DNA of 64,000 bases from Porodaedalea pini. Its lineage: Eukaryota; Basidiomycota; Agaricomycetes; Hymenochaetales; Hymenochaetaceae. This document shows, in pieces, positions 1 to 64,000 of the stretch (its first letter is position 1; the number at the start of each line of letters is the position of its first letter). The stretch is from assembly GCA_002794775.1 (NCBI GenBank), contig NBAY01000104.1, positions 33,845 through 97,844 on the forward strand, in the 5' to 3' direction. A program made the position numbers and the translations under genes. The notes below the pieces were generated by a model. The model did not search any database, was not told the DNA's origin, and worked only from the letters and a program-made list of their open reading frames with translations.

Positions 1-2514
1 ATGAAGACCTCCGAAAAGCGTTCTTTCGCGAGGCTCAGGCGAGTATGTGGACCGTCCGCGATGAGCCGCACTCGGTTGTCCTTGAGTTCGAAGTCGATCT
101 GCGACAATGGAAGCATTAGAACTAAGCCGTTCCAGAGAAAGCGTATTCGCGGAGATAGAATCAGCAAGTACGCTGAATCATCAAACTCCTCTTCTTCCTC
201 GACATCTGGATCTAAACCTGATGCGGGTGTGACAGGATCTCCGGAGCGTCGTATGCTCCGATATCCGTCTTCCCAGAGGTCGTGTACATGGAAAGGGTCC
301 CGAAGCATTTGACGAATCGTGTCAGGACGGTCGCGCAGGCCTCTCGAGGCAACGACGTAGGTTCCTTCCTCTTCAAAAGACTGCGTGTATACAAGGAAGT
401 GATCCGTCTCAACCAAACTGGCGATAAAGGGATCCATGGACACACTTTCCAGCGTATATTCAGCTGTGTTTCCAAACCTCTGGGAGAGAGCTCTGAAAAG
501 GTTTCGTTAACAATCATCAGATCCTGGCGGTGCAATGTTCTTACCGAGCGAAACGTTGGAGTTTTCGGTACCGTGCCTTGACGCTTTCGAGCACCTTTTC
601 ATACCAACTGATCATTTGCTCGCCCGTCATAAGCCTGCCTTTGCCCTCGGCCATGCTCTTTTGGAAGTCGAAACCTAATCCACTGATATTCGATGGACTG
701 TGCACCACTTGAGAAGCAGCGAAATATGCTTTCTGTTTGTCTCTTCCCAAGACGGGAACGCGTATTTGTCGACCAAAATTATTGGTCGCTCGCATCATAA
801 GCTTGTTCGTTATGGAGCTGGAAAGTCGACTACTGTTAGCTGTTTTATTTTGAGATAAGCATTAAACTGAACACGAACCAAATCTGTTCCGCAACCAAGG
901 TCGCTCCTCCTTCGACAACTAAGCAGACATCGTTAAAAGTCGCCCATTGAGCTTCAAGAACCTCTGTTTCTCTGAAATAAATGTCCTTCGTCCCGCTCTT
1001 CAGTTTCCAGTTAATCAACTTGAAAAAGACAGTCAATGTTTCTAATAATGTCTCATCATAATCCTTGCTAATGCAGCTCGGGAGATTCCAATTTCCTCCG
1101 GGATCTGGAAGCAAGAAGGCCTCATACTGCCGCTTCAGCGTACAGGCAAGACCAATTGCGAGACGAAAGTCTTCAAGCATCTGGTCGATGATCAATATAT
1201 CAGGGTCAGTCACCCGGTTTGCATAGTCCAGACGCGACCGAAGCAAGGCATGTGCAAGACGAGTGGGGAAAGAGATGAGTTGAACCAGCTCATCTTCGAA
1301 CGTTGGCAGATTGAGAAGTTGGAACATCGGAGCCAAATTAACCTGTGTATCGCGAGCGGAGGCGATGAGAGCGTGGACAGTCGTGAGAGAACCCTTTTCG
1401 AATGTGCGTTGAATAGTTTCTTCTTTGAGGACTCGTTCCACAAACGATGAACCATCTAGCAGAAACGAGCTGTTTGAGCCTCGACTTTGCTGCTTCAGCG
1501 GACAAGGATATACGTACCGTGTTCAGGACTTGATGAGCCAGCTGTCACATCGAGACTTTCACTTCCGGTCCATTTTCGAAAGATTGCAATCTGCTGTCGA
1601 AGTGAAGAAAGGACAGTCGACCATGTGATGAGGGTATCACAGCGAGATTGGAAGTCCGGATGTCCCGCTGCAGGTTTGTCCAAATAAAATGCTTTGAGAT
1701 GTGGATAGAATGACTGTATTTTGTCTAAATGCTGCAAGACGACGTTAACTTGATGCGAGGCGGAAGGGAAGTCGGGGCTGTCCTGTATACGAAATTGCAT
1801 GATCTCTGCTATAACACGGTCGACTAGATGCAGTTTGCGCTCCTCCAGGACCCTTCGTTCATCCTGAACTGACCTGCCTCTAAGCTTCGCACGTATACCT
1901 AGCCAAATATCCAAGTGCCTATTGTTCCCGGCGTCGGATGAGGTGAGAAGAGCGACCTGAATCCGACTCTTTTCGGACTTCAGCACGTCCCCGTCGAGGA
2001 CAGATGTGAGCATGCTCTGCCACTCAAGACGTTCTCGTTCCTCAATAGTCAGACGTTCCATGTTTTCGTTGTCCAGCAATGGCGATACATGTCGCTCTCG
2101 ATTATCGAGGCCTTGAGTACTCCTGGGCCGTTCTTCATCGCTATCGTCTTCAAAAAGCTGCCCAGTTCCTCGATGGAAAGCAAATGTTTCTGGGTCGTCC
2201 CTTGGATCATCGAATGTATTTGGGCGGGAGCGGTAGCGTCTCACAAATTGAGAGTAGATGTCGGAGTACTTGGACGAAGAAGATGAAGATGGTGGAATTG
2301 GAGGTGAAAGCAGTGTATTCCCAGGTGATGAGACAAAGGAGGTCGGCGACCGTTGTTTTGTCCGTGACTTTATCGACGCCATACCGGACGACGTGCCATA
2401 AGACAGCTGCCGATGGATAGAAGGCGTTGTCCATTGTCCATCCGCATCATCTTCATCGGCGTCGTTTGAATCTCTCTCCGGATGCGAGTAGAGGGTGGGT
2501 ATATGACGGCGCAT
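1..2514 (-). CDS. SSK2: Ssk2/Wis4-type MAP kinase kinase kinase, N-terminal part (cut by window edge)
   Basis: Family role: MAPKKK of the stress-activated HOG/Sty1 pathway, acting in the cytoplasm below the Ssk1 response regulator. Only the regulatory N-terminus is here; the kinase domain lies beyond base 1. Proposed exons on the minus strand are 2514-1518, 1455-879, 817-545 and 492-1 (about 780 residues). Splice sites GTACGT, GTTCGT and GTAAGA are joined in frame. The start ATG at 2514 opens a Ser/Asp-rich low-complexity region. Around residues 150-240 comes the conserved Ssk2-family block, with LEWQSMLTSVLDGDVLKSEK, IRAKLRGRS and LEERKLHLVDRVIAEIM. Later exons are alpha-helical, with no recognisable catalytic motif, as expected. 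The gene is divergent from the Rbg1-like gene, with 167 bp between start codons. The second intron's borders are the least certain. Identification rests on recalled family motifs, not a search. Confidence 0.75.
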
Positions 2515-2681
2515 TGGAGGTCGAGCAGCCTCAGAGGTCGTGGATGCCGAGAGCCTGAGAATCTAAGATGCGGCGCGACTTGACGCGAGCCTCGTGACTT
2601 CCTGGTCTTTTCAGACACATTGACACATTTTACATTCGAACCGCTCAAACAATATAGCAAACATCATTCTCGTAGCTCAAG
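2515..2681. promoter_or_regulatory. Shared divergent promoter region
   Basis: These 167 bp separate the start codons of two head-to-head genes (MAPKKK on minus, Rbg1-like GTPase on plus), so both promoters must lie here or overlap coding sequence. I see no clear TATA box. Inferred from gene layout only. Confidence 0.5.
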
Positions 2682-4787
2682 ATGGGTGTATTAGAAAAGG
2701 TATGATCTTTGGGGCTTATTGTTAGGTATGTCTAACGAAGGCCTCTATTTCGCAGATAAAAGCCATCGAGGGTGTGTCCGTAAACCTTTTCTGCTTATGA
2801 GCGAATATTTAAGGGCTTTGGTTTAGAGGAGATGGCTAGGAGTAAGAGCTTTACGACTTAACTCAGTTTTCTGGTCATTGATGTTATATTCTCACTAGCG
2901 CAGAAGAACAAGGTAAGCAAGCCTCACTACCTTTCTTTAATATGACATCTGAGTTCTCGATAGGCCACGGAATACCACTTAGGTCTCCTTAAAGCAAAAC
3001 TTGCTCGTTATCGTGCCGAGCTACTCGAACCAACTGCCAAGTCAGGAGGTGCTGGTACCGGCTTCGACGTGCAGAAATCTGGAGACGCTCGAGTAGCCTT
3101 GATTGGATTTCCGTCGGTCGGGAAGGTCGGTCCTTACATTCTTCCTGATTCATCACGCTTTAAAATGTGACCAGTCCACTTTTCTTAACAAAATGACTCA
3201 CACAGAGTCAGAAGCAGCGGCATACGAGTTCACCACGTTGACGGTTGGTATATATTCGGTCGACAAACAGGTGACGATGTTGATAATATGCTCAGGCGAT
3301 CCCTGGCGTCATAGAGTACTCGGGTGCTCGGATACAGCTCCTGGATTTACCAGGAATCGTGGAGGGAGCTAGTCAAGGCCGGTCTTCCTTATACTTGACT
3401 GTGTGGTACAGTGATTGAACGTTTTCGTCCAGGTCGCGGTCGCGGCCGCCAGGTAGTAGCAGGTTAGTACTTTTCATATAAACTCGATAGAATCTCAAAA
3501 CTTACTATCAACAGTTGCAAAAACGGCCGACTTGATCATTATGATGTTAGATGCCACAAAATCTTCAGAACAGCGAAGGCTACTTGAGATTGAATTAGAC
3601 GCAGTCGGGATACGACTTAATAAGCGGAAGCCCGATGTTGTCGTGAAGCGGAAAACCACTGGCGGAGTAAGTAAACCTGTCATTCTTTGGTTTACTGGCT
3701 TTTACATTTTTATATAGATAACTGTACGTCCCATAGCGCGTTTAATCGAACTCTGAGCTTAAGCACAGTCCGTACCAAGATTAACGCCACGGTAAAATTA
3801 ACGAGGACTGATGAGAAGACGATAAGAACAATTCTGGCGGGATGTGAGTTATGCCTCTGAACTTCCGGCTTTTACTAAGGGCAGATCATCGCAGACAAGA
3901 TGCACAATTGCGATATCATGATCCGCGAAGATGTGAGTCTGCTATCGTCTCGTTTCTCAGCATCTCATCTCCGTGCTGAACGTGTCGATCAAGGTATCGA
4001 CTGATGAGTTCATCGATGTCCTCATAGGTAATTAATCTCAAACCTCCATCCTGCTCTCTTCCTAATGCTGCAAAAAGGCACTCGCAAATACATACCTTGT
4101 TTATGTGAGAATGGCTTCTGCATACTTAATGCCCGTGATGTCTGTTTATCCGATCTCTAGATATCTATAATAAGATCGACTCGATAAGCCTTGAACAAGT
4201 CGATAAGCTAGCGAGAGAGGATCACACGGGTGAGTGCCTAAAATAATGCTACATGCTAATAAAATTGAGTCTTCATATTGTAGTTGTTATCAGCTGTGAA
4301 ATGGATCTGAAGTAGGTTCATTGGAGCTCTCACCGTTCGCAAGGGCTGATCCCCGGCACTCGAACCAGTCTAGAATATCTTCTTGAAAGGATGTGGGAGG
4401 ATCTTGACCTAGTGAAGGTTTACACGAAAAAACGAGGGGAGCACCCCGACCTTTCGGATCCCATCTGTCTTCGAAAAGGCGCGACAATCGAGGTGCGTTT
4501 ACAGCTTTTGTTTATGCCTTTCATCTAGTTTATAAAAGCCTCCAAAGAATGTCTGCCATGGTATCCATCGTTCATTAGCTGCAAATTTCCGATACGGGCT
4601 GGTGTGGGGGAAGTCCAGCAAGTTTGCGCCACACGCTCAGAAGGTCGGGCTCAATCATCCTGTCGCAGATGATGATGTGGTATCGAGTGAGTTTTGGTCC
4701 CTTTTTTTATTCACCCGCCATGCGTTCCACGAAAGAATGTTAACTTCGATTTGCGTTCGCTTCTCACTATCAGTTTTCACGAAGTAG
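2682..4787 (+). CDS. RBG1: Developmentally regulated GTP-binding protein (DRG1/Rbg1 family)
   Basis: Cytoplasmic OBG-HflX-like GTPase; in yeast Rbg1 binds Tma46 and promotes translation at stalled ribosomes (established knowledge). The protein begins MGVLEKIKAIEGEMARTQKN, the DRG helix-turn-helix start. G1 is GFPSVGKST, split by an intron after the Lys codon. Switch II is [11 protein letters not shown], followed by the Gly/Arg-rich GRGRGRQV. G4 is YNKIDS, and the TGS-like C-terminus carries KGATIEDVCHGIH and [17 protein letters not shown], ending SIFTK. The coding region is divided into about a dozen short exons by 45-60 nt introns; the last acceptor gives the TAG at 4785-4787. No frameshift or missing motif is seen, so the gene looks intact. 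DRG1 fits better than DRG2 because of the N-terminal MGVLEKI pattern. Confidence 0.92.
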
Positions 4788-5251
4788 TAAACCAAGTTAT
4801 CCTGCCGGAATTAAGACGAGTGTACGATTGAATTGTAATCCAGCAAGTTCTCAATGAACTATAGTTGTTGCTTCATATATATTGTGTAGTAAAGAAGAGC
4901 CGAGCTGCCGAGGTCGTCATCTGCCCTGAAAGCTGCGTCCAGAGATCTAGAAGCAACGACCGTGTCTTCCAGCTAAACTCCACAAGTACCCTTGACGGCC
5001 GCAGTATGTAGAGAAAGAAATACTGCTCCTCGTGGGACTTGCCCGTATAGTATCTGTACTCCTCGGTGCATTTTGGGGGCAGTATTACAATCCTCAAGGC
5101 TTTCGTGAGGCAGAGGCGCCTCACGCCGTCCTTCATTGACCACGACATGCTTCTTTAGAATACCTTATCGTGCTTTCAAAATAAAGGCGTACTTCATCCT
5201 CGCAGTACCAAATCTCTCAGTGCATTCTGTGAATCACTTGATCTCTTTACC
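4788..5251. other. Intergenic, no supported gene
   Basis: This is the 3' flank of the GTPase gene and promoter of the next gene. A 91-codon minus-strand ORF (4873-5148) has no recognisable domain, no plausible partner exon and no family I know, so I do not call it. Confidence 0.5.
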
Positions 5252-6776
5252 ATGGCCTTTCCAACAGACTTGCCTTCTAGAGTTACTCAACGCACCACTG
5301 GGAACAGCACAGACACACACTCTACTGCAGACGAGCTGGAGTTCATATTCCTTGGCACGGGCACTTCGAGCAGTCTACCGCAGATCAAGTGTCTGACTGC
5401 ACAACCTAACGATCCTGTCTGCAAAGCCTGCTTGTCGGCATTGTCCCCAGAAGGAAGGAAAAATGCGAGGCGGAACACGAGCGCTGCCTTCAGAGTGAAA
5501 GGCAGGAATGGCAATCCGGTGTGAGTAATGGTGACGCTTAAAGACTGATACCTGCTGACGAGAATTTGTCCGTATAGAACCGTTGTCATAGACGTGGGCA
5601 AGACGTTCTTAGCCTCGGCATTGGAGTTGTTTCCGAAATATGGGCTGAGGAGAATAGACGCCGTGTTAATAACGCATGCCCACGCAGACGGTGAGTATGG
5701 AGTTTTCTGGCGTTCTCATTGTCGGGAAACTAACGCAGCAATGCATGGACAGCTATGAATGGTCTGGACGACTTGCGCGGTATGAACAGTATGACTTAGA
5801 CAAATGACTGGACTGAATGCATATTAGGGTGGACATTGCACGGGAATATTCAGTCTCACATTGACATCTACGCATCTCAAGCGACCTACAACGAAGTCCG
5901 TCGAGCGTTTCCGTATCTGGTGTCGAAGGAGTACGCTTCCGGCGGAGGGGACGTGAGTGATCCCAGTCATTTGTCCTAAACCACTTTCTGAGCCAAGTTG
6001 TAGGTGCCTGAATTCAAATGGCATATAATAGAAGACAGGCAGCCCTTTGAAATCGCGAACACGGGAATAAGCGTCACCCCGTTCTCCGGTTCGTGTTTCC
6101 CGCAGACATGATACGTGCTTGTGAACCAGTCTCACCGTTAAGAAATCTAGTTCACCACGGAAGAGTGTTTAGTCAACGCCCGCCCCCAAGTGCATATCTT
6201 CCTACGCCAAACTATACGTCACCTCCCACGCCCGTCTCAGGTCGTAGCTCACCCTTACCACCCACATTCGCACCTCCGTGCCGGATTCATGTGGATGAAC
6301 TGCACCCCATTGATACCTCAAAGCCGGAACCGTACCTTTGCATGGGCTTCAAAATAAAAGACGCTCTTGTTTATATATCAGACGTCTCACTCATCCCGGA
6401 AGACACATGGGAGTTCCTTCTTGCACCGAAGGATCCAGACGAATCAGCGCGTATCCCGGTCCTTGTCCTGGACTGCCTGCGCATCAAACCTCACATGTCC
6501 CACTTCGGATTAAAGCAGTCAGTGGATACCGCACGCAGATTCAAAGCGCGACGAAGCTACTTGGTTGGGTTTACGCATGACATGTCGCATGAAGAGTTTA
6601 CCGAGGTCCTTCGTTCTGTCGAAGAGAAACAGGACTTATCGAATCTAACGGCAGTTGTCCGTAGTGCCATTGAGTTGATAGAAGGCGGAGCCAACCAGTG
6701 GGTTCGACCGGCATTCGATGGGTTACGCCTCTTCATTTCTCCTGATGGCTCAGTGAGAGAGGAAGATCCTAGCTAG
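5252..6776 (+). CDS. Metallo-beta-lactamase-fold hydrolase (PhnP-like)
   Basis: Predicted metal-dependent phosphodiesterase-like hydrolase, with some five or six exons and about 400 residues. The N-terminus carries EFIFLGTGTSSSLPQIKC, typical of PhnP/RNase Z-like cytosolic MBL proteins that open with a glycine-rich strand. A Cys cluster (CLTAQ...DPVCKACLSAL) follows. The metal-binding signature is THAHADAMNGLDDLR (HxHxD with the second H-D pair), split by an intron after HAHAD. Later ligands are likely the His in SVHHG and Asp in YISDVS, with a final His in GFTHDMSH. A Pro/Ser-rich insert of about 40 residues sits between the fourth strand block and the C-terminal half. Uncharacterised fungal proteins have this architecture; the substrate is unknown. 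The start is the ATG before MAFPTDLPSRV, and the stop is the TAG at 6774-6776. Confidence 0.8.
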
Positions 6777-7080
6777 GTTTCCGCTGCCTGGTGCCGCCGA
6801 CCTCCTCTTGCACATTTGTATGCTCGAACGGGTTTTATCTGTAGTACGTTTGATGCAGAAACCCGCGAGAGACTGTAATTTAGTATGGCTCATGGCAATT
6901 TATACATTACGTAATACAATTTCGTAGGGTTCGGATGCACCACTGGAACTCCTCATTCATCCATGTGTTGAGTCTTCCGCCCCTCTCCCATTACCCATTA
7001 CCCATTACCCCTCTCCATCTCCTGACGAGTATACTCTACAGTCTGCTGAAAGTCTCAAAATTAAGAGTGTTCAGTCTACG
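6777..7080. promoter_or_regulatory. Intergenic with CT-rich tract upstream of PRELI gene
   Basis: At about 6977-7020 a pyrimidine-rich stretch contains three consecutive CCCATTA-like units flanked by CCCTCTCC. CT-rich tracts just before the start codon are common promoter elements in basidiomycete housekeeping genes. Otherwise featureless. Confidence 0.35.
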
Positions 7081-7915
7081 ATGCGATTTTTCTCGCAGTC
7101 GTTTCTGTACGAGTGAGTATTGCAGTCGTTGTGTGTATCCGGTATAATCTTACTCAGAGCTTACCACGTCGCAGTGATTCTTGGCCTATAGTCTCATTGG
7201 CATTCCTTCTTCGTTATCCAAATCCTTATGCATCGCATGTCATCTCTTGCGATGTTATTTCGCGCAACGTCACGCCTTTAGGCACGCTTTCGACTACGCG
7301 TCTCATTCTGAAGCGTGGAGCTCTCCCGAAGTGGGCGCCGAGGGGCATAGTGTCAAGGGCAGAAAGCTGGGTTATTGAAGAGAGTGAGGTTGATCCCTTT
7401 GGAAGGGTCGTTCGATGTCAGACAAAAAACCTGGACCATGTCAAAGTTATGCAGGTTAAAGAGTTTGTTGAACTGCGCGAAACTGAAAATGGGTATGTTT
7501 CTGTTCAGTATACACGGCGCTGAGGCTCATATGCCTGTTTATGAAGAGGAACATTACAGACAACTCGGGCTCGATTTATCTCGGGTTTCGGATGGGGCTT
7601 AACGAAGCGTATTGAGAACCATGGGCTAGCGAAGTTCAAGGCCAACATTCAGAAGGTATGATCATCATTATATATGATCGCGTACCATAACTGACTGCTC
7701 TTCAGTCTCGGGAAGGCGTCGCGTTGGTTTTGCAGCTCCTGCGAGAGTCTCGCCTTCAGCCCCTTGCGCTCGGTGCAGATGGGCACTTCTCCGGGCCTTT
7801 CCGCTCTGTAGCTGGGACGACAGCGGAATCCTGGCCGAAGACGTACGACGAATCGGAAACAAAAAGGAACGAAGAAAAATCTGAATACCCACGTTCGACT
7901 GAACCAGGAGCCTAA
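7081..7915 (+). CDS. PRELI/MSF1-domain mitochondrial phospholipid transfer protein (UPS family)
   Basis: Ups proteins with Mdm35 carry phosphatidic acid or phosphatidylserine across the mitochondrial intermembrane space for cardiolipin and PE synthesis (established knowledge). The protein starts MRFFSQSFLYDSWPIVSLAF and keeps RYPNPYASHV, TTRLILKRGALPKW, VSRAESWVIEESEVDP and the C-terminal GFGWGLTKRIENHGL. Exon 1 is short, with a GTGAGT donor after GA; the acceptor supplies T to make Asp. A second intron (about 7497-7551) must use a weak GTTTCT donor to keep frame into the GFGWGLTKR block. A third (GTATGA...CAG) lies before SREGVALVLQ. The C-terminus after about residue 180 is an acidic, poorly conserved tail. 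Which of Ups1/2/3 it matches cannot be decided from motifs alone. Confidence 0.88.
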
Positions 7916-8332
7916 TCGACATTGAAGGCTTAGCCCGTGGGCCGGGGATATTAACTTCAAAGCACAGTTCTCCACTCATTGCATACTTACTTCTCCTTGG
8001 TACGATTATTATTTTAAGAACGGTGGTCATTGTCTCGTAATATTCCAGTGAAGCTATTGCAAGTATCCCGCATGTTGTATTAGTAGTTTGGCATTCTCAT
8101 TATATATCGACACGTTTTGACGGTTTTGGTTTGTGAATGGAACGCGTAGCGTCACGGTCGAAGCAAAGGTTCCACGCTTCCGCTCGATGCTCGCACATAA
8201 ACTTGCTCAAATGCCACGTCGTCTATAAATCAAACCCGCACAGTGATAGCCCTTCTAGAACGCCATTGCGCGTGTGGCAAACGCGTTCAAGGTACAAGGA
8301 TCTACTATTCGTTGCATTCGGCTTAGGACATC
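7916..8332. other. Intergenic, no supported gene
   Basis: 3' flank of the PRELI gene and promoter of RIC1. Short ORFs on both strands here have no protein-like features. Confidence 0.5.
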
Positions 8333-11300
8333 ATGTACTTTCCGACGTCTGCGGCTCGTCAGCTCTCGACAGTACCATCCTTGCCTAATCTCTCTCCGGA
8401 GTCTGTGATCGCGTTATGTCCCAGCGTCAACAAGGCGCTCTTTTGCACTCTTACGAAGAACAGTATCGCAATATGGCGAGCTAGGGTGCGTTGAGCGTTG
8501 GAACGGGACGAAGCTGGGGATTGACCAAGCTCTAACACAGCCTGCCGTGGTCCTTGCTTTTCTGTCGAGAACCACAACGTCGTTACTCGAGCACGGGGAT
8601 AATGTATCCGCTCGATGGGCACCGGATGGGACAAGAATACTTATTCAGGTACGTCACTATCCCTGCTTTTTCTGGATTCTGACTGTCTGAAACTGCCTGC
8701 ATAGACTAGTGAATCATATTTGGTTCTCGTCCATGTACACTACGATGGGAGGCAGTCGATGGAACCGTATCAAACGCCACCATTGCCATCCAGTGCTCAA
8801 CGCCTTTTCCAGCCAGGTCCGGGTGAAGCCTTACCGATGTTCTCGGTCACTTTGAGTTTTGAGGGTGTCATTCGTGTAGATGGCGATCTTCTGAGGTGTG
8901 GTTATTTGGAGCCTCGAAGCGTAGCGACCCTGAAATCACATCTAGTGTGTCTCCCCGCAAACAATGCATCATGTTTTCTACCAAGGATCCACCGTCCGTA
9001 CAACGTATTCCTTGGCCGACGGTAGACGGTGAATTCAATGACGAGTACGAGGATACAGAGTCCAAACGAACGCTGTCGGGGCACGACACATGGATTCTGA
9101 ACGACTACGAGCTGCCTTGGCTAATGAACCCTAATGGTTTGCTCTTGACTAAGTTGTCAAAGCTTCGAGATTGACTGACTTCTTCCAGTGACCGTTGTTC
9201 AGATGTCGTACTCCCGAGCCGCGAAAGTAGAAACTTGGATTACATCTGATGGACGCGCATACTTTGTGCAGCTAGTTGAAATAGCAGCTGGTCGTACAAA
9301 TAGCGGTTCCCAGGCAACTGTAGAGGAAGGCCAGCAGAGTCGGGTGAGTGCTGCAGTATGAGCAAGAAACGGATTTTAAGTCTGCTTGCATCTTCTGCAT
9401 CATCGGCCATCGGCCATCTTTCCTTGACATTCAACTTTTCTAGGTTAGCCAGAGCTCAGAAGGATCGGTACTACATTGGCAGGGTGTCTGCATACACGAC
9501 GTAGAGCCTCCACGATGGGTTCAAAAACAAAGGGCGCAGGACGACAATGATAGTGAATTTGACTATATTGAATCACGCCGAGCCGTGTGTCTCTCCACCA
9601 ACTCGAAGTTTTCAGTTGTGGCCACAGGAACGCAAAGGTGAGGTGCCTTTCTCGTGAAACTGTGATCGCGGTCATTGATTTGTAACAAGTGGTACTGTAG
9701 AACTCGCCAACTTCCCTTCTTTTGAAGGAGAAATGCCGAAATCACAGTTCCTCCAATTACCGAGCTTCTATGAGCACTCCAAGCCAGGGTCTGTCTGTGC
9801 TATGGAATGGAGCTCGGATGGCTATGCTCTTGCTGTAGGCTGGAGTAATGGATGGGCAGTGTGGAGCGTAGGAGGAAGATGTTTAGCCTGGGGCTTTGGA
9901 GTTGAGGACAATGTGGATAACGCAAGGTAAAATTGAGTGAAGAGCGCAAACAACGGTACTGATTCCATATAGGTTTCAAGACACTTTTATGTTTGGGATA
10001 CTGGACCTCGTGAGGAACCTTTTTTTCCTGCTCCTCAGGCTTTCCATCTCATGCAAATAGTTTTGGGGCCAAGGGAATTTTGAATTATTCGTGCTGTCCG
10101 AGCTCAATCCAAATAGCAAGTGTCCGTCATCGTACTCTTAAATGTTAGCTCATTGACCTAATTTACAGAGCCTGACGGACAACTTTTTCTTATCCCATTC
10201 GCCAAGAGTGCTGTGACCGAGCAGCAGACGCCCGTATGTATCTATTTGAAGGCCTTTGAACAGAACTCAGACTTTGTTGCAGGATAATACTCGATACGCC
10301 TTCTTACAAATGGACGATCGAGTACTTGTTTATCGTGGTGCAGATCAGCCTGATATGAGCGTGATTAACCCAGAATCAGATGTCTGGCAACATGTCAAGG
10401 TGCGTGATCCTCATCTTACTGTAGTTAGTTGGCTTAATTTCGAAGAACTAGATCCCTCTGGAATACCTTGCTACAAACTGGCCCATACGATATTCTGCAA
10501 TCAGCATGGACGGTCGTCTCATAGCTGTCGCAGGTCGGCGGGGGCTAATTCATTTCAGCACCACGTCTGGCCGCTGGAAACTATTTGGCGACAGCGTTCA
10601 AGAGCAAGCTTTCGCAATAAAAGGCGGGATTCTCTGGTTTCATCATGTCTTGATTGCTGCCGTTGAGCTGTCGAAAGCATATCAGGTACGTGGAAGTTTT
10701 TGATTACGAGAGGGACGGATTATCTAAAGCCTGGACTTCTTTCGATAGATTAGATTGTACTCTCGAGACCTTGATCTCAGTAATCAAAATGTCCTGCACA
10801 GAGAAGTACTAACGTCTCCAGTTGTCACGATCTCTCTCGTCGACAACTCCCTTCTCGTGTATACCGCCGACAATACTCTAAGCCACTATCTTATTGCCCC
10901 AACAAGGGAAACCATACAACTTCATTTTTGCGGTAGTATTACCTTTGACGGTGTGATCGCTGCACCAAATGCCGTCAGAGGATTGAGTTGGATGATCCCG
11001 AATGCACAAAAGCGTAAGTAATGGGATGTGACGCCGTCGTCAGTTCGTGAGCTGACGGCTTTGTGTAGAACTTGGAGATCCGATGGAAGATCTTGCTGTT
11101 GCGACCGTGCTCATGATGGTCGGGGGCAAACTGGTACTTCTTCGGCCGCAAAAGGCCGGTGAACAGGAGGTAAAATACGATATGCAGATTCTCGCAGACC
11201 GCATAGAATTTTGTTGGATACATCTTCGTGGCATTGGAACTCTAGAGAACTCACTGTGGGGTTATGACGGGCGAGGAATTCGAGTTTGGCTCAATGCATT

Positions 11301-12237
11301 GAGCATCGAGACTCCTTCAGAGCCTGACAGCCCGCTCGATTCCATTCAAGAAAGTGTCAACATACCACTAGACTTTTACCCTTTGTGTGAGATATCCCAC
11401 CTTTCTATATTTGAAACTACTTCTTATGATATCAGCATGTTTAATGGACAAGGGCATATTGATAGGCGCAGAACATGAAATAGCAACGCGCTCTTCTCTA
11501 CCATTTGTTCTGTTCAGACACACAACAAGCGTAAGTGGAACTTTGTCCGTAATGCAAATTTGCTGACGTTTTATTTAGTCCCATCTCTTTCTCCATCATA
11601 TTTTGCATGCGCACCTCCAGTCCGGTGAAGCCGAACAAGCTGTTTCCTTCGCCAAACACTACGAAAACCTGGTGTACTTCGCCCACGCCCTTGAGATCTT
11701 GCTTCACACGGTAGTTGAGTCTGAAGGTGACGTCGAGGGCTCGTCAGAGAGCCTTGCTGCGTCTGGGGTGTTGCCGAGGGTGATTGAATTTCTAGATCAT
11801 TTCGATGCCGCTCTAGATGTTGTTGTCGGTTGTGCCCGAAAGACGGAGATGACTCGGTGGAAATTCTTGTTTGGCATCGTCGGCAACCCCAAAACTTTGT
11901 TTGACGTGAGGCCTTCTTCTATCTCATGTTCATACACACTCTGAACCTCCAATTGCAGAAATGCCTTGCTTTTAACAAACTCAAGACTGCCGCATCGTAT
12001 TTACTCGTCCTGCACAATCTAGATCAGTTGGAAGACAACAAAGGAGCGATTGTCCTTCTGAACAGAGCTTTGGAGGATGAAGATTGGCAGTTATGTCGGG
12101 AGCTTCTACGGTTCCTGCACTCTATCGATGATAGCGGGTCTGCATTGCGGGAAGCCCTCGCTCAGACCAGTATTATCTCAGAGTCTAGCCCTGTACGTCT
12201 TGTGGAGACGAACGGTGGCGCAAGCTTGCAGCAGTAG
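8333..12237 (+). CDS. RIC1: RIC1, subunit of the Ypt6/Rab6 guanine-nucleotide exchange factor
   Basis: Ric1 with Rgp1 activates the Golgi Rab Ypt6 in retrograde endosome-to-Golgi traffic (established knowledge). About ten or more exons encode roughly 1,000 residues. The N-terminal start MYFPTSAARQLSTVP matches the family's opening MYWPTG/AARxL pattern. WD-like beta-propeller strands follow (WAPDGTRILIQT; MEWSSDGYALAVGWSNGWAVWS; DGRLIAVAGRRGLIHF). The C-terminal RIC1 domain is clear: SHLFLHHILHAHLQSGEAEQ, FAHALEILLHTVVE, LPRVIEFLDHFD, CARKTEMTRWKFLFGIVGNP and KCLAFNKLKTAASYLLVLHN. The ATG at 8333 is chosen because it gives the conserved N-terminus. The stop is the TAG at 12235-12237. No frameshift seen; exon joins in 9.9-10.3 kb are approximate. 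Confidence 0.9.
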
Positions 12238-12667
12238 ACTCTTCCTTTCTTCCTGTTCTCCGTCCCTTCCTCTTGTTACCAGCGCGCCACTAATGTACGC
12301 CGCATTCCTGATGTTTATTACAGCACTTTCATTGTTGTCTCTTGACATGTGTGCATACTGTGTAATCTGTCTGCTTATTTGCACTATGTATGACCCGATT
12401 ATTACTGGCCCAGAGCAAGCGGGCTCGCATTTCATTCAATTTATTTTATTTGACTAGAAATGCGCGAAAATGAGATGCCTTCGGAGGTGAAAAATGCTGT
12501 CTCCTTTGCCGCTATTTCAGTATCTTAGTATGTCTCGAATTAGGCAAGTAGTCATCCAGAGTATCTTACGATCTTCAAGTACTAGTACTAGCACTGTCTT
12601 TTTCAGACACATACATATTCATAATTATATTGCCGAATGCAATATTGATACTAATGATCCTCGGTGA
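12238..12667. other. Intergenic 3' flank of RIC1
   Basis: Becomes AT-rich toward the MITE. No ORF or RNA gene recognised. Confidence 0.5.
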
Positions 12668-12675
12668 GTTTATAG
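12668..12675. repeat. 8-bp target-site duplication, left copy
   Basis: GTTTATAG, repeated exactly at 13467-13474. It fits the hAT duplication pattern nTnnnnAn. Confidence 0.85.
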
Positions 12676-13466
12676 AGGACCCCCGGCAATCCACAAAAAT
12701 GCCTGCCCCAGGAGGGGGGGTCGTTAGGTGGCTTTTTTTTTGCCAAATTTGGGTCCATTTTATCTGGTTTGGGCCTGGCGTATGAGTTTTTTGAAAAAAT
12801 TAGCCGGATTTTTGACCTAGGCCTTCCTTTTTTTTTCCGCGCTCCAATATTAATCCTGTGCGCATTTCCCTCAGCATTTTGCTTTGCTTTTTATGCACTG
12901 AAGGGAGTGATTGTGTATTAGTTACAGTAGCAGCACTAATATAATATCAATGTTTCTTTCCTAAACTCCTTCATCACGGCCAAAAAATGAATCTCTTTTC
13001 TTTTTGACCACAGGATGTGTCTCGGATGATGCATATGTAAGGCCACAGCCTATTCATTTGTAGTCTTGCCATTCTCTGGTATTCATCGTGAATCGTCACG
13101 TCGTCTGGTTCAGTTGATGTTCTTTGATAGGAGTTACTGTTCATTTTTGCTTAGATAACAACACTTTTTTTTTGGAGTACATCGTAGAGATTTGCACTTG
13201 TAATTATATCCCAATACAGTAAATTTATATTATTTTAATATTTTAATTCATGCTTGACTAAGCAAGAGTGATCCTGAATCACGCTGTCCCTGCACTGATT
13301 ATCCGGATTGGGGTAGGCTTAAGATAGCTGGCCCAAGGCTCTTGTCTGGATAATTTCTGTGGCCTTCAGCCAAATTTTGACCCAAATTAGCTGGAAAAAC
13401 CTAGGCCTCAGGTCCGAAAATCATCCGGATTGGGTCCATGGGTCTACCTGGATTACCGGGGGTCCT
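12676..13466. mobile_element. Non-autonomous hAT-type DNA transposon (MITE), 791 bp
   Basis: The ends are inverted repeats: AGGACCCCCGGCAATCCA on the left and the reverse complement of AGGACCCCCGGTAATCCA on the right (17 of 18 match). Both ends are flanked by the identical 8-bp GTTTATAG. Subterminal regions also resemble each other in inverted orientation: GGGTCCA and CCTAGGCC motifs occur near both ends. The interior is AT-rich, with no transposase or any ORF over about 60 codons, so it needs a transposase in trans. An 8-bp duplication with T at position 2 and A at position 7 is the hAT hallmark (established knowledge); the superfamily call is inference from that. Confidence 0.85.
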
Positions 13467-13474
13467 GTTTATAG
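13467..13474. repeat. 8-bp target-site duplication, right copy
   Basis: GTTTATAG, identical to 12668-12675. Confidence 0.85.
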
Positions 13475-14049
13475 CCAATCGGACCATGACCGTTTTGGGA
13501 AGGCGCGGGCCGGCGTAAACTGAGCCTTGCAAAGTGGGTCCAAAAAGCCTTTCCTTTCTTTATTTCCATCATGTGTGTTACGGTTTCCATCCTCAGAATC
13601 ATCACGCCGGTGAGACTGCGGCATTGAATTTCACACTTATCCATAGCTTTGTCTGCGGTCGGTGAGTCATGTCTTGTATAACTCATTCTACATATATTCG
13701 CAAAACTAATTTTGCGGCAGTTCCGGCATTTTCATCTTCGGTGAGTACGGTTGTTGCAATACACCCTAGGTATCTTTTTTCACCCTGGCTTTGCTTTACT
13801 CGTCCAATCGGGCGTCTTGCAACAATATTGCACGTCTGTTACTGTACTCTGCGCTTGCCCGCATCCACGAGTTGGCAAAGTTGCTCGCAGGCAAAACGCT
13901 TCCTTTGTCTTTTTGCCCCTGCCTTAGCAGTTGCATGAGCAACATGCCGTCGAGTACGTCATATAGCTCAGTTGAGCGTTACAAAACTGCGACCGGGTTC
14001 TTGTATTTCTATGCGGTGGCTTTCCGTTGTCCATCCTAATCTGCTCCGT
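13475..14049. other. Intergenic upstream of the F-box gene
   Basis: Promoter side of the F-box gene, next to the MITE end. The F-box frame is open upstream to 13972, so an earlier start is possible, but ORFs further upstream look like shadows. Confidence 0.4.
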
Positions 14050-15465
14050 ATGTCCTCTCCAATGGAGCTCGACGCTCCACCGAGAAAGTCCGCTAGCCCG
14101 TTGGAGCATGACCCAGGAGGAATAAGCTCAAGTAGCAGGTCTGAAATTATTTGGTACAACGATTTGCTCACTAGCAGACTCCCCCGTGAAATCATCAGCG
14201 AAGTATTCTCTGTGGCCTGCGACGTCGAAAACGCCGCGGATCATACCTATGAGAACACTACGCTGGCACCGTTGTGTCTATCGCAAGTCTCAAGTCTATG
14301 GCGGGAAGTCGCTATATCAACACCTAGGCTATGGACGCATCTGCATGTTGTTGTTCGACGGGCAGATATCAATTCTGCGCTTGAGCTCGTCAAGCTATGG
14401 GTTCCGCGCTGCAAGCATCGGCCACTCAAGATTGACATTACCTTTAAAGACGAGCAGGGCCCATTCATACTATATCCTGAAGACTCGCTGAACCTGTTCC
14501 GGGTGGTCACCAAAACTGCCGCGCTACTGAGAAGGGGGCTGAACTACGAGCTGGATAAGGCCTATTTTGAAACTCATGTGAAGGCAGGCAGCTCTGGAGT
14601 GCTTCCACTATTAGAAGAAAGGTACCTTTGGTACTATGGTGTAGGCAACGCCCCGAGTAAAGGGGGCCTTCCCAACATACCCCTGTTAGTTCGCGGTGTT
14701 CGCCGCGCAGTAGATGAATTTGGATTTGGGTATCACGAGCCGCTCAGCGCCTCGCTAACGAGGCTTGAGCTCCAGGATACCAACGGCGTCACCTGTCTAT
14801 CCACGACGGAGCTACTCATAATCCTTGCCGAGTTCCGGCAGCTCCGTTACATCTCGGCATACATAGACCATGGGGATATGCCTCCAGCTGAACAAGTGGT
14901 TGCTGTGAACGTGTCGACTTTCAAATTAGCTTGGACGTACACGACAGACCCTGGCGCGCTATTTGATAACCTCCATGCGCCACATATAGAGGAGATGGAA
15001 CTCTCTGGAGACATTCCTGCGGGTGCCGCTTGGAACCATCTTCTACGCTTCTTCGAACGTAGCCGCCCCCCGCTAAGCACACTGGCACTCGAGAATTTCG
15101 ACACGACTGCGGCCGTGACACGCCTGGCTGACTGCCTCGCATTGTGCGACGCACTCGAGAGCCTTTGGCTTGAGGATTGCATTGTCGATGATGAATTCGT
15201 CGCGAGCCTCGGTCGCCGTAATGTTCTGGCCGAAAATAGCGTACTCTCACGATTGCGTATATTTGGCCTTGTTTCTGCAGAGGATATCACGGGTGACTGC
15301 TTAGTTCAAACTTTGCGGAATGCTGACACCACAGAGCTGAAGGAAATATTTGTGTTCGACTGCAACGGCGTACTACAGGAACACTGTGACGCCATCGAGG
15401 AGCAGTACAAAGACACGGCATCACTTTCAGCTATCATAATAACTCCAGGCGAGCCCATCGACTGA
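14050..15465 (+). CDS. F-box protein with leucine-rich C-terminal region (Agaricomycete type)
   Basis: Single-exon gene of 471 residues if started at the ATG of MSSPMELDAPP; an in-frame upstream ATG at 13972 would add 26 residues of weaker quality. An F-box-like motif spans about residues 45-95: SRLPREIISEVFSVACD, then LSQVSSLWREVAISTPRLWT, the pattern of the very large F-box families of mushrooms. F-box proteins recruit substrates to the SCF ubiquitin ligase through Skp1 (established knowledge). The rest has irregular leucine-rich strands (LEEMELSG-, LESLWLEDCIV-, LSRLRIFGL-like segments), suggesting a substrate-binding LRR solenoid. No substrate can be inferred. Such genes are often lineage-specific and may be dispensable. 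Confidence 0.8.
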   Translation: MSSPMELDAPPRKSASPLEHDPGGISSSSRSEIIWYNDLLTSRLPREIISEVFSVACDVENAADHTYENTTLAPLCLSQVSSLWREVAISTPRLWTHLHVVVRRADINSALELVKLWVPRCKHRPLKIDITFKDEQGPFILYPEDSLNLFRVVTKTAALLRRGLNYELDKAYFETHVKAGSSGVLPLLEERYLWYYGVGNAPSKGGLPNIPLLVRGVRRAVDEFGFGYHEPLSASLTRLELQDTNGVTCLSTTELLIILAEFRQLRYISAYIDHGDMPPAEQVVAVNVSTFKLAWTYTTDPGALFDNLHAPHIEEMELSGDIPAGAAWNHLLRFFERSRPPLSTLALENFDTTAAVTRLADCLALCDALESLWLEDCIVDDEFVASLGRRNVLAENSVLSRLRIFGLVSAEDITGDCLVQTLRNADTTELKEIFVFDCNGVLQEHCDAIEEQYKDTASLSAIIITPGEPID

Positions 15466-15957
15466 AGCAGCCTTCAGCGCCACTGCAGTTTTCGTAGTTT
15501 TTCCCCTATAAGCTTCGCTTTTCTGTCATAATATCAGTGTACGGTCTTCTTTTATTTGTGGTTCCTCAACATACATACGCCTCCCATGGTTCGTCGAAAA
15601 TATTAACTGTAAATATGGTAGGGCACACGGGGAGACGAAATATAATCAAGTGTGTTGTGCTTGCACTTTGCGGTCTACAATGGTAAAAAATGCAAAGTTG
15701 CTACGACGCCTTATTCGAGTTCTCTTTGCTGGCGAACCTGGGTTCAAGGGGCATGAAAGCGGAGCGTGTCACAACGACGGCGAGCGACGCGACCATGGCC
15801 CAGCATGCTGTTTTGTTGTATGACTCACGCGATGATTATCTACGAGAGCATATGGTCGCAATTTACAACCAGTTGCTCTTCCCAAAATCTTTCCTCGCAT
15901 CTCCTTGAATTTGTTCTACTTCCTCAAGCTCAATAGCGTTGGAGGTTGAAGAGCAAC
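15466..15957. other. Intergenic, no supported gene
   Basis: 3' flank of the F-box gene and promoter of the oxygenase gene. A 72-codon plus-strand ORF at 15690-15908 has no recognisable features and is not called. Confidence 0.45.
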
Positions 15958-17470
15958 ATGGCCGTGTCTTTGGCAAGGGCGTTTCTGACGCGCGCTATGG
16001 CAACTCTGACAAGAAATCGCTTTCAGTCCATTCATTATACGTCCGAAGGCGCTGTCACGATCTCGTATCCGACTCTGCAATCTTCTCCTCTGTCACTGCA
16101 GGCATCCATTGGTAAATGATTTGACTTCCAACTGTGAAAACGCCTCTTGACCTGTGTTCGAAAGAGAGGGCTTTCGGCTCCGATCCGAAAGCACTGGGCA
16201 TTATTGTCGTCAAAGACCTTCCCTCGGACTACACTGCTAAGCGGGAGCGCCTTTTGAAGCTAGCAGATCGATTTGCGAGTTTGACAGAAAGCTCGAAGGA
16301 GAAATACGTTGACCCAAGAAGCCATTACAGGTGTGTTTTCTGCGGTCTCGTTTGTCAACTTAACCTCATTGCCAGTTAGTCATGGTTGGTCGCATGGCAA
16401 GGTAACGTGTGCTAGGCATTTCAGCGACGGACGTCTTACCCGATTCACCGATCTAAGGAAATCATGAATGGCAAGCCAGGCAAGTTTCGCACCACTCCAA
16501 AATTTCTCGGGGAACTCAAGGTTAGTAGATACCTTGAAGGGCTCCTATTATGCAAATCCCTTGATCGATAGTCCTTCTGTGGGTTCCCTCGAGAAGCAAA
16601 CTTATCCAGAATATTATGGTAACAACATCTGTATGTGGTACTCGGATTTGGAGGAAACAAAACTTTGATTTTTGAGCGTTATTCACTCGCAGGGCCAGCT
16701 GCGGATGAGGCCGGTGTGGAAGGGTTTGAAGAGGCGTTTAAGGATCTTGGGAGGGTTGTCTACGAAGTTGGTTGCGACCTGGCTGCTGCCTGTCAACCCT
16801 TCGGTACGTGCCTTGCGAGCGCGTGTATTACAGCCAGTATTGCTTACTTTCACTCAACTATAGCCTCCGAACACCTTTCAGACCGCTCGCTTTCTCTACC
16901 TGACCTTATCTCGAAGCAGACAACGAAAGCACGCCTGCTCCATTATTTCCCGCCGAACTCAGAGAACTCAATTCCTGCAGAAGATGAGCCCATCGACAGT
17001 TGGTGCGGTTTCCACCTTGACCATTCGCTTCTTACGGGTCTCTGTTCAGTTGGGTTCACACTTCTTTACCCACCTCTACATCTCTCAACCTAGTGTTTGT
17101 GCAGGCTATGTTCCTCTCTCACGAGCCGAATGAACCTCCGAAGATCGTGGGCTCTCCTTCCTCGCAGTCCGGTCTCTATATTCGCTCGCGCGGCGGAAAT
17201 CTCACCAAGGTGTCTATCCCAGCCGACTGTCTTGCTTTCCAGACGGGAGAGGCGTTAGAACTCGCGACTGGCGGGAAGTTGCGTGCAACGCCTCATTGCG
17301 TACGTGTCGGTGCGGGGGAGGGAGCGCAACGGGTGTCGCGTGAGACGTTCGCACTCTTTATGCAGCCTGAGACACACCAGCTGGTTGGACCGGATGAAAC
17401 TTTCGGCCAGTTTAGTAGGCGAATTTTCAATGAACATTATCAAGACACACTTGCCCCCGCGGCCGCTTAG
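15958..17470 (+). CDS. 2-oxoglutarate/Fe(II)-dependent oxygenase-like protein (isopenicillin N synthase-like fold)
   Basis: About 400 residues in roughly six exons. The N-terminal half matches the DIOX_N region (ALGIIVVKDLP, LLKLADRFASLTESSKEKY, then SHGWSHGKE). The double-stranded beta-helix carries a likely iron triad: His and Asp in CGFHLDHSLLTGL and a distal His in LRATPHCVRV. The downstream Arg in SRETFALFM is where the 2-oxoglutarate-binding R-x-S usually sits; here the sequence is R-E-T. The first 25 residues (MAVSLARAFLTRAMATLTRN) are Arg-rich, lack acidic residues and look like a mitochondrial targeting peptide. An internal Met at residue 14 could give a second form. The enzyme's substrate is unknown. 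The gene is convergent with ATG26, with 225 bp between stops. Confidence 0.75.
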
Positions 17471-17695
17471 TCCTCGGAAATGGTACTTGCTGGGGGAGTA
17501 GAAATCCGTATATATTGTGAATCATGTAAAATAAGGTATACAGTTGCGGGGCTATTAAAGACAAGTGGACAATAACACGCACATATCTAATCTAAAAGCA
17601 GAGAAATAACATACAAACACGGTATGAATGGATAACACTATAACGAAGACAATTATACAAGATGCAGCATGAAACATGGCCTGGATATTCAAAAA

Positions 17696-20600
17696 TTAGA
17701 TCCGTGAATTATTCTTCGGCGAGCTAGGCTGTAATGCTTCGGGCAACACCGAGAGGACGGCAGCGGCAAGGCTGTTACGCTTTGAGGTGGGCGACTGAGT
17801 ACGCAGCTCGCTACTGTGACGGGAAGAGCGCCTGTCGTCCGAATCAGAGATAACGCTCCAGTCTTCACTATGCGCTTCTTGAGCATCGAAGTAGCTATTA
17901 GCCGAGCTTTGCGGAGAAGAGAAGGAAGTCGAAAAGGTCGCACTTCGCGAACGTTGATTCTCGCGGATCGTCTCGCTTTCCTCTGCTTCAATACCCGTAC
18001 GAGACGCCTTAATGAGACTCCTGGCATATTCCAAGTCTCGGTAGATGGATTCTATTGCTGTTGCGACACCATTTTCCTGTAAGTCCGATTTATTAGTTTA
18101 TGATCTATATGGAGAAAATCAAATAACTCACCGAGCGGATGTTCTCTCCTACAAGCCTCGCCTTCGCGATTTGTTTCTCGTCTGTCGTCGCTAGGGTAAG
18201 AGCATCCGCCAAACCTTCGACAGTCAGCTTGCGAACGCAAGAACCGACACCAAGTGCCTCGACACGATCGCCCCAGAAGAATTGATCTCCGAAGAATGGC
18301 TTTATGATAGTTGGTATTCCAGCACGAAGGCTTGCACCCGTGGTTCCTGCGCCTCCATGATGACAGGCCGCCTCTATGCGCTTGAAAAGCCAATCGTGCG
18401 GAATAGATTTGACCGCATATATCTGCGGCGGAAGCGGCATCTCCGGGTCCGATACATCGGTGCCTTTCTTCGCTTGAAGACGATCAGACCATCCCTTCGA
18501 CAAAATAGCATGCACGCCGCTTCGCGCAATGGCCTCGATGACGCAGCGTGTCATGGCATCTGGATCGGAAACAACTATACTTCCGAAACCAATATACACG
18601 ACTTTCTTCTCCGCTTGATGCGCTGAGTCGATAAAATCGACTAGGTCCTTTGGAGGAGTCCATTTCGCAGGGCTGACGTCAGCATCGTCTAAGAACCAGT
18701 AACCTATGGCGAAGGCAATGTGAATCATCCAAGATCAAAGGTACGAAAAGAAGTTCATTTACCGGTGACTCGAATCCACTCTGGCCAATCCAAAGGAGGT
18801 GGGACCACTGTCGGACTAAAGTTATAAAGGAAGGGAACCTTGTGTGGTTCAAGTTTGTCTAGGTTAGTGCTTGGCATTCCCAGCGTTTCTCGCCTCCAAC
18901 GGTTTATCTGTCCGGCAGTTGCTCGCCAGAAGACTTGATCGAACATTACATACGACTACAAAAAGCATGAGAGCATGTTGCAGAATGATACGAGGCGTAG
19001 CCTTACCATGTAATTGTACCCGCCCCCCATCTTGTGCTCCGGCACAGCGAAAGCATGAGGATACGCTCGAGTCCTTGTCCAAGTCATAGTAAATGCTCTA
19101 TAGAATGGAATTCGGAGCGCTTCCGCTATATGGATGCCAGCCATTGCACTCGGACTTTCGATCAGCACATCGGTGCCTTGGCAAGCATCCCAAGATGTTT
19201 TCAGTAGGTCATCAATCCATCCTCGGAACTTCTGTATGCCTTCCTTCAAGAATGAAACGGTGAACATGCCATTCTCGACACAAATGCGCATGAGTTCAGC
19301 TGGGTCTCCGCCAACGTATCCAAACTCTATGCCATGCGACTCGACCCATTCTTTGAACTCGCCGTGCGTTGCGATACGTACTTTGTGGCCATCTGCCATG
19401 AGGCCCTTCGCAAGTGCAATGTACGGCTGCACGTCACCTCTCGAGCCGATAGTCAGGCACGTAAAATGTAGCGGCTGACGTGGCTTGAATGTTAAGAAGG
19501 TCGACGATGTTGACGTGAACATAACCGCCGGCAGATCCTCTGCTGTGGATTCTACAGGTAATTTCGGATCTTCGTCACCAAATAGCGACGCCGGCTCAAG
19601 TTCCTCCAACATAAGTGCGTCGCGCTCCGCGTTGCTTGCATTCTGCAATACTCTGCTAGTCGACCTGTGGTGTACAATCTCCATCTGACGCTCAAGGAGA
19701 TTGACGAACGCCGTGCGGCGGTCGGCCGAGCCAAATTCGAAGAACAGTTCCTCATGGCCTTTGATTATGACTACGAGTCCCACATGTCCAAATCGGTATG
19801 CCTTCGTTTTCTCCAGCGAGAGGATGTCACGAATAGGCAGTTGCATCCTGGTTCTTGTTGCTAAGGGACCACTTGACTTGAAGCAAAAGAAATTGGTTGA
19901 GACATAGATGCGACCGTACGTGGGCAATAGTCTGAATAGATAACCCTGGAAGTCTAATTGTGGGATTAGTAGCTCATCACCTTTACGAATAATGTCATGA
20001 ACGTACATCCAAGCAAAAGCTCTCTTTCATCAAAAGCAAATGTTGTACGGAATTTTTCAACAACTTCCGGCTCTGCTGCATTTCTGGCTTCTAAGATGCT
20101 AAAGCCAAAGTCCGAAGAACCGCGCTCTCCAGGACGGGAAGAGGATGACACGTTGGAAACAACTTCGGAAACGCCCTTCTGCCCAATATTTGCGCCGGAC
20201 GAAAAGGCCGACGGTGAAGCAAATACGCGGCGAGGGCCACGCAGCCACGTAGGTACTCCCCACGAAGCTGTACTAATAGAGCTGTCTCTAGACGCTATGG
20301 GGACGAGCTCTGAAGGAGGAGAAGGCGGAGGCGGGTAGGTATGTGCAAAGTCGACACTCTTGACCGCAGCGATTACTGCAGTGTCAGGCTGAGCGCGCAG
20401 CGCGGCAGCAAACTCACTTGATTCAGCCGTTGTAGTCTGATCGGATGTGCCAGATCGGATTGACTGAGAACTAAGAGCTGAGGGTGATGAAACCAAAGGG
20501 CCGGACTGTCGTAGTACTGTAGTGGGTTCTTGTGCCCTTGTTTGGACACTACTCTGAGTTGGAGTGGGCTCCGTAGATCCAGATTCAGACTGGAAGGGGC

Positions 20601-22900
20601 GGAGCAACGACGCAAGCTTCAATCCGTAGCCGCTTCTGTTACTCTGCTCAGTCGATAAGGATGTCACTCGATCTCCTGGTACCGCAGCATGCGTAGTGTC
20701 GTGGACAACCTCGGTAGCACCAAGTGCGACGTGCGCGAAGGGTTTGTACGTCTTGACCGCATCGCGAATCTGATCTAAGGCAGCGGCGATATTGTGGAAG
20801 TACGCAAAGAAATATGAGTCATAGGAGTCGCCCGAGGGTCTTTCCTCCTGATCGATGACTTTGACCTCGATAGTCTCACTGAAGTCCATGGCGGATGATC
20901 TATCAACGTCCACAATAACTGAGTAAGGAATCGCAATCTGAATGAGAAGTAAGATTAGTCCTTCAAAAACCCTGTCGAGCATCAATGCCATACTTTCACG
21001 CTCTCTCCCACATTCTGGGCTTTGAAAATGACCTTGCGTATAGCCTTCACCCATTCCTCTCGACTAGGGACTGAATCGGCCATAATAGTGATTATTTTCT
21101 GGTTTGTACGTATTCGGAAGCCTTTCTCCTGCATATGGTCGCATGAAACTGCATACCGCAAGTCAACGACACCGTGAGGGAAATAAGGATCCTAATACAT
21201 TGTAAGATAGAGTTGCAGGTAAGGGAGCAACGCGACATACGGAGGACGACTGATACCAGGACAGGACGTCATTCTTGAGAACAAACCAGTGTTTTACCCA
21301 TCGCTTTGTTCGCTGTGTCTTCTTGTTCAAGGAACCCGATTTGAGCACCTGATCTTCACGCGAAGGCAGATGCGCAAAGAAACACAAGTGGGAGTTCGTC
21401 AGGTACATGTATCCCTGGAGAACTAGTTCTATTGTTTAGCTTTGTCCAAGCTCGTCACGAGGACAACAACTCACGAACTGAGCGAAGCAACCAGCAAGGC
21501 AGTTCTAGAAAGTATCTCTGAGTTATCCTTCTTGGCATAAACAGGCAAATGTAGCATACCTGCAACGACTTCGTTGATTTCATTAAGACCAAAGACGTCC
21601 TTGAGCTTCTCAGCTAGCATTGTCCGTCGCTTGACACGTACAGTCGCCAAACTAGAACTCCGCGCCATCTGTGTTCGATGAAACTGCGAGTGGCGGCTCA
21701 TCTTTTCTGCAGGTGAACATTTCGCAGCCGCAGCCTGTTCGATACGCTGAGAATGGTCACTAATGCGGCTTGACGATCGAGGTTCAATGGGCGTCGTCTC
21801 GAAGTCTTCGTCTTCATCGGATACGTTTCCCTCTTCCTCCTCGCTCGAGGGAACCGGAGAGAAATACCCCACTCCCTTCCCCTTCCCCTTCATCGTCCCT
21901 GCTGTCGTTGGCGATTCGTATTTTCGAGAACGTGCGATGGGTCTATGGATGGTATGTATAGACGATGCGAGTGGTGGACCTACAAAGCACAGCATATTAG
22001 ATGTCGCTTGGCACTGCGGATTGTGATAGACGGACACACCTGATTGATCTTCTTCACTACTGTCAGAGTTCGCAGCAGTCGGGGGAATTGCCTCGTCGTC
22101 ATTCTCAGGCTCGTCTGTCCAGGGCATGGCCTGGATGGCTTGAATGAGCGTCTGAGTTCCCGCGCGCATCTGGTGAAACACGTGTAAGATGTACGAATCA
22201 TGTAAGAGTATACTAGAGGAGACGGACGGAGCCAAACGTCTTGAGTGCCTCCAACGACGGGCGACGCAGAGGTGTCGGAGGTGGCGAAGGCGACCGGGGG
22301 CGTATGAACGGAGAATCATCGAGAGCGAAGGACGCATGGCGCACATTGGATGTTGAGCGAGAGGTGAGTGAAGGCCTTGACGGACTGGAGCGCGTTTCAT
22401 CTGATTAAATCAATTCATCAGGTTAGTGAGCTTAATTTCCGAGCACGCGAGGAGCACCAAGGCCAATGACCAACATGAAGCACATCGACCGCCCTCCGTA
22501 CATTAGCAATAATTGAACACATACCGGCTCTTTCTTCCATCAGATCTCGCTCTTTTCCCTTTCCCTTTCTGCTCAGACTAAGGAAGCGGCGCGGGTCCGC
22601 CGTGGTTAGGCTCATGGAAAGTCTGCCGCCACTCTGTTGCGGTTGCTGCTGCTGCGATACATTATTATCGCGCCTCGGGCTTGAGTTGGTTCCGAGTACA
22701 CTGCTGCCAAGCTTTACCGCGGTCTGTTCGACACGTTTGATAACCGTCTTGGTCCTGGGGATGCTAGGGGCGCGTATGCGCGAGGACAGAGCAGCGGACT
22801 CGTCACCGGGCTGTTCGAGTCCGAGAGCTTGCGCAGATGTGTCAATGGTCGTTCCCCTGGTGGGATTCTGGGGAAGCGGCACTGGGGCCTCACCCGACAT
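17696..22900 (-). CDS. ATG26: Sterol 3-beta-glucosyltransferase with GRAM and PH domains (ATG26/UGT51 type)
   Basis: UDP-glucose:sterol glucosyltransferase, making sterol glucosides at membranes; in some yeasts it is needed for pexophagy (established knowledge). Start chosen at the ATG of [12 protein letters not shown] (22900); an in-frame ATG at 23017 would add a less typical leader. Order: Ser-rich N-terminus, GRAM 1 ([19 protein letters not shown] ... [16 protein letters not shown]), PH domain ([20 protein letters not shown] ... [13 protein letters not shown]), low-complexity linker, GRAM 2 ([15 protein letters not shown]), then GT28-type glycosyltransferase ([21 protein letters not shown]-terminal donor-site motif [18 protein letters not shown] and [12 protein letters not shown]). 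A Ser-rich tail ends at the TAA at 17696-17698. Roughly a dozen short introns. Full domain set, apparently intact. On identity I am confident; exon joins at 21.4-22.4 kb are approximate. Confidence 0.93.
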
Positions 22901-23556
22901 CGTGGGGGATGCAAGGACGCGTAATGCTCTTCGAGAACACTGTACAGTGAGCTGCTCAGCTTTGCACCGGAATAACGCCCAAGCGCTCCTAAGGTAGAGG
23001 AAAGTTAAACTCAACAAGCTGTGACGCGCGTGGTACTGACCTTACTTTCCTTTTTTAGCGACACACATGATGACAGAATAAACTTTTCAACTGGACACAA
23101 GCTCACATTTCAGCCTCATAGTTCAGAAATATGCAGTTTTGGTCAAGTTATTTTAGGGAAAAGACTTTTTTGTTCCAAACATCACAGAATCAAATGAGCA
23201 GCATTCTGATGAACTTTGAAAATTTTGACCTCGAGATTTTTGCCGCTCTCGGCTAATTCCATTTGACAAATAAATTCTAAATATAGTAATTTATTATATT
23301 ACTAATGCAAAGGACTGAATCATATTCAAGCTCAGTGGATTAATAGGTGGTATCATGGTCACAGGGTCTTAATCAAGAGGATTATAGCTGAAATGGCTGC
23401 TGCCAGCATATAATCTACAGTATACTTCGACATTCCGGCAGTCCTCCAAAAACATTTTTTTTCGACATCACGATTTTTGCTGCTAGGGTCCTTCCTAATG
23501 GGGAAAAGTAAATAAAGTTTAGGTTGTGACATTGATGTGACAAGCTTGTCTTAATA
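22901..23556. other. AT-rich intergenic region
   Basis: Upstream of ATG26 and start of a repeat-rich patch. Contains a short AT palindrome near 23285-23310 but no ORF or recognised element. Confidence 0.4.
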
Positions 23557-24564
23557 TTGAACCGACGAAGGCCCTTTTGCCCACAGCCACTTGATCTCTT
23601 ACTCCCATCATCCCATCGTGGGAAAGTGAGACCCTCACCCTACACTCTACAACACGTTTTGTGTGCTCGTCCATCGGTTCATCCGATCCTCCCGATGTCT
23701 CCTAGTCGCACTATCCTCTGCTTCAACCTCGTACTTGATCGCATTTTGACAGCGATCATACAGCTTCGCGCATCCGTGGTGACGCCCCTGTGTCACCCCC
23801 CATCCCTACGTCTTCGTACCGTCCCCCCTGTCCGTCGACAGCGACATCGCAAGCACCGTTCCAAGCGCATCTCCCATAATCGCCGCTTTCTACAAGCTCT
23901 CGAACACATCACCACAGTCATCAAATATCGACAAGACATCCTTGCCTATCAACGGCAAAAGTCCCTTCCCAACCCATCCACTGCCTCCTCCCCTATGTCA
24001 GTGGAATTCATCTTGGACTCATCACCGGCCCTGGCAGGCCCCTCGCCCTCGCCACCGCCGTCGTCACCACCTCATCCAACGACGCCACCATCTATACCTT
24101 TCCTAGCTCCACAATCTCAATGGCCTCGCCCCGGCCAACCGATCGTTTCCACCCAATGGCTGCAACACCAGCGGGCTTTGCATCTACCAACTGCGCCCCG
24201 TGTCTATGGACCGGAAGCAACTCAATTCCGTCCACGCCCTCGCCCAGTGTCCCCAGGCCCCTTGGCCCCACCGTCACATACTCACCATGTCCCACAATTT
24301 CCTCCGTCACCACCCCCAGTCCCTCCCACTTGTTTAACCACTATTACTCGTACACATAACACCTCCTCTCGTGTCCCTCAATCTCCCACTCTGCCCCCCT
24401 TTCCACCAATTATTTTACGTCACTCTTCACCTATCAGACAGACTGACGTTTCTACTTTACCTCCCCCCCTCCCACCACTTAAACCTCCCGGCCGTCCACG
24501 CCATCACGACTATTCTCTAAAGCCTGTTAGTGGCTCTCTCTCCCTTTCTAATTTCCCTCGCTAG
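23557..24564 (+). CDS. Hypothetical Pro/Ser/His-rich ORF, doubtful
   Basis: A single open frame of 335 codons with no recognised domain. The first 130 residues are basic (a run rich in Arg/His around VRRQRHRKHRSKRISHN). The remainder is dominated by Pro, Ser, Thr and His without a regular repeat. It lies in a repeat-rich patch with no clear promoter or introns, whereas neighbouring real genes are full of introns. It could be a lineage-specific gene, a gag-like remnant of a mobile element, or a chance ORF kept open by C-rich, TA-poor DNA. No function is proposed. Confidence 0.25.
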   Translation: MNRRRPFCPQPLDLLLPSSHRGKVRPSPYTLQHVLCARPSVHPILPMSPSRTILCFNLVLDRILTAIIQLRASVVTPLCHPPSLRLRTVPPVRRQRHRKHRSKRISHNRRFLQALEHITTVIKYRQDILAYQRQKSLPNPSTASSPMSVEFILDSSPALAGPSPSPPPSSPPHPTTPPSIPFLAPQSQWPRPGQPIVSTQWLQHQRALHLPTAPRVYGPEATQFRPRPRPVSPGPLAPPSHTHHVPQFPPSPPPVPPTCLTTITRTHNTSSRVPQSPTLPPFPPIILRHSSPIRQTDVSTLPPPLPPLKPPGRPRHHDYSLKPVSGSLSLSNFPR

Positions 24565-24666
24565 TTTTAGTTCCGTGCTAGCCATATTACGCTTCTGTTG
24601 AATTAGGTTCCATTGTAGAGTGCGTAGTGCAGAGCAGTGCAATCTTATAAACCCACAGCCACCATC

Positions 24667-24720
24667 AGAAATGACAAATTCTGACAAATTCTGACAAATT
24701 CTGACTAAAATTTGTCAGAA
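24667..24720. repeat. Short tandem and inverted repeat (TGACAAATTC)
   Basis: Three direct copies of TGACAAATTC are followed by TTTGTCAGAATT, so AATTCTGACAAA can pair with its own reverse complement across a spacer that overlaps the direct copies. Confidence 0.6.
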
Positions 24721-24835
24721 TTAGTCACTATTAGTCACTATTAATCAGCCTTCTCTCCGCCGCTTTTGCACCTGCACCCCCTCCCCAAAGCGGTAACTAC
24801 AGCTGCAGATTACAAAACACCCTCAAAGTGGCATC

Positions 24836-24911
24836 TCACAAATCACTCAAACCGGCAACTCTGCAAATCGCTCAAACCGGCAACTCTGCAGATCACTCAA
24901 AGCGGCAGCAT
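24836..24911. repeat. Tandem repeat, about three 25-bp units
   Basis: Units of the form AATCACTCAAACCGGCAACT + CTGCA, with one or two changes per copy; the third copy is partial. Confidence 0.6.
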
Positions 24912-24954
24912 ACACACAACACTTTGAGCTCAAACAACCCATTTCTCACTTGAA

Positions 24955-25237
24955 CAAAATCGGAAAAATCATTAAAAATTTAAATCTAATTAGAAATTTA
25001 ATGTGCCATCTTCCCCATGAGTATTGGTGTATAAATTGCCACATCACATCAACTAATTTGAGCTTTCCTGATGATGCATGAATAGATTGCTTACTTTGCT
25101 ATCAAACAAAATCGGAAAAATCATTAAAAATTTAAATCTAATTAGAAATTTAATATGCCATCTTCTTCATAAGTATTGGTGTATAAATTGCCACATCACA
25201 TCAACTAATTTGAGCTTTCTTGATGATGAAAAAATAG
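24955..25237. repeat. Direct duplication, two ~131-bp copies offset by 152 bp
   Basis: Bases 24955-25085 recur at 25107-25237 (both begin AAAATCGGAAAAATC), with only a handful of changes, several of them C/T or G/A. The intervening 21 bp are unique. Confidence 0.75.
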
Positions 25238-25734
25238 TTTGCATATATAAGACAGCACAGGACCTTTATGTTATATTAGGACTCACTCCAATGGATGTCC
25301 CAAGGAAAAATAAGATGATATATAAAACTGAGAACATAGGAGCATAACTTGCAGCCAGACTGAAGATTGCAGTGAAGTACAATGTAAGATTGAAAGCAGT
25401 ACTCTGAGTGAGTAAGTCAGAGCCTCCAGAGAAAAAGTCAGCAAGGGAAATCTTTGTTTAAGCATTGAACTCCTACATGATCCTCATCCTACAGCACTGA
25501 GCATCATTCTAGAAAACATTGAGGAAGAGAGATCTACAATATGGCTGTCTATAACTGTAGAAGTTGCAAGTTAAGCAGAAATATGCAGGAACAAAAGAAG
25601 AGATTGTACATATTAGTAATAAGCTTACTACACCTGTCCTTACACATGGGCAACTGACATAATGTGACAACTAATATTGTATTTAGTGGGGCTTTAGTGT
25701 AATTAGAATTTCACAATAAAATTCAAGTTTCTTC

Positions 25735-25868
25735 CAGACAGACTAAGATAATACAGGTGGGTGTAAGTGAAGGCTAAGTCATGTGCACCAGTTTAGCTGG
25801 GAGTTGCTGCATAAAGCTTGCACATGACTCAGCCATCACTTACACCCACCTGTATATTGTCTGTAGAA
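25735..25868. repeat. Long inverted repeat (hairpin/foldback element)
   Basis: The left arm, containing ATACAGGTGGGTGTAAGTGA and GTCATGTGCA, pairs with the right arm, containing TGCACATGAC and TCACTTACACCCACCTGTAT. The stem is about 45 bp with a few mismatches and the loop about 30 bp. It could be a foldback MITE. No target duplication identified. Confidence 0.7.
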
Positions 25869-26272
25869 CTCAGACAAAGCCAGAATAGATATGAGCACTG
25901 TGTTTAAACCCAAGTCCTGGCAAAGCCAGGACAGATCTAGGCATTGCATTTAAAAAACAAGTCCTGGCAAAGCCAGGATGGATCTAAGCATTGTGTTTGA
26001 AAAAACAAGTCTTGGTGAAGCCAGGATGGATCTAAGCATTGTGTTCAAAAAAACAAGTCTTGGCAAAAGCCAGAATGGATCTAAGCATTGTGTTTAAAAA
26101 AACAAGTCCTGGCAAAGCCAGGATGGATCTAAGCATTGCATTTAAAAAACAAGTCCTGGCAAAGCCAGGATGGATCTGAGCATTGCATTTAAAAAACAAG
26201 TCCCGGCGAAGCCGGGATGGATCTAAGCACTGCGTTTGAAGCGAAGTCCCGGCTTCGCCGGGACTTCAGCTG
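25869..26272. repeat. Minisatellite, about 8 units of 46-49 bp with internal palindrome
   Basis: Each unit has AAGTCCTGGCAAAGCCAGGA, followed by TGGATCTAAGCATTG and an A-rich end. The core TCCTGG...CCAGGA is palindromic. The rightmost units read TCCCGGCGAAGCCGGGA, and the last ends in AAGTCCCGGCttcGCCGGGACTT, a perfect 10-bp inverted repeat around a 3-nt loop. Leftward units carry TG/CA where the right units have CG. Confidence 0.8.
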
Positions 26273-26588
26273 GTTGAGTTTAACTTTCCTCTACCTTAGC
26301 TAGGTAACATTTCCTCACATTATGTCAGCATTCTGATGCAAGGCTAATCTCCATCTTTCACAGCGCTCCGTGATACATTCAAAGATGACGATCCGGGTGA
26401 TAAGTACGTTAGATTTCATCAATATAAGTCCTCCATCCAGTCTCTATATAAGTATCCTATATGAAGAAGCACCAGTCCCCTTCGTTATTTTTCGTAAATA
26501 CGGAACCGTATTGCGTCGGTTGTACAAGGTGTCGCGTGAGGTGCAGTTGTGCACCATAGAAATAGAATGCTTCTTAGTCGGCGTGGTA
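26273..26588. other. 3' flank of the SUR7-like gene
   Basis: No ORF of note; the 83-codon plus ORF at 26370-26621 is antisense to the end of the SUR7-like gene and is treated as a shadow. Confidence 0.4.
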
Positions 26589-27770
26589 TCATCCTCGGTA
26601 TGTGCAGCAGCTACAAAGTAAAGACAAATGTGAGTTCTACGTAGAGTATCGATAAGCCGGCTTTCGCACCTGACAAGGTATGGCATTATGGAAAGGAACA
26701 GGCAGACGAAGCTTGCCCAGAATAGCCAGAGTGACGCGCCAGCGGACACAGTAATGCCGAGTGGAGTAGTTTCGCCGGACCCGGAGTTGGTGAGCTAAGT
26801 GGTGTCATGGATTAGTAAGGGAGACTTAGCCGAGCCGTGTTTACTGACTATCGCTTTGTTAATGGCTTGCGTTTTGTTCACCAGCACTGTCCATATCACC
26901 ACGCCAATAAATAGCAGTCCTGTACCGAAGATTGCGAACAGCGTGGAAAGCAAGTAAGTGTACGTGCGCTTCGGAATGCCACTGATGGGGTTCGCGCCAT
27001 GAGTTACGGAAGCAAAGTGGTTAATCCTGATCACTCACGTTAACATGGCCAGAGCCGCACAGATACTGCCTATCAGCAAGAGATAATACGCTGCCCTCGA
27101 AAACTCGCCGAGGTAATGCGAATTCGTGAATGTGTAGTTGTCGGGCACAAACGCCAGGGTCAGGCTCGGGAATTTGGAGGGCATGTCGGCCAGAACAGCG
27201 TCGTACGGTTGGAGCTGGAGGGCAGTTGTGTGGTTGGAGCAGTTGCCGTGGACCTTGTCGATATATGCACAGTACGAGTATAGTCCAAACTCGTACATTT
27301 GGCGAAGTCCGTCACCCTGTGCAAGGGGCACTGTCGTATTAGTGGCATACAGGCCCTCAACGGGATCGCCGGTTGCGTTCTGTAAGGCATTGCTGGATGC
27401 AAATAAGTCGAGATGGAGAAGGGCCTTGTAAAAGATCACGTACCCATAGCTAGACATGTTCACTTTCATCTGCAATCACTTTGTCAACGGCGTCCATCGA
27501 ACGAACTTGAAGTAGATTTGCTGACCATGGCTAAGCCTCTCGGAACGGTTGACGTATTGATTTGGCCGACCTAAGTACGCTTAAGAAGGAAGTGCACAGC
27601 GAAGACGACATGGGAGCTTACATGGGCAAAGATGATAAGTAAGACAGCGGCGAAGCTTTAAGCAAGGTCAACCTTGTTGATGCATTTAGAAAGTGGAAGA
27701 AGGGAAGACGTACGACAGGAAGGTCGCGGTGCCGATACATAATTCGCCGCGCAAGCGCATAATGGGAAGA
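26589..27770 (-). CDS. SUR7/PalI-family plasma-membrane protein
   Basis: Four-span claudin-like fungal protein of eisosomes or pH sensing (family knowledge). The start ATG at 27770 gives MRLRGELCIGTATFLSFAAV, the family's N-terminus leading into the first membrane span, continued across an intron as LLIIFAHVGQINTSTVPRG. The extracellular loop holds the family signature GLYSYCAYIDKVHGNCSNHT (paired cysteines). Spans 2-4 are YYLLLIGSICAALAM, YTYLLSTLFAIFGTGLLFIG and GASLWLFWASFVCLFLSIM. The C-terminus, after a GTGCGA...GTAG intron, is short and Cys-rich (PYLVSCCTYRG, TGA at 26589-26591). Six or seven short exons, roughly 260 residues. The LINE 3' end lies only a few hundred bp upstream, so its promoter region is truncated or contains the LINE tail. 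Confidence 0.82.
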
Positions 27771-28105
27771 AGAAAGTATCGCTTGGAATGAAGGTGATGA
27801 GAGGAAGGATTTAAGGCACAAAGGATCCCGTATCGTAAGCTGCAGTGTGCTGCAGCCGCGTGTCGTTAATTTTCGCCTGCTCGTCCTCGTTGGGCGACTT
27901 CAACTCCGAGCTGAGCACATAGACTGAGCGTCAGACCCACGCGTGAGACGCGAGGCACGTGCCAGGGAGTTTATAATCTTCTGCTATCTACTCCAAACAG
28001 ACTACCAACCGCATACGGGAAACAAGAGAGAAACTACGTAGAGCGTAAATGATGGGTGTACTAGATGGTGAAGGACATGCGCAACGTTAAGGAAATACAA
28101 ATGGA
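27771..28105. other. Promoter of the SUR7-like gene and LINE 3' tail
   Basis: Host upstream sequence gives way to the LINE 3' UTR somewhere between about 27900 and 28105. I could not find the border, because no poly(A) or target duplication is evident. Confidence 0.4.
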
Positions 28106-30998
28106 CTAAAGGTGGAAGGAGGGAGGTAACTCAGAGAACAGAGGCATGCTGTCCGGTGGGCGACGGAAAGAAAAGTATGCAAATTTCAAAAGGAGTAGAA
28201 AGTTATTTGGGAGAAACCAATCATAAAAATTGAATGGTAGAGAACGTTGATGAAAAAGGCCTTTTCGAACCAGTGAAAAGAAAGGACAAACGTTAAGAAT
28301 GTGACGGACATCATGTTTAGAGCACGCCGGGTCCGGGCAACGGGGTTCCAGGTTTCGGTTATGCAGATCAAGCACGTTCAGCATTAGGCTGGCGGCACGG
28401 GTAAGAACTGAGCGATGTATATTTTTCCTTGGTGAAAGCTTCAGGAACGGACGTAGGGATTGCGTTGGGTGAAGGATGAACGAGGACGGCTCAAGGATGG
28501 AGCGGTGTCCCCGAAGATTAATGATGTTCGCTTTCCAGTCTTGGAGGAGGTCGAGCTGTACTTGCGCTTTGAGATTCGGAAGGGAATCCGGTGTGGGTTC
28601 GCAATCAGGTTTGGTGGCGGCATCTTTTGCCAGTTTGTCGGCTTTGGAATTACCCAGCACTCCTCGATGAGAAGGGAGCCACTGGATCGTGATATGTGAA
28701 GCCTTGTGATGGAGGGCAAGAAAGATACCGCAAAGATGATGGAACGTTATGATGAATTCCACGTGTCAAGTGTCATTGGAGAATATGAGCTCGACGCAAT
28801 TGAGTGAGTCTGAAATGATGTGGATATGAATGGGGGTGAAGCATTTCGCCAGAAGGAGGGATATACGATGCATGGCTGCGATGAGCGCTTCCTGCTCTTC
28901 AAACAAGATGTTCGAACGAGAGTGCGCTGCTGAAGAAAAGACAGCGAGTTCTTGGTGATTGTGCATAATAACGAAACCATGGCCTCCATTGTAGGAGCTG
29001 TCGGTGTCCGGGATGATGGATCCATCTGTAAATATAAAGTATTGATAAGGGGGTGGGTGTAAAAAGAATGAATTGAAATCCCGAATGGCGTGGTTGCGTT
29101 GAGATGATGGAGGAATAGGAGTCATAATAAGACGGGAATGCATCTGGGTAAAAGTAGGAAAGGAAACAGATTTCAGAATCGTGACGTTAGGAAGAAGAGA
29201 CGTTACTAGGTATTGTTTTGGGATGGGGTTGCGTTTAGAGTGAGAAAAATATGAGAGTAAAAAACATTGAGAAAGAGAACGAATAAAAAGATTGAGTGGA
29301 GGGCATGACAGGAAGGATTCTGCTACAGCCGGATTAATGTTGTGATGAAAGATAGAATGGAAGAAATGATTTTGTGTTTTTTGAAGAATATTGGAAATGA
29401 GAGGAGATTTGGGAAAAAGGACAGTGCCGTAAATGGCGACTGAACGAATTAATCCGAAATATAAGAGTCTAGCATATTGAAAGTATGCCCCGTTAGAACG
29501 GTTGAAAAGGAAGTAACATTGGTGCAGAGTGGAAAGGGCTTTATTAGTACAGGCTTTGAAATGAAGTTTGGGAGAAAGGTCATAAGAGAATATGACGCCT
29601 AGCCAAGTCAATTGGCGTGAAGGAGGAATAACGCGATTGTTGGGCAAGGTCAACGCTGCGCTAGAGGAAGAAGGAGAATCCTTTAAGAAGGAGCGAAAAA
29701 CAATGGATGCTGCTGGGCGGTATGGAAGAATATGGAGGAGCTTGATGGCATCGGGATCAATGGACAGACCAAGAGCTTGAAATTGAAGGGATAGAAATTG
29801 AAACTGATTGCGCAAACAAACTAAATTGGTTTGAATGCTGAGTGAACGTGAATAGAGGAGATGGTCATCCATATAAGCAAGTAAAGGGCGATGAGGACCG
29901 AAACAATTGTTGTAAGCCGTAATGACGTCTGCGGCGGCAAAAACTGAAATAAGGGGGGAAAGCAGAGACCCTTGGGGAACACAGTGGTTAGGTTTGATAA
30001 AAGGAGTAGAAAAAAAATTATTGAAGTGGAATGAAATTGGTCGGTCTTTCAACCAGGCTGAAAGAGTGTGAATAATGTTTGGATGAACGTTGGACCGAAT
30101 GAGCTTATCAAGAAGACGATTATGCGAAATGTTATCGAAAAAACCTTGAATGTCGACCATAAGAATGGAGGTGATAAGGTAGCGATGTTGGACCAATTTC
30201 TGGTTGGTTCTCTCGTTACCGGTAATAAAAGGTTGGGATAAGATGGACGAAAGTAGTTCGTAGCAAGCGGTGATAGAAGAATGGTGTTTCCTGCACCCAT
30301 GCTGGGCATCAGGTAGGAGGTCGTTGGTTTCGAAAAAAGGTTGAAGAAAGTTAAAAAGAACACGTTCAAAAAGTTTACCGATGGTATCTACCAAGGTAAT
30401 AGGGCGGTAGGCTCTTGGGACTGAAAAGTCAGAACGTTTGGGTTTGGGAATGAAAGTAACGAGCGACGTTTTGAAAGATAAAGGGAAATGACTGAATTGA
30501 AGGCATAAAGAAAAAAGGTTGACAAAAAACTGCCCATGATGTTCGATGAGCAGCGTGAGGTGTTTGTACGAGATATGGCTGTTGCCAGGGCTTGTTTCTC
30601 AATCAATGCCTCAGAGCGCATTGTGAATGTCGCTCATAACAAGGGGCCTGATGTTGCGGAGAGCAGGAAGAGGGATAGTCTCCGGCCTAGATGCTAAGGG
30701 TGGAAAAAACGTCTCACGGAAAAGTGATGCTTTGTCGTCTTTGGTAAGGGTGAATGAACCGTTGGTCATATGCAATGCCCCGATAGGGAAGCGACGACGG
30801 GTGGTACCCAAATATTGGTTACGCCACACTGAGTGGGCGTTAGCTTGTTGAAGACAGGTGCCAAAGAAGGCATTTTTGGCCCAGGCTATCTCGGTGTCGA
30901 GGCGCTTTCACAAATCAGGTTGGGGGTTGCAACAATGCGCGTGATATAGCTTCAAACACTTTTCGGACCACCAGGCATTGGGGCCGAAGTATGAGTGC
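28106..30998 (-). mobile_element. LINE, 3' half (RT and RNase H part), left side of the split element
   Basis: Minus-strand non-LTR retrotransposon whose 5' half lies at 56852-59562. The two halves were one element before element A inserted: A is flanked by GTGC (30995-30998 and 56848-56851). Removing A plus one GTGC restores an open frame across the junction, reading ...NKHKPH|SYFGPNAWWSEK. Order ORF1 (CCHC) - ORF2 (endonuclease, RT, RNase H) suggests a Tad1/I-group LINE (inference). Confidence 0.88.
28106..30998 (-). pseudogene. LINE ORF2, reverse transcriptase and RNase H portion (four in-frame stops)
   Basis: One continuous minus-strand frame from 30998 to the stop at 28106, interrupted by four TGA codons at 30908-30910, 30611-30613, 30599-30601 and 28766-28768. 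RT blocks: SFKTSLVTFIPKPKRSDF, RAYRPITLVDTIGKLFE, DIQGFFDNISHNRL, VPQGSLLSPL and the catalytic LLAYMDDHLLYS. RNase H residues: Asp in FTDGSII, Glu in EEQEALIAAMH, Asp in ISDSLN; the fourth Asp lies after the last TGA in LPSHRGVLGNSKADKLAKD. A C-terminal zinc-knuckle-like segment RCPDPACSKHDVRHILNVC follows, as in other fungal LINEs. All four stops could have been CGA (Arg). Non-functional as it stands. Confidence 0.85.
30995..30998. repeat. 4-bp target-site duplication of element A, left copy
   Basis: GTGC, matched by 56848-56851. Removing one copy with A restores the LINE frame. Confidence 0.8.
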
Positions 30999-31932
30999 TG
31001 TAGAGCCATGCCAATCGTCCCATCACCGCCGATCACTCCAGAAGCATTCAAGAACTGGTTCCGACGCGTACCGATCAGTACCGGACTCAACCCGATCGGT
31101 CCGGTCTCGAATCAGAACCTCGCGATCGTGTCATCAGCACGTTCCCACACCTCCGAAAGCATACTGGAACGTACCAGAGATCTTATCTCAACGATTAGGG
31201 ATGCAGTCACATGGAGCATACAGCCAAGACGCGTACCGGACTGCTGTCCGACGACGGGAGCCACATACCGATTGGACGATCTGAGTTCCGGTGGAGCACC
31301 AGTGTGATCGGACGTGAAGCAGACGTTTTCCTCATTATGATTTATGTTTTTTCCTATGTTCTTCTGATTTCTATGCACTCTATGCACGCCTCTATGACCT
31401 ATGACTTTTCCTTTCGACTTCTCTATGTTTCGACTGATATGCACAGTATGCCCGTATGGAAATTATTAACTGTAGATAGATCTTTGGACTTAGTATAAAT
31501 AGGCACCCCATGTCGTAGGTAGAGGACAAGTCAGTTCTACCGCAGAGTCTCCCTCAGATAGGGTAACTTGAGTGCGATCCGTCTTTGTTTTCGTAATCTT
31601 GTAGTTGTTCCGTCTTCGTCTTAGCATCTCGTCTTTCGAAACTGTCTCTCGTCTCATACTTCGTAACTCGAACCTCGCCGCTCGTTGTGATCACACCGTA
31701 CCGGTGTTGATTACCCGCGTGTACCGACTCCGTACCGGTCAAACCACAGACCCGACAGGAGTTCCCGACCTTTGTTCTCGATATCGACACGTACCAGCAC
31801 GTACCGAAGCGTACCGACGCGTACCAGTACGTCGAGCGACCTCACCGCAGTCTACCCCTAACTTCCCAGAGCAACGCGATCACGTCCCCAAAAGGACCGT
31901 TGATCCCAGACACCCCTAAGTCAGGATCTACA
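30999..31932 (+). repeat. 5' LTR of element A (934 bp)
   Basis: TGTAGAGCC...GGATCTACA. A TATA box (TATAAATAGG) lies at 31494-31503 and the likely transcription start about 30 bp later. The 3' LTR, once its solo-LTR insertion is removed, is also 934 bp. About 28 substitutions separate the two, all C/T or G/A within CpG as read by eye. Confidence 0.9.
31494..31503 (+). promoter_or_regulatory. TATA box in the 5' LTR of element A
   Basis: TATAAATAGG, repeated in the 3' LTR near 56409. Consistent with the U3/R border. Confidence 0.65.
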
Positions 31933-31934
31933 AG

Positions 31935-31952
31935 TGGAGCCCACCGCAGGGG
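31935..31952 (+). other. Probable tRNA primer-binding site of element A
   Basis: Two bases after the 5' LTR comes TGGAGCCCACCGCAGG. A PBS beginning TGG pairs with the CCA end of a tRNA. Which tRNA is not determined. This differs from the B elements, which look self-primed. Confidence 0.5.
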
Positions 31953-32596
31953 GGTTAAACGTGTTGCGATCCTCTCGTCCACCGCATTCGTCGCGTGGGA
32001 CATCTCAGCAGACTATTGAACCCCCTCATCCATATTGAACCACTAATGCTTGGCAGCGTAGATGCCGTATCGAAGAGCGCGCTACAGATTCGGATTCAGA
32101 GTCCATAGAGCGTTACCTTGATTCGGACTTAGAACAACTTAACACGTCATTCAACTCCGGAGCACAGTCTCCCTTCTCATTAATCAGCTCGTCCGCAGTT
32201 CCGTCGACAGTCCCCTCAGCCCCGTCGACTAGCTCGTCACCACTAACTGAGCTCGAGAGTGACAACCCAGACGATACCGCTCAGCTCGTCTTACCGGATC
32301 CTAGTTCGTCCGTACCGGGACAGACGTCTTCGCCCGTCAGTACGTCGTCAGTTCCGTCGAACCCAGTTAACACACAGGCTATGCGGCCCCGGACATCGAC
32401 CGTAGTAGCTCCGGTACAGCCAGTACCCCCAGTAAGAATCATGTCAAACTGTCCTCCACGTTGCGGAGCCAGAGACGCTCCCTTCTTCGATGGACACAAC
32501 CCGTTAGACCTTCCTCGGTACTTTGAGGATATCGAATATATCGCGACCGACTGCAACTTAGACGACGTGGCGAAGATCCGGTACGCGAAGTATTAT

Positions 32597-32601
32597 GCTT
32601 C
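32597..32601. repeat. 5-bp target-site duplication of B1, left copy
   Basis: GCTTC, identical to 38911-38915. Confidence 0.9.
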
Positions 32602-33015
32602 TGTTAGGCGGGAGTCCGGGAGACGACTCGGACTGGGCAGGCCTCGGCTGACTGTCGTCTGGGACGTGCTATACTCGAGCGGGGACTCGGGACACGCTGT
32701 ACTCAGGCTAGGTCGTCGTGGAGGTAAGAGGATTAATACAAGTCTAAACTAATACAAGGGGGACGAGTCTCACCTAGGTCGTCGTGGAGGTAAGAGGAAA
32801 AGCAGAACAAGGAGTTCATGCGATTCCTGAGACCTTATATAGCGACGACCGTGAGACTATATTACCTAACATTACATAATGAGTGGGAATGGAACGAATG
32901 AAGGCAGTGTGGGAATGATTGTGTAAGATGGGTAAATATAATGAAAAGGATGAATATAATAAAGGAAATGGTAAAAGGGAAAATAAAGGAAAAGGTGAAA
33001 GTTCAGGTTCTAACA
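32602..33015 (-). repeat. 3' LTR of B1 (414 bp)
   Basis: Identical to 38497-38910. The pol stop codon (33016-33018) abuts it with no gap. Confidence 0.92.
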
Positions 33016-36000
33016 TTACCCCCCCTTCAAGGTTGGGCGTCCCGACCAACCATGATCGTGGTCGTCAGGTTCGGTGTCGACGAAGAGTGGACGGAGTCGT
33101 TGACGAGGGATGTCGAGTTTCCGAGGTGCACCGGGATGTTTGAGGTAGAACTCAGCGATCGCCTCCTTCGCGTTCTCGCCGAAGTCCGTCTCAGGCTGCC
33201 AAGTAGGTTCATTGTAGCTGACCCACTTGACAAGGTACTGTAGTTTCCCTCGGTGTAGACGTGAGTCTAAGACTTCCTCGAGTTCGTACTCCTCCTCATT
33301 GTCGACGATGTCTGGCGGTGGCGGCGGCGGTTGCTTCTGGCTTTCAAAGGACGGTTCGACGGCGGGTTTCAACAGGGCTTCATTGAAGACAGGGTGGACC
33401 TTTTTCCATCACTTCGGGAGTTTGAGCTTGTACGCGCTCGCTCCTACCTTGTCGACGACGTCAAAGGGGCCGTACCATTTGTCTGCGAGTTTCTTTGTCG
33501 GCGAGTCCATGCTGATGTTTCGCCCGTCAAGGAAGACCTTGTCTCCAGCCCTGTACTCCACTGAAGCTCCTGCTGTCCGGTCATGGTAGCGCTTCATGTC
33601 CTCTGCTGCCTTGACTAGGTTGTCCTTAGCAACGCGATGAGTCTCCTTGATGTGCTTTGCGAATTCTTCCGCTGACATGTTAGCAGATGAGGTTCGCGTC
33701 GTGTCGAAGCTCAAGGGGTGACGTCCTGTGTTCGCGTAGAAGGGGGACATCTTCGTTGCTGAGTGTTCGCGGTTGTTGTATGCGAACTCTGCGAGGGGGA
33801 GCCAGTCCTTCCAGTCCGATTGCCGATGGTTAACGAAGAGTCGAAGGTACTGTTCGAGCTCTTGGTTGACGCGTTCCGTTTGACCATCCATCTGTGGATG
33901 GTACGCTGTCGACGGGTTGCCTTCAATGTGCAGAAGTTTGTACAGCTCCTTCATCATCGACGCATCGAACTGCGTGCCTCGGTCGTGGATGATCTTCTTC
34001 GGCAGGCCATGGAGGCGGAAGACATGGTCGCGGTACAGCTGGGCCATGCCTTCTGCTGACAGCCTCGTCGTCGTCGGAATCGCGTGCATCTGCTTCGAGA
34101 ACCTATCCACAAAGACGCAGATCGCGTTGTGTCCCTTGGAGTCCGGGAGCTCTCTGATTAGGTCGACCGTAACAATTTCCCAGGGTCCTTCAGGAACAGC
34201 GTTTGGATGGAGCGGTCTAGACCTCGACGTTCTTAAGGCTTTCGTCCGTTGACAACGGTCGCATCCTCGGACGTATGCTCGGACGTCGGAGAACATCGAT
34301 GCCCACCAGAAATCGCGACGGACGAGTTCTACTGTCTTCGACGCTCCTGGATGACCAGCCAGAACCGAGTCGTGGCACTCCCGCAACACGGCCTCCTTTA
34401 TCGTCGATGGAACATACACCTTGCCTTTCATCCGCCACAACTCGTCGATCTCCACCATACCCGTAGGCCTTTCCGACTCATCCTGCGCCCTCTGTGCTTC
34501 ACCCACTCGTTCCACCACCTCGTCGCGCGATGTCCGCACCACTCCACGGTTCAACCACTTATCCTTGATGAACACGACCCCATCGTTGTCATCCTTGCCC
34601 TGATCATAGCCCGCCATGCGCGATAGCAGGTCGGCCTTGCCCATCGTCTTGCCCGACTTGTGTTCAAGGTGGAAGTCGAATTCTTCAAGTTCGGTCCGCC
34701 AGCGAGCTTGGCGATAGCTCAGCTTCTGTGCCGATCTGAAGTAGGTGAGGTTGGCGTGGTCGGACCAGATTTCAATCTTGTGGCGAGCGCCAAGGAGGTA
34801 TTGTCGCCACTCCTTGAGCGCCGAAACGATCGCGAGCATCTCCTTGTCGTAGATCTCGTAGTTTCATTCCGCCGGTTCAAGTGCCTCTGACCTGTAGGCG
34901 ATCACCCTCCACTTCCCTTCCTGCTTCTGCAACAACACACCACCGAGCGCAAAGTTCGACGAGTCCGCTTCTACACGGAAAGGGCCCTCGTCATTGGCGA
35001 TGGCTAGGACTGGAGGTGAGCAGAGACGTTGTCTCAGCTCCTCGAACACTTCCTGCTGTTCGGTCTCCCATACCCAGTCCTTCTTGCCCGTTAACGATGT
35101 CAACGGTCGGACCACCTTGCTGTAGTCCTTAATAAACCGTCTCAGCCAGTTTCCCATACCGAGGAACTGTTGCAGCTCCTTGAGGTTCCGTGGGACTGGC
35201 CAGTTCGCAATCGCCTCCATCTTTGCCGGGTCAGCCCTGATCTCGCCATTGCCGATGATGTGGCCGAGGTATTTGACGACCTTGGCGTCAAACTCGCACT
35301 TCTCCGGCTTCAAGTACAGGCCATTTTCTCGGAGGATCTGGAGTACGCGCCTCGACGTGTCGATATGCTCCTCAATGGTTTCCGAGAGGATCAGGATGTC
35401 GTCGAGGTATACGATAATCAAGTTCGCGTAGATTAGGTCCTTAAAGATGTGGTTAACAAAGGCCTGGAACGTGGCCGGCGTGTTGCAAAGGCCAAAAAAC
35501 ATGACCGTCGGTTCGAAGAGGCCCATGTTCGTGTGAAACACTGCCTTCCATTCGTCACCTTTGCGGATCCGGATATTGTAGTACCCCCAGCGAAGGTCAA
35601 GCTTAGTGATGTACTTCGCTTTCTTGACCTTGTCAACGAGTTCGTCAATGAGAGGGAGGGGATACTTGTTCTTGATCGTACCGTCATTGAGCTTACGGTA
35701 ATCCTGGATGGGGCGTAGCGATTTGTCGGCCTTCTTTATGAAGAAGAAGGGCGACGCCATGGGCGATATCGACCGTCGAATGCGACCCGACTTCAGATTC
35801 TCATCAAGGAAGTCCTTGAGCGACTGCTGCTCAGTTGGCGTGAGCGGGTAGATCTTACAGTCGCTCGGTTTGAAGTCAGGCTTCAAGTCGATGACATGGT
35901 CCCAGGGCCGGTGTTCTGGCAGCTTCTCAAAACCTTTTTCGCTGAAAACGTCGGCGTAGTCGTTGAGGTATGCGGGCCAGGACGCCTTGTCCATTCGCAT

Positions 36001-36666
36001 CTCACTCACCCTCCTCATCTGCTCCACCGCCTTTTTCACCCTGCCTAGGTCCTCCACCGTCTCCTTCTCAATCGCACATTCTTCTGGACAGCGGGTGAAT
36101 TCGATTGAACCCATTTTCCAGTCGACCTCCAGATTGTGACGTCGAAGCCAGTTGTACCCCAGGAAGATGTTTGACGACGCTAGGGACGTTACTGCGAGGA
36201 CGATCCTCTCCCGGTGACGGCCGATCACGAGCTCGACGTCAACATACTCCTCGATCAGTCCGGCCTCATTGTGCGTGCCATCGGCGTTGAGCACCGCGAG
36301 GGGTCGAATGTAGCGTTTCGTTTCCAACCCATACCTCTCGACGAATCTGACGTCGATGCAGGATCCCATGCATCCCGAATCCACAAGGGCATGCGCATCT
36401 ACTTCTCTCGCCTCACCCGCTATTTCATGCTCGACGGTCAGGAGAAGGTCCAGCTGGCGTCCGCCAGTTCCTCTCATGAACAGTTGCTCATACCTTTCCT
36501 CTTTGTTCACACCGGTGGGGACTTCGTAATCGGGAAAACCATCGACGTCGTTTGCATCTATGTATTGTACAGACGGTTGGTTATATTTTAGCGAATCCGG
36601 ATTTGAAGTCCCTTGTTCTTCTCGGTCAGTCGCCCCGATGGCTACGCCTGACCACTCGCAAAACCC
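33016..36666 (-). pseudogene. Pol of B1 (two TGA stops)
   Basis: Expressed by -1 frameshifting from gag at the GGGTTTT at 36666-36660. In order: aspartic protease (AHALVDSGCMGSCIDVRFVE), RT (SPFFFIKKADKSLRPIQDYR; catalytic VYLDDILILS), RNase H (FRVEADSSNFALGGVLL), integrase with HHCC finger (ECHDSVLAGHPGASKTVELV ... CDRCQ) and D,D,E core (VTVDLIREL, IIHDRGTQFD, ERVNQELEQYL). A C-terminal chromodomain follows (EYELEEVLDSRLHRGKLQYL, WQPETDF). TGA at 34864-34866 and 33409-33411 replace CGA codons of B2; otherwise the frame is open. The TAA at 33016-33018 touches the LTR. Confidence 0.88.
36624..36666 (-). promoter_or_regulatory. -1 frameshift signal at the gag-pol junction of B1
   Basis: Minus strand: slippery G GGT TTT at 36666-36660 in the gag frame, a 6-nt spacer, and a stem GGTCAG (36653-36648) pairing with CTGACC (36629-36624). 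Same layout as B2 (49168-49210). Confidence 0.75.
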
Positions 36667-37709
36667 TGCGAGTCGACGACCTCTTCGTCATTGTCTTCTT
36701 CCTCCACATAGTCCTCCACCGTCGACCTTCGAGTGTCCACGACTTCCTCGAATGCCGACTCCTTCATCGCGCCGAGCTCATCAGCGATGAGGCGGCGTTC
36801 GCCCGGTGCCATCAGTTCCAACATACGCTGGATGATCGGCTTCGCCTGCGGGCATTTGTCCTTAAAGTGTCCCAGTCCGCCACAAATCCAGCACGCGCGC
36901 TTTCGTTGCGCCTCATTCATCGAGACGTCCATCGGTTGGCCGGCACCTCCGAAAGTGACGCCCATCACGTCACGTTTATCGGTGTGCGGGGCTGCTACCT
37001 GTCGGCGTGCAGGAGGCCCTTGTTGAGGCGTCGGACGGGGCGTGAACGGTAATGTACGGCCTCATTGGATGGCGCGAATCTGCTGTTCGCCCCGATCGAT
37101 CTCAATGGCCTTCTTTTTCCATGCCTCATACGTTGTCGGCACGGGCGTTGACCTCAACACGCCGCGGACCACCTCGATGTTCATCGCGCGTTGCAGGCGG
37201 TCACAAATGACACCTTCGTCCTTCAGCTCCGCTGCCTTGATGATCACGTCGAGGTCCTGGAAGAACTGGTCGGCGGAGAGGTCCTTCTGGATCTTATCTC
37301 GGAACTTCTTCAGCGCCTTCTCCTTCCTGTTCGGATCATCGAAGGAGGCATCCAGTCGTTCCTGGAACTTGGCCCAGTCGTCCGTAAAGCTCACGACGCC
37401 ATTCGTTGTGAATTCCTGGACGTAGTTTTGCGCCCACGTCGACGCATTGCCACCCTTGAGGTAAGAGAGGGCGACATAGATCTTGCTCGACGACGAGGGA
37501 TACCTCGTGGGGTTCGCCGAGACAAAGAGTAGGACTTCGCGCTTAAAGTCGAGGTAGTCATCGCTGCCAGCGAATTCGCGTGGCCGGGCGACGTCAATCG
37601 AGGGAGCTGGAGCTTGGGCTGCAGGGGTGTTCGTTGCTGCTCGGGTGAAGGCGGCAGCTACGATTGCTGCGATCTCCTGTTGCTGCCTTTGAGTGAAACC
37701 TTCAGCCAT
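36642..37709 (-). pseudogene. Gag of B1 (one TGA stop)
   Basis: Starts MAEGFTQRQQQEIAAIVAAA and continues with the capsid region (REFAGSDDYLDFKREVLLF, WAKFQERLDASFDDPNRKEK). A TGA at 37062-37064 stands where B2 has CGA, after IEIDRGEQQIRAIQ. The same frame then runs on through the CCHC knuckle CWICGGLGHFKDKC to the gag stop at 36642-36644. The open frame extends upstream of this Met without another obvious start. Confidence 0.85.
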
Positions 37710-38484
37710 CGCTGGTACAGGCGTATGTGTCAGGCGCTCAGGGGGTGTCGGCGGTGACGAGTCCCTACGGGGTGTACGATAGCCTCCTGGTTCGCTTGGG
37801 AGGACGACCGACGATGTCGAGACTGTCGGTGATGATGGTGCACGGGGAGGTCGAGGCGCCCAACGAGTTCGCTCGCCGGAAGACGGGTCAGTCGAGTACC
37901 AGGCGTGCCTAGTGTCGCTCCACCAGAGATTATGAGTGATGTGGTTTCTGTCGTCCGCTACGTACGATTGGCGTTCCGCGTCGTAGCGTGAAGAAGAGGG
38001 GAAAGCCCGCTGTTGTTCCTCGGTGAGATCTATCTTGACTACATCGGGGGGGGAACAGGTAGGGGCTGGTTGTCCGGATGTACGTTACGCTGACGAAGGA
38101 CAGGTTCATCGGCGAGTTTGATGACCAAACGGAAGGAGGCGATCGAGATCACAATCGACAACGACGTCGACGACTGTACACGGTGTGTTACCCACGTCCA
38201 GGTCAGATGGTTCCTCCACCAAAGAGAGAGACGGAGGGCCAGGGTGGGAGAGGGTTTCCTGATTAGGGTGTCAGGTCCTCCAAGGTCGAGTAGACGCCCG
38301 AATGCGGTAAGAGTCGGGGAAAGTCGGATTACGTAATACACGAACGTTCGAAAACGCCCGGGCAGGGTTGAGGGTTGTCGTTCAGGGGGTTTACACGTCA
38401 AGTCCGTCGAGGGGAGCGCTCCTCTAGACCGAGTGAAGGCGAGTCGACAGTGACGACGTACGCTGGGGATGAGCCTGGGTGGAG

Positions 38485-38495
38485 GTTCTGCTTTT
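38485..38495 (-). other. Self-priming PBS of B1
   Basis: On the minus strand AAAAGCAGAAC, one base after the 5' LTR, is the exact complement of GTTCTGCTTTT inside the same LTR (minus strand, 38703-38693), which sits about 30 bp past the TATATAAGG box. Confidence 0.75.
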
Positions 38496-38496
38496 A

Positions 38497-38910
38497 TGTT
38501 AGGCGGGAGTCCGGGAGACGACTCGGACTGGGCAGGCCTCGGCTGACTGTCGTCTGGGACGTGCTATACTCGAGCGGGGACTCGGGACACGCTGTACTCA
38601 GGCTAGGTCGTCGTGGAGGTAAGAGGATTAATACAAGTCTAAACTAATACAAGGGGGACGAGTCTCACCTAGGTCGTCGTGGAGGTAAGAGGAAAAGCAG
38701 AACAAGGAGTTCATGCGATTCCTGAGACCTTATATAGCGACGACCGTGAGACTATATTACCTAACATTACATAATGAGTGGGAATGGAACGAATGAAGGC
38801 AGTGTGGGAATGATTGTGTAAGATGGGTAAATATAATGAAAAGGATGAATATAATAAAGGAAATGGTAAAAGGGAAAATAAAGGAAAAGGTGAAAGTTCA
38901 GGTTCTAACA
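38497..38910 (-). repeat. 5' LTR of B1 (414 bp)
   Basis: Identical by eye to 32602-33015. Contains TATATAAGG and the predicted mRNA start GTTCTGCTTTT on the minus strand. Confidence 0.92.
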
Positions 38911-38915
38911 GCTTC
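38911..38915. repeat. 5-bp target-site duplication of B1, right copy
   Basis: GCTTC, identical to 32597-32601. Confidence 0.9.
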
Positions 38916-39900
38916 GAGTTCCGTAGCTGAGCTGTGGGATACCGCCGATGGTGTCGGTACGGGAGCGAGCAATTGGACGAAGGCGAAAGAGGTGATTATA
39001 GCGTTCTACCCGGCATTGGCGCCTGGCGTGCGCTTCACCCGGGAAGACCTCAACAGGCTCGTCGAAGGTTGGAGGAGTAAAGGAATACAGTCGAGGGAGG
39101 ATTTCAGAGAGTATAAGAGAGAGTTCATGGTGAGGTCGAAGTATTTGGAACGTAACTCGATCGTTTCAGCGGAGGAAGCGGCACGCGCATTCATTCGAGC
39201 CTTTACGGGCAAGATGAAGGACAGGTTACAGCAACGCCTAGAAACGAAGGAGGCTGACCCGTCCCCGGGCAAACCATATACGATCGATGTGGTGGTAAAG
39301 CACGCGGACTACATCCTGGCCAGTACGGTTTTCGACAACGTACCGACGACTCGAGCGCCCGACCCGATGAATCAGTCAAAGGTAAAGTCGGAGGAAGTGG
39401 ATATCGGTACGGTGTGGGAAGCAGTCAAGAACATTCAGGTTCAGGTACAGTCACTCGGGCGAAGACCGCCGCCAGCGACGACGTCCCAGAGGAGTCCCGG
39501 GTGTGCGTTCTGTGGCGACATGAGCCACTACATTAGGTCGTGCCCGAAGGTGCTGGAGTATATCCAGGCAGGCAAGTGTGTGAGGGATGCGAACGGGAAG
39601 GTGACGCTACTGAACGGAGGGTTCGTACCGAGCACGGCGGTGGGTAATAATTTGATGGAAAAGATAGACTCGTTGCGTCAGGAGACCAGTACGGCCTCGG
39701 TTAACCTCATAGAGGTAGCGAAGTCGACAACAACAGGCACCGAAGTGTCGGAAGGCCCAGCGATGATGGCCGAAATTGCGGAGGAAGTATCGGACGAAGA
39801 GTTGGAAGTGGCGCAGTACGAAACGTTGTTGAATGAAGCGAAGAAGCAAGCGTCGGCGGCGAAGAAAGCCAAGTTTGATGGAGTCGAGATACCGGTATGA

Positions 39901-42900
39901 CTGAAACCCGGTCCAGCGAATGTACCGACGACCTCGAATGCGAAACCGAGCGTACCGAAGCCAGCGGGTAACCCGAACATCCCCCAGGAGAGCCGATCGA
40001 CGACAAATTTGGGCGGGAACCAGCCACAGTTCCGGTACGTCGCTCCAATCGAGGATCCGGCGACGGTTCAGAAGGTATTGTCGAGGACGTTAGACTCGGC
40101 GGTAACGGTCACACAGCGGGAGCTCCTCGCTCTGTCTTCGGATATGAAGTGGCAGATGAAGGAATTGACAACAGCAAAGCGGTACGTGGTCGGTAATGTC
40201 AACCTCGTCGAGTCAGACCAGGAAGGGAGCGAAGTCGCGGAGTACTGAGCGGTACCGGAGTCGTTGGCTCCGGTTCTCTTAGAGTCGGGACCGGCGGCAC
40301 ACGACGTGCTTCCCATCTGCGTAATTAAGGTATTGATTGAGGACGCCGTCGAAGCAGAAGCCATACTCGATCAAGGGGCAGTGGTGTGCATCATTCGGGA
40401 AGACGTGTGGGAGAAGCTAGGAATTCATTTAGATCTGGATCACGCAATGACGCTCGAAGCCGCAGACGCGGGGAAGTCGTCGACATTGGGAAGGATTCGA
40501 GACGCCAGATTCAGGGTAGCGGGTGTGGATTTGAAGTTGCAGGTTCAGGTGGTTTTGGTGGCGCCATTCAAAGTATTGTTGGGGCGACCATTTTTCGCTC
40601 TTACCGAATGCAAAACGAAGGATTTCTTGTCGGGCAATCAGCATATAACCATCACGGATCCCTGAGATCAGAATCGTAGGAGCAAGGTGTCGACCGGTAT
40701 CCGGGCGTTCTGGCATGCTCCGGAATCGGGTTTTCACAAGTCGAGGAACTGATGCAGCGGTGCTGGCGAGATGAGTGGAAACAGACGGTATGCGAGACGT
40801 GCCATGGAGTCGATCCGTCGGTACGCGTACCGAGCTCATGTACAGACATTTTATCTTTGCGTTTTAATGACCCCGATTATGTATCTCGTCGTCCAACCCC
40901 TTCTCAAACCAAAATCTATTCTCAATTTGTTCAACCCGTTTACAGTTTTCAACAAATGTCCCCTAATGTTTTAAACCAATCCGATTCGACTATTTCCCAT
41001 TACGTTTCCCCAAGTTTTACCTTGAATACCCCAGCTCCATTTATTTATTCGCAGAGATTGAATTTTCTTTTATCTCCTTGCACCGTTGCTTTGGATGCTT
41101 CTTTGGACACTTTTGGTTCGGTGGTGCTGGATTCGACGGAGGATGAAGGAAGTGTTTTGGCGTACAAGCGGGTGGCGCAGAAGGTCCGTCCCGTACCGGG
41201 AGTGTTGCTGGAGGAGTTTCGTATAGTTCGAAGGCGACATCCCGATCCATTGGCCGACATGCCAAAGTTACCGACGAAACCGGTACCGTTCGTACCGACG
41301 GGAAAGTTTACGCAGGAAAGGCTGGATGTGATGGATTTGGACCCAGGCGGATTTCTGTGGGACAAAGAGAAGAAGTTGGTGGTGAATCTGATCATGTTGC
41401 AGGAAGGGGCGTTTGCGTGGTCGGAGACGGAGAGAGGGACCTTAGATCCGACGTATTTTGATCCGGTACGCATACCGACGGTGGCGCACATACCGTGGGT
41501 GCGGAAGAACATACCGATCCCCCCTGGGATACTCGAAAAGATGCTAAACATACTCAGGGAGAAGATCGCCGCCGGAGTTATCGAACTGTCGAACTCGTCG
41601 TACCGCTCGAGGTGGTTTTGTGTGGTAAAGAAAGACGGAGCGTCCTTACGGTTCGTTATCGACTTGCAGGATCTGAACGGAGTGACCATTCGAGACTCGG
41701 CCGTACCGCCGGACATCGAGATGCTAGTAGACGCGTGCAGCGGACGTGCGTGTTACATGGTACTTGATCTCGCTGTTGCTTTTGACCAGCGAATGCTCGA
41801 CGAACGGTCCCGAGACTTAACAACGTTCCAGACCCCGCTCGGTACGTTTCGACTGAAGGTGTTACCGATGGGATACACGAATTCGCTGCAGATTCTCCAT
41901 GGAGACGTCACGTTTATTCTCAGCGACGAAATTCCTAAGGTGGCGCAGCCGTTCGCGGATGATGTAATTATGCAAGGAGGGTTTACACGGTACGAGCGTA
42001 CCAACGGAGGGTTCGAAACGATTCCCGAGAACCCAGGCATCTGCCGGTTCGTCTACGAACACTTGTGCGATGTAAATCAAGTGCTGCAGAGGATGAGGAA
42101 AGTGGGTGGTACGTTTTCCGGGAAGAAATTCCAGGCGTGTACCGATTCAGCGATATTTTTGGGGAATAAACTCACGTACCGAGGGCGCGAACCAGACGAT
42201 TCGAAGGTTCAGAAGGTGCGGGATTGGCCCCCATGTCAAATGGTGACGGAGGTGAAAGGATTTCTCGGTACGGTTGGAGTGTTGAGGGTGTTTATTAAGG
42301 ATTTCGCGAAGAAAGCTCGACCATTGACCCGACTTACGCGTAAAAACAACATATTCGATTGGGGACCGGAAGAGCAGGATTTGATGGACACGTTGAAGGA
42401 AGCGGTTATCGACTGCCCGGCACTGTGCGCGATCGACTACGGGTCGGACAGAGCGGTTATCTTAGCGGTGGATTCGTTGATCATAGGAGTAGGGTGGACG
42501 TTGGGCCAGGATCACCCGGATGGTAGGAGAAGGATTAATCGGTTCGGGTCGATCAACTGGAACTCGGTACAGGCGACGTACTCCCAGCCGAAGATCAAGT
42601 TGTTCAGGTTGTTTAGGGCATTGAGGGCGGTGAGGTTGTTTATTTATGGAGTTAAGCTCCTGGTGGTCGAGATGGACACAGCGTACGTCAAAGGGATGAT
42701 TAACGATCCGGATCTACAGCCGAACGCGACGATAAACCAGTGGATTGCAGGAATTCTCCTTTTTGACTTCGAGCTTCGCCACGTACCAGCCGCGGAATTC
42801 ACGTGTACCGACGGACTGTCGAGACGGCGAGCCACGCCAGAGGACCCCCAAGAAGAAGACGACTATGAAGAATGGATCGATGCAGCGTATGCGTTTTTGT

Positions 42901-44357
42901 ATGGAGCAGTGTTGAGTACCGACGTCGAAGAAGGGCCCGGTACAGCCACAGATCCTCAGGGGCAGCGATTTCCGGCCTCGGATTCGGTAAAGTCGCGAGA
43001 TAAGCGATTAGAGTTGGTTCGGTACCTCCTCGAACACGGAAGGAAGCCCTCAGAGATCGACGAGAAGCGCTTTCCCTCGTTCGTCCGGTACGCCTCCGGA
43101 TTCTTCGTGCGAGCAGGACGGCTTTGGCGAAAGACCCGACGAGAGCATCCCCAGCTGGTCGTCGAACAGGAACGCCACTGGTTGCTCGTCCAGCAGGCTC
43201 ACGACGATCTCGGACACAAGGGAGTGTATTCGGTACGCGCTCGATTGCTGGATCGGTTTTGGTGGCCATCGATTTTGGAGGACGTCAAATACTTCATGCG
43301 TATGTGTCATATCTGTCAGGTGCGCCAGACCACGAAAGTGTCGATACCGCCATTGGTACCGGACGTACCGATGTTGTTCGCCCGGATCCACATCGACACA
43401 AAGCACATGCCCACTTCAGGAGGCTTTCACTACATCGTACATGCGTGGTGCTCCTTGTCCAGTTACCCGGAGTTCCGACTGTTATGAAAGCAGACTGGTC
43501 ACACGATCGGGCAGTTCATTTTTCAGGAATTACTGTGTTGGTACGGCGCGTGTCCTGAACTCGTTACCAATAACGGTACTCCGTTTATTGCTGCGCTTGA
43601 TTGGTTGCGGGATCGGTACCACATTTCGCACATCAAGATCTCGGCGTATAATTCTCAGGCCAATGGGATCGTCGAATGATGGCATTACGACGTCCAGGAA
43701 GCCTTGATCAAGGCAGCCGACGGGAACACATCCAAGTGGCATGAGCACGCTTACTCGGTTTTCTGGGCCAAGCGTATCACAATCCAGAAATCGACCGGTA
43801 TGTTGCCGTACTACATGGTTCATGGAGTCGAGCCGGTTCTTCCCTTTGATCTTGCCGAGGCCACTTATCTTGCTCCGCCGTTGGATTCCCTGATGCGTAC
43901 CGAGGAACTGATAGCGACCCGGGCGTGCCAGTTACAGAAGCGTCCGGCGGACCTTGATAGGATCGTGCAGTTGGTTCGAGATGCTCAACACAAGTACGCT
44001 AGACAGTTTGCCGAAGTCCATAAGCACGTCATCAAGGACTACGATTTCCAGCCCGGTCGACTTGTACTTGTGCGGAACACCCGGATCGAAAAGGAGTTGG
44101 ACCAAAAGACGAAGGCCCGGTACTTGGGACCGTACGTCATCGTCCGTAGGACACGTTCCGGAGCATATATTGTCTCGGAACTCGATGGATCGGTTTCCTG
44201 GATTCGGGTTGCAGCTTTTCGTCTCATTCCTTATTTTCCCCGATCTGACATTTCTGTTCCCCTTGACGAAATCCTTCGACAGGATGATGACGAACATAGC
44301 ATGATGAAGGAAGATCTGGTAGAAGAAGACGGCTCTGAGTTGGACTCTGATACCTAG
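39901..44357 (+). pseudogene. Pol of element A (protease, RT, RNase H, integrase; degenerate)
   Basis: The protease region (40264-40665) has ILDQGAVVCIIREDVW, with DQG in place of D[S/T]G, and LLGRPFF. After a frame change near 40750 a 911-codon frame carries RT (HIPWVRKNIPIPPGILEKML, SSYRSRWFCVVKKDG, catalytic PFADDVIMQGG), RNase H and the integrase zinc finger (HDDLGHKGVYSVRARLL ... CHICQV). The integrase core is broken: TGA at 43485-43487 and 43677-43679, and the expected TDNGT reads TNNGT, losing a catalytic Asp. The C-terminus keeps a GPY/F module (ARYLGPYVIVRRTRSGAYIV) but no chromodomain. Stops at 39898, 40246 and 40663 are also TGA. Not functional. Confidence 0.82.
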
Positions 44358-44771
44358 TCGCGAATTCTGATTATGTTCGCCATCCAAGGTATCGGTACGC
44401 GTACCGACACGTACCGACGCCTCCTTATTTTATTATCTTTTAATCAATTATGATCCAATTATGTTTTAACCATGGAACCGTTTACATTCTTTCATACGGA
44501 ACTCTTTCTCGATTATCGAAACATTAAATATATGGCCTATCTTCGATTTCCCTTTCGGTACAATAGTAAAATCACAAACGGACACTTAACGACGACCTTT
44601 CCTTTTCTTATTCTCTTCGTTCTTTCATTTTATCACACCCAAAAACTTAAAGAAAACAAAAGAAAAATCCATATTCAAAAATATATACAAATAAATTACT
44701 ACACTTTGTATTATTTTTCTTTTTTTTTTCTTTTTCTTTCCGCAGGACCAAGTCGTACCAACGCGTACCGA
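44358..44771. terminator. AT-rich convergent 3' region between pol and the antisense gene
   Basis: About 410 bp separate the pol stop (plus) from the antisense gene's TAG (minus, 44774-44772). The strand is strongly AT-rich, with a long T-rich run near 44717-44741 that reads as an A-rich tract on the minus strand, fitting a shared poly(A) region. Inferred from composition and layout. Confidence 0.4.
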
Positions 44772-46277
44772 CTAGTCCTCCTCCTCCTCCCTTGCGCCCC
44801 ACTTCCCCTTCTCAAGCGCCGCAAGGCGCGCGCGGATCGAGGCCGCTTCGGCCGCCTGACGAGTTGCCTCTGCAGCGAGTCGACGCGAGCTACGCTCGAG
44901 CTCGCGGACGTCGCGGACGAGCTCCGCGACGACGTGGTCGAACTCGTCTTCGGAGTCGTGCTCCGAGACGAGCTCGCGCAGGTCCTCATATGCACCGGCG
45001 AACCGGCTTGGACCTGCGACGGGCGGCGAGGCAGTGCGGCCCCTCTGTTGCTGCTGCTGCTGCCACGGTACGCGTTGTAACACCAACCGGTTCGTTGGGC
45101 ACGGAACGAGCGGAACGCACGCGATGTACGTCACAAAGTCGAAGAGCCTCGACTCGGCAATCGAGCAAAGCGGTACACCCGGGTCGGCGGTGATTACCCG
45201 AACACGGAACGCACGCAACGGCCGGATCGCACGCATCAGCTACTCGGACCGACCCCGGTGCACTTATCTGTGCGCGTGTCCACTCGACCCTGCCAAAGGT
45301 TCGTTTGTTTGCCTTTGTCTAACGAACATGCGGCAGCCCGGCATTGGTCGTTCCGGCTCCGTACAAAGGATCCCGAAGCTCACCGACGCTACGCCAAGTC
45401 AACACGCGCCGTCCCCGCCTTTCAGTAGTTCGGATCGTGGAGCCGCTCAAAGGAAACACTCAGGAGGCTCAGTGGTAGGACAATAGAGGACTCGTCTTAT
45501 TTTATTTCGCCTTTCATGTTTACGCAGGACACTTGTTTAGTATTTATAGAGCGTCGAATGTTGTAGATAGAAGAGCAATTCCACCCCCGAGTTTCGACGC
45601 CTAACTTCGTGTGCTATCTCTCAGGACTGTCTCTAGGTACGCCTCGGTGCCTCAGTGACTCAAATCGCTCACCTCGACTTCGTTTTATTCGCATTGCGCC
45701 CGTTGCGCTCGTTCCGTCCGTTCCGTCCTTACCTCGTTTCGCTTCGTTCTCGTTATCTCGACTTCGACTCCCTCTCGTCTCTTATCTTCTGAATTAAGTC
45801 CCGTATCTCGCCCCGCTCTCTGGTACTCCAGACGACGTCTGTTGAGCACAGGGACCAGCCGTCCATCCCGAGGACAATCCCGCTCCGAGAAAGTCGTGTT
45901 AGTATTAGCGCGTCTCCGTGTCTTCCGACACAGCCACCGACGATCCCCCACACATCTCGAGCGCTCCGCCGGCGCTACGCTTCGAACACTTCCCTATTAG
46001 TACGCTTCGTCGATTCCGTTGCCCCTGACACACCGGAACGCACGCAACCCGAATCCTGCAATCCGGAACCCACGGAACTCGACCGGAACGAGGGTATTGA
46101 CCCATTAGACACGTCTCCCTCGAACTCAATCATCTGATTCCTATTCACTAACAACCGGAACGAGGAATTATCAGCGTGCGGCAGCAGGCCTCGGTACGCG
46201 AGGCGGTGGGGACGGCGTGTCCACCACGATCGGAGAAGCCAGCGCGGGCGGCGCAGACGACGCAGACGGCTGCGGCT

Positions 46278-46309
<32 letters not shown>

Positions 46310-49300
46310 GGCTGCGGTGCCTTAGGCGCAGCACGCGGTACGTGTTAGGACTCGAACTTTCATCTTTTCTTTTATTATTCCTTTGGCCATTTCTTTTCTT
46401 TTAATCGCTCCTTTTCATTATATTTAATCATCTTTTCAATCATTTCCCACACTCTTTTCACATGACCTTCATTCGTTCCATTCCGCCCCCCTTTATGTAA
46501 TCTTAGACAAAGGGGCAACCGGTTCTCACGGGGTGATCACTGTATATAAGGAAGAGGAATCGCATCTGAACACCTGTTCTGCTTTTCCTCTTACCTCCGT
46601 GATGACCTAGGTGAGACCGCGTCCCCCTCCTGTAGTAAAGTACATTGTATTAATCCTCTTACCTCCGTGACGACCTAGCCTGAGTACAGCGTGTCCCGAG
46701 ACTCCACTCGAGTATAGCACGTCCCAGACGACAGTCAGCCGAGACCTGCCCAGTCCGAGTTGTCTCCCGGACTCCCACCTAACAGTATGCCCTCGTCGCG
46801 GGCGGCGCGTTTCCGCTTTCCACCTGACTTTCTGCCCCGGACCTCCTTCGCGCGTCCCTGGGTCGCCAGCGAGCACCCTGTCCACCAGACGACTGTGCAG
46901 AGGAAGCAAGCCCTACCGGGCTGCCCCTGACACGTTCTCCCCCGACGTGCGCAGTTGGCGCACGCCTCCTCGAGAGGGACCGGCAGCGGTCCCGCTGTTA
47001 GAACCTGAACTTTCACCTTTTCCTTTATTTTCCCTTTTACCATTTCCTTTATTATATTCGTCCTTTTCATCATATTTACCCATCTTACACAATCATTCCC
47101 ACACTGCCTTCATTCGTTCCATTCCCACTCGTTATGTAATGTTAGGTAATATAGTCTCACGGTCGTCGCTATATAAGGTCTCAGGAATCGCATGAACTCC
47201 TTGTTCTGCTTTTCCTCTTACCTCCACGACGACCTAGGTGAGACTCGTCCCCCTTGTATTAGTTTAGACTTGTATTAATCCTCTTACCTCCGCGACGACC
47301 TAGCCTGAGTAAGCGTGTCCCGAGTCTACGCTCGAGTATAACACGTCCCAGACGACAGTCAGCCGAGGCCTGCCCAGTCCGAGTCATCTCCCGGACTCCC
47401 GCCTAACATAAAAGCAGAACCCCACCCAGGCTCATCCCCAGCGTACGTCGTCGCTGTCGACTCGCCTTCACTTGGTCTAGAGGAGCGCTCCCCTCGACGG
47501 ACTTGACGTGTAGAACCCCTAAACAACAAACCCTCAACCCTGCCCGGACGTTTTTCGGACGTTCGTGTATTACGTAAAACCACACCCGACCCTGGCTCTC
47601 TGCCTCTCCCTCTGGTGGAGGAACCATCTGACCTGGACGTGGGTAACACACCGTGTGCAGTCGTCGACGTCATTGTCGATTGTGATCTCGATAGCCTCCT
47701 TCCGTTTGGTCATCAAACTAGCCGACGAACCTGTCCTTCGTCAGCGTAACATACATCCGGACAACCAGCCCCTACCTGTTCCCCCCCCGACGTAGTCAAA
47801 ATAGATCTCACCGAGGAACAACAGCGGGCTTTCCCCTCTTCTTCACGCTACGACGCGGAACGCCAATTGTACGTAGCGGACGACAGAAACCACGTCACTC
47901 ATAATCTCTGGTGGAGTGACACTAGGCACGCCTGGTACTCGACTGACTCGTCTTCCGGCGAGCGAACTCGTTGGGCGCCTCGACCTCCCCGTACACCATC
48001 TTCACCGACAGTCTCGACATCGTCGGTCGTCCTCCCAAGCAAACCAGGAGGCTATCGTACACCCCATAGAGACTCGTCACCGCCGACACCCCCTGAACAC
48101 CTAACGCACACGCCCGTCCCAGCGATGTCGGAGGGCTTTACTCAAAGGCAGCAACAGGAAATCGCGGCGATCGTAGCGGCCGCCTTCACCCGCGCGGCAA
48201 CGAATGCCCCTGCGGCCCAAGCCCCAGCCCCCTCAATTGACGTTGCCCGGCCACGCGAATTCGCTGGCAGCGATGACTACCTTGACTTCAAGCGCGAAGT
48301 CCTTCTCTTTGTCTCGGCGAACCCCGCAAAGTACCCCTCGTCGTCGAGCAAGATTTACGTCGCCCTCTCTTACCTCAAGGGTGGCAACGCGTCGACGTGG
48401 GCACAAAACTACGTCCAGGAATTCACAACGAACGGCGTCGTGAGCTTTACGGACGACTGGGCCAAGTTCCAGGAACGACTGGATGCCTCCTTCGATGATC
48501 CAAACAGGAAGGAGAAGGCGCTGAAGAAGTTCCGAGACAAAATCCAGAAGGACCTCTCCGCCGACCAGTTCTTCCAGGACCTCGACGTGATCATCAAGGC
48601 AGCGGAGCTGAAGGACGAAAGCGTCATTTGTGACCACCTGCAACGCGCGATGAACATCGAGGTGGTCCGCGGCGTGTTAAGGTCGACGCCCGTGCCGACA
48701 ACGTATGAGGCATGGAAAAAGAAGGCCATTGAGATCGATCGGGGCGAACAACAGATTCGCGCCATCCAACGAGGTCGTACATTGCCATTCACGCCCCGTC
48801 CGACGCCCCAACAAGGGCCTCCTGCACGCCGACAGGTAGCAGCCCCGCACGCCGATAAGCGTGATGCGACGGGCGTCACTTTCGGAGGTGCTGGCCAACC
48901 GATGGACGTCTCGATGAATGAGGCGCAACGAAAGCGCGCGTGCTGGATTTGTGGCGGACTGGGACACTTTAAGGATAAATGTCCGCAGGCGAAGCCGATC
49001 ATCCAGCGTATGTTGGAGCTGATGGCACCGGGCGAGCGCCACCTCATCGCTGACGAGCTCGGCGCGATGAAGGAGTCGGCATTCGAGGAAGTCGTGGACA
49101 CTCGAAGGTCGACGGTGGAGGACTATGTGGAGGAAGAAGACAATGACGAAGAGGTCGTCGACTCGCAGGGTTTTGCGAGTGGTCAGGCATAGCCATCGGG
49201 GCGACTGACCGAGAAGAACAAGGGACTTCGAATCCGGATTCGCTAAAATATAACCAACCGTCTGTACAATACATAGATGCAAACGACGTCGATGGTTTTC

Positions 49301-52300
49301 TCGATTACGAAGTCCCCACCGGTGTGAACAAAGAGGAAGAGTACGAACAACTGTTCATGAGAGGAACTGGCGGACGCCAACTGGACCTTCTCCTGACTGT
49401 TGAGCATGAAATAGCGGGTGAGAAGAGAGAGGTGGATGCGCATGCCCTTGTGGATTCAGGATGCACGGGATCCTGCATCGACGTCAGGTTCGTCGAAAGG
49501 TATGGGTTGGAAACGAAACGCTACATCCGACCCCTCGCGGTGCTCAACGCCGATGGCACGCACAATGAGGCCGGATTGATCGAGGAGTACGTTGACGTCG
49601 AACTCATGATCGGCCGTCACCAAGAGAAGATCGTCCTCGCAGTAACGTCCCTAGCATCGTCAAACATCTTCCTGGGTACAACTGGCTTTGACGTCACAAT
49701 CCGGAGGTCGACTGGAAAATGGGTTCGATCGAATTCACCCGCTGTCCGGAAGAATGTGCGATCAAGAGGGAGCCGGAGGAGGACCTAGGCAAGGTGAAGG
49801 AGGTGGTGGAACAGATGAGGAGAGTGAGTGAGATGCGAATGGACAAGGCGTCCTGGCCCGCATACCTCAACGACTACGCCGACGTTTTCAGCGAAAAGGG
49901 TTTCGAAAAGCTGCCGGAACACCGACCCTGGGACCATGTCATCGACTTGAAACCCGACTTCAAACCAAGCGACTGTAAGATCTACCCGCTCACGCCAACT
50001 GAGCAGCAGTCACTCAAGGATTTCCTTGATGAAAATCTGAAATCGGGTCGCATTCGACGGTCGATATCGCCCATGGCGTCGCCCTTCTTCTTCATTAAGA
50101 AGGCCGACAAATCGCTACGCCCGATCCAGGATTACCGTAAGCTCAATGACGGTACGATCAAGAACAAGTATCCCCTCCCTCTCATTGATGAACTCGTCGA
50201 CAAGGTCAAGAAAGCGAAGTACATCACTAAGCTTGACCTTCGCTGGGGATACTACAATATCCGGATCCGTGAGGGTGACGAATGGAAGGCAGCGTTTCGC
50301 ACGAACATGGGCCTCTTCGAACCGACGGTCATGTTTTTTGGCCTTTGCAACGCGCCGGCCACGTTCCAGGCCTTTGTCAACCACATCTTTAAGGACCTAA
50401 TCTACGCGAACTTGATCATTGTATACCTCGACGACATCCTGATCCTCTCAGAAACCATTGAGGAGCATATCGACACGTCGAGGCGCGTACTCCAGATCCT
50501 CCGAGAAAATGGCCTGTACCTGAAGCCGGAGAAGTGTGAGTTTGACGCCAAGGTTGTCAAATACCTCGGCCACATCATCGGCAATGGTGAGATCAGGGCT
50601 GACCCGGCAAAGACGGAGGCGATTGCGAACTGGCCAGTCCCGCAGAACATCAAGGAGCTGCAACAGTTCCTCGGTATGGGAAACTGGCTGAGACGGTTTA
50701 TTAAGGACTACAGCAAGGTGGTCCGACCATTGACGTCGCTAACGGGCAAGAAGGACTGGGCATGGGAGACCGAACAGCAGGAAGCGTTCGAGGAGCTGAG
50801 ACGACGTCTCTGCTCACCTCCAGTCCTAGCCATCGCCAATGACGAGGGCCCTTTCCGCGTAGAAGCAGACTCGTCGAACTTTGCGCTCGGTGGTGTGTTG
50901 TTGCAGAAGCAGGAAGGGAAGTGGAGGGTGATCGCCTACAGGTCAGAGGCACTTGAACCGGCAGAACGAAACTACGAGATCTACGACAAGGAGATGCTCG
51001 CGATCGTTTCGGCACTCAAGGAGTGGCGGCAATACCTCCTTGGCGCTCGCCACAAGATTGAAATCTGGTCTGACCATGCTAACCTCACCTACTTCAGGTC
51101 GGCGCAGAAGCTGAGCTATCGCCAAGCTCGCTGGCGGACCGAACTTGAAGAATTCGACTTCCACCTCGAACATAAGTCGGGCAAGACGATGGGCAAGGCC
51201 GACCTGCTATCGCGCATGGCGGGCTATGATCAGGGCAAGGATGACAACGATGGGGTCGTGTTCATCAAGGATAAGTGGTTGAACTGTGGAGTGGTGAGGA
51301 CATCGCGCGACAAGGTGGTGGAACGAGTGGGTGAAGCGCAGAGGGCGCAGGATGAGTCGGAAAGGCCTACGGGTTTGGTGAAGGTCGACGAGTTATGGCG
51401 GATGAAAGGCAAGGTGTATGTCCCATCGACAATAAAGGAGGCCGTGTTGCGGGAGTGCCACGACTCGGTTCTGGCTGGACATCTGGGAGCGTTGAAGACA
51501 GTAGAACTCGTCCGTCGCAATTTCTGGTGGGCATCGATGTTCTCCGACGTCCGAGCATACGTCCGAGGATGCGACCGTTGTCAACGGACGAAAGCCTTAA
51601 GAACGTCGAGGTCTAGACCGCTTCATCCAAACGCTGTTCCTGAAGGACCCTGGGAGATTGTTACGGTCGACCTAATCGGAGAGCTCCCGGACTCCAAGGG
51701 ACACAACGCGATCTGCGTCTTTGTGGATAGGTTCTCAAAGCAGATACATGCGATCCCGACGACGACGAGGCTGTCAGCAGAAGGCATGGCCCAGCTGTAC
51801 CGCGACCACGTCTTTTGCCTCCATGGCCTACCGAAGAAGATCATCCACGACCGAGGCACGCAGTTCGATGCGTCGATGATGAAGGAGCTATACAAACTTC
51901 TGCACATTGAAGGTAACCCATCGACAGCGTTCCATCCACAGACAGATGGTCAAATGGAACGCGTTAACCAAGAGCTCGAACAGTACCTTCGACTCTTCGT
52001 TAACCATCGGCAATCGGACTGGAAGGACTGGCTCCCCCTTGCAGAGTTTGCATACAACAACCGCGAACACTCAGCAACGAAGATGTCCCCCTTCTACGCG
52101 AACACAGGACGTCACCCCTTGAGCTTCGACACGATGCGAACCACATCTGCTAACATGTCAGCGGAAGAATTCGCAAAACACATCAAGGAGACTCATTGCA
52201 TTGCTAAGGACAACCTAGTCAAGGCAGCAGAGGACATGAAGCGCTACCATGACCGGACAGCAGGAGCTTCGGTGGAGTACAAGGCTGGGGACAAGGTCTT

Positions 52301-54760
52301 CCTTGATGGGCGAAACATCAGTACGGACTCGCCGACAAAGAAACTCACAGACAAATGGTACGGCCCCTTTGATGTCATCGACAAGATAGGAGCAAGCGCG
52401 TACAAGCTCAAACTCCCGAAGCGATGGAAAAAGGTCCACCCTGTTTTCAACGAAGCCCTATTGAAACCCGCCGTCGAACCGTCCTTTGAGAGCCAGAAGC
52501 AACCGCCGCCGCCGCCACCAGACATCGTTGACAACGAGGAGGAGTACGAACTCGAAGAAGTCTTAGACTCACGTCTGCACCGAGGGAAACTACAGTACCT
52601 TGTCAAGTGGGTCGGCTACAATGAACCTACTTGGCAACCTGAGACAGACTTCAGCGAGAACGCAAAGGAGGCGATCGCTGAGTTCTACCTCAAACATCCT
52701 GGTGCACCTCGGAAACTCGATATCCCTCGTCAACGACTCCGTCTGCTCTTCGTCGACACCGAGCCTGACGACCGCGATCATGGTTGGTCGGGACGCCCAA
52801 CCTTGAAGGGGGGGTAATGTTAGAACCTGAACTTTCACCTTTTCCTTTATTTTCCCTTTTACCATTTCCTTTATTATATTCGTCCTTTTCATCATATTTA
52901 CCCATCTTACACAATCATTCCCACACTGCCTTCATTCGTTCCATTCCCACTCGTTATGTAATGTTAGGTAATATAGTCTCACGGTCGTCGCTATATAAGG
53001 TCTCAGGAATCGCATGAACTCCTTGTTCTGCTTTTCCTCTTACCTCCGCGACAACCTAGGTGAGACTCGTCCCCCTTGTATTAGTTTAGACTTGTATTAA
53101 TCCTCTTACCTCCACGACGACCTAGCCTGAGTAAGCGTGTCCCGAGTCTACGCTCGAGTATAACACGTCCCAGACGACAGTCAGCCGAGGCCTGCCCAGT
53201 CCGAGTCATCTCCCGGACTCCCGCCTAACACCCGCCCACCGTAGACAACCGGTCGCCGGGTTGACCAGTTCGACCCCATCAAACACGGTGACCGAGGGAC
53301 CCAACATACCATCGGTACGCCCTTCGTCTGCATGGTGGTATGACAAACCACCACCCTCTGCCTCCATCGATACGGGGGTGGGCTCAGCTGGAGCGAGACG
53401 CCCCTCCACCTCTTCGACTGGCGGCTCCCGGCATTGCTTCATGTGAGGGCCCCCACAACCTCACTCACGTGCTCGACGCACGCCTCCTCCACTCTCCCAA
53501 TGACCACGCGCACGCGCCCGACGCGTCGCTTCCGCCTGCTTCCGAGCCTCTTCCTGAGTGGCTAACATGGCAGCGAGACCGGCTTCGTCTCGCGCCCGCT
53601 GCTCGGCTTCGTGCTCCGCGGCCGCCTCCATCTCGAAGAATAGTCCCCCAGGCGCATTCGCTGGGGTCGGGACACTTGACGCCACGCTCGGTGTGGGTTG
53701 TTGCTGCTGCTGTTGCCGCAGTGGCTCCTCGCGTGGTCCGGTACGCGTTCCCTCCTCGTCGTCAGACGCGATCTCGACGGTCGTACGCCATCGCCACTTG
53801 TCGGCACCCGTCTGCTGTTGCTGTTGTGCTGACGGGGCGTCACCGGTACGCGGTACGCCGGACCTCTCCTCGCGCATCGTGCTTGCCTTGACTTCGCACG
53901 GACCCATCTGCTGTTGCTGTTGCGCAGACGCGGTACCGTCGGTACGCGGGGCAGCACACTCCTCCTCCTCGTTCACGACCTCCTCGACCTCGGGCAGACC
54001 AGGCGTTTCAAGACGTTTGACGAACACCTCGACTGCCGGTACAGCCGACGGGACCCCAACGAAGCGCGGTTGCGCCTCACGCTCCACGGGGTAGACGAAC
54101 TTATACCCGTACTCGTCGGGTACGAGTACGCGCTCGAACTCTCCACCGATGTACGGTACGTCGTCCGGCCAGTCCGCGACCGGTACGACGAATCCCTCAC
54201 CCCGGTACTTGGTGAGGTTGACCGTCTGGTGGTCGGCGAAATACCGACCGTAGAGCCGGTCGGCGGTGGACTTGTCGAGCCCATCCAGTGCCCACCGCAT
54301 CTCCTTCCAGACCCGCGCGACCTGGAGGTACGTCCGCAGATCGGACGCGATCGGGTGGCGGTTTGCCGGCACCACGGAGTCCCAGTAGAGCTGGTAGTAG
54401 CTCTCCAGGGTGCGCTATTTTGAATCGGTCAGCTCGGTACGCGTGCTTGATCAAGTTTCGAGGACTCACCTTCGTGCCGTATGCCCACTCGGCCCACTTC
54501 CACCGTTCGCCGATCTCGCGACCCCGACTCCCCGCCAGTAACGTCTCCCGCCGTTTCACGTACCGCCCGAGGCGGCGTCGCACGTACCGGTCGATGTCGA
54601 CCAGCCGTTGCTCGATCTCGCGGGTGTCCCACGTGATCTTCTCGCGCTCGACAGTGCCGACATTGTCGACGTACCCCGGTACACGGGGTGCCTTGCACGC
54701 CAGCCGAGGTGGCGCCATGCTGTTGCTGTTGCTGCTGCTGTCGCGGTGCGGAGATGACAT
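44772..54760 (-). CDS. Antisense accessory gene of element A: Gln-rich Zn2Cys6-type protein, split by three insertions
   Basis: Reads against gag-pol, starting 162 bp from the 3' LTR. Exon 1 is 54760-54470, exon 2 is 54414-53469 (GTGAGT donors, introns 55 and 51 nt). Exon 3 is 53417-53231, 46990-46785, 46337-46174 and 45071-44772, the gaps being B2, a B-type solo LTR and another solo LTR, each removed with one target duplication. The sum is 2,094 nt, 697 codons, in frame and free of stops. Features: helical N-terminus (REIEQRLVDIDRYVRRRLGR), acidic stretch, several Gln runs, and six cysteines spaced C-x2-C-x6-C-x7-C-x2-C-x7-C at about residues 485-514 (46962-46873). KSGGKRKRAAR follows, then another Gln run and an acidic heptad-like C-terminus (RSSRRLAAEATRQAAEAASI). 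Looks like a nuclear DNA-binding regulator (inference). Currently disrupted by the insertions. Confidence 0.75.
45072..45075. repeat. 4-bp target-site duplication, left copy (solo LTR C)
   Basis: GCGT, matched at 46174-46177. Confidence 0.65.
45076..46173 (+). mobile_element. Solo LTR 'C' (1,098 bp) inside the antisense gene
   Basis: Begins TGTAACACC and ends GGAATTATCA, flanked by GCGT. Contains a TATA-like TATTTATAG near 45547-45555 and a downstream region resembling other gypsy LTRs. Removing it with one GCGT joins codons ...PAAAR|VPWQQQ of the antisense gene in frame; its own first bases on the minus strand (TGATAA) otherwise create a stop. That frame restoration is the main evidence for the borders. 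Confidence 0.75.
46174..46177. repeat. 4-bp target-site duplication, right copy (solo LTR C)
   Basis: GCGT, matched at 45072-45075. Confidence 0.65.
46338..46342. repeat. Target-site duplication of solo B LTR, left copy
   Basis: GTACG, versus GTATG at 46785-46789; the one difference is a CpG transition. Confidence 0.6.
46343..46784 (+). mobile_element. Solo LTR of the B family ('B3', 442 bp)
   Basis: TGTTAGGACTCG...CCCACCTAACA with the B-family TATATAAGG box and GTTCTGCTTTT start motif. It is more diverged than the LTRs of B1 and B2 and about 28 bp longer. Flanked by GTACG/GTATG. Removal keeps the antisense gene in frame. Confidence 0.85.
46873..46962 (-). other. Zn2Cys6 cluster of the antisense gene
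   Basis: Encodes CANCARRGRTCQGQP..., with six Cys at spacing 2-6-7-2-7, inside the fungal Zn(II)2Cys6 consensus C-x2-C-x6-C-x(5-12)-C-x2-C-x(6-8)-C. All six codons lie in one uninterrupted segment between solo LTR B3 and B2, so the motif does not depend on any join. Confidence 0.75.
46991..46995. repeat. 5-bp target-site duplication of B2, left copy
   Basis: CCCGC, identical to 53231-53235. Confidence 0.9.
46996..47408 (+). repeat. 5' LTR of B2 (413 bp)
   Basis: TGTTAGAACC...CCTAACA. TATA box TATATAA at 47170-47176; predicted transcript start at GTTCTGCTTTT, 47203-47213. Confidence 0.92.
47170..47213 (+). promoter_or_regulatory. TATA box and predicted transcription start of B2
   Basis: TATATAA at 47170-47176, then GTTCTGCTTTT at 47203-47213, a TATA-to-start distance of about 33 bp. 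The second motif is the one complementary to the PBS. Confidence 0.65.
47410..47420 (+). other. Self-priming PBS of B2
   Basis: AAAAGCAGAAC starts two bases past the LTR end and is the perfect complement of GTTCTGCTTTT at 47203-47213. This is the arrangement of Tf1-type self-primed retrotransposons (established for Tf1); no tRNA-like TGG start is present. Confidence 0.75.
48125..49192 (+). CDS. Gag of B2
   Basis: 355 residues from the ATG of MSEGFTQRQQQEIAAIVAAA. The capsid core includes REFAGSDDYLDFKREVLLF and FQERLDASFDDPNRKEKALK; the nucleocapsid has one CCHC knuckle CWICGGLGHFKDKC; the tail is acidic (VEEEDNDEEVVDSQGF). The frame is open for about 370 nt upstream of this ATG, with protein-like sequence (VKIDLTEEQQRAFPSSSRYD) and no ATG, so the true N-terminus may lie upstream through frameshifting or another start. 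Gag ends at the TAG at 49190-49192, just after the slippery site. It looks intact, unlike B1's. Confidence 0.88.
   Translation: MSEGFTQRQQQEIAAIVAAAFTRAATNAPAAQAPAPSIDVARPREFAGSDDYLDFKREVLLFVSANPAKYPSSSSKIYVALSYLKGGNASTWAQNYVQEFTTNGVVSFTDDWAKFQERLDASFDDPNRKEKALKKFRDKIQKDLSADQFFQDLDVIIKAAELKDESVICDHLQRAMNIEVVRGVLRSTPVPTTYEAWKKKAIEIDRGEQQIRAIQRGRTLPFTPRPTPQQGPPARRQVAAPHADKRDATGVTFGGAGQPMDVSMNEAQRKRACWICGGLGHFKDKCPQAKPIIQRMLELMAPGERHLIADELGAMKESAFEEVVDTRRSTVEDYVEEEDNDEEVVDSQGFASGQA
49168..49210 (+). promoter_or_regulatory. -1 frameshift signal at the gag-pol junction of B2
   Basis: Slippery G GGT TTT (49168-49174) in the gag frame (CAG GGT TTT), spacer GCGAGT (49175-49180), stem GGTCAG (49181-49186) with CTGACC (49205-49210) across an 18-nt loop. 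Reading from TTT in the -1 frame enters pol directly (ATDREEQGTSNPDS...). Conserved in B1. Confidence 0.78.
52805..52814 (+). other. Polypurine tract of B2 within the pol coding end
   Basis: GAAGGGGGGG immediately before the TAA and the 3' LTR; encodes the last residues LKGG of pol. The same sequence lies in B1 on the minus strand (about 33019-33028). Confidence 0.7.
52818..53230 (+). repeat. 3' LTR of B2 (413 bp)
   Basis: Nearly identical to the 5' LTR; the roughly three differences seen (near 47250/53050 and 47290/53115) are CpG transitions. Confidence 0.92.
53231..53235. repeat. 5-bp target-site duplication of B2, right copy
   Basis: CCCGC, identical to 46991-46995. Confidence 0.9.
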
Positions 54761-54902
54761 GGTTGGAAGAAGCAGGAGAAAAACCCGTCGGTACGACCAC
54801 TTTTCCAATGCCCTCTCTAGCGTGTTCCGACGCGCGTGATCAGCGTGATCAAGCTTCTCGCGTGTATCAAAAGAAGAGAAGGCATGACTGGGGACAGTCA
54901 CG

Positions 54903-54909
54903 ATTTAAA
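54903..54909 (-). promoter_or_regulatory. TATA-like box upstream of the antisense gene
   Basis: TTTAAAT on the minus strand, about 145 bp before the antisense ATG and 12 bp from the 3' LTR edge. Position fits a promoter at or next to the LTR; weak evidence. Confidence 0.3.
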
Positions 54910-54921
54910 CGCCCCAGGAGA

Positions 54922-56847
54922 TGTAGAGCCGTGCCGATCGTCCCATCACCACCGATCACTCCAGAAGCATTCAAGAACTGGTTCCGATGCGTACCGATCA
55001 GTACCGGACTCAACCCAATCGGTCCGGTCTCAAATCAGAACCTCACGATCGTGTCATCAGCACGTTCCCACACCTCCGAAAGCATACTGGAACGTACCGG
55101 AGATCTTATCTCGACAATTAGGGACGCGGTGAAAGGTGACGGTACGGTCTACTGGCAGACTCGGACCTGGTTGAGTTCGGCCACTGGGGGTTCACTCTAA
55201 CGTGTCTGATGGAGGGGATAGTGTCAGGAAGTGTGGGGAAGTGTAATAGAATACTCGGGGCTAGGTGTCGACTCGAGGACGCGAGTACAAAGGACGACCG
55301 GCAAAACGTGCCTAAATGCGGTCGGAGAACAAAGAGCAACTACGATCTTGACAACCCGGGCTCGGAAACTCGCCAGTGAAGACAGGAATCGATACTATTC
55401 GTCGAGACGATTCTGAATCTGAAAAGACCTCGAGACGCGATGCAGAATTGACGGAGATATAGCAGTTGCACTGGTTGCGGCTGGCGGAACGCACGGAACT
55501 CCCGGAACCAAAAGCTATTTTCGTAGCTCTACGACACGGGCTCGGAATCGTGCAAGAAAAGACAATGTTCGAAAGCGATTTTCGACGAGATTAAGAATCT
55601 GAAGAGAGCTCGGGAAACGGATAAGAACTGAGGGCGATATAGCGAAAGCAAGATTTGGCCGAAAACGGGACTCGAGACGGAACGGACGGAACGACACTGA
55701 ACGGCGACGGAGACGAGAACCAAAGACTGGGACTGACTCGGGGGAACTAAACTTGTATTTTTGAGACATTTACATGAGTGTTTAAATAACCAACAGAGGG
55801 TTGAGCCTCTGAGCGGCGTACAAAGGACACAAAGACAGACCGGAGGCTCTAGCCAAACAACACCAAATAGCCGGAACTCGGAGCCGTAACTCGAGAACAT
55901 GAGTAATTAAGCTTTGGGAGGCTCGGAACAATACCAGATGTGACCCAAAACGGACTTTGGTGGCTCACCGGTGCAGAACCAAGCTGTATGCGTCGAGTTA
56001 ATACTGCCAAACACTGAAACTGTCCTGAAATGCGTCGGGGATACTTGTTAGACTGTCCTGAGTCGAGTCGAACCTAATAGAGCCGATTCCGAGGCCAGCG
56101 GCATCAGGATCTCCACAGCGGTCACATGGAGCATACAGCCAAGACGCGTACCGGACTGCTGTCCGACGATGGGAGCCACGTACCGATTGGACGATCTGAG
56201 TTCCAGTGGAGCACCAGTGTGATCGGACGCGAAGCAGACGTTTTCCTCATTATGATTTATGTTTTTTCCTATGTTCTTCTGATTTCTATGCACTCTATGC
56301 GTGCCTCTATGACCTATGACTTTTCCTTTCGACTTCTCTATGTTTCGACTGATATGCACAGTATGCCCGTATGGAAATTATTAACTGTAGATAGATCTTT
56401 GGACTTAGTATAAATAGGCACCCCATGTCGTAGGTAGAGGACAAGTCAGTTCTACCGCAGAGTCTCCCTCAGATAGGGTAACTTGAGTGCGATCCGTCTT
56501 TGTTTTCGTAATCTTGTAGTTGTTCCGTCTTCGTCTTAGCATCTCGTCTTTCGAAACTGTCTCTCGTCTCATACTTCGTAACTCGAACCTCGCTGCTCGT
56601 TGTGATCACACCGTACCGGTGTTGATTACCCGCGCGTACTGACTCCGTACCGGTCAAACCACAGACCCGACAGGAGTTCCCGACCTTTGTTCTCGATATC
56701 GACACGTACTGGCGCGTACCGAAGTGTACCAACGCGTACCGGTACGTCGAGCGACCTCACCGCAGTCTACCCCTAACTTCCCAGAGCAACGCGATCACGT
56801 CCCCAAAAGGACCATTGATCCCAGACACCCCTAAGTCAGGATCTACA
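54922..56847 (+). repeat. 3' LTR of element A, interrupted by a solo LTR
   Basis: 1,926 bp; minus the 988-bp insertion and its 4-bp duplication it is 934 bp, exactly the 5' LTR length, so no net indels. The substitutions relative to the 5' LTR are CpG transitions. Confidence 0.9.
55130..56117 (-). mobile_element. Solo LTR 'D' (988 bp) inside the 3' LTR of A
   Basis: TGAAAGGTGACG...GATCTCCACA in plus reading, flanked by GCGG (55126-55129 and 56118-56121), so TG...CA on both strands. A TATTTAAA box on the minus strand near 55785 suggests minus orientation. Absent from the 5' LTR, where the sequence runs straight across. Family differs from A and B. Confidence 0.82.
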
Positions 56848-56851
56848 GTGC
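56848..56851. repeat. 4-bp target-site duplication of element A, right copy
   Basis: GTGC, matched at 30995-30998. Confidence 0.8.
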
Positions 56852-57772
56852 GGTTTGTGTTTGTTGAGGAAGAAAGTGGTGAAGTCTTTGAAAAGAAAAA
56901 AGCAGGTCATCCAGTGCCTCAGGGGTGTGAATGTCATTTAATGAGAATGGGAATAGATTAGATTCGCAAAATTCCACAACAAAAGCGGGCAGATCTTGAG
57001 AACGGATTGAGCAAAGGGGAGGTTGAGAAGGGGATGCAAGAATGTTGATATCAAATGAAAAGGAGAGTGGAAGATGGTCAGAGTCAATGTCTAGAGACGC
57101 ATTGGAGATAGAGACGTTATCTAAAAGATGGGGGGAAAAATTGTCTGAAGCGATGGCAAGGTCGAGAATGGATTTAACGTTGCTAGAACGGTTAAAATAA
57201 GTGTGTTGGTTGGGGGGGTTGCAAACCACTAGCCCACTGTCATTGATCCAGTCAACGAGAGCGCTTGACATCAAAAAATAAGAAGATTGAGCTGGAAAAG
57301 ACCAGAGCTCCAAATGTCGATTGAAGTCCCCAACAAAAATGTTGGAGGGGAAACGAAGAGAAGGGAAAGGGTTTTCGAATTTGTGTAGACTTGGGGAGTT
57401 GTAGACATTCCAGAGTAATAGGGGGGATAGGTCTCCGCGCGAGATAGTGACAACGGAAATATTCGGGGAAAGGGAGTCGGGGTTGTACAAAGAAACGCGA
57501 TGGATGATGCGGGGGTGCACGAGCGTACAACAGCGAGGTTTACCAGGAGCAGAGGGTCTGAAAACAATGTAAGGAGCGGTGTTGCGAATTTGAAAAACCC
57601 GTGAGCCTAAAGGAGACGTTTTAGAAGGAAAGATAGTAGAGAGGGTCAGAATCTCCTGGAAACAAACAATGTCGGGAGTAAAGTTTGTGGTCAAAAATGA
57701 ACGTAAAAGATAGTCAAAGGTAACTGCTGAATTGCGGATATTAAGAGAAAAAACCAAAATTTTGTCAGTCAT
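56852..57772 (-). pseudogene. LINE ORF2, endonuclease portion (frameshifted)
   Basis: Starts ATG at 57772, five bases after the ORF1 stop: MTDKILVFSLNIRNSAV. Apurinic-like endonuclease residues are present: Asn in LNIRN, Glu in CFQEIL, Asp/Asn in FVGDFNRHLELW, and the final SDHLPLSFS. Toward the junction the frame must shift by one (near 56900-56930, around the codons for DDLLFS) to read FKDFTTFFLNKHKPH into the RT half at 30998, so an indel has broken ORF2 here in addition to element A. Confidence 0.8.
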
Positions 57773-57777
57773 AAAGA

Positions 57778-59562
57778 TTAGTAAGGAGAGCGATAGTTTT
57801 GGCGAGCTGGACACTCCGGTGATCTGGCACTGTGATTGCCCTGGCAGTTGATGCAATGGGTGAAGTGGTCGCATTGAAGGTTGTTGGATGCGGTACATGG
57901 AGCACATTTGGCAACATGGATCGCAGTTTGGTGGGTTTCGGAGCAAATTGCGCAGCAGGCTACCGAGCGACATTTCAAAGCGTGGTGTCCCAGGCGATGG
58001 CAGTTATCACACTGGTTGATGGTGGGGTGAGCTTTCATTTCTTCGAGATGGCGGATGACTCTGAAAATAGGGACAGATCAGTTATTGTGAAGGAAGAAAT
58101 GGTCAAAGCAAAGTCGCAACTCGTCTTTGAGGACAACGGATACGTTGCAAAAATCGCGTTGGTTAAGGCGCTCGATAGACGACATAAAATGGGGTGGGAA
58201 CATAAATTCGTGACCCTTGAATTGCGGTAGAGCAGAGATCTCCTCGATCAAGTCCTTCTCCGAATACAGGAGCTTGGTGTCTTTGTCAAAAACTGGGACA
58301 CCAGGGATAACCATTTTGAACTGGGGCGACGGTGTGAATGCCCTAGCCCCGGAAATGTTGATGATGCGGTTTAGTTGGGACACTAGTGCGCTGTGTTGTG
58401 TATCAAAGTCAGAACAAATGTTAGTGAACGCGATGAGGAGGTTGCTGTTAGTGGTATATTCAACGTTCAGGATGACGAGGTGTTTAAAGAGCGGATTGCC
58501 CTTGAGTCCCACACGGACCGCGTTTTTAACAGAAAGGGTGGACGGGTGAACAGCGAGGTCACCCGGAAGCAAAAAGAAAATTTGGCGGACGTTACGCACG
58601 TGGGTATTTACCGATCCGTTAGACCGGTTGATTGGAACAGTCGAGATTTCCCCTTGAGGGTTCTGTTCTGTAACTCAGACTACTTTAGTAGGAGTAGCCT
58701 TGGGTTTCTTTTGCACAGCTTTAGCATACAAAACGGTAGTGAAGCCCTCTTGGTTGACTCCGACGGCTTCGATGGGTGGGTAGTAGATTTTGGTCTGGGA
58801 TCCACGAGGAGCATTATGTTCTGAATGGGCGTAACCATCGGGTGCGATGATAGTGCCTTCCGAAGTCATGCGGTAGCCAGATCCCGGAATATGGGTCTTG
58901 GCGATGGCGGCGGTGTATTCTGTCTTTCCGTTTTTCGGGGCTTGGACACGTTGTTTGACAATAGGGGCCAGGGGTGGAAACTTGGGATCATGGACAAAAC
59001 GAACCCCAATAGGGTCCGGTAGGATTTTGTTCTGTTTGTTAGCATTAAAGTTAGTAGGAACTGATGGCTGAACTGAGGGAGCTGAGGGGTCCGAAAGCTG
59101 TTTTTCAATAGTATTAGTTTTTTCTGAGATAGAAGAGACGACTGCCGAGAGATGTTGGATGGACCTGGACATAGCGTGCATGGTGTCAGTGATTTCCTGA
59201 TCGCGAATGGTTTGACTGTTAACATAAATGTTTTCAAAAACGTGTTTAAAAGATGGTGAGTGAATGCGAAAGGTAGAATGGAAAGATTCCAGACTCTCGT
59301 TGGCCAAGTTCTGGAGAGATGTCTCGTCATCCAAATTGTTGGATTTGTTAATCCAAGATACCAAGTTGGAGCCAATGTTGGTGAGGATGGATCCGGCCCG
59401 ATTAGGATTGTCGTACCAGGGCTTATCGGACAACCATGTGGGCTGGGAGATGAGCGTGTTAATCGTATTGACAGTTTCCTTGGTCATCACAAAATTTTGC
59501 ATCAAATGATATACGCTTTTGGGAATGATAATGACGCAGTAATGATCGGACCAGACTAAATT
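57778..59562 (-). pseudogene. LINE ORF1 (gag-like, zinc knuckles; two TGA stops)
   Basis: RNA-binding ORF1 in one frame with TGA at 58675-58677 and 58078-58080, both possible CGA remnants, ending at a true TAA (57778-57780). The N-terminal half is helical (KETVNTINTLISQPTWLSDK). The centre has an esterase/RRM-like region (NAVRVGLKGNPLFKHLVILN). The C-terminus holds three CCHC-type knuckles: CDNCHRLGHHALKC, CAICSETHQTAIHVAKC and CINCQGNHSARSPEC. The start Met is missing or was lost in 5' truncation. Confidence 0.8.
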
Positions 59563-59952
59563 AGGTTATATGTAGCTTTAATGGGATGACAAGGCTTCCT
59601 AAAGGCTTATAAGCGTGCATAATAATTGTGCAAGGTTGTAAGGGTAATTTAAGACTTTCCACAAGGATATAAGGGCATGAAATAGTTGTACATATGTTTC
59701 ATGCAAATGTAATGTGCTGGAAAGTCTGTCACTTCCATAATAAGCAAGGCGTAAGTTTTGCGAGCGTCTCATATACTTGTGCAAGACTTTGGTGGTTATA
59801 TACGATGCTTATAAGCATCTCTGCAAGTATTACACGGAAAGTATAATTGCATTAAATACCTGAAGAACTATGTCGTATAACTACAATTGCATTAAATACA
59901 TGAAGAACTATGCCGTATAATTACAATGTATCCTATCCAATAATGAGTGATG
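59563..59952. repeat. AT-rich spacer with a short tandem duplication
   Basis: Between the LINE edge and the next gene's stop. At about 59842-59930 a unit of roughly 46 bp (ATTGCATTAAATACCTGAAG + AACTATG...) occurs twice. No ORF. Confidence 0.5.
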
Positions 59953-62639
59953 CTACAGCAGCGAGACGGGAACGTTACAGTGCATAGAGGGAATGCGATT
60001 GAAATATCGAACGAAGGTCTCAATGTAGAATGAGATCAAGGGACAGAAGTCCTTCACACTGGCACCTACGCTCGTGGGGAAGCCAGGCCACACCTTCAGA
60101 ATGAGGAAAAGGGCCTCGACGGAGCCGTCGTCCAATTGTTCTCCCCAGTACTCCCTTATCGGCTTCCGTATGTCAGGAATGACAGTGGTCGAGCCGTCGG
60201 TGGTGCCGAGATAGATGCGGCTCAATAGAGCATTCCGTTGCCGATGCTCGTCCGTTGTCATGCGTTCGCGCGGCAGGATCAGTTGATCAAGCGCATACAG
60301 CTCGTACCAGAATAAAAGCTCGGAAAGTTCCCACTGGACTTCCATTCGAAGGACCTTGTTGCGGCCTATGCAGTCCGTTGAGACGGATTTACCGCGCCAT
60401 ACCTGCTGCTTAGTTCGATCGAACGGCTCCAAGTGGCGCTCGACGCCGAACACGACCTTGATGGTCGCCTTGTCGGAAATTTGTTGCCGTTTCGCGGGAG
60501 GCAAGTCGCTCACGTCTGGCGTGTCACAATCATGCGAAGAGAGAGAGATGTGACTGGCAGCCTGTCTGGATGGACTGGCATCTAGTACCGAAGGCATCCT
60601 GTTGTAGATGCGCTCTACGAATGGATCGGCGGTGTTCGGTGGGAGCGGCGTGGACTTCATGTAGTCGCCGTGCACGATGGTCTTCCAGTCTCGCAGCCTG
60701 CGCCATATTGACTTGTCGAAGATGCCGCCTTTGAGGAGCATATCAATCAATGTAGGCCGTATACGGATGTAGTTGAGATAAAGATCCGCCGTCTTTTCTG
60801 CACTGGGGTGGATGAGCAGGAAAGGTGGAGGGAGTGGGTAGAGTGCAGCGTGGGTCTTGTTCTGGCCTATGGTGCCGAGTTTCGTCAGACTGCCCAACAC
60901 GACCTTGTGGTACGAAGGCAGGTCCGGTCGACCATCAACTCCGTTCGGTATGTGGAGGATACGAGCGTAGTTAATGTAAGGCTCGCTTTGCGCCTTCTGC
61001 TTCCCCTTGTTCTCCGCCTTTTCTTTCTCGGCCCTCTTCTTGAAGCTCTTCTTCTTCTTTGAAGGTACGTTCACCCGGGACGCTGCGTCAGTGGAAGGGA
61101 CTGAAGACAAAGGTATTGAAGGAGGAGCCTGAGTGTGTTTCGTAGCAGACGACAATGACGAAGGATGACTGAAAGCGGGAGCTCCGGGTTGATGATTCTG
61201 AAAGCCGTACATTTGCTCGAGGAGCTCGCTGATGTCATCTTCCACCATGAACTGACTCCTCGACAGATCTCGCAAATGCGCATCCAGTTGAAAGCTAAAG
61301 CCGTCGTGAAGAGGCCTTCCTTTAAATTGGAATAAGCCGCTTTCAACATACTTCGACCATGGAACACAATCCCGGACGGCAAAAAATTTTCCATCTAACT
61401 GTTCATGCCGACAAATGAACCACACAGGTATACCGATCCGATAGAGGTGGTTGACGACGGAGGGCTCGGTAGTGAATGCGCCGCGAACAGGCAGGATCTC
61501 TGTTTCATAGGATTGCTTCGACTTGATGCGCGGCAGCACGACATCGAGGTACGTATGCAGCCCATGCAGTTCGAGAATGGAGCGCTGGATGTCGCGTACA
61601 GTGAACAACGTCTGCCGCCAGCTGCTTTTCAGGAGGCGAAGGCGCTCGACTCCAAACTGGCCCGCTTGCAAGCACCGCCTGTATGTCTTGTCCATTCCGT
61701 CGTCGGACCCTTCTTGCCTGCGTATCGAGCCACTAGTTCGCGTTTTCGCCGCTATCAAGAGCAGTGCGGTTTCCAAATTGTCGATAAGTTCTCGACGCAA
61801 CCGGCCGACTTGCATCTGCGGTTCATTGTCGTGCCAGTGCTCCTTGTTACCATCCTCGTCGAGCAGGAGGACCTCCGTAAAGTCCTCAGACTCTTTGGGA
61901 TCGTACAAAGGAATGTCTACGACGAGAGAACAAAGGCGCACAAAGCTACCCGTGGTGTTATTCACATCGAACGGGATGCAAGCGTGATGGATGGAAGTTT
62001 TTGAGAAAAATTGGGGCCATCGGCTGTATTCGTGACCTCCCCAAAAGCCATCGACATGTTTGAGAACACCAAGTTTCTCATTCACTATCGGGTATTGCGG
62101 TACCCAGTTTGCGTTCGGACTCGAGATGACGTTCTTGTTATACTGCATATCCGCCAAAACTCGGGCATCTAGGGCTCGTACTGGGTATACACTCTCATCT
62201 GCGTGCAAATACTTTAGAATGCATTTCAGAATCAGCAGCTCGCAAACGTACCGAGATCATGCGTCTTTTTCAAAGGTAAGGAATTCTGTTGTTGTCCTTC
62301 GCTCCTCGAACGACGCTCATCGCCCCACGAGCCAGGCTCATCGCCCCACGGGCCAGGCTCATTGCTCCATGAGCCAAGCTCTCCATCCCACTGGTACGAG
62401 CCTTGCTCCTCGCGCCCCGAGCCTTGCTCTTTGCCCCCCGAGCCTTGCTCTTTGCCCCACGAGCGAAGCTCCCACTGGCCCGAGCCTTGCTCTTTGCCCC
62501 CCAAGCCTTGCTCTTTGCCCCCCGAGCCTTGCTCCTTGCTCCACGAGCCAAGCTCCCACTGGCACGAGTCTTGCTCTTCGCCCCACGAGCTATTCTCGCC
62601 ATTCGTACCATACCAAGAGTAATCACCTCCGCTTGACAT
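59953..62639 (-). CDS. Uncharacterised Agaricomycete protein with repeat-built N-terminus
   Basis: 877 residues in two exons: 62639-62252 and 62198-59953, joined by a 53-nt intron (GTACGT donor, GCAG acceptor) that completes an Asp codon. Exon 1 is almost wholly a Gly/Ser/Glu/Gln/Trp-rich repeat (units like GSGGKEQ, GSWSKEQ, QWELGSW). Exon 2 is a well-formed globular sequence. One block, HLYRIGIPVWFICRHEQLDG followed by VRDCVPWSKYVE, resembles a family I recall as widespread in mushrooms but with no assigned function. A Lys-rich stretch (KKKKSFKKRAEKEKAENKGK) near residue 450 is a possible nuclear signal. No transmembrane span or catalytic motif seen. The frame is intact. Exon 1 is supported by splice sites and frame only. 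Confidence 0.6.
62290..62600. repeat. Coding minisatellite in exon 1 of the uncharacterised gene
   Basis: Imperfect 21-27 bp units such as GAGCCTTGCTCTTTGCCCC, whose lengths are multiples of three. Long ORFs are therefore open in several frames of both strands across this stretch. Confidence 0.75.
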
Positions 62640-64000
62640 CTTGAGATAGGTCTGTCGCAAGTTATGTGGTCGACGAAGGATTGAAATTTGGAGAACTTCG
62701 AGAAAGCCTTGACGTAGGATGAATCAGGATTGGACTGAAATGTCTTTGAAAACGTTCGAGCCTTCAGCGCATTCAAATAAGCAACTTTCTATGACACACC
62801 TCGCAATTTCAATCTGCCTCTCCGCGGAGAAATCCTTGAAGTGTTGGGCCCTGAAGACGACGACCTTCAGCTCAGCAAATACGAATTGTAGCCGCTGAGA
62901 TACACAAGACGGTTTGCTACTGCAGACCGTCGATGATATGTCCATGAGTATGCACTAGGCTGACTCTTAGGGACTTCGTGATGGTCGGGTGGGTTCTTCG
63001 GGCGGTGGTAACGGGTTGATTGATGGTGGGAGGCAACTTGAAGTCGACGACGAGAGCGGCAGCGGCGATGATCGACTTCGGACCGAGTCGTCACGTTATC
63101 GCGATGCAGACTCTTTTGTAGACCGGACGGTCGACTCGAGGGCGAATCTATATTCTTCCCAAGGGAGACTGCGGTGACTCGATTGTCGAGGAGGGACGAC
63201 CAAATAGAAACGGAGTGATCGACGCTCGAGACAGTGGCTCTCCTGGTTCAGAAACCTTGTCAAATCGCTCGATTCTGTCAGAATCGAACTCCCAACGCAG
63301 ACCCTATAACTATAATGATTGACGTCTGAAGTTGAGGAAGGTGCGGGGCCGTGTCAGCCTGTTTCGGATGGTCCGAACCCCTGGATGGTGTTCGTCGAGC
63401 GTTCGAACGTGCTCGAAGGCGTTCGAGCGTACCCCGAAGCGATCGAGCGACTTCTTAGTAGGGGGCGAACGTGTGGGGCGACGGAAGTATGCAGGTATAA
63501 TACCTTGTCGGGCTTGTCGGGCGCTCGGAGCTCTGGAATATCGGTTTCGAGCGTATGTGGTGAACCGAACGCGCTATTCGAGCGGTCGGCGGAGCTCGCA
63601 AATGCAGAGCAGAGATGAACTGAAGACGGGAATGACTTATGAGACTCGAAATGTGTACTGTGCGGCGAACTGGGGGTGTATTCCCTCTCTACAGAATGAG
63701 TACAAAAGGTGTGCACTATTTATACTCTAGGCGAAATGAGCTCGGTACCGACATCGAACGTACATACGGAGGTAGGGGAGTGCGTGCGGTGCGTATTCGA
63801 GTCAGAATAGTCGTATGTTATGGATGGAATGACTCGAGAACATGATGAATCACGAACTCGAAGGGGAATAATGGTTCGACATCAATAAAAAGACCAATGA
63901 AACCCGAGAAACTTATCATGTGTGCATCCAACAACTCCATTCGAACGTCCTCGAATGTTCCTCGGGCGTGATGGCGACGAATACGCACCCTGGAAGTGAT
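62640..64000. other. No supported gene; possible degenerate LTR near 63.3-63.9 kb
   Basis: A 73-codon minus ORF (62724-62945) might be an upstream exon of the preceding gene but has no clear join. Further right, the minus strand has TATAAATA (63724-63717) followed by sequence styled like the gypsy LTRs in this window, and GTTCGA-rich DNA nearby. Borders were not found. Confidence 0.3.

Follow-up and report, generated by a model that had tools for sequence, protein, structure and literature searches.

An antisense zinc-cluster gene and family-specific CGG words point to a possible self-recognition system in a fungal Ty3 retrotransposon

What is a gene for a regulator-like protein doing on the minus strand of a retrotransposon? 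The question is raised by a stretch of DNA from Porodaedalea pini (the window; 64,000 nucleotides, G000:C104:33845-97844, part of a 53.3 Mb genome) in which, according to an earlier note made from the letters alone, the strand opposite to an LTR retrotransposon, here called element A, encodes a spliced Zn2Cys6-type protein between pol and the 3' LTR. We find that this minus-strand gene is real: a homologous frame is present in other genomic copies of element A and in a second family of elements, D.

Element A is a Ty3-type LTR retrotransposon on the plus strand, with gag, protease, RT, RNase H and integrase in that order between two LTRs. The 5' LTR (30999-31932, plus strand; TGTAG...CTACA, as defined by BLAST of both LTRs and by sequence) contains an array of four CGTACC units with a 10-bp period at 31790-31825. 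Aligned pieces of the LTR pair are 95-98% identical by BLAST, and 40 of 335 candidate matches to this LTR in the genome were scored. The leader and the start of gag (31933-32601, plus strand) are interrupted by element B1 (32602-38912, minus strand), which is inserted in gag, and the remainder of gag follows as an ORF at 38917-39900 (plus strand) with a CCHC knuckle recognized by eye. Note that gag gave no match in a Pfam search and was identified solely through its 44% identity to the gag of family D. The protease (40264-40665, plus strand; Asp_protease_2, E 3e-6) and the RT, RNase H and zinc domain of the integrase (ORFs within 40752-44357, plus strand; RVT_1, RT_RNaseH and Integrase_H2C2) gave Pfam matches in order, the frame of the RT, RNase H and integrase being broken in the window copy. 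A spacer with a CGTACC array at 44394-44415 separates pol from the end of the antisense gene (44358-44771), and the 3' LTR (54922-56850, plus strand) has been split by family E, a gag-only family of which a solo LTR lies at 55125-56117.

The antisense gene starts with an ATG at 54760. Exon 1 (54470-54760, minus strand; 97 codons) is followed by a 55-nt intron (54415-54469, minus strand; GTGAGT...CTGAC...AG), and exon 2 comes in pieces, all on the minus strand. The first part (53231-54414) encodes a conserved N-terminal region and Gln runs, the next (46785-46993) the zinc cluster, CANCARRGRTCQGQPGRACFLCTVVWWTGC, together with a KRKR patch, the next (46181-46344) a Gln/Pro-rich part, and the last (44772-45075) an acidic, heptad-like C-terminus that is homologous in family D and ends in a TAG stop at 44772. 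All of the features that had been ascribed to the protein outside its zinc cluster, namely the Gln runs, the KRKR patch, the acidic stretch and the heptad-like C-terminus, are present. Likewise, the Ty3 element B2 (46994-53230, plus strand) and the two solo LTRs that had been placed within the gene are located in exon 2; one solo LTR is about 80% identical to the LTR of B (about 46345-46784) and the other belongs to family D and carries 9 CGGAACG sites (about 45076-46180). The leader or promoter region of the gene (54761-54921, minus strand) holds a CGTACC site at 54790 and a TATA-like TTTAAA at 54904-54909, which lies 12 bp from the edge of the 3' LTR; in every one of the 24 loci that cover this edge, TTTAAAT stands beside it.

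The first half of exon 2 matched 50 places in the genome, some of which are fragments of one copy. Thirty copies were fetched from the same genome. Exon 2 is open over 609-617 codons in 8 of them (some of these with a damaged exon 1), and the remaining 22 loci, as read, contain stops, insertions or truncations. The donor and acceptor of the 55-nt intron are kept in 28 of the 30 copies, with a CTGA branch-like element, and these signals are kept also in copies that are only about 60-70% identical in protein. (In the alignment of exon 1, locus L013 lacks the end of the exon and the intron, and L025 has an apparent stop.)

The 55-nt intron is the sole supported one. The earlier note had called two introns and had counted, with the inserts removed, exactly 698 codons (697 residues and a stop) free of internal stops. 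The second intron finds no support: its supposed donor reads GTGAGC, and the region is continuous coding sequence in all eight copies with an open exon 2. The codon count appears overstated as well, the other copies having 97 plus 609-617 codons. A single CpG-type change near 53461 creates a TGA stop and a GTGAGT donor look-alike together; it is found in 6 of 20 readable copies (L009, which is the window's, L010, L022, L026, L029 and L032) and is absent from 14. A recurrent CpG change would thus suffice for the appearance of a second intron, and splicing there would not be needed in the six copies. Because the second intron is unsupported, the window copy of the antisense gene is a broken one, with three insertions and a premature stop. 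(The presence of this TGA in six copies may reflect a CpG hot spot or inheritance.)

Copies of element A differ chiefly by CpG-type transitions. With CpG contexts left out, eight copies showed per-site differences in the antisense frame of 0.0084 at first, 0.0068 at second and 0.0235 at third codon positions. Estimates of dN/dS for this frame, which had been proposed as a check on the ORF, were well below 1: by NG86 they ranged from 0.33 to 0.71 in 10 A pairs and from 0.29 to 0.60 in 10 D pairs, and by YN00 from 0.38 to 0.81 in A (9 of 10 pairs computed) and from 0.46 to 0.71 in D (8 of 10). When two A pairs were used as a control, the shifted antisense frames gave 0.86-1.12 and two of the sense frames 0.85-1.16. 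These comparisons indicate that the antisense frame is under selection. The five closest A copies carry 7, 12 and 18 non-CpG changes at codon positions 1, 2 and 3, with most changes at position 3 in 8 of 10 pairs, which is a weak signal; per site they differ by 0.0042 in the noncoding stretch beside the gene and by 0.0200 in the LTR. Because these five copies carry few non-CpG changes, the claim of selection rests on the more diverged ones. (Among loci L009-L038 and L058-L062, copies of A and, by eye, of D show mainly CpG to TpG/CpA changes, as in methylated or RIP-like decay.)

The frame analysis bears on the idea that the antisense transcript works as RNA, through dsRNA or through interference with genomic RNA, and that the ORF is incidental. 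Antisense RNA of retroelements is discussed as a regulator in the part of the literature consulted (PMC7264820). However, such an RNA would not account for the low dN/dS of the antisense frame, which is well below 1, and although the mirrored sense frame, having its third positions in common with the antisense one, is low too (0.44-0.47 in two A pairs), it is ridden with stops, at 9-16 per copy in the eight copies in which the antisense frame is stop-free. The conserved intron signals and the homologous protein in D also speak against an RNA acting by itself, which appears in large part refuted by the frame analysis and which we consider very improbable.

When the genome was searched with the region from the zinc cluster to the C-terminus, relatives were found at 26-35% protein identity, several of them lying immediately within D LTRs. 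In the D element at C7, with LTRs at 1217628 and 1227221, the antisense protein contains CDQCLMRGIECTGTPGKACTSCRRLRIRC. Between A and D, pol is 67.6% identical over 540 residues (the pol of A is 24% identical to that of B), gag is 44% identical and the antisense protein about 30-35%; of these three genes, the regulator shows the least conservation. Note that the first 58 residues of the antisense frame of the C7 copy lie in a different frame from that of other matched copies, so that any exon structure for D would be provisional. (Further families with different CGG words had been expected, and the five more distant places that were fetched, L058-L062, turned out to hold D copies, most of them decayed.)

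Searches with the A or the D protein returned only A and D places, save one weak unplaced match (C24:147920, E 0.02), so that two gene-bearing families were found, both in one genome. No homologues at E <= 0.001 were found beyond this genome in a protein database that may hold few fungi, in searches some of which scored about 7990 candidates, those with the most words in common, a set that low-complexity words may crowd; and none were found in viral contigs. These searches also speak to the possibility that the gene is a passenger, that is, a fragment of a host gene captured by a few copies. A source would be at hand, as Zn2Cys6 genes are common in the same genome (Zn_clus at 38 places with E <= 0.01), but the sequence from pol to the end of the antisense gene is unbroken in 25 of 44 DNA matches, D has the gene as well, and the protein searches led to A and D places with the one exception given. 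We therefore regard capture by a few copies as extremely improbable. Instead, conservation among copies and of splice sites, the dN/dS values and the homologue in family D support the presence in element A of a regulator-like antisense zinc-cluster gene.

Zn_clus domains follow the spacing rule C-x2-C-x6-C-x5-12-C-x2-C-x6-8-C. The six cysteines reported for element A are indeed spaced 2-6-7-2-7 (C-x2-C-x6-C-x7-C-x2-C-x7-C, in the piece at 46785-46993), and those of D 2-6-7-2-6, both of which fit the rule. The cysteines are invariant in all eight aligned A copies and throughout a joint alignment of 5 A and 4 D sequences, in which the Gly-x-Pro spacing and the heptad-like region at the C-terminus are also retained. 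The spacing could be read in 21 of the 30 fetched loci, the other 9 being cut, interrupted or changed there. Profile searches were less favorable: the search against Zn_clus that the earlier note had suggested gave no match for the zinc region of A, and with pieces from the window and four copies the A antisense protein yielded only unrelated Pfam hits below threshold. The D protein scored 12.1-12.2 bits (E 0.21-0.22) against Zn_clus, below the gathering score of 21 bits (PF00172). For D, the sole PDB match at E <= 10 was the zinc cluster of LAC9 (E 0.11), and for the zinc region of A the only match was an unrelated enzyme (E 1.4). In hhalign comparisons with eight host Zn_clus domains, the D profile scored 27.4 versus 7.3 when reversed, A alone scored 10.1, barely over the 7.9 of its reversed profile, and A and D combined scored 17.9 versus a maximum of 6.35 in 20 column shuffles and 8.9 when reversed. 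A single-sequence AlphaFold2 model, of low confidence (pLDDT 54.6), placed one helix over each CxxC. The D protein gives weak but specific GAL4-type signals, and the case for a zinc cluster in A draws more on homology with D than on A's own score. We infer that the antisense protein binds zinc.

If the protein is a regulator, which DNA might it recognize? No heptamer is more over-represented in element A than CGGTACG (reverse complement CGTACCG), which has 51 sites in 9,842 bp versus 2.1 expected from dinucleotides when one LTR is counted (corrected log10 p -46.7). The sites form 41 clusters more than 40 bp apart, and they are split 25/26 between the strands, which speaks for recognition of double-stranded DNA rather than of RNA. 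Every locus that was counted, 30 for the antisense gene and 12 for the end of pol, has sites above expectation (2-25 versus 0.1-1.3). For D the word is CGGAACG, with 24 sites versus 2.9 expected (log10 p -10.1) in 13 clusters and with strands at 12/12; seven fetched D LTRs have 7-8 sites each versus 0.4-0.5 expected. The words are not interchangeable: A has 1 CGGAACG (3.1 expected) and D has 2 CGGTACG (1.2 expected). No comparable word was found in B1, B2 and four host stretches, in which the best corrected log10 p ranged from +0.2 to -2.9, the latter being a nominally significant word of one host stretch's own. Element B2, used as a negative control, has its pol end at the start of its 3' LTR, leaving no space for an antisense gene, and its gag-pol has 1 CGGTACG versus 0.7 in synonymous shuffles; the distant Ty3 family B has neither the antisense gene nor either CGG word. 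(For reference, 1130 of 8192 heptamers contain CGG or CCG.)

Could the words be a functionless by-product of tandem slippage, template switching, or codon or amino-acid bias? Some sites do lie in 10-bp or 9-bp tandem arrays, and a period of 9 bp stays in frame in coding regions. Genome-wide, a search for A-type triple arrays that permitted gaps of 1-8 gave 78 partly overlapping matches, all with an exact 10-bp period, and none for the reversed pattern; D-type arrays gave 230 matches, with a 9-bp period in most of those listed. Tandem slippage could account for such arrays. It would not readily account for the 41 separate clusters of the A word, nor for its abundance in the gag-pol coding pieces of A, in which 19 sites occur, spread over both strands and the three frames, compared with 2.1 (maximum 6) across 300 synonymous shuffles. 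Exon 2 of one A copy shows the same tendency (9 versus 1.4 in synonymous shuffles, maximum 5). In D, CGGAACG clearly exceeds its number in synonymous shuffles in the protease part (4 versus 0.4, maximum 2), equals the shuffle maximum of 3 in gag (3 versus 0.4) and is slightly in excess in pol (2 versus 0.6) and in the antisense ORF (3 versus 1.4). A by-product is thus an explanation already strained for A and less well excluded for D, and overall we consider it improbable. Two diverged A-related LTRs, which align to that of A only partly (about 74-90%), have A arrays and keep 7 and 8 CGGTACG sites versus 0.1 expected. Note that CpGs within the words are not clearly better preserved than other CpGs: retention at word sites and elsewhere was 0.859 and 0.788 near the end of pol, 0.774 and 0.742 in the antisense gene, and 0.722 and 0.737 in the LTR. 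(Other, 18-bp arrays, in which CGGAACG alternates with CGGATCG or CAGATCG, were seen at G000:C4:1530616-1530783 and C1:2964477-2964554; roughly 6 kb separate the former from an antisense gene of D that is fragmented.)

The D word also occurs in family E. The LTR of E is of high copy number (239 candidate places, of which the best 40 scored at 97-100%), and the element copy that was read (L063, C45:262580-266639; 4.06 kb) has a gag-like ORF that is 31% identical to the gag of D; neither a pol-like ORF nor an antisense gene for a zinc-cluster protein was seen in it. CGGAACG is found in E 14 times versus 1.1 expected or, with one LTR counted, 11 times versus 0.8, in 5 clusters and with 10 of 11 sites on one strand. 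Bearing the word of D, this gag-only, non-autonomous family may be driven by the regulator of D.

That E has the word and no visible gene shows that the two are separable in cis, which would suit a different explanation, namely that the gene is real and selected and that a host factor, either an activator or a silencer, recognizes the CGG words without any link to the encoded protein. Zn2Cys6 sites typically contain a CGG triplet. Both words contain this triplet, however, and they differ by family and go with the two families that bear the gene, whereas B is without both; moreover, E can be read as a borrower of the D protein. We consider a host factor unlikely, if still worth keeping in mind.

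We favor instead, with a probability of about one half, the view that in each family the antisense zinc-cluster protein binds its own CGG word and thereby brings about self-activation, anti-silencing or both. The antisense gene would be transcribed from the promoter beside the 3' LTR and spliced once, with the LTR probably serving as the upstream region for both promoters. Its product would be a Zn2Cys6-type protein with an N-terminal region, Gln runs, the zinc cluster, a basic patch and an acidic, coiled-coil-like C-terminus. The A protein would recognize CGGTACG and the D protein CGGAACG, each on both strands of its own element, and would coat the element so that transcription is raised, host silencing is kept off, or both. 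Such an effect would act in trans, reaching every copy in which the word is present. As to the earlier suggestion that the protein might control the element or its host, the family-specific words favor control of the element, and no support was found for control of the host. A broader proposal, to which we give somewhat less credence and which we put forward tentatively, is that fungal Ty3 elements have here a self-recognition system in which an antisense regulator and its own CGG word, present along the whole element, diverge together, with E possibly driven by D. On this proposal the words in gag and pol would be set by synonymous choice, and protein and word would have diverged while the pol of A and that of D stayed 68% identical. 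Gene and word are so far linked by two cases, the two families of one genome.

The same data would be expected if the protein binds the words and represses the element, for copy-number control or for targeting of heterochromatin, the sign of the effect being left free. Self-limitation is known in Ty-type elements, and the strong CpG-type decay suggests that copies are generally methylated. Nevertheless, selection within an element would less easily maintain a gene whose sole effect is to repress that element, and the protein has Gln runs and acidic stretches, which are more usual in activators. Repression is in our view a rather unlikely alternative, and activation or anti-silencing by the antisense protein is the reading that we carry forward.

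How do the gene and words of A and D compare with known systems? With the fungal Zn2Cys6 regulators (GAL4, LAC9; PF00172), the A protein shares the six-cysteine spacing, the CGG triplet and a coiled-coil-like region after the cluster. It differs in that its cluster lies in the second half of the protein and is far under the Pfam cut-off, and in that its gene is element-borne and antisense. HBZ, which is spliced and of the bZIP type, is similar in being an antisense transcription-factor-like gene driven from the side of the 3' LTR, with the difference that it comes from a retrovirus of people. It is the antisense factor of HTLV-1 (PMC11963269).

Within Ty3 elements, the gene brtn of Boty-like elements in Botrytis cinerea was reportedly described by Zhao et al. 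in 2011. It is cited as an additional antisense gene of these elements (PMC7264820, PMC8365987), so that to call an antisense gene unusual in a fungal element would be wrong or overstated. Both brtn and the A gene are antisense extras in fungal Ty3 elements; for brtn the comparison is with the citing descriptions, which do not give the type of protein. In plants, antisense ORFs between pol and the 3' LTR are described for Grande (gene23), RIRE2 and Retand (TRP28 ORFs), in the same place and orientation as the A gene, and a nuclear or DNA-binding role has been suggested for them (PMC7264820, PMC11963269). The Grande ORF is reported to have a promoter of its own, and Retand has family-specific tandem repeats. 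In the consulted parts of the same papers, however, the plant proteins are of other types (TRP28 and others) with no Zn2Cys6 described, the Retand repeats are not described as cognate words of the protein, and the role of these genes is left open; the words of A and D, in contrast, also run through gag-pol and the LTRs.

Similar in their manner of working may be the VANC anti-silencing proteins of the Arabidopsis VANDAL DNA transposons, for which motif binding and demethylation have been demonstrated (PMC5735166). In that system, as described in the part of the paper drawn upon, an element-encoded protein goes with short family-specific motifs accumulated as tandem repeats, and related elements have different motifs. 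Elements A and D likewise have an element-encoded protein and accumulated family-specific motifs, the pairing of protein with motif being putative, and their arrays resemble the tandem target motifs of VANC. Moreover, an unrelated Arabidopsis element, AT9TSD1, shares the motifs of VANC6, which family E with its D word resembles (PMC5735166). The differences are that VANDALs are DNA transposons, that VANC is a different protein and that its motifs are mainly noncoding. The likeness would concern the manner of working, and membership in the VANC protein family is not claimed.

Antisense ORFs at this place (plant Ty3, brtn) and motif-array proteins in VANDAL DNA transposons (PMC5735166) are, then, already known from the sources consulted. 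What appears new is the combination of a retrotransposon, a fungal zinc cluster and cognate-type words that reach into gag-pol, which was not found in the literature searched. That literature, covered mostly through listings and in few full texts, did not report any fungal retrotransposon with a Zn2Cys6 gene, and the main text of a paper on LTR retrotransposons in fungi (PMC3248453) contains neither "zinc" nor "antisense". With the gene, a candidate DNA-binding domain and candidate cognate words together in two sister families, the proposal is directly testable. If it is true, sequence-specific self-recognition by a retrotransposon evolved in parallel with that of plant DNA transposons, and the families would amount to a series, made by nature, of zinc-cluster proteins that each have a short target word of their own.

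Some further observations concern the surroundings of these elements. Among the Zn_clus genes of the genome, identical scores were obtained at G000:C64:151287, C64:155563 and C88:374, and again at C44:322601 and C136:56732; these are perhaps mobile or duplicated zinc-cluster genes. In the window, non-LTR-retrotransposon-like ORFs (RT/RNase H-like and endonuclease-like, by eye only) lie on the minus strand at 28106-30394 and 56843-59505, and ORFs at 18105-21054, also on the minus strand, resemble by eye a host gene for a GRAM-domain sterol glucosyltransferase.
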